The notes beneath the pieces were generated by a model. The model was not told the origin of the DNA and ran no database searches. It was given only the letters and a program-made list of their open reading frames with translations. The position numbers were made by a program, and so were the translations under genes. From Lunularia cruciata (taxonomy: Eukaryota > Streptophyta > Marchantiopsida > Lunulariales > Lunulariaceae), in NCBI GenBank assembly GCA_948567375.1, contig OX419756.1, positions 60,650,333-60,714,332 of the forward strand: DNA of 64,000 bases, in the 5' to 3' direction. Positions 1-64,000 of the stretch are shown piece by piece. Every line of letters begins with the position of its first letter. The first letter of the stretch is position 1.

Positions 1-170
1 CTTCGGGTTCAGGCGGTATTGTCGCTGCCAAAATGGAACTACACCTTCAACCAGATCAATCCGGTGTTCTCCGAATTCTTGTGGAATACCCGGCATTTGA
101 TCAATAGACTAGGCGAATACATCCTGGAATTCTATAAAAAGGGCAGTGTATCCTGCCAACTCCTCCGAAG
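1..170 (-). pseudogene. Element A1 pol fragment, segment just before reverse transcriptase
   Basis: Read on the minus strand, this stretch gives the spacer that joins protease to reverse transcriptase in Ty3/gypsy polyproteins: EFQDVFA, a stop, SIDQMPGI, then EHRIDLVEG. A Trp normally follows VFA in this family; here the codon at 109-111 is TAG, a nonsense change. The frame differs from the protease frame upstream, so at least one indel lies between about 150 and 190. Reverse transcriptase itself would lie beyond the left edge of the window. Family assignment rests on motif recognition. Confidence 0.8.
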
Positions 171-188
171 TGACTGTCTTCAAGATTT

Positions 189-1181
189 TCAAAATTTTCC
201 TTTAGTCAATAAAACATCTTGACAGTCATCGGGGTTGATGACTCCTTCAACATGGCTTACTCGGCTTAACCCAAGGCGAGCTGCCATCAAACCCCCTTCC
301 TCCAAGTTAGGTTCACCCGAGGCGAGGTCATATGGATCTTTGTCTTCGACATCCACCTCGTAGCATTCCAAGTAGTTAACTTGGACTTTGTCTTTGGATT
401 CATCTGAGGACGAAGACGATGAGTCTTTAGATTCGTCCTCCTCTTCCGATGAACTTGTTTCCCCAAGGTGGGGAACTTTCATCCAACTCACAGTCACCAG
501 CTTCTGATCTTCGGACAAAATGTCCTTGAATCTTAACTTCTGTTGATGCCAATCCACCACAACTTGGGCACTGTACAACCAGGGTCTTCCAATCAATAGA
601 GGGTAACCAGTCTTTGTCACTGGTCACAACACAATGTAGTTCAACTTGAAGGGCACCCCTCCAATGATTGTAGTGATGTTTGACAGCATGCCCAAAGGCC
701 GTCTCTTGGTTTGGTCTGCAAACTTCAACACTCGGGGTGTTGATTCAAATGTGTGATACTCGAGTCGATTTGCAGTATCTTTGGTCATGACATTCACACC
801 AGACCCAAAATCAATGGGTATCAATGTGATCATGCACCCTGCAATCTCCGCATCTACCTTGGGAGATCCCAAATATTCTTGTTCAATACGATAGATAGCA
901 GGCAGGTCCTTCTTTGACATCAACCTCACCTTCTTGAGTGCCGAATTCAGCTGCCTCTTGTACATCTTGTTATCTTCCCACAATTGCTTGAATGTAATAT
1001 TGGCATTTGTGGCTGCCAGATCTGCTACAATATTGTATTGGGGTACTCCTCCCAATTTGACCGTCTTTGCCTTCGGCTTTAGGTCCGAAGTCTCTCCATG
1101 TTCTCTCTTGACTTCGGGATGCTTCAAAATGGTAACGGGCTTGCCAATAGCCTTAACCTGAGGTTCCTCCGGTTGGCCCAC
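189..1181 (-). pseudogene. Element A1 retropepsin-type aspartic protease region
   Basis: One minus-strand frame holds an Ala/Lys-rich linker (GVPQYNIVADLAA), then the protease active-site region IDFGSGVNVM and the flap/C-terminal motif LLIGRPWL, followed by an acidic Glu/Asp/Ser tail. Plant Athila/Tat-type elements usually have D-G-G-S or D-S-G at the catalytic turn; here the residue after Asp is Phe, so the active site looks damaged. An in-frame TGA at 624-626 splits the domain in two (a CGA to TGA change would explain it). The protease would mature the Gag-Pol polyprotein inside virus-like particles. It is the same frame as the zinc-knuckle half of gag upstream. Confidence 0.8.
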
Positions 1182-1271
1182 CTCGGCTTGGATCAGACCC
1201 TTTACCTCAGATCAGATGTCCACCGGAAAAACTGGAGACTTCATCTTCGTCTCCTCTTCCAAACTCAGTTC

Positions 1272-2072
1272 TCAAGTCCTGAATAGTGCCTCCTTTATTT
1301 CTTGCTGCAAGGCTTTAGCTTTGGCTTTTGCAAGGATCTTTTCCTCCTTGGCAGAAAGAATTGCTTTTGGGCGCAATCTCTTTGCCTTTCTGGAAGACGA
1401 CGAGGTTGTACTCAGCTCTTCAGGATCACTTTTCTTCTTGCTGGAGTGTGTCTCAGCTTTCAAAATTTCAAGATCTGGCCATTCTCCTTCCAAGGCCGGA
1501 CTCCCTTCTTGAGGTCTCTCTTCCTCAAGAGTGATACAATTTACATTAGTATCCCCCTTTGGCTGAATTGCTGCACGCTCAGCGGGGGTCTGTACATACT
1601 TTACAGGCGGCTTTGGGTTCGGTGGGTGGGGACATTGGTTGCCCGTATGCCTCAATCCTTTACAATTTCTGCACAAGGGAACATACCCAATTTGCCTTCT
1701 TGGCTCCGGACAGTTTGGAGACCAATGTCCCATCAAAGCACAATTATAACAGGCTCCAAGTGCAACATTCTGAGGGCAATTTTGGTTGCTCATCGGTGGT
1801 CTTCGTGGAGGAGCATTGGGGTTATACTCCCTTGGTCCAAACCTCAGACCTTGGTACGATGTGCTTGCTTGAGGCTGTACTTCTTGTGTTTGGTACACAA
1901 CCTCTTCGTCCTCGTCTTGGTTCCATCCCGGGACCCAGTCAATTTGTTGCAGCGGGAATACATTATGAGTATTGCATTCTGTGTTTGTGTGGCCTGATTT
2001 GCCACATGTGGTGCACCATACATTCGATCTTCCAAATGCTGGGGCCTTCCTTCTGTCCTTAGCCCCAATCAT
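1272..2072 (-). pseudogene. Element A1 gag C-terminal half with three zinc knuckles
   Basis: This minus-strand reading frame of about 266 codons carries three CX2CX4HX4C zinc knuckles: CTTCGKSGHTNTEC, CYNCALMGHWSPNC and CRNCKGLRHTGNQC, spread over about 140 residues. It ends in a Lys/Ala/Glu-rich helix-like segment (EEKILAKAKAKALQQEI). Zinc knuckles of Gag bind the element's RNA during packaging. Three knuckles is more than the single one in the family C Gag of this window. A frameshift separates this half from the N-terminal half at 2225-3304. A matching fragment on the plus strand occurs at 15432-16025. Confidence 0.85.
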
Positions 2073-2224
2073 CTAGATCTTGAAATCCAAAAACTCCTTG
2101 ATGAGGGCATCCAGCTTGGTATCCGCCTTATTTACACTCTTTGCTGGAGGAGTCATTGGTTTCTTACCCCTACATCTTCAGACTTGTCTTGGCTTTGATT
2201 CTTCTTCAGATTCCAAAGAAGAGC

Positions 2225-3304
2225 TCAAAGACGTGGAGGACTCGTCCAAAGAAGGGGAATGCTGCGCAAAGCTCTCCTTTTGGGCTTCTTGCCTTTCTTC
2301 TCCCAATTTCTCCGGTTACCGGCAGAGTGAGAGTAGGCCGCCACGTAACAAGCGACATGTTTGAGTACTTTGTCAAGGGAAGTTACATTCCTCTCCCTTG
2401 CAAAGATTCGAATCTTTGGTGAAAGTCCTCCGAGGAACCAGGTAATGGCTTGGGCATCGAAGTAACCCACCACCCCCGATTGCTTGGGAACTCGGTTCAA
2501 AAGTGCCATGAACCGCTCAGAGTAGTCTCTCAACTTCTCCTTCTTGCCTCGGTCTAAATCATTGAGTGCCGTGAGGACACTCGTGTCATAATCAACCTCC
2601 CGGAATCATTCCAAGAAGTTGTTTCTCAAGTCTGCCAAGTCCGCTAGTACGAACCCTTTCTGGATCACATGGGTGTACCAGCTCCGAGCTTTCTTTTGGA
2701 GCAAACTTGGGAAAATTCTCAGTCAATCCGCCGAGTCATGCTCCTTGTTAGCAAAGGAGATGACTTTGAATTCTTTGATGAATTCATTGGGGTCTTTGTC
2801 TTGTTCTGTCCCCTTGTACTTCTGATATGTGTGTCGGGTGACAGGCAATGAAGTCATCATTCGATGCACTGGAATCGGCTGAGGTAGTGTTGAACTTGAC
2901 GAAACTGAAGGATTGGTTGGTCTTGACGCTGTGGTGTCAGCCCAGGGGTTCCAATTTGTCAAATTCAAGGTAGGGTCTTCTTCGACAATTTTTGCTATGA
3001 GGGTGTCGACTTCAACCCGAGTGGAATAATCAAGATCAACACCTTCAATTTGTTCTTCAAAATTCCTTTGGGACAACCAAGGAATCGTTTGTAGAAGATG
3101 CTGACACTCTTCTTCCATAAGTGTTCTTGCTGTCTTTTCTCGAACAAAGTTCTTCAAGGACGTGACTTCCTTTATAGCTCTAGGGGAAGTCGGTGTATTG
3201 GGCCGCAATGCAAATGTTTGGCCACTCAATCCTTTCTTCTTCTTGGACAAAGAGGGAGATGCAAAGTAGTCTTGCCAACCGCTGTCGTCGGGAAAATAGC
3301 CCAC
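2225..3304 (-). pseudogene. Element A1 gag N-terminal half (capsid region)
   Basis: This is the capsid part of a Ty3-type Gag. One minus-strand frame covers the region with two internal TGA stops, one near 2722 after EHDSAD where Trp is expected and one near 2610. Between the stops the frame continues with KARSWYTHV and LRDYSERFMALLNRVP, typical of the retrotransposon gag domain. Gag forms the virus-like particle in the cytoplasm. The same sequence recurs as degraded fragments at 16150-16537 (minus), 20009-20266 (plus) and 31690-31806 (minus), which shows those are family A relics. The start is taken near 3304, but the true N-terminus is uncertain. Confidence 0.8.
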
Positions 3305-3540
3305 GTGTACCCTTGAGGCTTTTGGTGTGATAGATTTTCTTTTTTTCTTCTAGTAGTTGTAAGGAACACGGATTTATGATAATATGTCTTGGGGTGTGGT
3401 TTTGCTACCTTGTTTCGAGAGAAAGTGAGGAGACAGAGAAGGGCTGAGGGTTTTTTCAGAAAATGCCAAAAGATTTCAAGAAAAAGGTTTGCAAAGGATT
3501 TCGAGAGAAGTGGCAAAAATTTTTGGGAGAAGAGAGGAGT
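3305..3540 (-). other. Element A1 leader between repeats and gag
   Basis: This is untranslated leader sequence on the element's sense strand, pyrimidine-rich there and purine-rich on the plus strand. No domain or recognisable signal is visible. It connects the minisatellite array to gag. Confidence 0.5.
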
Positions 3541-3776
3541 AGGGTTTTTGGAAAGCCAGGGGAGGGGGAGAAAATTCAAGTTGGACAGGAGTGCTTGAGA
3601 GTGCAGGGGGGAGAAATTCTCGAGAACTCAAGGGTTTGGACAGAGGAACAATCAGGAGAAGGAATTTTTGAGTTGGACAGGAGTGCTTGAGAGTGTAGGG
3701 GAGAGAAATTCTCGAGAACTGAAGGGTTTGGACAGAGGAACAATCAAGAGAAGGAAATTTCGAATTGGACAGGAGT
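3541..3776. repeat. 92-bp tandem repeat, a dimer of the 46-bp unit
   Basis: The landmark TTGGACAGGAGTG recurs at 3581, 3673 and 3764, a spacing of 92 and 91 bp. Each 92-bp unit holds two diverged halves of about 46 bp (both contain a TTGGACAG element followed by a GAGAA/AATT block). It is the most diverged and probably oldest part of the array. Confidence 0.75.
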
Positions 3777-4245
3777 GTGAGGGTGCAGGGCTGTGCTTGG
3801 ACCAGGAGAGGAATTTTGAAATGTGAGAGTGCAGGGCTGTGCTTGGACCAGGAGAGGGATTTCAAAATGTGAGAGTGCAGGGCTGTGCTTGGACCAAGAG
3901 AGGGATTTCGAAATGTGAGAGTGCAGGGCTGTGCTTGGACCAGGAGAGGAATTTTGAAATGTGAAAGTGCAGGGCTTTGCTTGGACCAGGAGAGGGATTT
4001 CAAAATGTGAGAGTGCAAGGTTGTGCTTGGACCAGGAGAGGAATTTCAAAATGTGAGAGTGCAGGGCTGTGCTTGGACCAGGAGAGGAATTTCAAAATGT
4101 GAGAGTGCAGGCTGTGCTTGGACCAAGAGAGGGATTTCAAAATGTGAGAGTGCAGGCTGTGCTTGGACCGGGAGAGGAATTTTGAAATGTGAGAGTGCAG
4201 GGCTGTGCTTGGACCAGGAGAGGGATTTCAAAATGTGAAGAGTGC
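3777..4245. repeat. 46-bp minisatellite array, about 10 copies
   Basis: Units begin GTGAGAGTGCAGGGCTG and recur at 3823, 3869 and 3915 with 46-bp spacing, then continue with 45-47 bp variation to about 4245. Copies differ by a few substitutions. The array lies in the 5' leader of element A1, between the primer binding site and gag. Confidence 0.9.
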
Positions 4246-5385
4246 AGGGCTGTGTTTTGGACCAGGACAGAAATTTTCGAAATGTGAAGGGAGTCTTGAA
4301 GGGCTGAAGGCTTTTGGAGATGCATGAGGGCTGTGTTTTGGACCAGGACAAAAAATTTTGAAATGTGAAGGGAGTCTTGAAGGCTGAAGGCTTTTGGAGA
4401 TGCATGAGGGCTGTGTTCTGGACCAGGACAGAAATTTTCGAAATGTGAAAGGAGTCTTGAAGGGCTGAAGGCTTTTGGAGATGCATGAGGGCTGTGTTTT
4501 GGACCCGGACAGAAATTTTCGAAATGTGAAAGGAGTCTTGAAGGGCTGAAGGCTTTTGGAGATGCATGAGGGCTGTGTTTTGGACCAGGACAGAAATTTT
4601 CGAAATGTGAAAGGAGTCTTGAAGGGCTGAAGGCTTTTGGAGATGCATGAGGGCTGTGTTCTGGACCAAGACAGAAATTTTCGAAATGTGAAAGGAGTCT
4701 TGAAGGGCTGAAGGCTTTTGGAGATGCATGAGGGCTGTGTTTTGGATCCGGACAGAAATTTTTGAAATGTGAAAGGAGTCTTGAAGGGCTGAAGGCTTTT
4801 GGAGATGCATGAGGGCTGTGTTTTGGACCAGGACAGAAATTTTCGAAATGTGAAGGGAGTCTTGAAGGGCTGAAGGCTTTTGGAGATGCATGAGGGCTGT
4901 GTTTTGGACCAGGACAGAAATTTTCGAAATGTGAAGGGAGTCTTGAAGGGCTGAAGGCTTTTGGAGATGCATGAGGCTGTGTTTTGCACCATGACAGAAA
5001 TTTTCAAAATGTGAAAGGAGTCTTGAAGGGCTGAAGGCTTTTGGAGATGCATGAGGGCTGTGTTTGGACCAGGACAGAAATTTTCAAAATGTGAAGGTAG
5101 TCTTGAAGGGCTGAAGGCTTTTGGAGATGCATGAGGGCTGTGTTTTGGACCAGGACAGAAATTTTTGAAATGTGAAAGGAGTCTTGAAGGGCTGAAGGCT
5201 TTTGGAGATGCATGAGGGCTGTGTTTTGGACCAGGACAGAAATTTTCAAAATGTGAAGGGAGTCTTGAAGGGCTGAAGGCTTTTGGAGATGCATGAGGGC
5301 TGTGTTTTGGACCAGGACAGAAATTTTTTGAAATGTGAAAGGAGTCTTGAAGGGCTGAAGGCTTTTGGAGGTGCATGAAGGCAAT
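4246..5385. repeat. 81-bp minisatellite array, about 14 copies
   Basis: The anchor TGCATGAGGGCTG recurs at 4321, 4401, 4482, 4563, 4644 and so on to about 5371, with 80-81 bp spacing. Each unit combines a 46-bp-like part (GGACCAGGACAGAAATTTT) with an extra block of about 35 bp (GTCTTGAAGGGCTGAAGG). Because 81 is a multiple of three, two minus-strand frames stay open for long distances (4228-5433 and 4046-4972) with 27-residue repeats. I regard those as by-products of the period, not as proven genes. Confidence 0.9.
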
Positions 5386-6827
5386 TTTCGCAGGTCTGTT
5401 GGGGCTTGAGATGTCAAGGTAGAAGGTGTTCATGAAGGAAATTTTGCAGGAAATGTAAAGGCCTAAAGAGAGAGAAGAAACTCTAGAGGGATTTGGACAA
5501 GAAAAGGAGAGGAATAAAGGAGTGCTAGCTTGGACATGAGGAGTGAAATTTTGAGTTGGACAATAGACCTGGCTGTATAGAAGCTGGAGAGTATGGGCAG
5601 AGGAAATTGAAAGGAAGGACGTTGAGAGAAGGGCTGAAAAGGAGAAATTTTGAAGGAAGAGACCTGGCTGTACAGTAGCTGGACAGAGAAGTGAGAAGTG
5701 AAGGAAATTTCGAGAGATTTTGCACTAGGACAGAGGGAAAGATGTTTGGGTTTCAGAAGTTTAGTCAGGAGAGAATGAGATGAACTTTGAGAGAATAGGA
5801 TTGTACAAGACAAGGACTGTGCTTCGAAGGAAGAACTGTGACTGATCAGGAGACACCCAGGAGAAACTCTCGAGTTGTTGTGAAGGTTTGAGAGTGAACC
5901 AAGAGAGACAGAAAAGAGGAGTTTCAGAATTTAGTTGTGAAGATTTGAGAGTGAACGACGAGAGACAGACAGAGAGGAATTTTTGAGCTTTACAGTGAGG
6001 GCCAAGAGAGCTGGAGACAACATAGCAGTTCTCAAAGGTTGGGGAATGGCTGATGCTAGGCAGAAGATAGAGAGGCCATTTTCTCAAAGGGGATTTGGAG
6101 GTCTGATGCTGAAGTGACAGGCAAAGAGAAGAGAAGGAGAGGCTTCGAATGCTGAGCGGTGAGTGACAGTTTGATAAAAGAGAAGGAGTTGAGAAGATTG
6201 TCTGCATGTGATTGGGCGAGTTTGGATGTTCATCTGGAATGACTTGGTTGCCCAGGTGTTAAAGTAGGAATGGACACTCCATAGGGAAGAATTGTTTGTC
6301 TTGTTTGACTTACAGTTGTATGACTGGTTGAAGAGGATGATTCATGAACGGATAAATGTACTCTGAATTGTGGATGTTGTCAAGGAAAGGGCTGCATTTA
6401 GGAGCTCTTGGTCCAGTCTATATGATTGCCCAGTTCAGTGATCAATACAGCCGGGTTTGACCACCATTAGTTGCTTGCGGTTATTTCATAAAGTCTCACC
6501 AGAGCCATTTTAGGAATTTGTCTGAGCCAAGAGCCAAACCCACAGACCCGAACATAAAAGAGAACTGGAAGCGATACTATATACGATTAGAGCTACAAGG
6601 CCAAACACAGTCAAACACAATTGAATGCTATAGATCAACTTTAGGTTACAATATCCAACATACAAACCTTGGGAGAAACCTGCCCTGGGGATATTTAGAA
6701 CAACCTGACCTATTGGGAAGAGCTGCCAGCCATACCGAACAAAGAAGAGAATGAAAAACCTCAGGAAGACTTAAGTCATTTGCACCAATTGCAACTAAGC
6801 ACTAGCAGCCAGGTGCCCGGTGCACTC
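5386..6827 (-). other. Element A1 leader, polypyrimidine on the sense strand
   Basis: From about 5386 to 6230 the plus strand is strongly purine-rich, so the element's sense strand is pyrimidine-rich. A comparable CT-rich leader lies on the plus strand of element A8 at 45326-46950. From 6230 to 6827 base composition returns to normal and I recognise nothing; the short plus-strand frame at 6518-6754 has no visible motif. Confidence 0.5.
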
Positions 6828-7034
6828 TCAAGGACAAAACCCCACGACACCGCCTTCGTGTTTCTTGTGGTCAAGTTCTTGTAGGGCTTCTTGCACTTCA
6901 TGAAGGAGTTGAAAGTCCAACGCCTCTCGTTTGTTTTTTTCAATAGTGGATGGGACGTTTAGACGTTTGTCTTCTTCACGCTGCAGTGCTCGTCTTCGAG
7001 CTCTCTCTTCCCGTTGTTCTCTTGATGCAGACAA
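6828..7034 (-). CDS. Small charged ORF just downstream of the A1 primer site
   Basis: A minus-strand frame of about 68 residues starts some 60 bases after the primer binding site. It is very rich in Arg, Glu and Lys (SREQREERARRRALQREED), consistent with a helical or coiled-coil peptide. It has no ATG; the first codon offered is TTG. It could be the remains of a Gag N-terminus, a leader ORF, or chance. I do not recognise a family. Confidence 0.25.
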   Translation of the reverse strand: MSASREQREERARRRALQREEDKRLNVPSTIEKNKREALDFQLLHEVQEALQELDHKKHEGGVVGFCP

Positions 7035-7097
7035 TCATATTGCGTTGATACCCAGTTTCGAATTTGGCTTCATATTCTTCCACTCTTGACAATTGTA

Positions 7098-7115
7098 TCC
7101 CCATCAGCGGTGCCA
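7098..7115 (-). other. Primer binding site of element A1
   Basis: Immediately inside the LTR end the minus strand reads ATTTT followed by TGGCACCGCTGATGGGGA. This resembles the TGGCGCCGTTGCCGGGGA-type site reported for plant Athila/Tat-like elements and usually attributed to an Asp-type tRNA (recollection). Copies A3 (16538-16555) and A7 (31228-31246) have the same site, which fixes the LTR 3' boundary. Confidence 0.8.
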
Positions 7116-7791
7116 AAAATCATATGACAACCCGGCAAATATCACTTTTGTGGTAATCGGGTAAGTAAAGTTTGTTCCCGCAGAGATACGAGTCAAAATT
7201 GGTTAAATACAAAGCAAAGTAACAATTTCAGTTCTTCTTGGTTGTGTCTTTAATCTCTCAGGTAGAAACCACACCCAGAAGAGAGTAACAAGCACTGACT
7301 CAAAGTCTTGTCACAAATTCACACTCCTTAATCACAACTCCATCAAATATTTCCAAAAAATCTTGATTGTGATGATTCAGGCTCTCCCAAAAATGGCACA
7401 TCATTGCAAAACAACTTCGCCTCAGAATTGTGTTCCCCCCCTCCACTAAAGGCACAACTTCCTTGATTGAAATTGCTTCACATCAACTTCGCATTGCACT
7501 CACAAATGCAGAATACTACCAACACTACAATTCCTCTCAGATATGTCAAGGCATTACTTCAATTGCACTTCACTCAGGATCAAACACACAGAATGAAGAT
7601 CAAGGCTACGGAATCCAACATCCAACAAGCACACTGACTTGCACTTCGAATTTCTCCAAACACTCACAAACACAAGTACAACGTTGATACTTGGAATCAA
7701 GCTCAAGCGACGAGCACTGCTTCATAGCACTTTGCTTTATCTATTCTCAGAAATAATGAGCATTGAACAACAATTCTCTACAAATGACACT

Positions 7792-7799
7792 CTTAAATA
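7792..7799 (-). promoter_or_regulatory. Probable TATA box of the A1 LTR
   Basis: The minus strand reads TATTTAAG about 120 bases after the end of LORF. The same element, TATTTAAA, sits at the matching place in A6 (21699-21706), A8 (44648-44655) and A9 (62109-62116), and TATTTACA in the A8 3' LTR. Conservation between diverged copies supports it as the U3 promoter. Confidence 0.65.
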
Positions 7800-7915
7800 G
7801 TGAACAAATCAATAGTTCTAACAATTATACCATTCTACAACAACTTTTCTAACCTGCAGATCCGAAATGACAATGCACCTCTTCATATCTACCTCTTCAA
7901 ATCTCAAAACTGTTA

Positions 7916-10353
7916 CTATTCCGATCCGTTGTCTACTTTGTCCTCGGCTTTCAAACCCAAACCCAAAGTAACTGTACTTCCTACTACTATGTCCTCGGGT
8001 TTCATAACTTCTAATTCCTCCACTAATTCTAACACTTCTCCTTCTTGGTATGCAATTCCTATCATAATTAAGCCTTCTTAATCTCTATCTCCCGACCCAC
8101 TCTTCTCTAATGTCTCCACTGGTAATTCCAAAGACATTTGCGCTCCTATGTTATCTACTTCGGGTTTTGCTTTAACATCTTTCTGAAGTTTTTCTATCTT
8201 TATTTTCACCCAGTCTAATCTAATTGCAATATTATCTTCTACTTCTAAGATCTTCTTGTCTACACGAGTCCTGAGACTGATCAACACACGTTCAAATCTG
8301 TATCTTTCACCTGTCTTTGCCTCGTCTCCTGCACCAACAGCTTCAACTCGTGCAGTCTCGTCTCTTCAATCCAAATGCTGGCCTCTGTACTCAACATTGC
8401 ATTCATCTTGAGGACTATCTCCTTCAAAGGCTCCAATCTCATCTTATGCTCTTGTTCTTGATCTGCAAGCCAGTTCTCCTTGTACATTGCCAATTCCGCT
8501 TCAAACTCATCTTTCACCGTCTCCTTCTCCTTCTCCTTCTGTACAACTCTCTCCTCTTGATTACGAAGTAGCTCTTGTAATCTCTCTTCTTCCCTATATC
8601 GTGCAGCCAACTCTCTTTGCCAGAGTTGCTTCTTCTCCTCTACACTCTCCATCACTCAATCGAGCTCTTGTTCTCTCTCTGCGACTTTCGCCATAGCATG
8701 GATAACTTTGACTCTTGAATCAGCAAATTGTTGCTTCAAGATCTCGTACTCAACTACTTGTCTCTCCCTTGCTATGTCACTCTTCTTAACAAGATCCTCT
8801 TGATATCTCACTTCTCTCTCCAGGTCTTCAATTACCTGACTTTGCACTATTGCCTCCGCTTGTAGTACTTCCCTTTCCTCCTCACCTTGGGTTATACTCT
8901 TCTTCAACTCCAAGTTTTCTTCTTCTAATCTCGCCAACACCTAAAAGACAGTCTTTACCTCTGGACAAGTCGACTACATCTCCTTCTTCTTCTCCTCTAG
9001 CTTCACCAACAAAGGACACACCACCTCTCGCAGGTACTCAACTCCATTGCTTGGGTTTACCTCTTCTTCCGTAGCCACTTCTCTTTGCACTTCTTGTTCA
9101 TCCAATACTCGCCTTCTTCTCTGCAGTCTTTGTATCGGAATGGATGCATCGCTTCTTGAGCTTCCATGTGCTTCTTCTTTCAACGTACTTGGTCATGCAT
9201 CGTACTTTGCCTTATGCCTCGAGCGGACTCCCCTCTGCACTATGATCTTCTTCTCTTCGGGCTCAGGTACATCATCTTCGAACTGTGTGTTGTCCTCGGC
9301 TTCGATCACTACCGGTTCTTCTTCTTCTTCTTCTGCCGCAGCTGGTGCCAATGTCATTTCTCCACCCCTATCACTATCGCTACTTCTATCTCCACTCTGT
9401 AGCATTAGCTTGGGCTCCTCCTTGTGTTCCGAGTCTTCAGTCTTGAGCTCAGCATCACCTTCCGAGTCTTCATCTTCCGACTCAATCACCATCATACCTC
9501 ACCTCGGGTTTCCTCTCCTGGTCTTCCAAGGTTTCTTTGTGTCTTTGGCTTTGCCTTGCCAACTTCTCTTCTTTGAGTGTGGAGTACTCACTTCGATCTC
9601 CACAGTCTTCTCCGTCTTCTTGTAGTACTCGTTGGTGCTTCTGATTTGCAAAATGTACTGCTGCTCCTCTGCATCGACCTCCTTTCTTAAATCAGGATGG
9701 AAGTGTGACACCATCCAAGTTCGCTCTGCCAAGTTCAGCAAATTCAACCCGAGGTAGAAATGTGCTGCAAACGGCACAATGTAGTGTGGAGGCAATTTAT
9801 CCCGTAGATTCCACACCATTTGTTGCGTTCTCCCATGGAAACACCTCGCCCAATTAATTGGTTCTCCTGCAAACAGTTTGTGAAAGAACACCGCTTGGTG
9901 TTTCATCACATATGTTGTTCTCTCCGGCTTTAGGATTGCCATTAGAGCACTCACAATTCCCCTCTTGACAAGGTCCTTGTAACTCTCTACCTTGTACCCA
10001 TTCTTCATCCGCTTTGACGAGAATGCATCTTTCACCTCTTGGGTTTCTTGGGCTATCTCTCCCTTCCCCAAGAACATGGCCCCCTGCTCCAGGCTTGCTT
10101 CCTTCCCCAAGACTAATCTCCAATCCAACTCTGTCCAACAAGCCGGATTTCCTCTCTTCCCTTCTTCCTCGGGTCCATTGAGACACTTGCTCTTGATGAT
10201 TTCTATCATGAAACTTGGAAAACTCACATTCCAGTTCCACGCCAAGAAGGTGATCCAAAGTCGGCTCTAGACTTTGATCCTAGCGATCACATCTAACCTC
10301 CGAATTGCATGATTTCTCACCATGAATTTGGAGTTCTTCTTTCCTCCTCCCAT
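7916..10353 (-). pseudogene. LORF copy 1, ORF inside the A1 LTR, about 810 codons
   Basis: One minus-strand frame runs from ATG at 10353 (MGGGKKNSKF) to about 8281, then shifts frame once and ends at TAG 7916-7918. Layout: basic N-terminus; globular domain with WTELDWRLVLGKE, HQAVFFHKLFAGEPINW and FAAHFYLGLNLLNLAERTW (residues about 30-270); acidic Glu/Ser/Asp linker; a CPLL-containing segment; then a long coiled coil (about 420-700). In-frame stops occur near 10270 and at 9499, 9193, 8974, 8656 and 8281, so it cannot be expressed intact. The same start, domains and end recur in copies at 17074, 24338, 49253 and 58836. I do not recognise the family; a distant link to plant transposon-associated domains is possible but unverified. 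Confidence 0.75.
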
Positions 10354-10902
10354 CTCTCTTGCTTCTCATTGTGTCTCTATTTCAGTCTTGCGACTTCTCC
10401 CTTACACACTAACGCATTTCCAACTCAATTTCCCTTCCCACGATCACCTACAAGACGACTTCTCAACGGCAAAGGAAAATTGCTTGACATTTCTTTGTTG
10501 CAAGCTCGATTTTTATAGAGTTGCACTTTCTTTGTCTTTCTTCACTTCGAGTTTCTACCGATAAATCACACCTCTTGCATGCACCTGTCACTGTCAATCA
10601 AACTTTGCGTATATAGGCCGCTAATTTTGAACGGTCTCTTCTTGAATTTCTTGCTCCGACAAAAGGTTGTTAGACTGACTTTGCCTTGGGTTGAGCTCCC
10701 CCCAATACAAAGACTCCTTACTTTGGGTTGTATGTTGACAGGGCATTTTTGAGTACTTTGCCTTATGACCCAAAGTCACTTTACTTTAGGTTTCATCCCG
10801 AAGACTCTTTTCTTTGCCTTCTTTGGCCATATAGGCGCAATCCGACTTCTCTATACACTTCTTCTTCTTTATTTTGAAAAAACAAAAAATGTGGGCACCA
10901 TA

Positions 10903-11346
10903 ATGCAACCTTGATTTGGTTATATCCATTATAACCATCTCTTAAATTGTACCTCTCATGACCTACAACCTCTTCCAATATCTCATCAATGAATGGAAAT
11001 GGGTAGTAGTCCTTTTTGGTAACAACATTGAGCTTCTTGTAATCCACACATACCCAAAGCTTGCCATTCTTTTTCTTCACAATGACAATTGGAGACACCC
11101 ATTTTGAATTCTCTACCTCAAAGATAAATGCAGCCTCCTTGAGCTTATCAGTCTCCTCCTTCACAACCAAAGATATTGGTAGGCTAATGCAATGTTGCTT
11201 TGGCAGATTGGTCTTGCATGTGACTCCACCTTTATCTTGTGGTCCTCCAAGGCGACTTCCTTCAAATCCTCATAACTAAAAGCAAACACATGGATGAACT
11301 TGTGGAAAATCTCCTCAAATCTCACCTTCTTCTCCTTGGGTAACAT
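10903..11346 (-). pseudogene. Element B1 reverse transcriptase, N-terminal part
   Basis: The minus strand encodes the pre-RT segment HVFAFSYEDLKEVALEDHKI and then, after a frameshift near 11165, WVSPIVIVKKKNGKLWVCVD, DYYPFPFIDEILE and YNGYNQIKVAL. This corresponds to the finger and early palm parts of Ty3-type reverse transcriptase with Athila/Tat-like wording. The frame stops abruptly at 10902/10903 where the A1 LTR begins. The catalytic Asp-Asp box would follow on the far side of A1, outside the window. Confidence 0.85.
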
Positions 11347-11560
11347 TTGGACCCTACTTGAGGGTAGATAACCTTCTCTCTACCTCCTCAAGTGTCAATG
11401 GTGATTTATCTGGGTCTTTCAAAACCTTTGGCTTAGGTGCAAAATCCATAGCACACAAAGGATACATATTTGAATCAGATTCAAATTCATCCTCCTCCAT
11501 GGAAATCTCCTCTTCCATGCTTGTGTCCACACCTGAAGCTCTTTCTTTAGAATCTGATTC
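11347..11560 (-). other. Element B1 protease-RT spacer
   Basis: This is sequence between the protease frame and the pre-RT segment of element B1. On the minus strand it is acidic and Ser/Glu-rich with stops. No domain is recognisable. Confidence 0.4.
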
Positions 11561-12319
11561 TCAATAATCAGAAGATGGTGTATCTGAATGTGAAGTGTTG
11601 GTGGTATTAGTCACTGGAACTGTGACTCTATGGTTTGATGGCCCAATCCTCAAGTATCCTTTGAGCCATCGATCAATTGTGCAGGCTACTCTCAACCATG
11701 GCCTCCCAAAAAGTAAGTCATAGCTTGAATTTTTCAAGACTTGGAAAGTCATGAGATTTTGAACTCCCATAACTGAAACTACCACCTTATCCATCACCCC
11801 TACTGGTTGAATTTGTTGCTTGTTTGCCATGCTCACCACAAACGTTGGAGGTCTTGAGGGTAGCATACCCAACTTCTTCATCAACCCTTCTGACATGGCA
11901 TTTGCTGCTGATCCTCCATCAACCAATGCATCCTTGATGTTGTGACCATTCACTCTCACATCAATCTTGGAGGCATATTCACAAGCCTCCCATGGTGCTG
12001 GTTTGGCATCCAGCACCTCTATTGATATTAGAGCTTTTGCTTTCTTCTTCCTCTTGCTCCTTGTAGAACTCAAACCACCTCTAAGCTCCTTTCTCAAGGT
12101 AGGGTTCAAAGCAATCAATTGGCCCACTATGATGTTAGCCTTGTGGCTACAAACATCCTCCAACACATTGTAGTTCCACTGTTGCTTTGAAATCAAGAAA
12201 TCCTCCATCCCCAACTTCTTCCTTGGAGTCTTTGTTGTTGATGGTGTTGAGGTGTGAGTGCTCCTAGTAGACATAAGAGTATCCTTGCTTGGAGTAAATC
12301 CCTTGAGAAGAGTGAACAT
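11561..12319 (-). pseudogene. Element B1 retropepsin region
   Basis: A 252-codon minus-strand frame carries the protease motifs ALVDGGSAANAM and DLLFGRPWL. The D-G-G-S form of the catalytic turn is the one I associate with Athila/Tat-type plant elements rather than chromoviruses. Upstream it begins with a Thr/Ser-rich stretch and overlaps the end of the gag frame (12264-13046) in another frame. The domain looks intact at motif level. It would process the polyprotein. Confidence 0.85.
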
Positions 12320-13368
12320 CCTCTACAAAACGAGCTCTCTTCTTCTCTTGTGCCAAAAGCTCCAAATTAAGACCCTTGGAATTTGAGCACTCTCCTTTCT
12401 CATACTTGCTCTCAACCACATCTATGGATATTATCTCCTTACCTTTGTTTGGATTAGCAGCCACTTGGGTTTCACTACCACCCTCCATGGTAAGTAGAAA
12501 CTTGGCAATTCCTTTGGATATGGCCTCTTCTTCTACAACCAAAAAAATTGGTTGGCCTCCTTTATATGGATAGTTTCCATTCTTCCTAGGCCCTCTCCCT
12601 ACATTCTGATCCAACTCTCTCTTCTCCCATAGTTGCACCACATTGATTTTGAGATGTGCAAGTTGTTCTGTGATGGTTTGAAGTGGATCCTTTGGTGGAG
12701 GTGCAAGAACTAGAGCAACTACTACTTGTGGTGAAACCCTTGCCACCAAAGTATCAGAAGTTTCACCATACTTGTAGCCTTGAGGAGGATGCACAACCTC
12801 CTTCACCACCAAATCACTCTCATCCCCTTCCAAACTGTCCTCCATACAAATTGTGATCTTGATAGATTCAACCTTGGAAGAAGGTTTCTCATATCTCACC
12901 TTGCTTCTAATTTGTGGTCTCAACTCTCTCACAAAATTCTTGGTGAGCATGGCCCCTATTCCAATCATAGGAGTCTCCACATCATCCGTACCCTTCCTTA
13001 ACACTTTGCAAAATTTGGACTCTAAACTTTTCCACTCTTTCCACATAGACTCTCACTTTCTCTCCATCTCCTTGTTTAAGAAGGGTAACCTCACTCATCA
13101 ATCTCTCATAACTCTCATCTGGGAGAAAGTTCTCAATGAGCGTTGAAGGAAAACTCTCCCAAGGCTCTTCTTCCCCATCTCTCCTCTCTCTCTTTTGGTA
13201 TTTTGACTCATACCATGTAAGTGTTGCATCCTCAAAGAAATTTGGTAATAATGAGACCCACTCATTCTTCCTCCTCTCATTGCTTCCTATGCAAGCTCTC
13301 TTGAAGTCTCTCACAAAGGCCTCCATATCTTCTCCATCCTTGCCAAAGAAAACCGGAAGTTTCCCCAT
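12264..13368 (-). pseudogene. Element B1 gag
   Basis: Two overlapping minus-strand frames make one gag: 13368-12982 with KLPVFFGKDGEDMEAFVRDF, TLTWYESKY and a short SFPSTLIENF motif, and 13046-12264 after one frameshift. The first is the classic retrotransposon gag capsid domain. The second part is Lys/Gly-rich with an aromatic-poor tail and no zinc knuckle that I can see. A poly-pyrimidine tract lies just upstream of the start. Confidence 0.8.
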
Positions 13369-13614
13369 CTTAACCTCTCACTATCTTTCTTTTCTCTCAA
13401 ATTTTTTTTCTTTTTCTCTTTTCTTTTCTCTCACTCTATAACTAATAGAGTATATACATTACTAAAACCAGCTAAGAATAATCCACTCTAGGGAACACAA
13501 AAGGTTCAGGTTGCTCTAAGATTTCTATAACAACATCAAATCCTAGAGTGCATATTAATCTAATTCTCATGGATAGTTTATCCATAAGTTGAAACATTAT
13601 CTCCATCACTAATC
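13369..13614 (-). other. Element B1 gap between the pre-gag ORF and gag
   Basis: This is AT-rich sequence with a T/C-rich tract next to gag on the plus strand. No coding or structural signal is recognised. Confidence 0.4.
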
Positions 13615-14139
13615 TTAGGAACTAGCTGATGAAGGTGGTAGTATTTCTGTAGTTGTACTAGGACTCTCTCCAAGATCCTTCACCAAAGTCTCCAAAAGTG
13701 TTTTTACTCCACTACACTCATGTCCTTTTGGAAGTCCTTCCACTCCACAAACCTCACACAACTCCTTGGTCTTAGATCTTCTCCCTCCCAATCTTGGTGA
13801 AGAAGGTCCAACATGCAAACCCAAGTCAAGTAAGCCTCTCCTTTCCCTCAATTTCTTGCTCTCAAAGGTCAATGGACATGAACTTGCCTTATGTCCCTTC
13901 TCTCCAGATAGAAAGCATTTGGACTCACTCTTTCCTCCAAGTGGCATAGGTTTTTGGATCCTCTCAACACTCTCTTCAAATTCTATTGTAAAATCTTTTT
14001 TGCTCAAATCCACCCCTACAATCACATCAAACCCTTTGTGAACCTTGCATATCTCAATTTCCATTCTTGATGACCCTCCATGTTCCCAAGATGAGTCTAA
14101 AAACTCAAACATGCTTTTTGTTGCTCTCAAACTCCTCAT
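13615..14139 (-). pseudogene. Element B1 extra ORF upstream of gag, Cys/His motifs
   Basis: A 174-codon minus-strand frame lies between the primer site and gag. It contains CFLSGEKGHKASSC, which looks like a zinc knuckle with the second Cys replaced by Ser, and CEVCGVEGLPKGHEC, a second Cys/His cluster. Some plant Tat-lineage elements (Ogre group) carry an additional ORF before gag, so this could be equivalent, but the resemblance is positional only. I do not recognise a function. The codon at the given start is read as Met but the true start is unknown. Confidence 0.5.
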
Positions 14140-14265
14140 GCATGAGATCTCAACTCTTCACTTCAAAAACTCATACCTCCTTGTGCAAGAATTATTTCTC
14201 TCTAATTTTTGTGGCAGAAAATAGGATACAATGCACTGAATTTTCTTAGAAATTTTCAGGCTAAT

Positions 14266-14720
14266 TCACTTAAAATTGAAGAAATGACAGACTCTGTATA
14301 ATTTACCAGAGAGCATGCAATTACGGGAGTAGTTTACCCTATCAACTTTCAAAAATTCTAGCCCAGTGCGCATAGTAGCTCTAACAATAATTTTAAGTGT
14401 TCTAACTAAAAGATAACCCAAGATATCATGTGTAGAAATTTCAAGTCCAGATCTCAAACTTGAGATTTTGCCCAAAATCCCCTTAATCTCCAAATCTACA
14501 ATCCACCTCACACATCTCTCCAAATCCTCTCATGTGTACAAGATGTACAAAATCACTTCAAAGACATCATAATGAACTATAGGGTATACAAATGGATCTT
14601 GGTTCTCTAACATAAGTTCAGCCCTCTCCTCTCCTAATGTTCTCTCCAAGTGAGCTCTCATGGCCTCCTTCTGTCTAATGTATAATTGAATGCGGAACAT
14701 TATCTTGCCTTCTAAAGAGG
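14266..14720 (-). pseudogene. Element B1 leader ORF next to the primer site
   Basis: One minus-strand frame runs from the primer site to 14266 with a single stop near 14530. It encodes charged, helix-like sequence (EAMRAHLERTLGEERAELML). It may be the N-terminal part of the pre-gag ORF at 13615-14139, which is in the same frame but separated by stops. No family is recognised. Confidence 0.35.
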
Positions 14721-14737
14721 TCCCGACAACAAAACCA
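14721..14737 (-). other. Primer binding site of element B1
   Basis: Directly after the LTR end the minus strand reads TTTT then TGGTTTTGTTGTCGGGA. It resembles TGGCGCCGTTGTCGGGGA-type sites with three changes, so the tRNA cannot be named with certainty. Confidence 0.6.
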
Positions 14738-14741
14738 AAAA

Positions 14742-15431
14742 TGTGAGCCAGCTTGTCTCTCACTCAGAATGAACCTCTGATGGCTATTATGGTAACGCAC
14801 CATGGACTAAGAAGGCAAGGAACTCCAACTCCATCATACTCCTCCAAGGCTAACACTCCAAGACTCAAGACATTGCTCACTAGAGAACTCAATGAGAGAG
14901 AGATAGTTGCAAGTGAAAAGATGATGAGTACCTCCTCACTCCTTGTTTATATACTTGTGAAATAGTTACGCACCAAAGTAACTAATTACCATAATAATTC
15001 AAGTCACTAGACTAAACGTCAAGTAAAGTCAAAAAGTAGAAAGGAATCTCCATTCACATGGGCATATTCCACTAGCATGTGATCTTATCTTGACCCAACC
15101 ACTAAGTCAAGGATTCCTTTACATGGGCTATCTTTGGACTATAGAAGAATCCAAAAAAAAAGACTTGCGGGCCCAAGAGTTCTCAACTCTTTCCTCAAAG
15201 CCAAACACCTAGGAATAATACCAAGTCAACACACTAGAATCCAAAATAATGGTGCTCATCTTTTCCACTTCCTCTAAAGTAAGGTCCCTTCTATCTTAGC
15301 TATGACTAACTTTAGCTAATCATGACTAATGTAGAACCATCTTTTATCTCTATATAAATAATATCTCTCAAGTACTTATAATACCAAGCTAAATATCACA
15401 ATACCACACACATGCACAAATGGGTGCTACA
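14742..15431 (-). mobile_element. 5' LTR of element B1, 690 bp
   Basis: The minus strand starts TGTAGCACCCATTTGTGCA at 15431 and ends GGCTCACA at 14742, followed by the primer site. It matches the solo LTR at 59268-59958 (691 bp) and the LTR start at 63664. On its outer side it interrupts a family A gag fragment (A2), so B1 inserted into A2. Confidence 0.9.
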
Positions 15432-16025
15432 ATACAAACTCTAGTTGAGCATGTTGCACTCTAGTATAACGGAGATGCCACTATAAATTGTATAACTGTT
15501 GAGGAAGAGAGAACTCAAGATAGAAGTCCGGCTCAAGAAGGAGAATGGCTGGACCTTGAAATTTTGAAGGTGGAAACATGCTTGGAAAAGAAGAAGCATG
15601 ACCCCAAAGAAGTGAGTGCAACTTTTTTGTCTTCAAGAAAGGCAAAGTGATTTTGTTCCAAAACCCATACTATTTGCTAAGGAGGAGAAAATTTTGGCAG
15701 AAGCCAAAGCTAAAGCCTTGCAGAAGGAAATCCAAGAGGCAATGCAAAGAACTCAAGAGATGAGTTTGGAGGAGGATACAATGACAAAGCCTCTTATTTT
15801 TCCTATTGATATTTGATCTGAAGTAGAGGATCTAATCAAAGCCAAGGGGGGTACACTCAAAATACCTTGGGTTCAGACCACCAATACTTTGGTCACCATT
15901 CTGAAGCAACCAAAGTTAGATTGGAGTGGGGAGAGACTTCTAACCCAAAGTCAAAGGCAAAGAAGGTGAAGTTAAGGGGAGTACCCCAATACAATATTGT
16001 ATTATATTTGGCATCCATGCGTGCA
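15432..16025 (+). pseudogene. Element A2 gag C-terminal and pre-protease fragment
   Basis: The plus strand carries the same sequence as the A1 gag tail: a CIT-EEER segment, EGEWLDLEILKVET, EEKILAEAKAKALQKEIQEA, and later GVPQYNIVLYLAS. Several stops and frame changes are present (for example TGA after SSRKAK). Its left edge is the point where the B1 LTR inserted. The rest of A2 should lie beyond the left end of the window. Confidence 0.8.
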
Positions 16026-16149
16026 AGGATGGAGCTTGTTGGCAGGGTACCAATCCATGTATCTGATCCAAGGGTGGAGCCTCCTTTGAGGGGATCCTCT
16101 TTGCTATATAATAAAGAGAAGGTGCTTCTTTGGGGCATCAAAAGATTAA
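16026..16149. other. Unassigned segment at an inversion junction
   Basis: This is sequence between the plus-oriented A2 fragment and the minus-oriented A3 gag fragment. I recognise no motif. Confidence 0.3.
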
Positions 16150-16537
16150 GTGTGAAATCTATGTTTTCTCTCTTGAAGAGTTCTCTTGTCCTCAATGTAT
16201 ACACATTCCTCTCCTTGACAAAGATGTATATCTCTAGTAACAAACCACCAAGGAACCAAGTAATGACTTGGTTCCTTATTCAATAAGGCCATGAACCTAA
16301 ACTCAACTTCTCCTTCTTTCATTGGTCCAGATCATTGAGTGCCACAAAGACATTTGTATCATAATCAACTTCCCATAATCATTCCATGAAGTTGTTTTGC
16401 AAGTCCACCCAATTAGTTGATCTTTTTGGGTTACATAGGTATACCAGCTCCTTGCCTACTTTCAAATTGGACTTGGGAAAATCTGAAGCCAATCAATAGA
16501 GTCATGCTCCTTGTTGGCAAAGGAGATGACTTCAAAT
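16150..16537 (-). pseudogene. Element A3 gag fragment joined directly to its primer site
   Basis: The minus strand begins EVISFANKEHDS and continues with capsid-domain sequence matching A1 gag, with many stops. It abuts the A3 primer site: the whole leader and gag N-terminus present in A1 are missing. The junction lies in a short GGAATT-like match, suggesting a deletion by microhomology. Confidence 0.7.
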
Positions 16538-16555
16538 TCCCCGATAGCAGCTCCA
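16538..16555 (-). other. Primer binding site of element A3
   Basis: The minus strand reads TTTT then TGGAGCTGCTATCGGGGA right after the LTR end at 16563. It has the same layout as A1. Confidence 0.7.
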
Positions 16556-16562
16556 AAAATCA

Positions 16563-16910
16563 TGTGACAACCCAACAAGTATCACTTTTGTAGTAATCAC
16601 CAAGTAATAATGGTTCATTCCTATAGAGATATGATTTAGAAATGGTTAAATGCAAAGTAAAATGTCACAATTAGTTCTCCTTTGTTGCATATCTAATCTT
16701 TCAGGTAGAAACCACACCCAAGAGAGAATAACAAGCACTAAATTTTCAGTCTTGTTGCAATAACATGTGATCCATAATCACAATTCATCAATCTCTTTCC
16801 AATTCAACTTTGATTGGGATGATTCAGTTCTCCTAAAGAAAGCTACTTCAATGTAAACAACTTTGCCTTGAAATTGTGTTCCACCCCTCCATTGAAGGCA
16901 TAATCAGTGA
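16563..16910 (-). mobile_element. Element A3 LTR fragment (R-U5 end)
   Basis: Matches the last 350 bases of the A1 LTR on the minus strand, ending GTTGTCACA at 16563. At about 16911 it is joined to the U3 side of an oppositely oriented LTR (A4), so the two are fused back to back. Confidence 0.8.
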
Positions 16911-19900
16911 AGGACTATAATTAAGATTTTGACAAGGAAGCGTTGCAATTTCTAGAAGATATCTTATTCCTATCCAAAGCTGTCTTAAAGGAATGCAAAC
17001 TACAAGCACGCAAGAAGAGCGGGTTAGAATCTCAAGTTTGCTCTTTTAGAAATAGAGAGTAAGGAAGCACACAATGGCCCCAAAGGGAAATAATAGAGTG
17101 AGGTGAGAGCTCTTGCAATTGGTTGATTAGATGTAGTGGTAAGGATCAAAGTCTTGACCAGACTTTGTATCACATTTCTAGCCTGGAACTAAAATTTGAG
17201 CTTTCCAAGTTTCATTGCAGCTAGCAATTGCAGAGACGGGCCCAAGCATGAAGGAAAGAGAGGAAATCTAGCTTGAGGGATTGAGTCAGATTGGAGATTA
17301 GTCCTAGAGAGAGGAGTAGGAGGAGTCAAATTCTATCAAAAGTGTGAGTCTTCGGAAGAAACTATTGAGATGACAAATTCTTTTAGTATACCTTGCACCA
17401 AGAACAAGTATAAGGTGGATAGTTATATAGACCTATCACCCAGGGAGATTGCTAGTGTGATAATGGCTATGTTTATGCTAAATTGGACAACCTATGTAAT
17501 GATGCAATAGGCGGTGTTCTTCTACAAGATGTTTGCAAGAGAAGTGATAGATTGGGTGAAGTGTTTGCACTAACGAGTCGGGTAAATGATTATTAGTTGA
17601 AGAATGGATATACCATCCAACTACTTTGTACCCTTTGCAACCCACTTCTACTTTGGATTAAACCTACTTAGCTTGGAGGAGAGAGGATGGATGATGTCCC
17701 ACTTTCACCCCAACTTACAAAGAGAAGTAGATGGGGATGAACAATATTACATTAAGCGGGTGTGAGAAGGCAATGACTACTAACTCAAGGGTAGGAAGGA
17801 GAGGATAGTGTTAGTAAGCATCCCCATGCCAAGAAAGAGAAGTAGACCCAAATGATGAATAACATTAGTATAGCTACAAAAGATACAAAGGTTGAATCTA
17901 AAGCCCGCACCGATAGAAGTGAAGGAATTGTCTTTGGAGGAAAAATCAAAAGGAAAAACTAAGTTGAAGTGTGAAGACTTACAAGCAAAGGAAGAGGTCA
18001 TGATGTATAGTGGAGAGTCTAGCAGAAGAAGTGAATGAGAGCCCAAATTTCAGCAATCGGGAGATGAGGTTGCTGGAGAAGAAGAGCGGGAGTTTACAAG
18101 GCAATTAAATGTATGGGAGGAGATGAGCCGTGTATGGAGCTGCCTACAGTCAAGTTGGAAGACAAATGAGCAAGAAAGGCTGCCTTGGTATTTCCAAGGG
18201 CAACAAGATCAACGAGAAATGCTCTAGTTGCAGGCCCAAGCAAAGTTGAAGATGAAGAGGAGACCTCATAAGGCATGATGATGAAGATACAAATATCACA
18301 TCTTTGGGGTAAAGCACCAACCAAAGAAGTGCCTACCAAAGATGAAGACATAGGAGATGATGAAGGAAGATACATTGGAGTCGAGTATCTATCAAAGATC
18401 ATGTGTCCTTTGTTGGTGCAGCTATAGCAAAAGAAAGTGGAGCTGAAGAAGAATCATCCGGGAGTGAAGGATGAGTTGGAAGTAGTAAGGCAATGGAGTC
18501 AAGAGACCTTGGAGTTAAGAAGTAAGCTAACACAAAGAGAGAAGGAAGCCAAAGAACTTTGGGCTGAAGCAGTTCTTTGGAAGAAAAGCTTGGATACCTT
18601 GCAGGAGAACTTTGTGAAGCATGGTGACAAGCTGAAAGTGCAAAAGTTGTTGATCAAGAAGATGAAGCATGATGTTGCTGACACAAGGGTAGAAGTAATA
18701 CACTCAAAGGCAATTGCAGCAATGATGGAGCAAGAGCTGGAGGGTCTAAGGAAGAGTGCTATAGAGAAAGATCAGGCCTGGCAAAGAGAGTTGGCAGATA
18801 GACATTGGGAGGAAGATCTATTGTAGAATTTGTTGAGGAGTGTAGAAGGTCAACTAGTCTAGTATGCAGAAGAGAAGAAGGCAGTCAAGGTGGAATTCAA
18901 GGATGAGCTGATGATGTACCAGAATGAATTGGAGGTAGAGCAAATTCAGGAGAAGGTAGTTCCGAGTATGGAGTCGGATGCAATAGGAGCAGTTGTGAAG
19001 GAGTTGAAGGTGATGTTGAATATTGATGTCAAGATCAAGTTATAAGAGCCTGCATGAGGCTGCATGAATTAAAGTTGTTGGTGTAGGAGACAAGAAGAAG
19101 GAAGGTGAAGGATGTAGACTTGAACAATCTTCTAATTTTCTTGAGAGATTGAGTAGATAGGAAAATGTTAGACGTAGGAGATAATGTCTATCTCATATTA
19201 AATCTAGTTAGATCAGACTTAGATGAGTTTTGTAATTAGATGAATATGAATAAGAAGTTAGACATTATAGAAGTAGGAGTGCAAGTGTCTTCAAGTGATT
19301 TACTTGAGACATTAGGAGAGAATGGGTTTGAGAATGAGAATGCAGATAGGTTAGCTCTCATTCCAATTTCAGTTTACATTGAAGAAATAGTAGATGAAAA
19401 AGTAGCTATAGCTTAGTGCTTGTCATTTTAGCTTAATTCCAAGTACCAATCTTGTGTGTGTATATGAGTGTTTGGAAAATTTTGAAGTGAAATTCATTGA
19501 GCTTGTCAGATGTTGGTTTCCACAACTCTAATTGCATTTTGTGTGTTTGATCCTAAGTGGATAGCAATCAAAGCAATTCCTTGATGGATCCATAAGGAAT
19601 TGTAGTGTTGGTAGTATTTTGCATTGGTAAGTGCAACATAAGGTTGATGTGAAGCAATTTCAATCAAGGAAGTTGTGCCTTCAATGGAAGGATGGAATAC
19701 AATTCTAAGGCAAGGTCATTTTGTGGTGAAGTAGCCTTCTTTGGGAAAATTTGAATCATCACAATCTAAGTTTGTTTGGAAAGATTTGATGAATTGTGAT
19801 TATGGGTGTGATTTTATTGTGAATAGACTATGATCAATACTTGTTACTCTCTTTTGGGTGTGGTTTCTACTTGAGAGATTAAAGATGCAACCAAGAAGAA

Positions 19901-20008
19901 TTAATTGTTACATTTTACTTTGTATTTGACCATTTTTGACTCATATCTCTATGGAAACAAACTTTACTTATTGACTACCACAAAATTGATACTTGTTGGT
20001 TTGTCATA
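16911..20008 (+). mobile_element. Element A4 LTR, 5'-truncated
   Basis: The plus strand is colinear with the A8 and A9 LTRs from about 360 bases inside the LTR to the end (GTTTGTCATA at 20008). It contains LORF copy 2. The stretch holding the LORF C-terminus and the TATTTAAA promoter is deleted near 19412, where LORF sequence joins R sequence directly. A remnant of the primer site follows, then gag. Confidence 0.8.
17074..19412 (+). pseudogene. LORF copy 2 (in the A4 LTR)
   Basis: Start at ATGGCC 17074, matching the ATGGCCTTGAAAG start of copies 4 and 5. The domain region reads SDWRLVLERG, then AVFFYKMFAREVIDWVKC, then FVPFATHFYFGLNLLSLEERGW, with several stops. The longest clean part is coiled coil at 18437-18826 (about 129 residues, heptad-like, rich in Glu, Lys and Leu). 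Its C-terminus is deleted. It shares the start, domain order and coiled coil with copy 1. Confidence 0.7.
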
Positions 20009-20266
20009 CGATTCATGGCTTTCCTTAACCAAGTGCTAAAGCAATCAAGTGTGGTGGATTACTCTAATGGCCAAGCCATCACCTAGTTCCTTGGCAAGTT
20101 GTCACTAAAGATTTAAATCTTTGCTAGGGAGAGGAGTGTAACTTCCCTAGACAAAGTACTCAAGCATGTTGTCCAATATGGGGCAACTCACTCTCTTTTT
20201 TTGGTAATCAAAGGAATCAAGAGAAAGAAAGGCAAGAAGCCTAGAGAAAAGAACTTCTTGCAATAT
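20009..20266 (+). pseudogene. Element A4 gag fragment
   Basis: The plus strand gives AFLNQVLKQSSVV, then IFARERSVTSLDKVLKHV, matching A1 gag. The leader and gag N-terminus are missing, as in A3, so the LTR end and mid-gag are nearly adjacent. One or more stops interrupt it. It ends where the next LTR (A5) begins. Confidence 0.75.
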
Positions 20267-21585
20267 GTGGTCCACTTCTTCTTTTTTGTTCTATTTTGAA
20301 GAAGAAGTGTACAAAAAAATTTGTATTGAACCCGAATGACATTAAAGATGTAGAATTGTGTCTTTGGATTGAAACCCAAAGTAAAGTGACTTTGTGTCAG
20401 GATAGAAAGGCTCAGATCAGACTTGTCATAGAGAAACTTGAAGTAAGAAAACTTCACTTTAGGGTGATCAACCCAATGCAAGGATAGCATAACAACTTTC
20501 CTTTGGATTTTTCAATCAAGAAAGTACAAGTAGGAAAATGGCTAAGGTGCAAACAACTAAACTTGATAGTGACAAGATGAACTCATGTAAAAGGTGTGAT
20601 TTTTTAGTGAAGAGTGACAGAGGAATGATCACACAACAAAGAACTATAAAATTAAGACTTTGTTGAGGGGATTTTGAAATGTCACACAAGTATCCTAAGC
20701 CATTGAGTAGTTGACCCGAAGGAGTGCTTGTAGAAAAGCCATCTGATAATTTGATGTTTAACAATCCTAAAGGAGTTGGGATCTCAAGACCAAGAGATGG
20801 TAGAATTATCTTCCAACTACCATGAGTTAGAGATTGCATGATGCCAAAGAAGGGTGAGAAGAAGAGTCCCTCACTCATAGTGAGAAATATGGTGATTTGA
20901 ATGTTAGACATCATAGCCAAGATCAAAGTTTTCAATAGACTTTGGATCACTTTTCTGTCCTAGAATTGGAACTTGAGTTTTCTAGGGTTCATGGTAGAAG
21001 TAGCTTTGAGTGATTGTGAGGAGAGACTTGAGAATGAAGGGAAGCAAGGAAATCCGGCTCAATGGACAGAGTTGGATTGGAGATTGGTGCTGGGAAGAGA
21101 GGCTGGTGAGGAAACTATGGTATATTCCTCAAGAAAGGAGAGCCTATGAAGGAGATTGACAAAATCCACAATAACTTCATTGCGTTGCGTATGAAGAATG
21201 GGTATAAAGTTGATGCCTATTGGGATCCAAGAAGGTGAATTATTGTCAATGTAATGATGGCACTCTTCAAGCCTGATTGCACCATGTATGTGATGAAGGA
21301 CAAAGTGGTGTTTTTCCATCAAATGTTTGCAAGAGTGTCTGTAAATTGGGTAAAGTGTTTTCACCAAAGAATGTGGCAGATGGTGTGGTGCTGGAGAGAT
21401 CAAACTGCTCCCCACTACTTGGTACCATTTGCCACATATTTCTACTTTGGTTTGAACCTGATGAAGGAGATAGAGTGAAGAAAGATGGGATCTCACTTTC
21501 ATCCAGATCTATGAAAAGAAGTGGATGAGGACAAGCAGCAATACATCCAACATATCCAAAGTAGTGATGAGCACTATGCACTTGC
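20267..21585 (+). mobile_element. Element A5 LTR fragment (U3 start)
   Basis: Begins TGTGGTCCAC at 20267 with the T-rich tract and GAAGAAGAAGTG found at other family A LTR starts. It runs through the LORF N-terminal half and then, near 21585, joins the minus-oriented A6 LTR. The far half of A5 is missing. Confidence 0.75.
20841..21585 (+). pseudogene. LORF copy 3, N-terminal half (in A5)
   Basis: Starts MPKKGEKKSP at 20841, parallel to MGGGKKNS of copy 1 and MRGKKRSPS of copy 4. It continues with RLWITFL, then KVVFFHQMFARVSVNW and HYLVPFATYFYFGLNL. Stops and frameshifts are present. It is cut off at the inverted junction with A6 before the coiled coil. Confidence 0.7.
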
Positions 21586-24583
21586 AATCAAAGCAATACA
21601 TTTTAATACTTGAAATTAAGCTGAAATGATGAGCATTGAGTTATAGCACTTTGCTTTACACAACTTCAAAAATTTTTAGTACTAAATAGCAACTACACTT
21701 TAAATAGACAGAGCACTTGATAGTTATCTAATTACATCCCGTTCCTAACCATCTCCATATCTAAAATGGCAATCCACTTCTTCATATTTGTCAATCCAAA
21801 TCTCAAATTTGTTACAGATCCAATCCAATGTCTACTTCTTCTTTGGCTTCTACACCTGAATGTGTGGCTCCTAACTTCCTTCATATCCTACACTTTGGGT
21901 CTATATATAACTGCTATTTCTTCTTCAATTTCTATTCTATCTTTAGTCTGAATTGAAATTGGAGTCATGTCTAGTCTATCTACATCTTTATTCTCTAACC
22001 CAATCTCTTCTAATGTCTCAAGTAATTCACCCAAAGATACTTGCACTCCTACTTCTGTTAATTCATATTGGGTTGCCTTCTTTCCTTTACTCCAAAGCTC
22101 ATTTAACTCACTTCAAGCTAAATCCAATCAAAGACAAACATTGTCTCCTACTTCTAACAACTTCCTATCTACACAATCTCTTAGACAAATTAGAGGATTT
22201 TTCAATTTTACATCTTTCAATTACTTCTTCCTTGTCTCCTACACTAACAATCTCAACTTGTGTAGTCTTGCTTCCTCCAACTAAACTTCAGCCACAGCAC
22301 TAAACATTGCTCTCACTCTCACAATCACTTCAATTACAGTCTTTGACTTACTCTTCTTTTCTTGCTCTCTCTCTACCTACAACTCCTCTCAATACATTTG
22401 CAACTCAATGTTGAACTTTGCTTTCAGCGCTTCCTTCTCCTTCACATATTGACCAAGTTGAACTTCCATGCTTCTGATCAACCTCTCAATCTTTCTTCTT
22501 CTCAAATTCATATTGTCAATTCATGCTCCCATGCTTGATCCTTCTCTACCACCTTTGACTTTAAGCTCTCCAACTCCTACTCCATTATTGCTACAATAGC
22601 CTTTGAATGTATGAGTCCAACTTGAACTTCATCAAATTCCACTTGCAATTTCTTAGTTAAAGTCTTCTACTTCCTTATTTCTTCAGATTGCCTTTCAATC
22701 TCACCACCATGCTTCACAAACTCTCCCTATAGATAATAATCAAAATTCTTCTTCCAAAGTATTGCATCCATCCAAAGTACTTTGGCTTCCTCTTCTTCTG
22801 GGATTAACTTCTTCAACTCTAAGATCTTTGCACTCCAATATCTCACTACTTGCAGCTCATCCGTTAGTTCAAGATGATCTTTCTTCAACTCAACCTTCTA
22901 TTTCTACAACTACAATAAGAACAGACATATGATTTTTGATAAGTCTGCTATTCTACTAATAGCCTCCACTTTTTTATTGTGTTTGTACTCAGCTTCAACA
23001 TGCTCTTTTTCTACTAATGCCTTACCCTGAAGTCATCATCTTCTCACCTTCAAAATAACTTATTCCAAGGTTTCTTTATGTTCCTCAGCTTTAATCTATT
23101 TTGTAGGCACTAGCTATAGACTTCTCCAAACTTCATCCTCATCCCTCATTGGACTTCATCCTTGTTCCTCGTTGGACTTCATCTTGCAGACTTTGTCCTT
23201 GTCCCTCATTAAAATTCCAACCTCAGCTCTTCTCCTTGGTGTTTTATCTCCACCATAGGTAATTCCAAACATGGAATGTCTCCACCTTTCATATGATCAG
23301 TTGCCGCATGGAATTCCTGATCTTCTTCCTCAACATCTTTCTCCACCATGTGTTGAACTTTAGGTTCTCCACCACTCTCGCTGTTGGATTCTCCACTCTA
23401 CAACATGAGCTCTGCCTCTTCTTCTTCCTCTGAGTCTTCTGACTTGTACTCTTCTCCCGACAACAGTTCTTGCAATACCACCTTGTGCCTTGGGTCTACT
23501 CTTTTTATCTTTTGTGGTTGTACTGGTGACACCATTTCTTCTGGTTGGTTTGGCTCTTTGTCTTCAAAATGGTCACTACCATTTTCTTCTATTGTCCCAT
23601 CTTAGCAAAGTGGTCATCATTACCTCTAAATTGATGGATGTACTACTACTCTTATGCATCTACCACTCTCCACAAATCTAGGTGAAAGTGAGAAACCATC
23701 TTTTGTCTCTTTATTGTACTTAGAAAATTCAACTTGAGGTAGAAATGCACTACAAATGGCACAAAGTAATGAGGCAGAAATTTTTCTCTCCAGATCTTGA
23801 TCATTTGCCTTGTTTGCTGGTGAAAGCACTTTGCCCAGTTCAACTTTTCTCCTACAAACATTTGATGAAAGAACACTACCTGGTGCTTCATTACATAAGC
23901 AATTCTCTTGGGCTTGAAGATCACCATCATCAATTTGACAATACTTTGCCTTATTGGGTCCTAGTAGGTGTCCATCTTGTAGCCATTCTTTGTATGCAAA
24001 GCATTGAAGGAATTGCATACTTTTGCGGTCTCTTTTGCATACTCTCCCTTCCCATAAAATGTGACTTTGGATTCCTCACCAGCCTCTTCCCCATGACTAA
24101 TCTCCAATCAGACTGTATCCATTGAGCCGGATTGCCTCTCTTTCCCACTTCCTCTAGACCATCCTCACAATTACTCATAGTTATTTTTGCCATAAAACCT
24201 AGAAAACTTGAGTTCTAGTTTTAGGCCAAAAAGGTGATCCAACGTCTACTCAAGACTTTGATCCTTTCTGTGATAATCTAAGCTCCAAACTGCAAGATTC
24301 CTCATTGCAAGTGAAGGACTCCTCTTCTTGCCCCTCATTGGTATTGTGCAATCTCAAACTCTAGGTCGTTGGAAAATTATCCTCTTGCTTGGACATGAAA
24401 TCCTCATTCCCTCTAGATTCTTGAAAATTAAACTCTTGGTTGGCTTTGTGATATACATTCCCTTGGGACAACTATTCCGTGGTATAGGATACTTGGGTGA
24501 TATTTCAAAAATTCCTCAACAAAGTCTTAACCTCATAGTATTATGATGAATGGTCATTCCTTATTCTCTCTTCACTTGATAAT
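21586..24583 (-). mobile_element. Element A6 LTR, main part
   Basis: This is a minus-oriented family A LTR with LORF and TATTTAAA (21699-21706). Its R-U5 end is missing at the 21585 junction. Element C (24589-30226) is inserted within its U3, and the remaining U3 start continues at 30232-30564, ending (in minus sense, starting) at TCTGGTACCCAC. Between 22300 and 23380 the frame is heavily broken, with no long open stretch. Confidence 0.8.
21812..24338 (-). pseudogene. LORF copy 4 (in the A6 LTR)
   Basis: Start ATG at 24338 (MRGKKRSPSLAMRN); end near TAA at 21812-21814 after EEVDIGLDL. Domain motifs include QSDWRLVMGKR, KHQVVFFHQMFVGEKLNW and HYFVPFVVHFYL. The acidic linker and coiled coil follow but carry many stops and shifts. 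Its start and end agree with copies 1 and 5, which supports a single ancestral frame of about 810 codons. Confidence 0.7.
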
Positions 24584-24588
24584 CATTT
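24584..24588. repeat. Target site duplication, left side of element C
   Basis: CATTT before the 5' LTR pairs with CATTC (30227-30231) after the 3' LTR, 4 of 5 bases identical, as expected for a 5-bp duplication made by a Ty3-type integrase. Confidence 0.75.
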
Positions 24589-24663
24589 TGTAACAATATG
24601 GAGTTTAGTGACGAAGTTAATCGGGCTTACAAAGTAGAGAATAAGACAAAATAGCCTAGAATA

Positions 24664-24880
24664 TTCTAGAAGCATCTAAGAAGCTTCTTAGGAAGCTTCC
24701 AAACTAGTTAACTTGCGCCTTAAGCAGGTAGCTTCTAGAAGGAAGCTTCTAGAAGCTTCTAACTAGCTTAGCTTGCACGCCAAGTAGGTGGCTTCTAGAA
24801 GGAAGCTTCTTGAGAAGCTTCCTAGTTAACTTGGCTTGCACTCCAAGAAAGCGGCTCAAGGAAGCTTCTTGAGAAGCTTC
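24664..24880 (+). promoter_or_regulatory. Cluster of heat-shock-element-like repeats in the C LTR
   Basis: Units GAA and TTC alternate with two-base spacers: GAAGCTTCTAGAAGCTTC at 24742-24759 is four perfect alternating units, with TTCTAGAA immediately before it (24733-24740). Further pairs lie at 24664-24671, 24680-24699, 24786-24816 and 24861-24880. The plant heat shock element consensus is alternating nGAAn units, at least three. The cluster lies directly upstream of the TATA box. Whether it binds heat shock factors is inference. Confidence 0.6.
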
Positions 24881-24899
24881 AAGGGTCTTGTATGCTACC

Positions 24900-24907
24900 T
24901 ATAAATA
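24900..24907 (+). promoter_or_regulatory. TATA box of the element C LTR
   Basis: TATAAATA, 20 bases past the last GAAGCTTC motif. It is identical in the 3' LTR. Transcription would start about 30 bases downstream and define the R region. Confidence 0.75.
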
Positions 24908-25013
24908 CCAAGGCCGAAGCTCATGCTAGGCATTCGGAGTTTTTCCCTCATTCAAGTGTCCCAATGTGAATTTCCATTCTCCTATTTCTCTCCTCGGTTT
25001 TGGTCTTTTACAT

Positions 25014-25025
25014 TGGTATCAGAGC
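25014..25025 (+). other. Primer binding site of element C (initiator Met tRNA type)
   Basis: TGGTATCAGAGC begins two bases after the LTR. This is the standard site complementary to the 3' end of initiator-Met tRNA, usual in plant chromoviruses. Confidence 0.95.
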
Positions 25026-25283
25026 AGGAATGGGATGGATGGAATTTATGGACCACCAAATCCACTTCCACCAAACCATTGGGACTTTCATGTCCAGATA
25101 TTACCAAAGCATCGTTTCACACAGTTCATCACCTCACGCTTTGGGCAGGATTTTCTACATATGATCACCGTGTCAGAGGAACCCTTGATACTTCCAATTG
25201 TGACTTATGGAGAATGGTGGACGTGTTGTATCTATGTGTTAATCAACTAGATAAATTGAGGGTAGTGGATTAGGGTAGTAGCA

Positions 25284-26183
25284 ATGGCCGCAATACCGGA
25301 TGTTATCCTTGCAATGCAACAACAAATTGAGCATCTTACTCGATTGTTGGATGAACGAGACCAGCAACAACGAGAATAGATAGACAGAGCGCCAGTTCGA
25401 GATGGAGAAGATCGCATTCGATTTCCAAAACCCAAGGTGTTTGAAGGCAAGAATGTTCTAGGCACAGTGGAGAATTTTGTGTTTGACTGTGAACGTTACT
25501 TTGAAGCCACCAATCTTCAAGACGAGCGGAAACAAATTCTCTTGGCTTCTAGCCAGTTGGATGGCGTGGCAAAACTTTGGTGGCAATTCCGAGTAGAAAG
25601 AGCTGAACGACAAATTGTTACACCAATTTTGACATGGGCAGAATTCAAGGATGCAATACTTGGTCGATTTCAGACTATAAATGCCACCCGAGCTGCGCGA
25701 GATAAATTGGCGGAGTTGAGGCAGATTGGTTTGGTGAGAAGCTACATCACACAATTTCAGAATATCATCATGCAAATTCCATATATCCAAGAAGGTGAAG
25801 TTCTGGATCAATTTGTGCGAGGATTGAAGTCACGAACCAGATTGGAGGTGACCATGCGAGAGCCACAGAACGTAGAAGAAGCCATGCAATTGGCTGAGCG
25901 TTTTGATTCCTTAGTTGCAACAACTTGGTCTCGACCTCGACCTACACAAAACCTACCCGTACCACGAGTGGAAGAACCGGTACCAATGGAGATTGATGCT
26001 ATCCAGCAAAGACCACTTGGCACAGCAGATAGAGAAAGATTACGACAAAATGGAGGTTGCTTTTATTGTTGCCAGTTGGGGCATCGCATTGCTGAATGTC
26101 CACTCAAGAATGGACGACCTCGACAAGTTGCCCAAGTGGAGGTTGTGGAGCGGAATGATCTGGGAAACGAGGAATCCCAGTAG
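25284..26183 (+). pseudogene. Element C gag
   Basis: ATG at 25284 opens a frame (MAAIPDVILAMQQQ) that hits TAG at 25377-25379 after 31 residues and then stays open to 26181. A CAG to TAG change would explain the stop. The remainder has the capsid domain (FEGKNVLGTVENFVFDCERY, LDGVAKLWWQ) and one zinc knuckle, CFYCCQLGHRIAEC, near its end. Gag packages the element RNA. Only the one nonsense codon disables it. The protease follows in another frame, so one indel is likely near 26160-26200. Confidence 0.9.
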
Positions 26184-26602
26184 GAGATTTCGAGCCGCCT
26201 ACTGGGAGCTTGATTAGTTCCAATGGGATTGAAGGCTCGACCTATGCAAGTTTGCTTCACTTGCAAGGTATGATATCTAATCGGGGTTGTAGAATTTTGG
26301 TTGATTCTGGAAGTTCAGAGAATTGCATGTCTATGCAAGTGGCAAAGGAATTGGGTATTCCTATCAGGCCAGTGATTGGAAGTAGTTTGATGATGGCGGA
26401 TGGTAGAAAGGGTTCTACATTCCGCACCTTGCATCCTGTTACCTTCAAGATTGGGAAGGAGTATTTGGAGTGTATGAGGTTCGTAGTGGCACCTCTACAT
26501 TATAATATCATTCTAGGTCTACCTTGGCTTGAATGTCATAAGGTTCAATTTGATTGGACCCGACACCAAATTCAAGTACAACACCAAGGTAGGAATTTCT
26601 GA
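26162..26602 (+). pseudogene. Element C retropepsin
   Basis: The frame carries CRILVDSGSSENCMS, the D-S-G catalytic turn, and NIILGLPWLECHKVQFDW, the conserved end of the domain. The motif set looks intact. The frame is open upstream of 26210 to about 26162, overlapping the end of gag in a different frame. It ends at TGA 26600. In an intact copy it would be part of a continuous Gag-Pol. Confidence 0.9.
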
Positions 26603-26644
26603 TTAGGTTGTCTGGCACCTCAGAGTAGGACACCTAAGAATAGT

Positions 26645-26824
26645 CAGTCCCAAGATGGGAAGTTTGTCGAGAAGGTAGCCATAGAGCAAATCTGGAAGGG
26701 AGATGAGTCCCAAGATGGGAAGTTTGCCAGGAAGGCAACCATGGAGCAAGCTTGGAAGAGAGATGAGTCCCTAGAAGGGAAGTTTGTGAATGAAGCAGCC
26801 ATAGAGCAAGCTTTGGAGGACGAT
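26645..26824 (+). repeat. Three 60-bp direct repeats in the element C protease-RT linker
   Basis: GTCCCAAGATGGGAAGTTTG-like starts recur at 26648, 26708 and 26768, exactly 60 bp apart. In the protease frame each encodes 20 residues with the pattern DGKF, then AIEQ or TMEQ, then Trp-Lys or Leu-Glu. They precede [10 protein letters not shown], the usual linker wording before reverse transcriptase. Confidence 0.85.
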
Positions 26825-26841
26825 AAGTCTGTATTCGCGGT

Positions 26842-29800
26842 GTGGATCAAGCCGATTGCCAATCTGAGGAGGGCCAAGTGCCGCATCAAGCAATGGTTGA
26901 TCGGATAGTTCAGGAGTTTGCAGATGTGTTTCCGGATGATCTGCCAAAGGGATTACCCTCCGATCGAGGTATGCCCTTCAAGATCAAGTTATTGCCAGGG
27001 AGTACTCCAGTGAGTAGACCAATCTACCAGCTCTCACCAAAGGAGTTGGAGGAGTTGCGAACAACACTTACAGAGTTGTTGGAGAAGGATTTCATACGAC
27101 ATAGTACCTCTCCGTGGGGAGCACCGGTACTATTTGTTCCAAAGAAGGATGGAGGACTTCGTTTCTGTATTGATTACCATGGGCTCAATAAGCAAACCGT
27201 GAAGAATGCATATCCCTTGCCTCGGATCGATGACCTACTTGATCAACTAAGTGGAGCACGCTACTTTTCCAAGCTGGATCTTCGTAGCGGCTATTGGCAA
27301 ATTCCTATTGAAGGAGAAGACGTGCAAAAGACTGCTTTTCGCACAAGGTATGGACATTTTGAGTGGAGAGTTCTACCTTTTGGACTCACTAATGCTCCAG
27401 CAGTCTTCATGGATCAGATGCATCGAGTGTTGGAGGGACTATTGGATCGGTCCGTGGTGGTGTTCTTAGATGATATCTTAATTTATAGCAGGACAGAGGC
27501 AGAACATGTGAATCATGTGCGAGAAGTCCTAAGACGACTACGACAATGGAAATTTTACTGCAAGAAGTCAAAGTGTGCTTTTTGGCAAAAGGAGGTTACC
27601 TTCTTGGGTCATAAGATCTCATCAGAGGGGATCAAGATGGAAGAAGAGAAGATCAAGGCCATTACTGATTGGCCTACCCCGAAGGATGCTACAGAAGTAC
27701 GAGCATTCAATGGACTGGCCAGTTTTTACCGACGGTTCATCCACTATTATGCTCACGTGGCTGCACCATTGACTGACCTCTTGGGAAAGAACTCGAGCTT
27801 CCAATGGACCACCAAGCATGAAGAAGCATTCCAGAAGTTAAAGCATATGGTGTTTTCAAGACCTATTCTTCAACCATATGATCCTCAACTACCTTGTGTG
27901 GTTGATTTTGATGCTTCTAACTTTGCAATTGGAGCTGTGTTGCAACAAGAATTTCCAGATGGACTACATCTGATTGCCTTTGTGTCTCGCCGACTAAATA
28001 CAGCGGAAAGAAATTACTCTGCTCGAGATCGGGAACAACTTGCAATGGTATATGCCACCAAGGTATGGAGGCATTATCTCTTGGGGAAACAAGTGATCAT
28101 GCAAACTGATCACAAGCCATTGTTGCAGACCTTACACTTGGAGCACATGAAGAGCCGGCATCATCGATGGGAAGAGCAACTCCAATTGTTTGACATCAAA
28201 CTTGAGTACAAACCAGGTCGGTTCCATGTCATTCCCGATGCTCTATCACGACGACCTGATTTGAAGGATCTTCCTTTTATCACGGCGGCAATTACAAAGG
28301 TGTCCATTGACCCTAAGGTCCACAATGAGTTTCAATCAGCTCTACGACAAGATCCCTTCTTCCAAATGGTACACGGTTGTCTGACAGCATGCGACAAGGA
28401 GTACAACACCTTCTCCTTCAAGGAAGGCCTTTTATTCCATGCAGACCATATCTATGTTCCAGCCAAAGGTGATCTTCGACTAGTGCGCCTTCAAGAAGCC
28501 CATGATTTACCAATAGCTGGTCACATGGGAGTGGACAAGACCTTGGGCACCCTCCAACGCCAATGGTGGTGGCCCAACATGACACGAGATGTTCGAGACT
28601 TTGTCCGATCATGTGAGAGTTGCCAACCGAACAAGGCCAGCAACCAGAAGCCGAGTGGACTCCTTCAACCACTTGCCATTCCATCCGCTCGTTGGGAGCA
28701 TGTGAGCTTGGATCTCATCACATCCTTGCCAAAGACAAAACAAGGACACACCGCAATTGTGGTGTTTGTGGATAAGCTTAGTAAGCAAATCCACTTGGCA
28801 CCAACCTGTGATACCGTGGATGCTCCAACCTTAGCGCAAATCTACTTTGACAATGTCTTCAAGCATCATGGGATGCCACGTGTACTCATCTCCGACCGTG
28901 ATCCTTGATTTACCAGGAAGTTTTGGCAAGCACTCTTCCAGATACTCGGCACCAAGCTTGCTTTGTTCACGGCCTATCATCCTCAAACTGATGGACAAAC
29001 CGAACGCGCCAATCATACATTGGAGGATATGTTGCGGGCCTTTGTCAATGTCCACCATACCAACTGGGATGAATGTCTTGCAGCTGCAGAATTTGCCTAC
29101 AACAATTCCAAACAGGCAAGCACTGGATTTTCTCCCTTCTTTCTCAATTTTGGCCAAGATCCGCTTGTTCCAGATTCCCTTCTTGCTCCCCCTCCCTCTC
29201 ACGTTCCTCATACTTCTACATTCTTGACCACTATATCCCAATCTCTCCAACAAGCCAAATCTCACCTCCTTGTTGCTCAAAATTGCCAAAAACAATATGC
29301 AGACCATCATCGTCGTGATCTCACCTTTGAAGTTGGTGATAAAGTCATGCTATCCTCTAGTAACCTCCCTCTCCCACTTGATACCCAAGTTCGTAAACTT
29401 GCTCCTAATTGGATAGGACCCTTTGATATCACCCACATTATCTCTCCTGTTGCTTATCGTCTTGCCTTACCTTGTCACATGCGTATCCATCCTGTCTTTC
29501 ACGTTTCCAAGTTGAAACCCTTTGTTCCTAACCCTTCTTCCTTTTCCTCTCGAGTCCAACCTCCCCCTCTTCCTATCCCTATCAATGATCATGAGGAGTA
29601 CGAAGTTGATCGTATCCTTGCACGTCGCCATATTCAACGAGGCCGTCGCCAACACACGGAGTACAAGGTCCTTTGGAAAGGGTATCCCCTTCATGATGCC
29701 ACATGGGAACCTCTTTCTCACCTCCAGAATGCACAGATGGCCATCCAGGAATTTGAAGCTTCACTGGCGACGAGGATGTCACCAACTAGCGGCGAGGGAA

Positions 29801-29868
29801 TATGTAACAATATGGAGTTTAGTGACGAAGTTAATCGGGCTTACGAAGTAGAGAATAAGACAAAATAG
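26842..29868 (+). pseudogene. Element C pol: reverse transcriptase, RNase H, integrase, chromodomain
   Basis: One frame of about 1008 codons is broken only by TGA at 28906-28908 (after VLISDRDP, where a CGA codon would continue). Order: RT with [20 protein letters not shown] and FLDDILIYS (about 60-330); RNase H with [13 protein letters not shown] (about 350-470); integrase with an HHCC zinc site (HDLPIAGH through CESCQ), catalytic Asp in SLDLITSLP, Asp in ISDRD and Glu in GQTERANHTLED; then a C-terminal chromodomain (YEVDRILARR, YKVLWKGYPLHDATWEP). The frame runs into the 3' LTR. It begins after a frameshift from the protease linker; 26842 is GTG, not a true start. Confidence 0.93.
29791..29802 (+). 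other. Polypurine tract of element C
   Basis: GGCGAGGGAATA lies immediately before the 3' LTR start TGTAACAA. It is short and imperfect but in the expected place for plus-strand priming. Confidence 0.6.
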
Positions 29869-30226
29869 CCTAGAATATTCTAGAAGCATCTAAGAAGCTT
29901 CTTAAGAAGCTTCCAAACTAGTTAACTTGCGCCTTAAGCAGGTAGCTTCTAGAAGGAAGCTTCTAGAAGCTTCTAACTAGCTTAGCTTGCACGCCAAGTA
30001 TGTGACTTCTAGAAGGAAGCTTCTTGAGAAGCTTCCTAGTTAACTTGGCTTGCACTCCAAGAAAGCGGCTCAAGGAAGCTTCTTGAGAAGCTTCAAGGGT
30101 CTTGTATGCTACCTATAAATACCAAGGCCGAAGCTCATGCTAGGCATTCGGAGTTTTTCCCTCATTCAAGTGTCCCAATGTGAATTTCCATTCTCCTATT
30201 TCTCTCCTCGGTTTCGGTCTTTTACA
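29803..30226 (+). mobile_element. 3' LTR of element C, 424 bp
   Basis: Same length and ends as the 5' LTR, with five substitutions. It also provides the last codons and stop of the pol frame (29866-29868). The HSE-like cluster and TATAAATA are conserved. Confidence 0.95.
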
Positions 30227-30231
30227 CATTC

Positions 30232-30564
30232 CTTCTACATACATTCCTCTTGTCACTATCAATTTTATCCCATTCACGACCTAGTTGTTTTCTTGATTGT
30301 ATGTTCTTGATTGGCACTCCCAAAGGAAAGTTGTTATTGTGTCTTCACATTGGGTTGATCACCTTGAGGTGAAATTTCCTTACTTTGGAGTTAACACTTG
30401 ACAAGTCTGATCCAAGTTCTCCTTTTCCTAACACAAAGTAAGTGTCTCTGTGTTTGACCCAAAGACACAATTCTTCTTCTTTCTTTGCCATTTGGTTTCA
30501 ATTCCACTTCAACTATATACTTCTTCTTGGAAATAAGATAAAACCAAAAAAGGTGGGTACCAGA
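30232..30564 (-). mobile_element. Element A6 LTR, U3 start displaced by element C
   Basis: This continues A6 after element C. On the minus strand it begins TCTGGTACCCACC with the T-rich tract and GAAGAAG, then sequence shared with the A5 and A1 U3 starts (for example GTGATCAACCCAATG). It was one segment with 21586-24583 before C inserted. Confidence 0.8.
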
Positions 30565-30569
30565 TTGTT

Positions 30570-31220
30570 ATTCAATAATGTTATTCTGAAGTTGAGTAAA
30601 GCAAAGTCCTATAACTTAGTGCTTGTCATTCAGCTTAATTATGAGTATCAGTCCTCTGTGTGTGTTTGTGAGTGTTTGGAGAAATTCAAATTGCAAGTCA
30701 ATGAGCTTGTTGGATGTTGGATGTTGGATTCCATAGCTCTGATTTTCAGAGTGTGTTTGATCTTGAGTGGATAGCAATCAAAGCAATGCCTTGATGAATC
30801 CGTGAGGAATTGTAGTGTTTGTAGTATTCTACAATTATGGGTGCAACATTGGATTGATGAAAAGCAATTTAGATTGAGGAAGTTGTGCTCTCAATGGAGG
30901 GATGGAACACAATTCCAAGGCAAAGTTGTTTTGTGGTAAAATAGCCTTCTTTGGAAGAATTGAATCATCACAATCAGTGTCAATTTGGAAAGGATTTGAC
31001 AATTGTGATTATGGGTGTTGTGATTTGTGACAAGACTGAAAATTGAGTGCTTGTTACTCTCTTTTGAGTGTGGTTTCTACTCAAGAGATTAAAGATCCAA
31101 TCAAGAAGAACTGTTTGGTTACTGTTTACTTTGTATTTGACCATCTCTAACTTATATCTCTATGGGAATGAATTGTTACCTGCTGATTACCGTAAAAGTG
31201 ATACTTGTTGGGTTGTCACA
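30570..31220 (+). mobile_element. Element A7 LTR fragment (R-U5)
   Basis: The plus strand matches the last 640 bases of the A8 and A9 LTRs, ending GGGTTGTCACA at 31220. It sits back to back with the start of the A6 LTR, another inverted junction. LORF is absent from this copy. Confidence 0.8.
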
Positions 31221-31227
31221 TGATTTT

Positions 31228-31246
31228 TGCCACCATTGCCGAGGAT
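31228..31246 (+). other. Primer binding site of element A7
   Basis: TGCCACCATTGCCGAGGAT follows TGATTTT after the LTR end. It is the best-preserved relative of TGGCGCCGTTGCCGGGGA in this window, with three differences. Confidence 0.75.
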
Positions 31247-31689
31247 ATAAATCTTGGGAGTCAAAGAATACAAAGCCTTATCTTAAATCGAGTGTCCAAA
31301 AAATATGAATGTCTGCATGGAGAGAACAACTAGAAGAGAGGGCTTGTAAATGAACTTTGCAAAATGAAGAAGAAGAATGTAAGAAGAACCAATTCACCAG
31401 CAAAGAATCTAAGAAGTAGGTGTTTGATATGCAACTTCTTCACAAAGTTTAGGAAGCTTTGAAAGACCTCAAACAAAAGAAATATGAAATTGGGTGGTAG
31501 GGCTACTTTGCATCCCCAAATCCCAAGAAAAAGAAAGACACAAGTGGACAAACATATTCATTGCAACCCAAGCTCAATTTTGTCTTCCAAATGAAGGGGG
31601 TTTTTCCTTTGGTCCTTCACACCAATCATTTGGATTTTAAAATTCTAAAATTTCTTAATCAAATTCTTCAATTTATTGTCCAATTTATT
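31247..31689 (+). other. Degraded family A leader
   Basis: This is sequence following the A7 primer site, without recognisable domains. It is mostly AT-rich with purine-rich runs. Confidence 0.3.
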
Positions 31690-31806
31690 TACAAGTTTTG
31701 CTGGAGAGTGCAATGCTTTCTTTCCTCCACGTCTTGGAATTCTCCTTGGCTTCACATCTTCTTTGCATCCAAAGAAGAATTGGACGACATAGAGGAGAGT
31801 GATTTA
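31690..31806 (-). pseudogene. Family A gag fragment
   Basis: About 115 bases match A1 gag around 2140-2250 in minus orientation (plus-strand wording CATCCAAAGAAGAATTGGA versus TTCCAAAGAAGAGCTCAAA in A1). It is opposite in orientation to A7, so it is another rearranged piece. Confidence 0.55.
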
Positions 31807-32700
31807 TAGTAGCCCCTTGCATCGGTATAGTAACACTATGAAAATGGACAGAAAAAACCCCTCATTTTGCCCTGATCTGGCTAATCACAACCAAAAATCC
31901 CTCATTGTGCTGAAAATCCCTAATTAAACCCAAAATCCCTAATTATGCTTGCTCATTTGTATATTGGTCCATTGCATTGTATTGTTGGATGTTATGAGCA
32001 TGTGCACTTCTTGATGGTCATTTTCCCCTTTATCCAAGGACAGAAGTGATTGAATACTCAAAAAGCTATTGTATTGTTGGATGTTGTGACCATGTGCACT
32101 TCTTGATTGAGTGTCATTTTTCCATTTTGTCCAAGGACTGAAGTGATTGAATGCTCAAAAAGCTATAACAGTCAAGTTGAGCTCTATCAAGACCTCACAC
32201 CTCACACTTGAGATTAATATCCCTTGCTAGCCTATGTTAATCTTGATTAAAGACTACTTATAATCACTTAGGTACTCAAACTACCAAACCTCAAAAGGTC
32301 TACTTTGGTTGAGGTTGCGGGAGAGTGTGGAGACAAGAGAGGAGAGGGAGAGATGTGAGAAGACATATTGATAAATTCTGAGTTCCCTTTAGCACATAGC
32401 ACTCAAGTGAATAGTTGATTCTCTTTGTTTTTTAATTTTGGTTCCATTGGTACCTAGATTGAAGACTATGGAGAATTGAGTAGAAAGTTATGAGGAGTTT
32501 TAGCTTTTTTAGGGTTGAGAGTGATCATTATACATTGAGAGTGATGGGTTGGGAATTTTCATTTTTACTCTCTTGGTTTTCATGATTAAATTCCTTGGGA
32601 TTTAATTAAAAAAATTTGGAGATGGAAATTGAAAGTCATGAGAGTTTTTAGTTTTTAGGGTTTGGAGAATTTGTTTTCTTTTGTGAGTTGGGATGTGAGG
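31807..32700. repeat. Non-coding stretch with a 93-bp direct duplication
   Basis: A segment with GTATTGTTGGATGTT, CATGTGCACTTCTTGAT, CCAAGGAC and ATTGAAT.CTCAAAAAGCTAT occurs at about 31977-32068 and again at about 32071-32166, diverged by some substitutions and a small insertion. The rest has short repeats of AAAATCCCTAATTA type (31900-31950). No coding signal is seen. Confidence 0.6.
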
Positions 32701-33370
32701 GGTTGTGGTTTCGCAAATATGGGGAGATATCAGGAGGAGCATCATGTGTTACTATCATTATTCTTGTGCTAGCCATGGCTACACTTTCCTATGTGGGGTT
32801 GCCTAGAGCGGCTCAGGATACACCATGCCCGGTATGTCACTACGCTTTACCTCGCAAGGGGTAAAGACCCATGTGAGAAGGATACAAGGACTATGATTGG
32901 ACTACTTGGGATGCCCATGTGCAACAAGCAACCACATCAATAGAAGTGACACTTGGGATTATGTGTGCTTCTTCTATCCCTTTGTTGATCATTCCAAGGA
33001 TACTGATCGAGTCATGGGAGTGGTTAGCTTCTCAAGCGGGTTGCATTTTGGGGTTATTTGAGACTAGTTTCAATGTCCACGTCTATTCCATAGGCTACCC
33101 CACACACTCCATGATGAGGCTAGACATGCTTTTTGCCTACCACTTGATTGTTTGGCGGGTGATCCCTTGGGCGAGTTAGCATGGTTCCTATTCCTCTTAC
33201 TCCCTCAATGTTGTCTTTGTTATGCTAGAGGGAGACGTGTGGGACATGGAGAGGTGGCTACTATATTTTTTGATTTTGAAGGAGGGATTGGGCGGCCCAT
33301 CAAGAGGAGTCGGTTAGGACTACACAATTTAGGAGACAAGCATTGCCATAGGATACCATAGAGTCCACTC
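32701..33370 (+). pseudogene. Non-LTR element, possible N-terminal part
   Basis: Upstream of the clear RT homology the sequence includes a possible zinc-finger-like run (CPVCHYALPRK followed, after a one-base shift, by KTHVRRIQG). RLE-type non-LTR retrotransposons usually have N-terminal zinc fingers, so it fits, but the match is short. Frames are broken throughout. The 5' end of the element is not defined. Confidence 0.35.
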
Positions 33371-34730
33371 AATTACGATAGTGTAGGACATTGGGTCAAG
33401 CGGGAGAGTTTAGTAAAGCAGCACAAGCACTACTCCCTTTGTCTATGGTGAGTCCTATTGATGAGACTATCTCTTCCCTAAACTCACTACATCCTATAGC
33501 AATAGAGGGACTACCACTAGAGGTCTTAGATTATTAGCCTGAGCAGCCTTTATGTCTTGATAGGTTGCTATTTGCACAAGCATTGTGCATTGCCCCTCAC
33601 CTTTCCTTAGGAGGCTTGTCAGGGATGCTTTATGAGCACCTTAGAGATTACTTCTAGGCAGATGATCCTTCTAGTGGTTTTACCAAGTTGTTTTAGGTGG
33701 TTGTAGTAGTAGCAAGAGGAGACATTCTTATGTCTATTAGTTGGGTGTTAGGTGCTAGTCGACTTCTTGCAATGGAGAAGGACACAAGGGGCATTAGACC
33801 AATTGCTATTGGAGAGATTTTTTTTCATTTGGTCAATTGTACCATTGTCCTTCAACATTATTCTCACTTTTGATAGCACCTCAGTCCATATCAGTTTGGA
33901 CTAGCTACACTTGGAGGATGTGAGGCTATATCTCTAGGCATTAAGGCACTCCTAAATATCCATCCGGAGTGGGTTGTCCTACAGGTGGATGTTGAGAATG
34001 CTTTTAATAGCATCCCACGAGCATCCATCTTTAGAGAGCTTAGGGAGGCTGGTGGATCTTTGGCAAGTCTCATACCTTTTGTGCGGTCCTTTTATGGCTC
34101 TCTTGCTTTCCTTTACTACCAGCACAGTGGTTCACAAGAAGGAGTCACCATCTTGGAGTCAGCTGTTAGTACACGTCAAGGAGATCCTTTGGGGGGCCAT
34201 TATTTGCCATGGCTCACTTTAGAGCTCTGCTATCTACTACTTTGGCCATGCTAGGTTGTGTATTTCCCTCCGTGGCAGATGATACACACATCGTTGGCCT
34301 TGTCATCAAATTAGGCAGGCCTTTGACTACTTGACTACCGAGCTACATCTAGTAGGCTTGAAAGTCAAGGTGTCAAAGTGCAGGGTATGGTCTCCTTTAG
34401 GTATCCCTTCCCACCTTGAGCTTCCAGAGGGATGTATCACATCTACAGATGGACTTTGTGTTCTTGGAGTGCCAATAGGATTGGAGGATTTTGTCATGCG
34501 CTTCTTAGATGCTGCCCTTGCAAAGGATGTTCTCCATGTGGATGACCTTCTTTACTAGGAGATCCGCATGTGGCATTTAGTATACTCTCTTCCAATATTG
34601 CTTGTCAACCATCCTACCTCATCCGTACAATTCTTTCCTCACCGTCCTTCCTATCACGTATAAAAGCTTTTGATAGGAGGATTATGGGAGTCTTTGGTGA
34701 TATTATTGGACCAAGGACATATTAGTGTGT
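33371..34730 (+). pseudogene. Non-LTR retrotransposon reverse transcriptase
   Basis: Across several frames the plus strand gives GGLSGMLYEHLRD, GASRLLAMEKDTRGIRPIAI, then RT motif A (LQVDVENAFNSIPRASIF), motif B (STRQGDPLGG), motif C (VADDTHIVG) and the thumb-side wording VSKCRVWSP. The D-x-x-NAFNS, RQGDPLG and ADD set is typical of non-LTR type reverse transcriptases, not of LTR elements. At least three frameshifts and several stops are present. The enzyme would copy the element RNA at a nicked target. The family name is not certain. Confidence 0.8.
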
Positions 34731-35840
34731 GATAGGGGATTTGGCACTTAGACAGACAGCTCTACCAATCTCATGTGGTGGGGTTGGTTTGCTATCTATG
34801 GAGGAGACAGCACCTACAGCATTTATGGGTAGTTGTGCTCTCTTGGCACCCCTACTTTCCTCTCATTTTGTGGTTGCTAATAGGCTGGTTTTGGAGACTT
34901 ATGTGACAGATGTGGAGGGAGGATCCTTTTCTCTCTAGATGTTACTACGGAAGACAAGAGATAGTCTATCCCCACATGCACAAGAGGATTTTCCACCTTT
35001 GCTTCATTATCATCAAATTGGACTAGAGGTTTACAGTCTTCCTTGATGGAGCAACAATGTGAGCATACGCTACATTCTCTCTTGGTCAACTCATCCATTC
35101 CTCAGCCTACTAGAGCACGTCTTTGCTCTTGCTCTGACAAGGGTGCAGGCTCTTGGATCCTAGCTCAACTGTGCATTAGAGCATTCCGACTGGCATCAGC
35201 TACTTTCTTTACAGCGATGAGCTTTTGCTTAGGTTTGGTCAACCTATCAGCATCTTCATTACTCACTTGTGAGTGTGGTTCTACACTAGATGCAGCAGCG
35301 GTCTACATGACACCGTGTCCTTTTGGAGGACAGAGGATCGCTACCCATGATGCGATTAGGGACATAGTGTTTGCTATGACACGAGAGAGTGGATACTTGG
35401 CTTGGACGGAGCATTTGTACGCTTTGCAGATAACACGTGTCAAGGCAGACTTATACTTGGTCCGAGATCATCAGGTGACAGTAGCGGATGTTGTGGTTAT
35501 GGACACTATGCATGATATAGTTTCAGAGGGAGTGATTACCCATCCCCCTGGATGGACGGCAAGTGCAGCAGCAGGCTGCAAGGCCTCCAAGTATAGGGGC
35601 ATGCAACAAGGTCACATCTTTGTTCCTCTAGCCTTGGAGTTATATGGAGCGATGGACACGGCGTTTGACACATTTGTCAGGGAGTACACAAGAGCTTATC
35701 ATGTTAGGCGGTCTCACTCTCATAATTTGTAAGATATTTTAGACGGCGTGTGTCCATTGCTCTACAAAGGGCAGTGGCTGGTGCAATCCATAGGAGAGCA
35801 ATCACCTTAGGTGACGTTTTTTCGGATGCTCCAGTTGTGT
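34731..35840 (+). pseudogene. Non-LTR retrotransposon C-terminus, Cys/His box and restriction-like endonuclease
   Basis: The frame at 35043-35732 (229 residues) is open. It has a Cys-rich site (LTCECGSTLD, PCPFGGQR, then HDAIRD), then ESGYLAWTEH, VKADLYLVRD and VADVVVMDT, which fit a Cys/His box followed by a restriction-like endonuclease with its Glu, Lys/Asp and Asp positions. Then come KYRGMQQGHIFVPLALELYG and, after a frameshift at 35730, RRRVSIALQRAVAGAIHRR, which closes the protein near 35840. In such elements the endonuclease nicks the target for priming. Assignment is by motif only. Confidence 0.65.
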
Positions 35841-36349
35841 GTAGATCTTAAGACTTGCATAGCTCGGATATCTAAGATGCGGTAGGGCAGATTTCTCATA
35901 TAGACTCTATTGGAGCTTAGCCCCTTCTTACTGTTTTTGTCTCTCGCTTGTACTGCTTGATGGGGTCTTCCCATCCTCCGCTTTTTCTATGCGGTCGCCT
36001 TCATTTTCAAAAGTACCAAAACTCTATGTGCGATGCCAGTCAGGATGACCTCGCCGACCTGTCAATCTCACTTGGGTGAGTAACTCACTCAACTAGAGAA
36101 GTTTTCCCGGTCCGGGTGAGTTTCCCAGTCCTGCCGATTTCTCATTGATTTTTCCTGCGGCTTTAACATCACACACTCTGCCAATTTCTCATGCTAACTC
36201 GCCAAAATTTACAAGACACGTTTTCCACAACCCATAAAAATTTGCAATACTTCCATTAGATCTCCCTTAAAAAAAGCTTTAGAGGATCTTTACATAAAGC
36301 CAAAAGCAATCTCTGAAACCACCTAGTGTTACCAGAACTAGCCCTACCT
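35841..36349. other. No recognisable feature
   Basis: This is the flank of the non-LTR element, of mixed composition. I see no ORF, repeat or known signal. It marks the start of the likely host island that runs to about 43546. Confidence 0.4.
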
Positions 36350-36690
36350 CGACGGTACATGGTGAAGTCATGCCAGTGTTTACAAGTTGACAGTACGATT
36401 CGAACCCTAGATTTTGGTAAGAACAGAAAATCTAAGGAATGTTTTGTGAGAATAACACTACCGGATTTCAATTATTAAAAGTATAGGGTAGACGAGACGC
36501 ACATTCCGGTCTGTCAGCCAGCAATCATAGACATCATGATTTAGTTCCCCAAACATGCACGCGTCACAAGTCTCACAAGCACGCCGACTGGTAGGGTTGC
36601 TTCGAAGTTATATACACTGCATGGTCAAAGCTAGCAACCAGTACTCCCTTACCACACTCTGTGTGATAATTGTCTGGAGGCATACCCGAT
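36350..36690 (+). repeat. Duplicate of the proline-rich gene promoter, no gene behind it
   Basis: This segment is a diverged direct copy of 39045-39385. Shared landmarks in the same order are TTACAAGTTGA, ATTTTGGTAAGAA, AAGGAATGTT, GCAATCATAGACAT, TTAGTTCCC, ACAAGCACGC, GACTGGTA, TTCGAAG, a TATA element (TTATATACACTGCATG) and GCAACCAGT. Similarity fades near the position of the start codon and no signal-peptide or proline-rich frame follows. It is probably the remnant of a tandem paralogue. Confidence 0.7.
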
Positions 36691-39044
36691 ACTACACTAG
36701 TTAGGGAATTGATATCTCCATACCCATTTACTATATACTTTTACACCTTCTCTCAACAATTCTAAGTATTCCGTCAAGTTGGAGAGTTTTAAAGTGGCAC
36801 GATGATTCAACTGCTTCTTTCTGATTTCCACGTCCTTCCTAAATTTGGCGAGAGAGGTAATCAATCATGAAACCGCCACAAATGAAACCAAACTTTATTT
36901 TCCAAATGACCATCGTGTCACCGTTGAAACTCTAGAAGGAGCATTATCTCCTCTAGCCACAGATAGTATCTAGTAACGCGCAGTTTAGTTTGGTAGGTCA
37001 CAAAAATTAGATGTGGATCTCAATAGTGAAGTGATTATTTCTTGATCTATGCTAGAATTAGAGTTCAGTTCATTTGCAGGTCAGGTCAATGAAAATGGAT
37101 ACATGGTAAAGAATAGATTGCGGGCCTCGGTCATCCTTTGTGATCTGCCTCATCTATTCATCTGAAGCGGGTTCACTGAAATGGCGCGTTCACTGAAATA
37201 AACTTTATTTGAAGTTTAGTGTATGTTAGCATTATGAGCTACGATTATCTACCGATCAAGTTCAATCATTGGAGGTAGAAAACAGGAGTTACGCATGCAA
37301 AAATAAAACTGCCAACTAAAGTATACCATCTTTTAGTACACGATCACTATCAAATTGAGAAACAACAACGGCTATATAAGAAGAAGGTTTACAGTTTCTG
37401 CGGTTTCTGCGGTTTCTTTCGACGATTATATCTGGAGGTGATTTTTTGGACTTCTATATTGTAAAAATATCATAAATAATTTCTCATAGGCAACAACGAG
37501 TCTCATCACCTCAATGTCATATTTTGTGTCTGTCAACATTGGGAAACAAAATCTGTTGAGGTGCAAAAGAATAACTATAGAGAAACCACTAGACGATGTC
37601 TAGAACATAAAGTACATGCAGTAGTTCAGAGCCAACTTTGAGTCAACTGTGCTGTTGCCTCTCCTCAGTCCTGAAAGTGTATTCTGTTCAAATTCAGCTT
37701 CTAAAATTTTAGTTTATTGATTTCTTTCATTCTGGATTGCAATTTTCCAATTAGTCTATCCAACATGTGAACAATCAAGAAAGAGGAAATTAAATCTATG
37801 AAAATGTACAAAATTGCTAGTAACTTCAAGCACTAAGGTTAGAAAGAAAAATCAGACAAAGCAAATAGCACAACGCAACGCAAGTGAAGGAAGTCTACTT
37901 AAAGTAATTACTTATTTTACCAATTTCAGCATAATTAACAATTATGAATCCACGTCTAATTTTGTCACTTACCAACTAAACACTCCCATGCCTTTCCTTC
38001 AAGCTCTGTCACTTGCTTCGAGCTAGATGCCTACTTTAGGGGGACGCTTGAGATCCATAATCAAATTTGGGAGGGACATGGAACTCTCTTCTAATTTAGA
38101 ACTTCCGATTTTATAGGAGATTCAAAAGTACCCAAAGGAGGTACGGAAATATAGTAAATAGGTGTGGAAATATCAGTTCCCTACTATTTAATGTCAATGT
38201 CTTTAACATATTCATTACAAAATCTTTTTGAAATCAAACATCAAAATTAGTTGTAACTTTAACACATTCGTTAGAAAATCTTTTCAAAATCAAGTACCAA
38301 TATGGATGTAGCTATCAACCATTGATTACATCTCCATAGATGCATATATAATTACTTTTCCGTAGATTCTTATCTGGTCTTTGTTGTTTCCTAACTGCAG
38401 CTAGTTATTTTGCAACCCTGTTCCTCAACTTTGAGCTTATCGTCTCGTCCGTTCTATAATCTAGCATGCTCTGGGCACCCCAGGTGATTATTTTCCCCTG
38501 ATCCCCACAATGAGATGTTCCATTCTATATTTTCTCATTCTTGCAAAACCAAAATTCATTTATACTCATCTTACATGCGCAAATACTAACTGTCACAATC
38601 GAATACAATGTCTCATTTCATCATCTTCAAACTAGATTTCAATAGCACAAATTATATAACAAAGTAAAAATTGAAAACAAATTATCAGTGGACATCATAC
38701 TATTAATTATATAAAACATTACAAAAATATAATTACACCCTATATTTGTACAGAATTCCTTTGACTTTGTTATATAACAATAGACCAAACTTGAAAACAA
38801 GAGAAATTTCTTTCACTCTTTCTTCTCTCTCCTTGCCAGTCTCTCTTCTCCCCGTCGACGCTACGCTAATCGTTTGTATCAATTAACCCTTTATTGGATT
38901 TCATATAGTTTTAGCTATATTCATTTTTCTTCTTCAGGCTTTCCGTAGACAGTCATCTATTGGTAACCCAGATTTTCACCTTTTTATCTCACAACTTCCT
39001 TTAATCTTTGAGTTCTGCATTAGCAGAATCCGGGATCCCTCTAC
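36691..39044. other. AT-rich intergenic stretch
   Basis: No convincing coding frame; the few short frames lack motifs. A short run of three TTTCTGCGG-like units lies near 37395-37425. I see nothing else to name. Confidence 0.4.
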
Positions 39045-39345
39045 AGTATACGGGGATGTCCGTACAGTCCTTACAAGTTGAAAGTGAGATTTCCGCTCTA
39101 AGATTTTGGTAAGAAAGAAAGAATCGAAGGAATGTTCCGAGAGAATAATACTACCGAATTTCAGTGTTTCCAGAATTTTCAAGGTAGATGAGATGCTCAT
39201 TCCTGTCTAGCAATCATAGACATGAGTTAGTTCCCAAAACATGGAAAGTCTCGCAAGCACGCTGACTGGTAACAGAATAGTAGTGCTGCTTCGAAGCTAT
39301 ATATATATACTGCATGAGCACCATTAGCAACCAGTCTGCCCTTCA
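39045..39345 (+). promoter_or_regulatory. Promoter region of the proline-rich protein gene
   Basis: A TATA element (CTATATATATATACTGC, 39298-39314) lies about 105 bases before the ATG, leaving a 5' UTR of about 75 bases if transcription starts 30 bases past it. The upstream 250 bases are conserved in the duplicate at 36350-36690, which points to the functional region. Confidence 0.6.
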
Positions 39346-39413
39346 TCATCCTTTGAGTAACGATTGTAGACGCAGGAGTTGCAGAAATTGGGAGTATTGC
39401 CAACATAGGGAAG

Positions 39414-40148
39414 ATGAATCACTCGACTACTGGCTTCTTCGTGGTATTGGTATGCTGCGTGTGCAGCGTAGGAATGCTGTTGCCCACAGCAATGGCATCC
39501 CACGTTCTCGTGGCGGATATTGCATCAGCACCACCAGCAGCCTCTGATTTCCTTCTACCCAGTTTACCCACCCTGCCCCCTCTACCCAATATCTTTCCTG
39601 GACCGAATCCGCCTTCTGAGCACCCTTCCCCATTTCCCAGGTCCAATCCTGATTCCCATCCACCCCCTTTCTCCACAGTGGCCCCTCTACCCAATGTCTT
39701 TCGGCCTCCGAGTACACCTCCTTCCCCTCTACCTTCTATCCCTTCCGTCCCAACCCCCTCCCATCAGCCTCTTCCTCCCAGAGCTGCACATTCCCCTCCT
39801 CCACACAATGCGTCTCGTGCTCCTGCTCCGTCTCCGGGATCTCGTCTACCTTCTATCCCTTCCGTCCCAACCCCCTCCCATCAGCCTCCTTCTCCCAGAG
39901 CTGCACATTCCCCTCCTCCACACAATGCGTCTCGTGCTCCTGCTCCGTCTCCGGGATCTCGTCTACCTTCTACCCCTTCCGTCCCAACCCCCTCCCATCA
40001 GCCTCCTTCTCCCAGAGCTGCACATTCCCCTCCACCACATAATGCGTCTCCTGCTCCTGCTCCGTCTCCGGGATCCCATCATTCTGCCAAGAAAACCAAG
40101 AAAACTAAGAATTCTGGGGAGAAGGCTCCCAGTCCTCATAGCGGGTGA
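39414..40148 (+). CDS. Secreted proline-rich / arabinogalactan-like cell wall protein
   Basis: This intact frame of 244 residues starts at ATG 39414, the first ATG after the TATA box. Residues 1-28 are a signal peptide: MNHSTTG, then a hydrophobic core FFVVLVCCVC, with likely cleavage after TAMA. The mature part is rich in Pro, Ser, Ala and His, with PPLP, SPPP and APAPSPGS motifs that are typical hydroxyproline O-glycosylation contexts. Residues 106-222 are three repeats of 39 residues, each with an N-glycosylation motif (HNAS). The last 20 residues are Lys-rich (AKKTKKTK). No C-terminal GPI signal is seen. It probably acts in the cell wall or apoplast as an arabinogalactan/extensin-like hybrid. 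A spliced longer form cannot be excluded. It is the only intact host-type gene in the window. Confidence 0.8.
   Translation: MNHSTTGFFVVLVCCVCSVGMLLPTAMASHVLVADIASAPPAASDFLLPSLPTLPPLPNIFPGPNPPSEHPSPFPRSNPDSHPPPFSTVAPLPNVFRPPSTPPSPLPSIPSVPTPSHQPLPPRAAHSPPPHNASRAPAPSPGSRLPSIPSVPTPSHQPPSPRAAHSPPPHNASRAPAPSPGSRLPSTPSVPTPSHQPPSPRAAHSPPPHNASPAPAPSPGSHHSAKKTKKTKNSGEKAPSPHSG
39729..40079 (+). repeat. Three 117-bp tandem repeats inside the proline-rich gene
   Basis: Units start at 39729, 39846 and 39963, each CTACCTTCTAYCCCTTCCGT and 117 bp long. The first two are almost identical; the third differs at a few sites (SRA to SPA). The length is a multiple of three, so copy-number change would keep the frame. 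Confidence 0.95.
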
Positions 40149-40231
40149 TCATCTGTGATGTATATTGGGCCTGTCAAGCTGAGACTTCCGAGACTCTGCT
40201 GACAATTCTGCAAAGGGTTCCTACTGCACAC

Positions 40232-40251
40232 CGGGTGATGATCATCACCCG
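40232..40251. other. Perfect 20-bp palindrome
   Basis: CGGGTGATGA and TCATCACCCG are exact reverse complements with no spacer, 84 bases after the stop codon. A related GCGGGTGATCATC lies over the stop codon itself (about 40140-40152). Confidence 0.85.
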
Positions 40252-40274
40252 TCTCATATTTGTAGATTTACTGA

Positions 40275-40305
40275 TGCGGACGCCTTATTGCTTAACTCGT
40301 CCGCA
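40275..40305. other. Inverted repeat, 8-bp arms
   Basis: TGCGGACG (40275-40282) and CGTCCGCA (40298-40305) can pair around a 15-base loop. Confidence 0.6.
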
Positions 40306-40394
40306 CATTGGTCGATTTTCTTAGAAGAGCTTCCTGGCTCTCGTGGTTTACAGGTGTAAAGTTTAGAAGTCCGAATCTAAATTTGCGTTTAAGT

Positions 40395-40432
40395 GCTCTT
40401 GTAGCCACCATCGTGATGGTGGCTACAAGAGC
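40395..40432. other. Perfect hairpin, 18-bp arms and 2-base loop
   Basis: GCTCTTGTAGCCACCATC and its exact reverse complement are separated by GT. The arms are too short and the loop too small for a usual plant microRNA precursor. It could be a 3'-end or cruciform-forming element, or an unresolved inverted duplication. Confidence 0.85.
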
Positions 40433-43400
40433 TTGGATCCGTCTGCAGATTTCCCTTTCTATGAGTTCCGGCTCGCTAACTAACACTGGCACCAACCGCG
40501 TGGATGAACGGAGGTAGCAATGTCCTCAGTGCTCAAGAGTACACCGAAATTAGAAATGAAACAAGCGCCAAGCACATGACTCTTGGATGAGTCAACATAG
40601 GGAGCTGCAGGAAGCTATCCTAAGAATCCCGAGCTCCTAGGTCGCATGCGTAACTACATGTTGAAATAAACCTGCTCACACGGGTGCCTGAAAGCTTCTC
40701 CTCGGTACACCGAGGAACACTTTGGTTTTGTCATTAAGAAGCGTGGAATACCGCTTATGTGATGTCTTTCGAATTGGAATAAAGTTTACTCTGCCCGAAC
40801 TATCTTTCCTTTTCCTTCTTAGATCTGGATAGGTTGACCTTATGAGATGTTAAATAAAAAATTAAAGCAACAATCGCATGAGATCCTGAAAGAGAAATTA
40901 CATTCTTCAATTGTACTTGTACTTCTTGTTACCTCCTACGTTTTATCCTTGTGAGGCTTGATAGAGATATCCATCCTATTGTTATCCTCCGCCGTCGCTG
41001 GTGTTACTATTACAGCGTCGAGCTGCGTTACGGGTTCTTTCATTTCTAAATTACAGGATGGATTAGGTGAGGGATTTGACCTGACTACTGTGAATTAGTG
41101 TTCTGCACGTCACGAACAGAATTGACCCAAATACATGGTAACAGGTAAGTACATGTACATGGTAAGTACATGTAACAGGATCGATTCACACATGCCATAT
41201 GTGGAATTTTAAATTTGAATGCTTTCTATGACCCGAACAAAAACTATCCACACATGTTAAGTGTATCTTAAAATTTTTGAACGTTTTCCGTTTCAAAAGT
41301 TTACCTCTACCCAAATTTGTGCACAACTCGTTTCTATCCCGATTCTCAAGTCCGTTATTCTCTCACAATGAAAATGGATTCTTTTTCAATTCTATAGTTC
41401 TCTTTCATCGTATCAAATGATCCGAACATGACACATGTAAACACGGGAACGATGTTTAGATTTCCAAATTTGAATTTTATATATCTTTAAAAGATTATTG
41501 TCACCTTTTAGTAATATAAATACCCCTCGCCCAAGTGATGGTACCGGTTATCGGGGCAAGGGTGGTCCCCACTTTTAGTGTAAACATCCCATAGTAATAT
41601 ATTGGGTCGACATTCACGTGAAATTTTTTTTTTGTAAATCAAAGTTTTTTAAATCTTATTCTTTGTATTAGTGCATGATGCGCAGGATTTACTTCCTACA
41701 ATTTAACTTCTATCTTAATCCTGTCCTTATTCCCAAGTTCGTTATTCTCTCCTAAATGCAAATGACTTTGCTCAATTTCATGGCTTTCTCCTATTATTAT
41801 AAATTGATTTTTAAGGTTAATGTGTAAGACTTTTAAGGTTTGTGTAATTTGGGTTTGGTTGGGTTGAAACTATAGAGTACTCTCCTTTCCCTTTTCAAGT
41901 TCTCTTCCTATTCCCTTTCATCTTTCTCTTGTTTCTATGTTTGCACATAAAGTAGTAGATTCCAAAATTTCTTAAGAACGCTGTTATTTGCGCTTGCAGT
42001 AAAGAGCAAAGCGAGAACCAAAGAAAGTAGATTTAGGATAATGCCTCATCCTTATGTCTAAGTTTTAGAGTGTTATATTCAATTTTTAGACTATCTAGAT
42101 GAACTTGAGTATTTTAATGAGATTCACTGGAGTAATTGCAAAATGTAATTCAAAAGAGTGGTGCATTTAGTTATATGACCAAAACACGTAAATGTAAGTT
42201 CCAGTTTAGACCTTGTAAGTAGAACGTCTTGTATTATCGAAATATAGATCTAACGAGATCTTCAGCTGCGAATCTCTCAAATGTACAGTTAGACACCATC
42301 ACCGTCCGTCGCAGTCTCTTACCCCTCGAGAACTAAGGGTCGAAAGAAAGCTTTCCACCTTGAAATGCTTTATGCCACACAAATCAGTGATTCTTCTGTT
42401 CACAAACTTAAACTTAAACTTAAACTCCGTTTACAAATTTCACTTTCATGCATCTTTCTTAATTTACCGAGTCATTGGATCACAGGCATTTAAGTCATGT
42501 TGCATATGAAGGAGACAGTATTCGTGTCTGAATTAACAATGCAAGCCATCTGACCATGAATCTTACATCACAGTAAGTCCTGCGATCAAATCTTAGCAAG
42601 CAAACGTTATCTGAGACAAGTAGCAAAACACACATGTAGGTGCATATTGAAGAAAAGGATACCGTACTTTAGTGTGTGGAAAAGATTCCAAACATTCTTG
42701 ATGAAATTCCTCAAGTCAACACTTTCTTGGAAGTAAGCACAACGACAGCTTTCTCAAGATAAAAGAAACATTTGAGTCTGAAGTCTATCTCCTTGTACAT
42801 AACATCACATATCAAGAGCTGCCAGTTAATCAATTTTATCTTGGACAATTATCGCTATCAATAACTCAATGTGAAAATCTGTAAATGAACAGATCTACAA
42901 TACATTTGGTTCGAGTAGTTCCTCTTCTTCCTCATTGTCAAGGTAGATAGAGCAAGACCTTAGGCTTAGGCTTGCTTATCGACCTTCATCATATTATATA
43001 GTCTATTATCGTTTTGTGTCCCCGGGGCCTTCTGGTTAGCCCCTTTACTTTACCCTAAAATGTAAGGCATCATGTGGGTTGTAGTGATTTAGTGTCAACC
43101 AAAATGAGGTAAAACAGTAAGAACCTGTTGTTCCCACACGGATAGGAATGCGAAATGACTAGAAGAAAGTATAACAAATAGTAATTCTTTATTGTTCCTA
43201 TTTTATCTCTTGGGCAAGAATCACTCCAAGAAGAGGAAGAGGAAGAGGATAGTGTCATGAAGGTACAACAGGGCCAATGTTTTACTCAAAGACCTCTATG
43301 ATCTTTTTGTTTATTGTCTGCATTCTATGTGATGGACTAATTTCTTGGTTAAGTAATGGGGAGGAAACTTGAAGTAAGAACAAGAGTGCTTGAGTGAAAG

Positions 43401-43546
43401 GAATCATTTGCACTTGTATGGAGTGTTGGATCTCTTGGGTCTCTTGGGTTTTGAAGGATCAAGGAGATGCAATGAATGGTTAATAAAGACCAAAAAAACC
43501 ATTAGTATTATGGTAACAAAAAACTACACAATTTGATCAAAAGAAG
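40433..43546. other. Intergenic host-type DNA, no gene recognised
   Basis: AT-rich with no convincing frame. A possible poly(A) signal AATAAA is at 40778-40783, in range for a long 3' UTR of the proline-rich gene but unproven. A small cluster of GTACATG repeats lies at 41140-41175. The short minus-strand frame at 43070-43258 shows a Ser-rich start and no family. Confidence 0.4.
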
Positions 43547-44527
43547 ATGAGTCGAGGAGAGCGGGAGTTAGTAGAGCTTCGTAATGATGTAGAGCTGAGG
43601 AGAAAGGAGATTGAGAGTCTAATGAGGGACATTGCAAAGAGAGGCAAAGCCATGGCAAAGCAAGAAGAAGATCAAAAGGAGCAACTAGTGAAGTCTGAGG
43701 CCTTGCGGGCAAAAGTGCACGATACACGCATAGAAGTTATTCATTTGAAGGCCATGGCTGCTATTATGGGTCAAGAGTTAGAGAGTTTGAAGGCCAATGC
43801 AGCAAAGAAAGATCAGGCTTTGCAACGAGAGTTGGCCATGCATGATAGAGAAGAAGAACAATTGCAAGGGTTGGTCAGAGGAATGGAAGAACAACTTTGG
43901 CAGAGTGTGAAGGAGAAAGAAGCGATGAAGGCTGAGTTGGAAGATGAAGTAAAGATGTATCAGGAAGAATTGTTAGCAGAGAGAGAGAAGTTACAAATGT
44001 CAAGACAAGATGCAGGCAAAGACATCATTGTAAGAATGAAAGCAATGTTAGGGACGATGTTTGAAGTCCAGTTGGAGGAAGTAAGACTGCACGAGTTAAA
44101 GTTGTTAATGCAAGAAATGAGGAAGAAGAAAGCAAAGGACATCAAATTGAACCAGTTGTTGATTTGCTTTTGAGATTGAGTAGATAGGAAGATATTAGAA
44201 GTAGAAGACAATGTGTGTCTTAGATTAGACTTAGTACATTTGGAATTGGAGAGACTTTGTAGTTTTATGAGGTTGGGGACGAAGTCCGAAGTAAGAGAAG
44301 TAGGAGTGGAGGTGTCTTTGGATTTAGCACTTGAAACTTTAGAGAAGAGTAAGTTGGGAGATAAAGAGTTAGATAAGTTACCCACTAGTGCAATTGTAGT
44401 TTGTAGTGAAGAAATAGTAGAAATAGATGAGTTAGGAGTAGAATAAGGTAGACCCAAAGAAGGAGAAATACTCAAAGGAACATTGCGATTGGAAGCCAAA
44501 GTAGAGGTAGACATCGGATCGGATTAG
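43547..44527 (+). pseudogene. LORF copy 6, coiled-coil part (A8 5' LTR)
   Basis: This is the best-preserved coiled-coil region: an open run of 208 residues with heptad-like Leu/Glu/Lys spacing (GQELESLKANAAKKDQALQR, then REEEQLQGLVRGMEEQ). Two TGA stops occur close together at about 44171 and 44177, then the same frame continues (KILEVEDNVCLRLDLVHLEL) through a TAA near 44444 to VEVDIGSD and TAG at 44525-44527. The N-terminal domain is missing because the LTR is truncated here. The same C-terminus ends copies 1, 4 and 5. Confidence 0.75.
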
Positions 44528-44647
44528 GACCAATTTTGAGATAGGAAGAGGTAGATATGAAGAGGTGCATTGTTAGTTTGGATCTCCAGGTTGTTAGAGT
44601 TGTTAGGAAGTAGTTTAGGGAGTTAGATAACTGTCAAGTGCTCAGCC

Positions 44648-44655
44648 TATTTAAA
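44648..44655 (+). promoter_or_regulatory. TATA box of the A8 5' LTR
   Basis: TATTTAAA inside CCTATTTAAAGGAGGC, about 120 bases after the LORF stop codon. The wider block is also present in A9 at 62109. Confidence 0.7.
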
Positions 44656-45325
44656 GGAGGCATTTGCAGTATGTTGTTGTTTAGTATTCATTTTCCCAAG
44701 AATAGATAAAGTGAAGTGTTGATTTCATTGTTTGTTGCTTAAGCTTGATTTTGATTATCAACTCTGTGTTTGTGTTTGTGAATGTTGAAAGAGTTTCAAA
44801 GTGCAGATTAGTGTGCTTGTTGGATGTTGGATTTTGTAGCCTTGATCTTCATTCTGTGTGTTTGATCTTGAGTGAAGTGGCAATTGGAGCAATGCCTTGA
44901 CAGATCTGAAAGGAATTATAGTGTTGGTAGTATTTTGCAGTTGTGAGTGCAACACAATGTTGATGTGAAGCAATTTTGATCAAGGAAGCTGTGCCTTTAG
45001 CGGAGGGGTCAAACATGATTCTGAGGTGAAGTCATTTTGCAGTGAAGTGTTGTTTTGGGAGAGACTAAATCATCACAATCAAGATTGTTTGGAAAGATTT
45101 GAAAGATTTGTGATTATGGGTGACAAATTGTCTGATGAAACTATGAGTTAGTGCTTGTTACTCTCTTCTAGGTGTAGTTTCTACCTAAGAGATTAAAGAT
45201 GCAACCAACAAGAATTGAGATTGTTACTGTTTGCTTTGTATTTGACCAATTTTGAATTGTATCTCTGCGGGAATGAACTTTACTTACCCGATTACCGCAA
45301 AAGTGATATTTGTTGGGTTGTCACA

Positions 45326-46950
45326 CCTTCTCTTTTCAATTAATCCCTCTCTTTTCAATAAATCCCTCTCTTTCAATCTCCCACTCAGTCCAGACCTTCC
45401 TCTCAAAGGTTCCCCTGTCTAGATCCTACTTTTGAGAGCTCTTCTCCTTGAGAATTTTTCCTATTCTATCACTGCTTCACCTCTAGCCTTGTCATAACCC
45501 TTCACTACCCTTTGCACATTTGACCTTGCAACCTACACAACCTTTTACATTTGAAATTCTCCTTTCTTGCCACATCCTTCACAAGCCCTTTCTGAACCCA
45601 TTTTCTCTCAAAAGGTTTCTTCTCTAGCCCTGTCACAGCCCTTCATTGAACCACTACCCTCACAAAGAGTCTCATGCATAGGTCAAGTCTTTCCTTCAAT
45701 TGATTTCTTTCCCTACAATCAGACTCATAAGACCTCAACACAACAAACTTTCTCTTGAAATTTTCTTCCCTGCAGCTAGACAATTCAGACCTCAGCACTG
45801 CCAACCTTTCTCTCGAGAATTCCTTCCCTACAACCAAACCCTCAAGACCTCAACACTGCCAATTTCTCTCCCTTCCCTATCCAAGTATCCACAAGCTTTT
45901 CCTTTGAGAAATATCTCTCCTCTCCTATCAAGACTCTCAAAGATTTTTCATAGCCTATCCTATCCTTCAAAAACAATCTCCTTTCTGCAGCCTCCTTCTT
46001 CAAGTCTCCACATTCTATTGTCCTCTTCTCTTGATGTGTTTTGCTGAACCCTCTCCTTTCTTACTTGATAATTTTTGCACTCTTGTCTCCTCTCTATGTC
46101 CTGCTCTGCCAGCTCCTCCACATTTGACTTTCCATTCCCTACTCTATGTCCTAGCACAACCCTAAACTTCTCTCAAAAACCTATGTCCTTCTTGTCCAAT
46201 CCTCAATGCTCCTGCACAACCAAGCCTTTTTTGTTTCTCAAAACTCTCCTTTGCTTCCTCTATCACTTTGTCTAGTTCCTTCCCTCTCACATTTTTCCAT
46301 TCTTTCCTAGCTCATTTTTCCCATTCCCTCAGGCCAGAATCTACCCTTGATAAATTCCTCCCGGCCTCCTTTTCCCAAAACCCCTGCTCAGGCTATTCCT
46401 CAATGCCAAGAAAAAAAAACTCTATCCTCAGTTCCCAGGCCTCTTCTCCCAAAATTTCCTGCCCTCTTTTCTGTAAGGCCCCACACTCCCTCTCCTTGAG
46501 TTCACTGTCCTCCTCCTCTTGGCCAATGCTCTTCCTTCAAAATTCCTCCTCTTTCTCTCTTCTTAGTCCTCCTTCTTCTTCTTCTCCTATACCCAAGCCC
46601 TTCCCCTGCAAGGTTTTTCTACTTTTCCTCCCTCTTTCCTCCCGACCTTCCTTGTCCTTTTGTGCTAAAACCCCCCTTCTCGACTAGAGTTCCTACACAC
46701 ACCTACACAATCCTTCCCATTCCTTCCCTCCATTCAAAATAATTCCCCTTCCTTATTGCCATCCAGGTCCAAAATTCCCCTTTTCTGCCCTTGCCCTAGC
46801 AGAAAACCCCTTCTCTTTCTTCCAAGCTTTTCCTCCATTGTCTTGTCCCTTGTCTCAGCCAATCTTCACTTCAAAACCCTCCACTCCTTCTTGTTCTTCA
46901 AGGCACTCTCTCGAAGCTAAAAGACTCTTTTGCTTTGCCACTAAACAAAA
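45326..46950 (+). other. Element A8 leader, polypyrimidine-rich
   Basis: About 1.6 kb of strongly CT-rich plus strand (CCTTCC, TCTCTC and CTCCTC runs) with loosely repeated blocks such as TCAAGACCTCAACACTGCCA. It corresponds to the A1 leader at 3400-6230 read on its sense strand. No gene is credible; the frames at 45700-46047 and 46268-46687 are Ser/Leu/Pro-rich products of composition. Confidence 0.6.
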
Positions 46951-47239
46951 AATACTCCTAGGACACCAATAAACAAAGCCTTGAGTCCTTATAACATAAG
47001 TTTAAGCCTGAGTTTGTGTAACACCAAGAAACGCCCGAGCTCATGCAAAATAATAGGAACTCTTGAGCTTATGCCTCATTTCAGAAACCTCCAAGCTTAT
47101 GGAACATAAGAGAATTTATGACTTCACAATGGCATGAAAGATATTCCAGAGACACAGTAACATATTAAAAAAAACCAAAAGTCACTATAATGCAAGAAGC
47201 AAAACTCTCACCACCAATCGGCATCAAACGTATGTGTAG
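46951..47239. other. Deletion zone of element A8
   Basis: This short stretch joins the leader to the end of RNase H. In an intact family A element, gag, protease and most of reverse transcriptase would lie here. No motif is seen. Confidence 0.4.
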
Positions 47240-48694
47240 ATTCTTTTTCCAATGACAACATACATTGTACAAGTAAGGAAGGGAGCTTCACATTTTAATG
47301 TGGACTTGCTATCCAGGTTGGAAACTCAAGACCAAGAATTGGAAGTCAATGATTGGTTTCTTGATAAAGAGCTTTATCACTTAATGGCAATGCAAAGTAC
47401 AAGGTATGCGGCAAAATATCATTATCTGAATACTTACCATTGTCTTGAGGGATTGGACCCAAAGCAAAGGGCAGTCTTCCTCAAGAAGATGGGACTGTAT
47501 CAGCTAAAACACAACATTTTATTTAAGATGGGCAAAGACAAAATACTTTGGAGATAGTTAGAGGCATACAAAGTTGGAGTAATTGAGTCCTTACACTCCA
47601 AAGCATCGAGAGGACACTATGCCCTGAAGAATACTATAAAGAAGACTCTTTCATCAAGGTATTGGTGGCCTATGATATATAAGGATACTCATGCCTAAAT
47701 ACAAAGTTATGATGCCTACCAGCAAATAAGAAAGTCGACGGCTACTTCCTAGTGGCCTTTGAGACTAATTTTGCCATTGGCTGGGTCCCTATTTGAGAAA
47801 TGGGGCATTGATTTTGTGGGTCCAATTCAAAAAGTGACCTGATTCACAAGGAAGAGATACATCTTGGTGTGCATTGATTGTGCTACCAAGATGATTGAAG
47901 TTGAGGCAACTCAAAGAGATAATGCAGAAACAATTGCAAAATTTTTCTTCCAAAACATCATTTCATGTTACAGATGTCCTTTGGAATTGGTCATTGATCA
48001 AGGGACTCATTTTTTGAACTCCATGGTGGAAGTGTTAACCAAGTACTTCTAGATAAACATCAAAAGATGACTCCTTACAATCCAAAAGCAAATGGACTAA
48101 TGGAGAAGGTCAATAGATTGTTATGCAAAATTTTGAATAAGATGACAAGCAATTATGCCTATGACTGGAACACAAAGTTATTTATAGCTTTGTTGGCATA
48201 TAGAATGACTGAAAAGATTACCACCAAAAAGACGCCTTACTTTTTGACATACAAATTGTATCTTGTTCTACTAGTTGAATTTGAAGTACCGACATATTGA
48301 ATTCTCTATGAAGACCAATTGTCTGAAGAAGAAAGCCAAGATCTTTGATCCATCAATTGATGTAGTAAGAAGAGAAAAGAGACAATGCAATGCAAACCAC
48401 AAGGGAGGTACAAGCACATTGGAAGGTCAGGCACAATAAGCAAATCAAGCTTGTTGTTGTTCAAGAGGGTGATTTGGTGTTGTTATATGACAATTGCCAA
48501 ATATTTTTTCCAAGCAAGCTGCATCTAAGGTGGATGGGGCCCTACTGTGCTATGAAAATTTATGAAAATGGCTCTATTCAACTTGAAGACCTAGAGAGCA
48601 ATCCCTTTGCCACTCAAGTGAGCAATTGGAGAGTTAGAAAATATTTGACCACTAACTCGGCCTTGTATATAGAACCTGAAGTTGATGTTCACTA
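47240..48694 (+). pseudogene. Element A8 RNase H tail and integrase
   Basis: The segment starts with the RNase H end (VRKGASHFNVDLLSRLE). The integrase zinc site is HSKASRGH followed by IQSYDAYQQI, where the two expected Cys are both Tyr. Catalytic positions can be seen as GIDFVGPI (Asp), LVIDQGTHF (Asp) and YNPKANGLMEKVN (Glu). The C-terminus has LRWMGPYCAMKIYENGSIQL and NWRVRKYL, the Athila/Tat-like wording, with no chromodomain. Several stops and at least two frameshifts are present. It ends just before the polypurine tract. Confidence 0.85.
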
Positions 48695-48709
48695 GGACAC
48701 TCACATTTG

Positions 48710-48719
48710 AGGGAGGAGG
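48710..48719 (+). other. Polypurine tract of element A8
   Basis: GAGGGAGGAG followed by TA and the LTR start TGTGGTACCC. It is placed exactly as plus-strand priming requires and so confirms the LTR 5' boundary. Confidence 0.85.
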
Positions 48720-49596
48720 TATGTGGTACCCACATTTTTATTTTTTTTTAGTTTTAAAGAAGAAGTGCATTGGTAAAGCCAAAGGAGGGCTAAACAGGGA
48801 AGAAACATGAAGAATCGTGTGTTTGGCATAAACCTGAAGTCAGCCTCAAGTCAAAGTCCAAAGGATTTGGGTTGGAAAAAATGAAATATGAAGAAGAGGA
48901 CTTCATATTGGGTACCGCAACCTGATCCAAAGATCTTGTAACTAACTTCTTTGGGTTCTGCCAGTCAAGAAAGTACATGGGAAGAAAGTGACTACCTCGG
49001 ACCATGATGTTCTTGAAAGTGACAACAAACAAACTCATAGAATTGGTGAGTAACACGTAGAACCAACTAAAGAATGACCAATCAGCCAAGACTTATAAAA
49101 TTGAGAGTTAAGAGAGAAAGCGCTGCAATGACTAGACACTACCTTGTTCCTATTTAAAGTTGACCCAAGGAATGCAAACTACAAATATGCAAGAGGAGTG
49201 GATTAGAATCTTGAGTTTGATCTTTCATAAGTAGAGAGTGAAGAAGCACACAATGGCCTTGAAAGTGAGTAAGCAAAGTGTGGTGAGGGGTCTTGCAATG
49301 TGTAGATAAGATGTAGTGGCACAAATTAAAGTCTTATCAAGGCTTTGTATCACATTCCTAGCCTAGAATTGGAATTTGAGTTTTCCAAGGTTCATGGTAG
49401 AGATTGCCGCTAGTGATTGCAAGGATGGGCCAAAGCATGAAAGGAAGAGAGGATATTCTGGCTTGATGGACTGAGTTGGTTTGGAGATTAGTCTTGGGTA
49501 GAGAAGGAGGAGGGATAGGAGGTATCACCTTCTATTGGAATTGTGATGCATCAAAGGAAACTGCCAAGGTAAGGAATTCCTTCACTAGACCTTGCC

Positions 49597-49601
49597 CCAA
49601 G
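49597..49601. repeat. Target site duplication of the C solo LTR in A8
   Basis: CCAAG here and CCAAG at 50026-50030 are identical and flank the solo LTR exactly. Confidence 0.95.
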
Positions 49602-50025
49602 TGTAACAATATGGATTTTAGCAATGAAGTTAGTCAGGCTTACAAAGTAGCACATAAGACAAATTAGCCTAGAATATTCCAGAAGTATCTAGGAAGCTTC
49701 TTGGGAAGCTTCCTGGCTAGCTTAGCTTGCACCTCAAGTAAGTAGCTTCTAGAAGCTTCCAACTAGCTTAGCTTGCACGCCAAGTAGGCGGCTTCTAGAA
49801 CAAAGTTTCTTGAGAAGCTTCCTAGTTAACTTGGCTTGCACTCTAAGAAAGCGGCTCGAGGAAGCTTCTTGAGAAGCTTCTTGAAAAGCTTCTCAAGGGC
49901 CTTGTATGTTACCTATAAATACCAAAGCCAAAGCTCATGCTAGGCACTTGGAGGTTTCCCACATTCAAGTGTCCCAATGTGAGTTTCCATTCTCCTATTT
50001 CTCTCCTCAGTCTCGGTCTTTTACA
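49602..50025 (+). mobile_element. Solo LTR of family C, 424 bp
   Basis: Starts TGTAACAATATGGATTTTAG and ends CTTTTACA; same length as the LTRs of element C but more diverged. It keeps TTCTAGAAGCTTC and the TATAAATA box (near 49915). With a perfect 5-bp duplication it is a clean recombination-derived solo LTR. Confidence 0.95.
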
Positions 50026-52845
50026 CCAAGAATGGGTATAAGGTGGATAGTAATAGAGACCTAGTGCAAAGAGGGATTGTGAGCGCAATGATGGCTATGT
50101 TCAAGCCAGAGCAAACCACCTACGTCAAGATGTAGCATGCAGTGTTCTTTCACCAGATGTTTGCAAGAGAGGTGGTGGACTGGGTGAAATGTATGCATCA
50201 GAGTGTGGGGCAGATGATCATTGGTTGGAGAATGGATATGGAGCCTCACTTCTTCATACTCTTTGCAGCTCATTTCTCTTTCAGGCTGAATTTGCTGCCT
50301 TTGGAGGAGTGAAGTAGGATGCGGTCCTACTTTCACTTGCACAAGGAAGTTGATGCGGATGAACGCTATTACATGGAGCGGGTTCATGAAGAGGATGATT
50401 ATCACATGAAGAGTTAGAAGGAGAAAATAGTAGCAATGGATATCTCTTTTCCCAAAAGGTGAAATAGACCTAAAGGATGAATTATGTTTGTATAGCCTCA
50501 AAAGATACAAAAGCTTAACCTAAAGCCAGTGCCGGTGGAGGTGAAAGAATCAACTTTGTAGGAGGAATCAGAGGGAGAAACCAAGTCAAAGAGAGAAGCC
50601 TTGGGAAGAGAAGAAGAGTTCACACTATGGAGTGAGGAATTGAGCAGTGGTAGTGAAGGAGAGGCTGAAGTCTAGCAATCCAAAGGAAGGGTTGTGGAAG
50701 CAAAGAAGCCAAGTTTGGAGATGTCAACATTTGAGAGTAAGTGTGAGAAGGAAGAAGAGGTAGCCTTGGTATGTCCAAGGGTTTCCAAGGGGAAGAGAAG
50801 TACTCAAGTCATCCTTGTTAGATCAAGCAAAGCTATCATCAAGGAAGAGGAGGAGAGATTGGATGGAGAAACACTTAAGATACAAAGATCGCATCTTTGG
50901 GGTAAGGCACTAATCAAAGAATTACCTACCAAAGGCAAAAAAAGCAAAGATAGCAAAAGGAAATGTGATGGAGTGGAGTATCTATCAAAAATTGTGTGTC
51001 CTCTATTGGTGTTTTTTCAATAGAAGAAAGTGGAGATGACGAGCACTAATCTAGACATGAAGGATGAAATAGCGGTTGTGACAAAATGGAGTGAGGAGAC
51101 CTTGGTGTTGAGAAGCAAGCTAGCACAAGTAGAGATGGAAGCCAAAGAACTTTGGGTGGAGGCAGTTCTTTAAGGTAAAAACTTGGAAGTGGTGAGGGAG
51201 GACTTGGTGAAGTGTAAGGAGGACTTGGTGAAGAAGATGGCATTGGTTGAGGTATTGAAAAGGGAAATTTTTTATGCACAAGTGGAGGTGGTACATTCAA
51301 AGGCAAGTGAAATAATGATGGAACAAGAATTGGAGAGTATGAAGCAGAGAGCAGCCAAGAAGGACCAAGCCTGGCAATGAGAGTTAATAGAGCATAGTCG
51401 GGAGGAAGAACAATTGTGAGGATTGCTAAGAGGAGCGGAAGATTGTCTAGTTCTAAATAGGCAAGAGAAGAAAGCAATGAAGGTTGAGTTTGAGGATGAG
51501 TTGGTGATGTATCAAAATAAGCTGGAGGAGGAAAGAAAGAAAGAGAAACTAGAGCCGGGGATGACGTCGGATGCAGTGGGAGCAATGGTAAACAAGTTGC
51601 AAGTGCTGCTCAATACAAAAGTTGAGGGTAAGTTGGAAGAGGCAAGATTGCATGAGTTGAAGTTGTTGGTGCAAGAGACAAGGAAGAGGAAGGCAATGGA
51701 CACTAAGTTGAATAATCTCCTGATTTGTTTGCAAGATTGTGTAGATACAAAGATACTTGAGGTAAGAGACAATGTCTATCTTAGATTAGATCTTGTTAGA
51801 TCAAACTTGGATAAAATTTGTAGGGAGATGAAGTTAGAGAAGAAGTCCAAAGCGGTAGAAGGAGGAGTGCAAGTGTCATTGGGTGATTAATCAGAGACAG
51901 TAGAAAAGAATGGATCAGAAGATAATGATGTAGATAGAGTAGAGAGGAGTGTAATTATATTTTGTAGTGAAGAGACCCAAAGAAGGGGAAATTCTTGAAG
52001 GAACATCAAGTTTGGAAACCAAAGTTGAGGTTGATATTGGATCAAAATAGTAACAAATTTGAGATATGAAGAGGTAGATATGAAGAAGTGCATTGTCATT
52101 TTGGATCTACAGGTTGGTAAAGTTGTTGTAGAATGGTGTAGTTGTTAGTAATTGTCAATACTCTATCTATTTACAAGAGGCATTCACAAGATAATGTTGT
52201 TCAACATTTTTTAATTTTGAAGATAAATAAAGCAAAATATGTTTTTTAGTGCTCATTGCTTGAGCTTAATTTTGTGTATCAATCCTATGTTTGTGTTTAT
52301 GTGTGTTAGGAGAAGTTTGAAGTGCAAGTCAATGTGCTTGTTGGATGTTGGATTCCACAATGTTGATCTTCGTTCAGTGTGCTTGATCTTGTGTGAAGTG
52401 TAATCTAATCAATGCCTTGACAAATTTGAGAGGAATTGTAGGGTAGGTAGTATTTTGCATTTATGAGTGTAGCATAATATTGATGCAAAGCAATTTTGAT
52501 TAAGGATGTTGTGCCTTCAGTGGAGGAGTGGAACACAATTATGAGGCAAAGTTGTTTTGCAGTGAAGTAGCCATCAATTTAAATCATCACAATCAAGATT
52601 TGTTTGGATAGAATTTGATAGAGTTGTGATTATGGAGTGCTAGTTTGTGACAAGACTGTGAGCAATGCTTTTTACTCTCTTTTGGGTGTAGTTTCTACTT
52701 GAGAGATTAAAGATGCAATCAAGAAAAACTACATTGTTACTGTTTGCTTTGGATTTGACTATTTTTTGCTTGTATCTCTATGGGAATGAACTTTATTTAC
52801 CTAATTATTGCAAAAGTGATACTTGTTGGGTTGTCACAACTAAAG

Positions 52846-52975
52846 AAGAACTCAAGAAGAAATTTTTGTTATTTTTTACTTTGTATTTGACCATTTTTGA
52901 CTTGTATGTCTATGGGAACAAACTCTACTTATTGATTACCACAAAAGTGATACTTGTTGGGTCACATTTTTATTC
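52846..52975 (+). repeat. Second copy of the family A LTR end
   Basis: Directly after the A8 3' LTR, a 120-base segment repeats its final sequence (TTTGTATTTGACCATTTTTG through GTGATACTTGTTGGGT). It lacks the rest of the LTR. It may be an older LTR into which A8 inserted, or slippage. Confidence 0.65.
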
Positions 52976-53059
52976 CTACATCCTCTCTAGCTTTTGCCTT
53001 GTTGGAAGACACCTCAATCTTGGAGAAGGAATTTTCCTACTCTAGGGGGCTTTACTTCC

Positions 53060-54160
53060 ATAGCTAGTGAAGGTTCCTTCTCTTGTGTTATGAGATAGTG
53101 GCTTCATTAGGGCCACCTTGTGAGTCTTGGTCAGCCCCTACATCACTTCTGGATCAAGATTTGTCATTAGTCTAGGAAGCCTCATCTTCCACAGAGTCCA
53201 CTACTTGAGGGTTTGGCTAGTCTCTCTTCCCAATCCTTAATAGAGTCACAATGGCCTTCCATTTGTTGCTTTGTCAGCAACTTTGTCAATGAGCACCCAC
53301 TTACCTATCTTTTGGTATTTTATGAAGGCATCCTCATACTTCTTGATCTCACCTTCATATCCCGGTTGGTGTTGGTAATACCTCAAGGGATAGTAATGCA
53401 CCAAGAAGAGCTTTATCTCGTCCTTCTACAATAGTCTCATCCTAATATGTGAATGCAACACAAATAGTGAGAGGAAAGTAGGTCCTCTTGTTATTTGTAA
53501 TTGCTCCATAAGCTCTTAGGTTTGATGATAAACATCTTCACCCAGTTTATGGGTTTGCCTTCATGCAATAGTTAGAAGAAGATTGCTTGCCCATTTTTTA
53601 TGTATATTTTTTGCAAAGATCTAAACAACTTCATAACTAATGAGACAATGGTGTGCCAAGCGGGATTGAGATATCCTTGCACATTCCAACTATTTCTTGT
53701 CTTCTTGTGTTAGAATGAGGATTCAAAATTTCTTGTCATTTCTTTTCATGATCAAGGTGCATTACCGTTGGTGTTGAATTGGATCCAAGCACTTTCTACC
53801 AATGTTCCTTAGTCCACACAAACACATTTCTTCTCAAGTGAAAGAAGTTTAGGTTCTTCTTCTCCTTAATTTCCACGACCATTGAGAGGTATGAAAAATC
53901 CCAAATCCATAGTAGAAAGCATAAATATGTCAAATTCAAGTACTTGGCATAGCAATAGTGTGCCCATTCCTCTACTCTAGGCAACGGCAATATGGCACTA
54001 AACTTCTTCTTTGGAGGACACATTGTAATAAAAAGGCTCACCTCAAATTTGATTCTCATTTTGTGGTCTCAATCACGGTCACACTCTCTCACAATCTCTC
54101 AAATTGCTCAAGGTTATTAGCTCTTCTTGCTTCCAAAAAGTTTCCACCCGCATAACTTCA
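53060..54160 (-). pseudogene. Relic D, minus copy: LORF-like N-terminal domain
   Basis: The minus strand encodes, in broken frames, VWTKEHW then a stop then KVLGSN, followed by WNVQGYLNPAWHTIVS and QAIFF, a stop, LLHEGKPINWVKMF. These align with LORF copy 1 WTELDWRLVLGKE, the KDLVKRGIVSALM region and HQAVFFHKLFAGEPINW. Further on it reads IKKYEDAFIKYQKIGKWVLI. It is clearly related to, but distinct from, family A LORF. Stops are frequent. The function is unknown. Confidence 0.6.
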
Positions 54161-54600
54161 AATGCTCTAAGAATGGATAGAGCATCAAGAAAATTCAATC
54201 AAACTTTACCTCCTTGCAAGGCATTGCATTTATACATTCAATCACTCCATTTGAGATTTTGGTAGGCATTTCTAGTGAAGCATCATGGTCCATGCATGTG
54301 AAAAGTAATAAGAGACTGGTGGAGACCAAAACTAGTTCTTCATTCTATGTGTTAGTTCCTCACTAAATAAGAAGTTGAAGTGTTACCTATTGATAGAAGC
54401 TCCCAACATATCATCCCACACTTGTGTTTGTGGTACCTTTGTTCTTGACCGTATGCTCTCCTCTCAGGGTGACTCTTTAGAAACCTAATGATGATTGAGT
54501 TATAAGCTTTAATTTAAACCTTCAAGCATCATCCTACTCAATATGATGTGCTTATTTGGGGGAAAACAACCCAAAAAAGAATCTGCCTAAGGGAACATCA
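54161..54600. other. Spacer between the two inverted D copies
   Basis: No coding signal is recognised. It separates the minus D copy (domain part) from the plus D copy (linker and coiled-coil part). Confidence 0.4.
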
Positions 54601-56510
54601 AGTGGGCTTTGATACTACCATCAAGCCCAACTTGAGCATGCAACAAAGACCAAGAAGTATAAGGATGCCTTCTTGCAATATAAGAAGGTAGGGAAATGGG
54701 TGCCAATTGATAAGGTTTGGGAGCAAGAGACTTCCTTCTCCCAAATCAAAGTGTCCTCCAAAGGTGAAGGAGGCAATGCATAGCAAGGCATGGAGGTATA
54801 ATCTACCTCCATGGCTGTGGTGATGTTGGGAGTATTGGATCAACCTGCCACCATAAAAGAAGAATAAACAATGGTGGGTGAGGAGGAAGATGTTCCAATA
54901 TCCCAATTGCAAACAAAGAAGAATCCTCCTCCAATACTAGGATTGGAGACAATGTAGAGTTTTCCTACATTGCCTTTGGAAGGGCAATGGGTGGTGACTC
55001 CATCCCAAAGACTTGCACTCAAGGATGTCCAAACCACACCTTCACATGATCACATGAGAGGAGGTCCTTGAGTGCAAAAAATGGGAAGGGTTTAAGGAAG
55101 CAACTCTCCTTAGACCTTAACAAAGTAATTGTGGCTTCAACTTTTGCTGCTAAAGTCATAATAGCTATTGAAGTGTTAGATAGTAGCAGATTGGTGGAGA
55201 AAGGAACATCAAGTTCTCCAACAAGACCCAATGAAGAACACTTCTTGATGGCCATGACACATGTTTGTGATCACCCACAAGAAAGGGAAGCGGCATCAAC
55301 ATTGCAGTAGGAGGAAATGAGGGCTAGTTTGACCCCAAAGGCCTACAAGGAGCCAAGGCTGAATAACCCTATGAATTATCCACCCTTATCAACTTGGGTT
55401 GTTCAAATATTGGGGTCGATGTTACAAGTCATGGAAAACTTGTTGCCTAAGTATTGGGATATAGAACCAACCATGACATATTACAAATGCTTGATAGAGG
55501 TTTTTACACTATCAACTTTAAAAGGTTGTCTAAGAGAAGCTAAGAGCAAAGAAAGAGTTGACCAAGGCCCATTCTAGCATTTCACACCTAAAGGCTCAAC
55601 TTATTGAGCTTTGAGAGCATTTCCAATACCAAGAGCTGGATTAGTTCATGGCTCAAGAACTCACATCATTGGAAGGAGGGTCCGTGGTTGCAAGAGGAAG
55701 AAGTCATCACCATGATCAAACTCCAATGAGTTGGACTAGAGAAAGAGAAATGATCCAAGGTGCCAACTTGTTGCAAGTTAGGGAATTGAAGGTTGCTCTT
55801 ATAGATAAGGATGTGGAGTTGTAATGAATAAGAGGGGAATATAATACCCTATCCATGAACTACAAGGTGTGGAAGAAGGTAACAACACTATATTGGAATA
55901 GTACTGAGCAAAGCTGTATCTAGGGAAGGCCAAGCTTGTAGTAATCAAGGTACATACTACCCAACACAAACAACCATTATGGACTACAAGGTAACCCAAG
56001 AAGAGAAGCTGAAGGAGAAGGACAAGGAGATAGTCTTGATGAAGGAACAGATATCAAGAGCACAACAACAAATTCCTAATTGGACTCTTATTTGCTAATC
56101 CTTAAGAGGAGATCCAAATGTCATGGAGAGGAGATAAAGAAGAAGCATGAAAATTAGTTAAGGACTAGGGATGAGGAGGTGGCATCAAGCAAGGACTAAA
56201 GTTTCTTCAAAACTAGAGTGCCAAGGACAAAACAAGCCCTCAATGTAGAGGTTGAAAAGGCCCAAATATGCATTGAGGAACTAACCACAATGGAATTACG
56301 ATCCATCCAGAATGCTTTAGACAAGGAGCAGATGCAAATAATCACAATAGTAGGGATATCACAAACAAGCTGAAGACTCAAGTAGGAGTGGTGGCATTGA
56401 CCAAAGTTCATCATGCAAAGTTCTAGAAGTTGAAGTTGGAGATACATGCTTTGGAGACAAAGAAGTATTTGACTTGTCATGCCATTTGTAGCTTCACATC
56501 TAGATTGTTT
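54601..56510 (+). pseudogene. Relic D, plus copy: linker and coiled-coil part
   Basis: Begins with KTKKYKDAFLQYKKVGKWVP, matching the end of the minus copy, so the two are inverted relatives that overlap in this segment. It continues in broken frames with MRASLTPKAYKEPRLNN, STWVVQILGSMLQVMENLLP and helical, Glu/Lys-rich sequence to about 56510. The domain order (domain, linker, coiled coil) is that of LORF. No LTR ends could be found around it. Confidence 0.5.
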
Positions 56511-58094
56511 GGACTCTAGAGTAGTAGTGTTGGTAGTTGGGAGTATTTTGGTAGTTACTCATAGACTACATGTTGATAGTCATATTTTGTGTTTAGAATG
56601 CTGACTACATGGTGGGGCCCACTATCCCTTATTGCTATTTGCATTGTTGGGTGTGTTGTTAGCGAGATCGTTAGGGTTTGAGATCTAGCTCAAGTCTAGG
56701 GAGTATACTTTCAAAGTGCAACTCTAGAGAGCTCACTTCTCTGATGTTGACCCTTCATGTTCCTAACTATGGTGGATAGAGATCAGTGAGCATCACCTAG
56801 ATTCTCTTAGCTAGAGTGGGTGTGGTTTGATTGTAATTAGTGCCCATTTGTTGGCAGATTATGGAATGATAGATCAAATACTAATTTGAGTGAGTGTGAT
56901 TTGAGTTGTGTAAACAAATTGACTATTGTGGCACTTTAGAGTCCATGTATGACTCATGTGTGAGTTGTGCATCTTGGGTTACCAAAAGATCCTACTAGTA
57001 GACATTTCCTTGCTTGGGATGTAGGATTTGGAGAGACATGGTCCCATTCATTTAGTGATTTTTGGATAGCCATGTTAGGAATATACATATATTGGCCGAG
57101 GTTTGGGTCTTTAGGATTCCTGTACTGGTGTATTTTGGAAGATTTTATGTATTTTATGACATCTCTAAGTCCATCAATCCATTTCTCTAGTTTACATTTT
57201 GGAGAATGTCTCTTTGATGGGTGATTCTCTCACCTAGGTGATGATGAGTATACATCAGGTTCATTCTTGGATGGGACCTATCATGTTGTTGGATGCAACC
57301 AAAGTAGGATCACGGGTCATCATCTTTGTCTTTGGTGGATGAACCTCTTACCTAGAGAGGTTCTACAACACATTTATGATGGGATTCAATGACTAGACTA
57401 TATCATTGTTGATGACATTTTGGATGGTGTGCGTAAGTCTCAAACGGTGGTAGTAGCTAATAGGTCTCCGATGGTAGTAGTGAACCTAGTTGGACAGCCC
57501 AGAGCCACTTTTCCCACACTTATGAGTTTCTTAGGCTCCCATGCTTTTTGAGAAGGAGGTCTTGGATTGGTTTAGGACTCACAATTATGGCAATTGGTGG
57601 AGCCCAATGCAAATGAGAGAGAGCGGACAATGGGTTTTTACACTAGTATTACCATTATTTCTAGTAGTGTTAGAGGCATTCAAGCATCATATGTTAGGTC
57701 TGGCTATGGACCTGAACTATTTGACCTAGATTGTGAGCCTTGGCTTGGCATAGCAATGTATGATGTGCTTGATAGGCATCACCACTCTGACACTTGTGAG
57801 CTTTGTGTCGATCAAGATGATCAAGCACATGTTGGGAGTGATGGACCGAGTGGACAAGGTATTCTTGGGACATAGCCAGTGGCTATTAGAGAGAGTGGTC
57901 TACTTGGATTCCATCTAGGTGAGCATGGTCTAGTTAGATTACACCCTTGGTCTACTTGAGATGCAGCTAGAGGACATATGGAGCTTGCAACCAGAGTAGA
58001 GGGAGTTTTTTAGACTAAAGTTAGGACCTCTAGTACCTGGAAGCATGACACTACTGCTCCTAGGGGCCCAATCTAGTAGCAAATCAATATATTT
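56511..58094 (+). other. Unassigned, probably the upstream part of element E
   Basis: Short frames with no recognised domain, for example 57594-57875 (ASYVRSGYGPELFDLD, RHHHSDTCELC). Since it leads into the pol fragment at 58095, it may be the protease-RT spacer of element E, which in some Ty3 elements is long. I could not find a protease motif. Confidence 0.3.
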
Positions 58095-58292
58095 TCCACT
58101 CCTATGACAGTTATAGAGGATATTTGGGAGCCAAATTTGGGACCCAAGCTTACAAGAGAGGAAAGACAAAGAGTTTGGAGGTTCTTGTGGAGCTACACAA
58201 ATTTCTTTGCCTTTAGTATAAAGGATTTGGGTGCTCTGAAAGGACTTGGTATTCAGATCAAGCTGACTAGCAATGCACCAATTTTCCAACAT
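58095..58292 (+). pseudogene. Element E pol fragment before reverse transcriptase
   Basis: The frame reads PKLTREERQRVWRFLWSY, then FFAFSIKDLGALKG and IQIKLTSNAPIFQ, the standard segment in front of Ty3 reverse transcriptase. It is cut after APIFQ by solo LTR A9 and resumes at 62788. Confidence 0.8.
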
Positions 58293-59263
58293 TGTGGTAC
58301 CTATACTTTTTCATTTTTTTGAGTTTTACAGAACAAGTGCATTGGTAAAGCCAAAGGAGGGCTAAACAGGGAAGAAACACAAGTAATCGTGTGTTTGGCA
58401 TAAACTCAAAGTCAACCTTGGGTCAAAGTCAAAAGGACTTGGATCGGACAGACAAAAATAAAAAAACAATGATAGAGGACTTCATATTGAAGGGGCACCA
58501 CCTGATCTAAAGAACCTACAACAACCTTTCCTTGGGATCTGCCAATCAAGAAAGTATATGAGAAGAAAGTAACTACCTCGAGACCAAGATGTTCTTGAAA
58601 GTGATACAAAACAAACTCATAGAATTGGTGAGTAACACAAAGGAGCAATTGAAGAATGACCAATCAGCAGAGGACTATAAAATTAAAATTTTGAAGAGGA
58701 TGCACTGCAATGTCTAGACTCTATCCTGTCTATATTCAGAGTCAACCCAAAGGAAAGCAAATTATGAGTATGCAAGAGGAGTGAGTTAGAGTCTCAAGTT
58801 TGATCTTTTGTAAGGAGAGAGTGAGGAAGCACATGATGGCCTTGAAAGTGAATAAGCAGAGTGCGGTAAGGAGTCTTGCAATCTGTTGATTAGATGTAGT
58901 GGCAAGGATCAAAGTCTTGTCAAAGACTTTCCATCACATTTTTGGCCTAGAACTTGAATTTGAGTTTTCCAAGGTTCATGGTAGAAATTGCCGCTAGCAA
59001 TTGCAAAGATGGGCCCAAGCATGAAGGGAAGAGAGGATATTAGGCTCAAATGGACTGAGTCAGATTAGAGATTAGTCCTAGGAAGAGAAGAAAGAGAGGT
59101 AGGAGGTGTCATCTTTTATCGTAAGTGTGATGCTTTGGAAGAAATTGCCAAGGTGATGAATTCTTTCAATAGACCCCGTACCACAAATAGGTACTAGGTG
59201 GATAGCTACAAGGATCTAGTGCATAGGGGGATTGTGAGCATGATGATGGTTATGTTCAAGCCA

Positions 59264-59267
59264 GAGC
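59264..59267. repeat. Target duplication of the B solo LTR
   Basis: GAGC here and GAGC at 59959-59962 flank the LTR. Comparison with the uninterrupted A8 copy (AAGCCAGAGCAAACC near 50110) confirms the insertion point. Confidence 0.9.
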
Positions 59268-59958
59268 TGCGAGCCAGCCTGTCTATCACTCAAGATGAAC
59301 CTCTAATGGCTATTAGGGTAGCGCACTATGGACTAAGAAAGCAAGGAACCCCAACTCCATCATACTCCTCCAAGGCTACCACTCCAAGACTCAAGACATT
59401 GCTCACTAGAGAATTCAATGAGAGAGAGAGAGATAGTGGCAAATGAAAGGATGATGGGTACATCCTCACCCCTAGTTTATATACTTGTGAAATAGTTATG
59501 CACCAAAGTTACTAATTACTAGAGTAACTCAAGTTACTAGGCTAAAAATCAAGTCAAGTCAAAAATTATAAAGGAATATCCATCCACATGGGCATATTCC
59601 ACTAAGCAGGTGATCTTATCTTGACCCAACCAATAAGTCAAGGATTCTTTCACATGGGCTATCCTTGGACTATGGAAGAATCCAAAACAAAAAGGCTTGT
59701 GGGCCCAAGAGTTCTCAACTCTTTCCTCAAAACACCTCAGAATAATACCAATTCAACACACTAGAATCCAAAATAGTGATGCTCATCTTTTCCATTTCCT
59801 CTAAAGTAAGGTCTCCACTATCTTAGATATGACTAACTTTATCTAATCATGACTAATATAGAACCATCTTTTATCTCTATATAAATAATATCTCTCAAGT
59901 ATTTGTAATACTAAGCTAAATATCATAATACCACACACATGCACAAATGGGTGTTACA
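59268..59958 (-). mobile_element. Solo LTR of family B, 691 bp
   Basis: The minus strand begins TGTAACACCCATTTGTGCA at 59958 and ends GGCTCGCA at 59268. It matches the B1 LTR (14742-15431) along its length. It is nested in LORF of solo LTR A9. Confidence 0.95.
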
Positions 59959-62108
59959 GAGCAAACCACCTATGTAATGATGTAGCATGTAGTTTTCTTT
60001 CATCAAATGTTTGTAGGAGAGGCGGTGGACTAGGCAAAGTGTTTGCACAAACAAGTTGGGCAGATGATCACTTGTTGGAGAATGGACATGTTGTCCCACT
60101 ACTTTGTCCTCTTTGCAACTCACTTCTACTTTGGGTTAAATTTACTGAGCTTGGAGGAGAGAGGATGGATGTGGTCCCACTTCCACTCCAATTTACCTAA
60201 AGAAGCAAATGTGGATGAACGATATTACATCAAGTGGGTTTATGAAAGCAATGATTATTATCTGAAGAGTGAAAAGGTCAAGATAGTGGTAGTAGATATT
60301 CCCATGCCAAGGAAGAGAAGTAGACCCAAAGGACAAATTATGATGGTGTAGCCCTAGAAGTTACAAAGACCCAATCCAAAGCCCACATCGGTAGGAGTGA
60401 AGGAATCAACTCTGGAGGAAGAATTAGAAGGAGAAACCAAGTTGAAGGAAGAAGCATTGGGAGCAAAAGAAGAATTTACAGTGCAGACCAAAGAGTCAAG
60501 TAGCAGTAATGAAGGAGAGACGGAAGTTCAGCAATTGAGAGAAGGGATTGCTGAAGAAGATGAGCATGAGTTCCATGATCCAATCGACCACATGGAAGGT
60601 AGAGACAAGCCGTGTCTGGAGTTACCAATAGACAAGCTAGAGGATGAGCAAGAAGAAGAAGGTGCCTTGGTATTTCCAAGGGCAGCTAGAGGGAAGAGAA
60701 GTACTCAAGTTGTCATTGTTGGACCGAGCAAAGTTGTTGGCAAAGAGGAAATTTTGGATGGCAAAACTTTGAAGATACAAAGATTGCATCTTCAAGGTTA
60801 GGCACCAGCCAAAGGCCTACCTACCAAAGATGAAGACATAAGATATGGTGAAGGAAAATATGAGGGAGTTGAGTATCTATTGAAGATCATGTGTCCTTTG
60901 TTGGTGCTTCTATAACAAAAGAAAGCAAAGATGAATTGTTATCATTCTGAAGTGAGGGATGAGTTGGCCGTTGTAACAAAATAGAGAGAGGAAACTGTGG
61001 AGCTGAGGAGTAAGCTAATACAAGGAGAGAATGAAGCCAAAGAAATTTGGGTGGAACCAGTTCTTTGGAGTAAAAGCTTGGATGCCTTGAAGGAGAACTT
61101 TTCAAAGTGTAGCAATGAATTGAAGGAGCAGATGGCATTGGTTGAGATAATGAAAAGTGAAATTGTTGATGCACAAGTGGAGGTTATACATTCAAAGGCT
61201 TGTGCAACAATGATAGAGCAAGAGTTAGCAAGTTTACAAAAGAGCACAATAGAGAAGGACCAAACCTGGCAATGAGAATTAACAGAGCATAGTCATGAGG
61301 AGGAACAATTGCGGGGATTGCTTATAGGAGCTGAGTTGAGGATCAATTAGTCCTATATAGACAAGAGAAAGAAGCACTGAAGGCTGAGTTTGAGGATGAG
61401 TTGATGAATGAGCTGGAATGAATTGGAAGTGGAGAGAAGTAAGGAGAAGGTAGTTCCAAGTGTGGAGTCCGATGCAATGGGAGCAATAGTGAAGGAGTTG
61501 AAAGTGATGCTCAATATTGAAGTTGAGATTAAATTGGAGGGAGCGAGATTACACAAATTGAAATTGCTAGTGTAGGAGACAAGAAAGAGGAAGGCAAAGG
61601 ACATTGAATTGAACAATCTTTTGATCCATCTAAGAGATCAAGTTGATAAGAAGATGTTAGAGGTATGAGATAATATGAGTCTTAGATTAGATTTAGTAAG
61701 ATCAAATTTAGATAGACTTTGTAGTGAGATGAAAGAGAAGAAGAAGTCAAAAGTAACAAAGATGGGAGTGCAAGTGTCTTTGGATCAATTACCTAAGACA
61801 TTTGAGAAAATTGGGTAAGAGGATAAAGAAGTAGATAGATTACCCATGAGTGTAATTGTAGTTCAAATTGAAGGGATAGTAGAAATAAAAGATGTAGGAG
61901 TAATATTAGAGAGACCCAAAGAAGGGGAATTTTTGAAGGAAACATCGGGTTTGAGAGCCAAAGTTGAGGTTGACATCTGAATGGACTGAAAACAGATTTG
62001 AGATTAGAACAAGTAGATATGAAGAGGTGGTTTGTCATTTTGGATCTATAGGTTGGTAAAGTTATCATAGAATGGTATTTTGTTAGATAATTTTTGACGT
62101 GCTAAGCC

Positions 62109-62116
62109 TATTTAAA
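62109..62116 (+). promoter_or_regulatory. TATA box of solo LTR A9
   Basis: TATTTAAA inside CCTATTTAAAGGAGGC, about 135 bases after the end of LORF, identical to A8. Confidence 0.7.
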
Positions 62117-62787
62117 GGAGGCATTTGTAGTGTTCTATTGTTTAGCATTTACATTTTCAAGTTGATAAAGTAAAGTGTTGTATCTTAGTGCTCATCATTT
62201 CTGCTTAATTCCAAGTATCAATCCTATGTGTGTGTTTGTGAGTGTTGGGAGAATCTCAAAGTGCAAGTTAGTGAGCTTGTTGGATGTTGGATTCCATAAC
62301 GCTAGTCTTCATTCTATGTGTTTGATCTTGAGTGAAGTGCAATCTAAGCAATGCCTTGATAGATATGAGAGGAATTATAGTGTTGGTAGTATTTTGCATT
62401 GGTAAGCAAAGTGTAGGGTTGATGCAAAGCAATTTCAATCAACAAAGTTGTGCCTTTAGTAGAGGGATGGAACACAATTCTAAGGTAAGATTGTTTTGTA
62501 GTGAAGTAGCCTTCTTGAGAAAATCTGAATCTTCACAATCAAGATTTTTTGGAAAGATTTGATGGAGTTGTGATTAAGGAGTGTTAATTTGTGATGAGAC
62601 TATAATCAATGCTTGTTACTCTCTTTTGGGTGTGGTTTCTACCTAAGAGATTAAAGAAAAACTCAAGAAGAATTAAAGAGTTACTATTTTACTTTTATTT
62701 GACCATTTTTTACTTGTATCTCTGTGGGAATAAACTTTATTTACGTGATTACTACAAAAGTGATACTTGTTGGGTTGTCACAAACAT

Positions 62788-63663
62788 CCCTACCAATATA
62801 GTGACATGGAGAGAGCATTGATTCAAAGCCAAAGTAGTGACCTTTTTTAGGCTGGTTTGGTGGAGATTTCACATGGAGAGTATGCATCAGCTATAATGAT
62901 GCTAGACAAGAAGGATATGCATGGCAACTACACATGTAGGTGGAATATAAAGATTACTATCCTATCAATTGATAGACTAGGGCTGATCAGTATGCCATGC
63001 CTACACCATAGGAGATCTTTGATGCGATTGGGCATGCAAAGGTCTTCAGTACTTTGGATCTTTGAATAGGATATCATCAAATGCAAATCAAAGAGGAGGA
63101 TAAGTCCAAGATAACATTGTGAGCTATTGATCCTCATAGTAAGAGTGTGTTATATCAATGGAGGTTCTTATCATTTGGGTTGAAGAATACTCCTATTGAG
63201 TTCTAGAGAGTATGGACAAGATCCTAGTTGGATTGGATTTTGCTCAATGTTATATTGATGACATTTTGATCTATAGCACTATTATGGAGGAGCATGAGAG
63301 ACAATTGTTGGAGATGTTTGAAAGGTTGAGATCTCATGGACTCAAATTACATCTTGGGAAGTGTAGGTTCTTCCATGAGCCAATTGAGTATTTGGGTCAC
63401 ACTATCTACCTTGGAGGACTTGGTGTTTAGCATACCAAGGTGGAGGCTATTGCGTGTATTCCTTGGCCTACGAATGTGAGGAGAGTGTAAGCATTCCTTA
63501 ATCATTATGTTGGAGGATTTAGTGCCATTGCCAAGGCCTTGATGAAGCTGACCAAGCTTACAAAAGAGTGGTATTGGGGAGATGAGCAAGAGAGAGCTTT
63601 TGTAGAGCTCAAGGAGAGGTTGACATCTACTCTTATTTTGAGGAGACTGATCAAAGGATGACC
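62788..63663 (+). pseudogene. Element E reverse transcriptase
   Basis: The pol frame of 58095-58292 resumes with YQYSDMERALIQS, GLVEISHGEYASA, DMHGNY, AKVFSTLDL, the catalytic box [34 protein letters not shown] and AFLNHYVGGFSAIAKALMKL. At least six stops and some shifts occur, including a stop after STLDL and after the frame GGLGV. It ends where a family B LTR begins. I recall similar wording from elements of seedless plants, unverified. Confidence 0.85.
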
Positions 63664-64000
63664 TGTAACACCCATTTGTGCATGTGTGTGGTATTGTGAT
63701 ATTTAGCTTGGTATTACAAGTACTTAAAAGATATTATTTATATAGAGATAAAGGATGGTTCTATATTAGTCATGGTAAGCTAAATTTAGTCATAGCTAAG
63801 ATAGAGGGGACCTTACTTTAGAGGAAGTAGAAAAGATGAGCACCACTATTTTGGACTTTAGTGTGTTGACTTGGTATATTCCTAGGTGTTTGGCTTTGAG
63901 GAAAGAGTTGAGAACTCTTGGGCCCGCAAGCCTTTTTGTTTTGGATTCTTCTTTAGTCCAAGGATAGCCCATGTGAAGGAATCCTTGACTTAGTGGTTGG
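63664..64000 (+). mobile_element. Family B LTR, start (runs off the window)
   Basis: TGTAACACCCATTTGTGCATG starts at 63664 and matches the B1 and solo B LTRs in plus orientation for the remaining 337 bases. It interrupts the element E pol sequence (ends ILRRLIKG). Whether it is a solo LTR or the 5' end of a full element cannot be seen. Confidence 0.9.

Follow-up and report, generated by a model that had tools for sequence, protein, structure and literature searches.

Comparison of the repeat copies in the 64-kb window (the whole stretch of DNA that was analysed) supports the placement of a long protein-coding frame, LORF, inside the long terminal repeat (LTR) of a Ty3/Gypsy retrotransposon family, as the first-pass annotation had proposed, and not between pol and the 3' LTR. 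The boundaries of three copies agree on this location, as A9 is a solo LTR enclosed by a target duplication, A1 is an LTR that runs into a primer site, and A8 is an LTR that follows directly on integrase and a polypurine tract (PPT) (Table 1). LORF was under purifying selection across the period in which the subfamilies diverged. Plant LTRs are normally regarded as non-coding and regulatory, and solo LTRs as remnants without content. A U3 that contains a conserved protein gene, in a plant Ty3 element, breaks with this assumption, provides a plant counterpart of MMTV sag, and implies that a lone leftover LTR can hold the LORF gene.

Table 1 Features of the LORF family and their positions in the window
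Feature	Position	Strand	Basis or remarks
A1, 5' LTR, uninterrupted, 3,780 bp	7123-10902	-	LORF at about 10350-7931; begins in RT-like frame, ends at primer site
Primer-binding site after A1	7098-7119	-	
gag and protease pieces of A1 element	627-2773	-	gag capsid-like by eye, CCHC knuckle
A2, last 341 bp of LTR, then primer site	16563-16903	-	no part of LORF
A3, LTR copy lacking first ~370 bp	16902-20008	+	LORF 17103-19401, then gag sequence
A4b, LTR copy	21603-24585	-	LORF pieces 24332-21879
A5, 5' part of LTR	20284-21598	+	N-terminal part of LORF
A5, LTR end, then primer site	30566-31220		presumed to join the 5' part
A7, LTR copy	43538-45325	+	C-terminal part of LORF; overlaps 218-codon open stretch 43517-44173
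Integrase pieces of A8 element	47240-48695	+	up to just short of PPT; rve match, remaining pieces by eye
PPT GAGGGAGGAGG plus TA, ahead of A8 LTR	48709-48721	+	
A8, 3' LTR	48722-52838	+	LORF at about 49262-52038; PPT and integrase immediately upstream
A9, solo LTR	58293-62782	+	start and end motifs, AACAT repeats, flanks join in pol-like frame
AACAT target-site duplication of A9, left copy	58288-58292		sequence
AACAT target-site duplication of A9, right copy	62783-62787		sequence
LORF in A9	58710-61980	+	split by 691-bp insert, broken by stops and frameshifts; start 58710 or 58833/58836, stop 61978-61980
Solo LTR-like unit of a different family, nested in A9	59268-59958		TG...CA, 691 bp, splits LORF; GAGC duplication; 89.5% identity to 14742-15439
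P1, TATAAA box, candidate LORF promoter	58676-58681	+	motif
Purine-rich conserved island just past LORF stop	61989-62048	+	
P2, TATTTAAA box, candidate genomic RNA promoter	62109-62116	+	motif, aligned in four copies
GATAAAG, AATAAA-like poly(A) signal candidate	62164-62170	+	motif, putative function

A9 begins with TGTGG, ends with GTCACA and carries an exact AACAT on both sides, all as originally described, and its host site is the pol gene of another Ty3 element. When its flanks are joined with a single AACAT they read as one unbroken pol-like frame (...NAPIFQH/PYQYSDMERALI...), which identifies A9 as a clean insertion. The accompanying statement that nothing except LTR sequence lies between these ends is incorrect, as the 691-bp foreign unit is present, and the size of 3.8 kb given for this solo LTR holds for the 3,795 bp that remain once the insert and the extra GAGC are removed, while the actual span is 4,490 bp.

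Two further near-complete LTRs of equal content had been reported, one bounded by a primer site and the other by a polypurine tract, and A1 and A8, both of which carry LORF, match this description. The start of A1 (10902) cuts into what by eye is an RT-like frame, and beyond its end lies TTTTTGGCACCGCTGATGGGGA, a primer-binding site that we take to be of the tRNA-Asp type. The gag sequence of the A1 element, which also adjoins A2 and A3, contains a zf-CCHC match (E 9.6e-7, in 1275-2072), and an Asp_protease_2 match in 627-1181 falls under the cut-off (E 0.0076). A8 is interrupted by a foreign 424-bp solo LTR (49602-50025) and preceded by GAGGGAGGAGG-TA. The integrase of its element, with an rve match in 47843-48049 (E 4.5e-6) whose 27.3 bits lie under the Pfam cut-off of 32.6, has a stop that ends at 48695; the LTR begins 26 bp later with the PPT in between, and no further ORF fits into this gap. 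This copy contradicts the outcome named beforehand as speaking against an LTR gene, a single LORF located between pol and a short 3' LTR.

Motif searches recover the LTR ends at several sites, with six matches to an LTR-end 30-mer at up to three mismatches (0 expected, 100 shuffles) and four matches to an LTR-start 18-mer (0.04 expected); the LTR start of A4b probably lies at 30564, past a nested chromovirus. All LORF copies in the 64-kb window are broken, with no intact one seen, and no single element with both LORF-bearing LTRs was seen there. An exact scan of IMG/VR with an LTR-end 27-mer returned no match. A distant relative of the LORF N-terminal domain is present at 53745-53461 (weakly to 53942) without a recognised LTR.

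Ty3/Gypsy features are spread across several broken copies and comprise the LTRs, the 5-bp duplication, the primer-binding site, the PPT, the gag knuckle, a weak protease and a weak integrase core. No RT domain of the LORF family was seen within the window, and the Ty3 domain order therefore rests on integrase being the last domain before the LTR. The Tat clade is marked by an additional RNase H, located between PROT and RT (TatII) or after INT (TatIII), and OTA (Tat/Athila) elements by RT/INT phylogeny and the absence of a chromodomain. In A8, the 26 bp that follow INT are too few for a TatIII-type RNase H, and the C-terminal integrase piece of the same element (48369-48692) gave no chromodomain match; the protease-to-RT stretch after A1, the position of a TatII RNase H, was read by eye only. 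LORF lies 3' of the PPT, rather than between pol and the PPT/3' LTR as 3' eORFs of the env-like class do, and upstream of the A1 primer site, rather than between the 5' LTR and gag-pol as does ORF0 of Retrosat2 type. It is in sense orientation between the LTR start and the downstream TATTTAAA-type box, and this box places it in U3, a region assigned by motif, which gives the layout of MMTV sag, an accessory ORF wholly in U3.

Known systems share parts of this arrangement. MMTV sag, which is located in U3, is likewise an accessory ORF within the LTR, although MMTV is an animal betaretrovirus with an LTR of about 1.3 kb, LORF is far longer than sag, and Sag messages are spliced and come from promoters in the 5' LTR and env. 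The sag ORF has been given as the cause of the unusually long MMTV LTR, according to the part of the source available (PMC3026287). Retrosat2, RIRE3 and RIRE8, Ty3 elements of rice, resemble the LORF family in combining a long LTR (about 3 kb or more) with an extra, fast-evolving ORF0 whose function is unclear, but ORF0 is described, in the available excerpt, upstream of the gag-pol ORF and not within the LTR (PMC3485330). Conserved accessory ORFs near the 3' end are found in Grande (gene23), RIRE2, Retand and PvRetro13 (aORF-3R), where Grande gene23 is transcribed from a promoter of its own and encodes a product located in the nucleus, and PvRetro13 ORF2 has an SMC domain (PMC7264820); these ORFs share with LORF a position toward the 3' end, but are antisense and lie between pol and the 3' LTR, while LORF is sense and within the LTR. 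Gymny, a family related to Athila from the large genome of Pinus, has many LTR-only derivatives, and the accessible portion of its description mentions no LTR ORF (PMC2633040). In the literature searched, as far as its accessible text goes, no plant ORF resident in an LTR was found, and those phrase matches that were read proved unrelated. This agrees with the earlier remark that no plant Ty3 family characterised by such a gene is known, an absence that a literature search cannot prove.

The ancestral frame, previously put at about 810 codons, comprises about 816 codons in A9 from ATG 58836, or about 858 if the upstream in-frame ATG 58710 is used (insert excluded in both cases). The A9 stretch 59959-61977 contains 15 in-frame stops with frameshifts nearby, A1 holds a single frame over 689 codons with six internal stops, and a TAG stands in frame after the common C-terminus in A8, A7 and A1.

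Selection on LORF was assessed by comparing A9 with five copies (A8, A3, A1, A4b and A7). Mismatches at the three codon positions were 0.26/0.18/0.34 against A8 (632 codons, p 5e-9) and 0.25/0.20/0.33 against A3 (621 codons, p 8e-7); this periodicity marks the LORF core, is absent from the last 0.8 kb of the LTR (p 0.66 for A9-A8, 0.75 for A9-A1), and was not clearly found for codons 58710-58832. Constraint at position 2 is weaker in A1 (0.25) and A7 (0.26) than in A8, A3 and A4b. The dN/dS values for A8, A3, A1, A4b and A7 are 0.28, 0.30, 0.30, 0.31 and 0.38, respectively, to be read against a method biased below 1, as arbitrary frames of the non-coding 3' part give 0.46-0.93 in four copies and 0.33-0.81 in A4b (about 60 codons). 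Stop-containing codons between A9 and A8 number 26 in the LORF frame versus 87 and 69 in the shifted frames, and each of the five comparisons gives its smallest count in the LORF frame. The synonymous divergence of LORF (0.45-0.51) is far above the divergence of the 3' LTR part (0.16-0.24), indicating that much of the change accrued under protein constraint. Periodicity, dN/dS and stop counts together rule out a chance open frame. An antisense gene was also rejected: among the matches listed, the forward frame is best in the LORF core against A8, A3 and A7, and against A1 it is higher in the core (258 versus 142 bits), while in the 3' part the antisense frame has a small lead (301 versus 271 bits).

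The LORF protein consists of an N-terminal domain, a basic and then acidic linker, the acidic part of which is weak in A8, and a C-terminal part that is probably a coiled coil. Each of A1, A9, A8 and A7 has between one and three 60-residue windows in the C-terminal part with a heptad-like hydrophobic moment (peak 100-104 degrees), and the remaining C-terminal windows peak off the heptad angle. No convincing relative was found in Pfam, the PDB or a protein database. The protein-database searches, a weak null given uncertain plant coverage, returned nothing for the full A1 read-through (E 1e-3), the 16-piece alignment (E 0.01) or the N-domain region (E 1); the N-domain profile matched no PDB sequence at E 1, and the AlphaFold model of this domain is unusable (mean pLDDT 38). 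In a Pfam scan, 16 LORF pieces matched seven families at E 1 or better, Mab-21_C among them (E 0.0026) and others weaker; a separate Pfam comparison gave COMMD1_N (E 0.002). A known Pfam domain was rejected, as the matches are weak, confined to one piece each and, where shown, under the cut-off. Absent among the seven families are the plant mobile domain (PF10536), Transposase_28 (PF04195), Athila ORF-1 (PF03078) and any superantigen family.

Two TATA-type boxes frame LORF. P1, which may be LORF's own promoter, lies at LTR position 384 in A9, 373 in A8 and 386 in A1, where it is the sole TATAAA in the first 579-708 bp; the window has 0.27 TATAAA per kb on each strand. A3 shows a gap of two bases at this position. 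P2 is aligned in all four copies that reach it, namely A9, A7, A8 (TATTTACA) and A1 (TATTTAAG), and is followed about 55 bp on in the alignment by an AATAAA-like motif, such that R would be short. The purine island has a pairwise identity of 0.85-0.88 in four copies, versus 0.53-0.73 nearby, with U5 further on equally conserved; as one conserved island, it is a possible relic of an older PPT.

We consider it likely that these copies belong to an old, multi-copy Ty3/Gypsy family with an LTR of about 3.8 kb, LORF in U3, transcription from P1 and P2, a trans-acting product and an origin by PPT shift. Genomic RNA would start at P2 and thus carry LORF once, 3' of the PPT at the end of the molecule, and LORF would enter both LTRs through reverse transcription. 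A LORF mRNA would run from P1 to the poly(A) site in R, and either LTR, or a fresh solo LTR, would hence be a complete LORF gene. The product is most likely a trans-acting factor that associates with itself, may be nuclear and would aid the family's expression or integration, comparable to the nuclear product of Grande gene23. The layout probably goes back to a shift of plus-strand priming, in which an ORF originally located between pol and the 3' LTR came to lie inside the LTR once a purine tract upstream of it served as primer; this suggests PPT shift as a route for an accessory ORF into an LTR.

A stricter version, which we regard as tentative, holds that the LTR is a self-contained cassette, in which P1 serves a gene of about 820-860 codons that has its poly(A) site within the same LTR; that it was produced when the PPT moved upstream of an accessory ORF formerly at the 3' end, leaving a relic tract after the stop; and that a solo LTR keeps a working gene. 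LTR-LTR recombination ordinarily disarms an element, and solo LTRs are a common end state. If the cassette version is true, each insertion brings a trans-acting gene in duplicate, and one working copy survives recombination; solo LTRs of the LORF family may go on acting on the family or host.

The TATAAA at LTR position 373-386 in A9, A8 and A1 could instead start the genomic RNA itself, in which case R would span LORF, and LORF, still within the LTR, would come first on that RNA and be translated from it. We find this improbable, as the second TATA-type box downstream in four of four copies and the AATAAA-like motif about 55 bp beyond it fit a short R, and the alternative would require R to exceed 2.5 kb, an unusual length.

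Similarly improbable is that LORF is a passenger, a gene that an ancestral LTR took up from another mobile element or the host and that then spread with this LTR without helping the element. The database searches gave no LORF relative, and the distant N-domain relative in the window has no recognised LTR, both of which are compatible with such a source, but dN/dS of about 0.3 across subfamilies indicates that the protein was in use while the family spread.

That LORF is an ordinary accessory or env-like ORF before a short 3' LTR, the apparent 3.8-kb LTR being ORF plus LTR, is very hard to sustain: eORFs do occur between pol and the 3' LTR in many OTA elements, as the available part of the source describes (PMC6317226), and the final ~0.76 kb past the purine island resembles an LTR of normal size, but in A8 the PPT and LTR start lie upstream of LORF, no more than 26 bp past the stop of integrase, in A1 the primer site comes only after LORF, and in A9 it is enclosed by the target duplication without any pol of A9's own.

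A9, the solo LTR at the centre of the first-pass annotation, is a genuine solo LTR sitting in another element: a pol-like frame runs unbroken across its flanks once these are joined with a single AACAT. The annotation's account of a solo LTR with an AACAT duplication inside another pol gene therefore holds, with ends and repeats exact. Its further statement that only LTR sequence lies between the ends needs correction: a 691-bp nested TG...CA insert, 89.5% alike to 14742–15439, also lies within them, and A9 minus this insert is about 3.8 kb.

Three kinds of boundary agree in placing LORF, the accessory protein frame, inside the LTR, and its LTR residence is well supported. In A9, the target duplication encloses the whole LORF-bearing unit. 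At A1, a 5' LTR whose start interrupts a frame that, by eye, is RT-like, the primer-binding site TGGCACCGCTGATGGGGA lies a few bases beyond the LTR end, with similar sequences following two other LTR ends, 16563 (minus) and 31220 (plus); we take this site to match tRNA-Asp. Further along the A1 element lies a gag carrying a CCHC knuckle (E 9.6e-7), along with a protease match that is weak and under the cut-off (E 0.0076). The 3' LTR A8 is preceded by a piece of integrase core (rve, E 4.5e-6, yet below Pfam's cut-off) and an integrase C-terminus, identified by eye, that ends at 48695. Only 26 bp separate the pol stop from the A8 LTR, within which LORF follows, ruling out a LORF-sized ORF between the two. 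These boundaries concur with the earlier assignment of the gene to the LTR itself rather than to the space between pol and the 3' LTR, and with the bounding of A1 by a primer site and of A8 by a polypurine tract (PPT). In the window, no single element was recognised as having both LTRs.

Coordinates of LORF-family features and of other elements in the window
Feature	Position	Strand	Remarks
A1 LTR	10902–7123	−	3,780 bp
A8 LTR	48722–52838		PPT and integrase upstream
PPT of A8 element	48709–48719		GAGGGAGGAGG; LTR start next
Duplicate of last ~125 bp of LTR	52841–52962	+	122 bp, directly after A8
A9 LTR	58293–62782	+	TGTGG to GTCACA; AACAT flanking both ends
Nested insert in A9	59268–59958		691 bp; GAGC both sides
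Purine-rich island	61989–62048		right after LORF stop; conserved in A9, A8, A7, A1
TATTTAAA-type box in A9	62109–62116		about 130 bp past LORF stop
81-bp and 46-bp tandem repeat arrays	3579–5460	−	between A1-element primer site and gag; spanned by open frames of 180–401 codons
Chromovirus	24589–30226	+	much younger; 424-bp LTRs 98.8% identical; long open frames hold gag, RT, RNase H, integrase zinc finger and chromodomain; seems to be nested in LORF-family LTR A4b
Solo LTR related to chromovirus	49602–50025		in A8; CCAAG both sides
RT-like pieces	33877–34558	+	downstream of A5 primer site; RQGDPLGG motif, presumably non-LTR type
Proline/serine-rich open frame	39357–40148	+	263 codons; three repeats at 117-bp spacing; by eye, composition like that of an extensin or AGP
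Pyrimidine-rich long stretch	45330–46970	+	between LTR A7 and A8-element integrase
Third family, ~690-bp LTR-like unit	59268–59958; 14742–15439; 63663–64000 (−)		89–94% identity; 4-bp duplication around the copy in A9; last copy cut by window end

Searches with the A1 and A9 frames as queries found LORF, whole or in part, in seven of the eight recognised LTR copies or pieces (A1, A3, A4b, the 5' part of A5, A7, A8 and A9; the 122-bp duplicate after A8 is left out), the other being A2, a 341-bp terminal piece without it. No copy recognised in the window is intact. LORF-family LTR makes up 19,935 of the window's 64,000 bases; an LTR-end 30-mer has six matches there (≤3 mismatches) versus none in 100 shuffles, and an LTR-start 18-mer four versus a shuffle mean of 0.04. 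The nesting of old Ty3 copies may point to a large plant genome. At 53745–53461 (−; profile score 42.5, E 3e-13) lies a sequence distantly related to the N-terminal domain of LORF; it extends weakly to 53942, has no recognised LTR around it, and hints at a domain of a wider family that may mark an older location.

A past coding function for LORF is well supported by codon comparisons among these copies. With A9 (59959–61977) as reference and ungapped codons only, differences at codon positions 1/2/3 were 0.26/0.18/0.34 for A8 (632 codons), 0.25/0.20/0.33 for A3 (621), 0.26/0.19/0.35 for A4b (259), 0.25/0.25/0.37 for A1 (158) and 0.24/0.26/0.33 for A7 (171), the extra constraint on position 2 being slight in A1 and A7. 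This periodicity (chi-square p 5e-9 for A9–A8, 8e-7 for A9–A3) is lost in 400-bp bins about where the frame ends and is absent from the 3' 0.8 kb of the LTRs (p 0.66 for A9–A8, 0.75 for A9–A1), as well as from a few short bins within LORF, such as 34–35 codons of A9–A7. Stop-bearing codons were fewest in the LORF frame in all five comparisons; for A9–A8 (stops in either copy) they numbered 26/632, versus 87/628 and 69/626 in the other forward frames. Approximate dN/dS was 0.28 (A8), 0.30 (A3), 0.31 (A4b), 0.30 (A1) and 0.38 (A7), values to be judged not against 1 but against the 0.46–0.93 that arbitrary frames give in the non-coding LTR part (four copies with >190 codons there; 0.33–0.81 for A4b, about 60 codons). 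Synonymous divergence in LORF (0.45–0.51) far exceeds that of the 3' LTR part (0.16–0.24), which non-synonymous divergence (0.20–0.22) about equals. Non-synonymous change would thus approximate what post-insertion decay predicts, which suggests that LORF was under strong constraint during the family's active period. Upstream of the ATG at 58833, the initial 41 codons carry no clear coding signal, so the start is uncertain (58710 or 58833/58836).

In the LORF protein, an N-terminal domain (about 250 residues) is followed by a basic patch, which reads PRKRSRPK in both A9 and A3, then by an acidic linker and a C-terminal half with few Pro or Gly residues. The linker's net charge over a 60-residue window is −17 in A1 and −16 in A9, whereas the corresponding part of A8 has only −5. 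In one to three C-terminal 60-residue windows each of A1, A9, A8 and A7, the hydrophobic moment peaks at 100–104 degrees, as might be expected of a coiled coil; other C-terminal windows lack such a peak. An in-frame TAG after the common C-terminus (VEVDIGS or alike) is retained in A8, A7 and A1. At a threshold of E 1, no Pfam family matched more than one of 16 LORF pieces (best match Mab-21_C, E 0.0026; a single open piece gave COMMD1_N, E 0.002), PDB and protein-database searches returned no relative, and the predicted structure model was unusable.

The TATTTAAA-type box is aligned in all four copies reaching there (A9, A8, A7 and A1), and about 55 bp past it comes a motif resembling AATAAA. 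On a conventional reading, U3 would run to about 62140 and include LORF, followed by a short R and a U5 of about 0.6 kb. There is also a TATAAA box, at LTR position 384 in A9, 373 in A8 and 386 in A1, unique within their first 579–708 bp (window background 0.27 per kb per strand), and A3 has a 2-base gap at the site; this upstream box is a candidate LORF promoter, from which a LORF message may have been transcribed. The purine-rich island has identities of 0.85–0.88 among its four copies versus 0.53–0.73 in nearby bins either side, and U5 beyond is conserved again (0.73–0.90). With low confidence, the island may be read as a relic or duplicate PPT; an island-derived pattern matches three of its own source copies and none in shuffles, which is not independent support. 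Plus-strand priming once at the island would have defined an old LTR of about 0.76 kb, with LORF an accessory ORF of the usual 3' kind until the working PPT shifted upstream; such a shift would have carried the ORF into U3 within one replication cycle.

The known case of an accessory ORF lengthening its LTR is sag of mouse mammary tumour virus (PMC3026287), which LORF resembles in lying within a long LTR. Plant extra ORFs, in the available parts of the sources, are in contrast internal or placed only relative to the polyprotein: eORFs lie 5' or 3' of it and LTR lengths reach about 5 kb (PMC6317226), Retrosat2 ORF0 lies upstream of gag-pol (PMC3485330), and antisense ORFs lie between pol and the 3' LTR (PMC7264820; also PMC11963269), that of Grande having its own promoter and a nuclear product (PMC7264820). 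These parts of the four plant papers do not mention an ORF inside an LTR, and the literature searched, with most subscription papers outside its scope, yielded no report of one in plants; phrase-matching papers (PMC4122759, PMC3778962, PMC12037069, PMC12371157) were, in the parts available, unrelated in content. Since the survey PMC6317226 sorted eORFs by location relative to the polyprotein, LTR-resident ORFs could hide among its counts.
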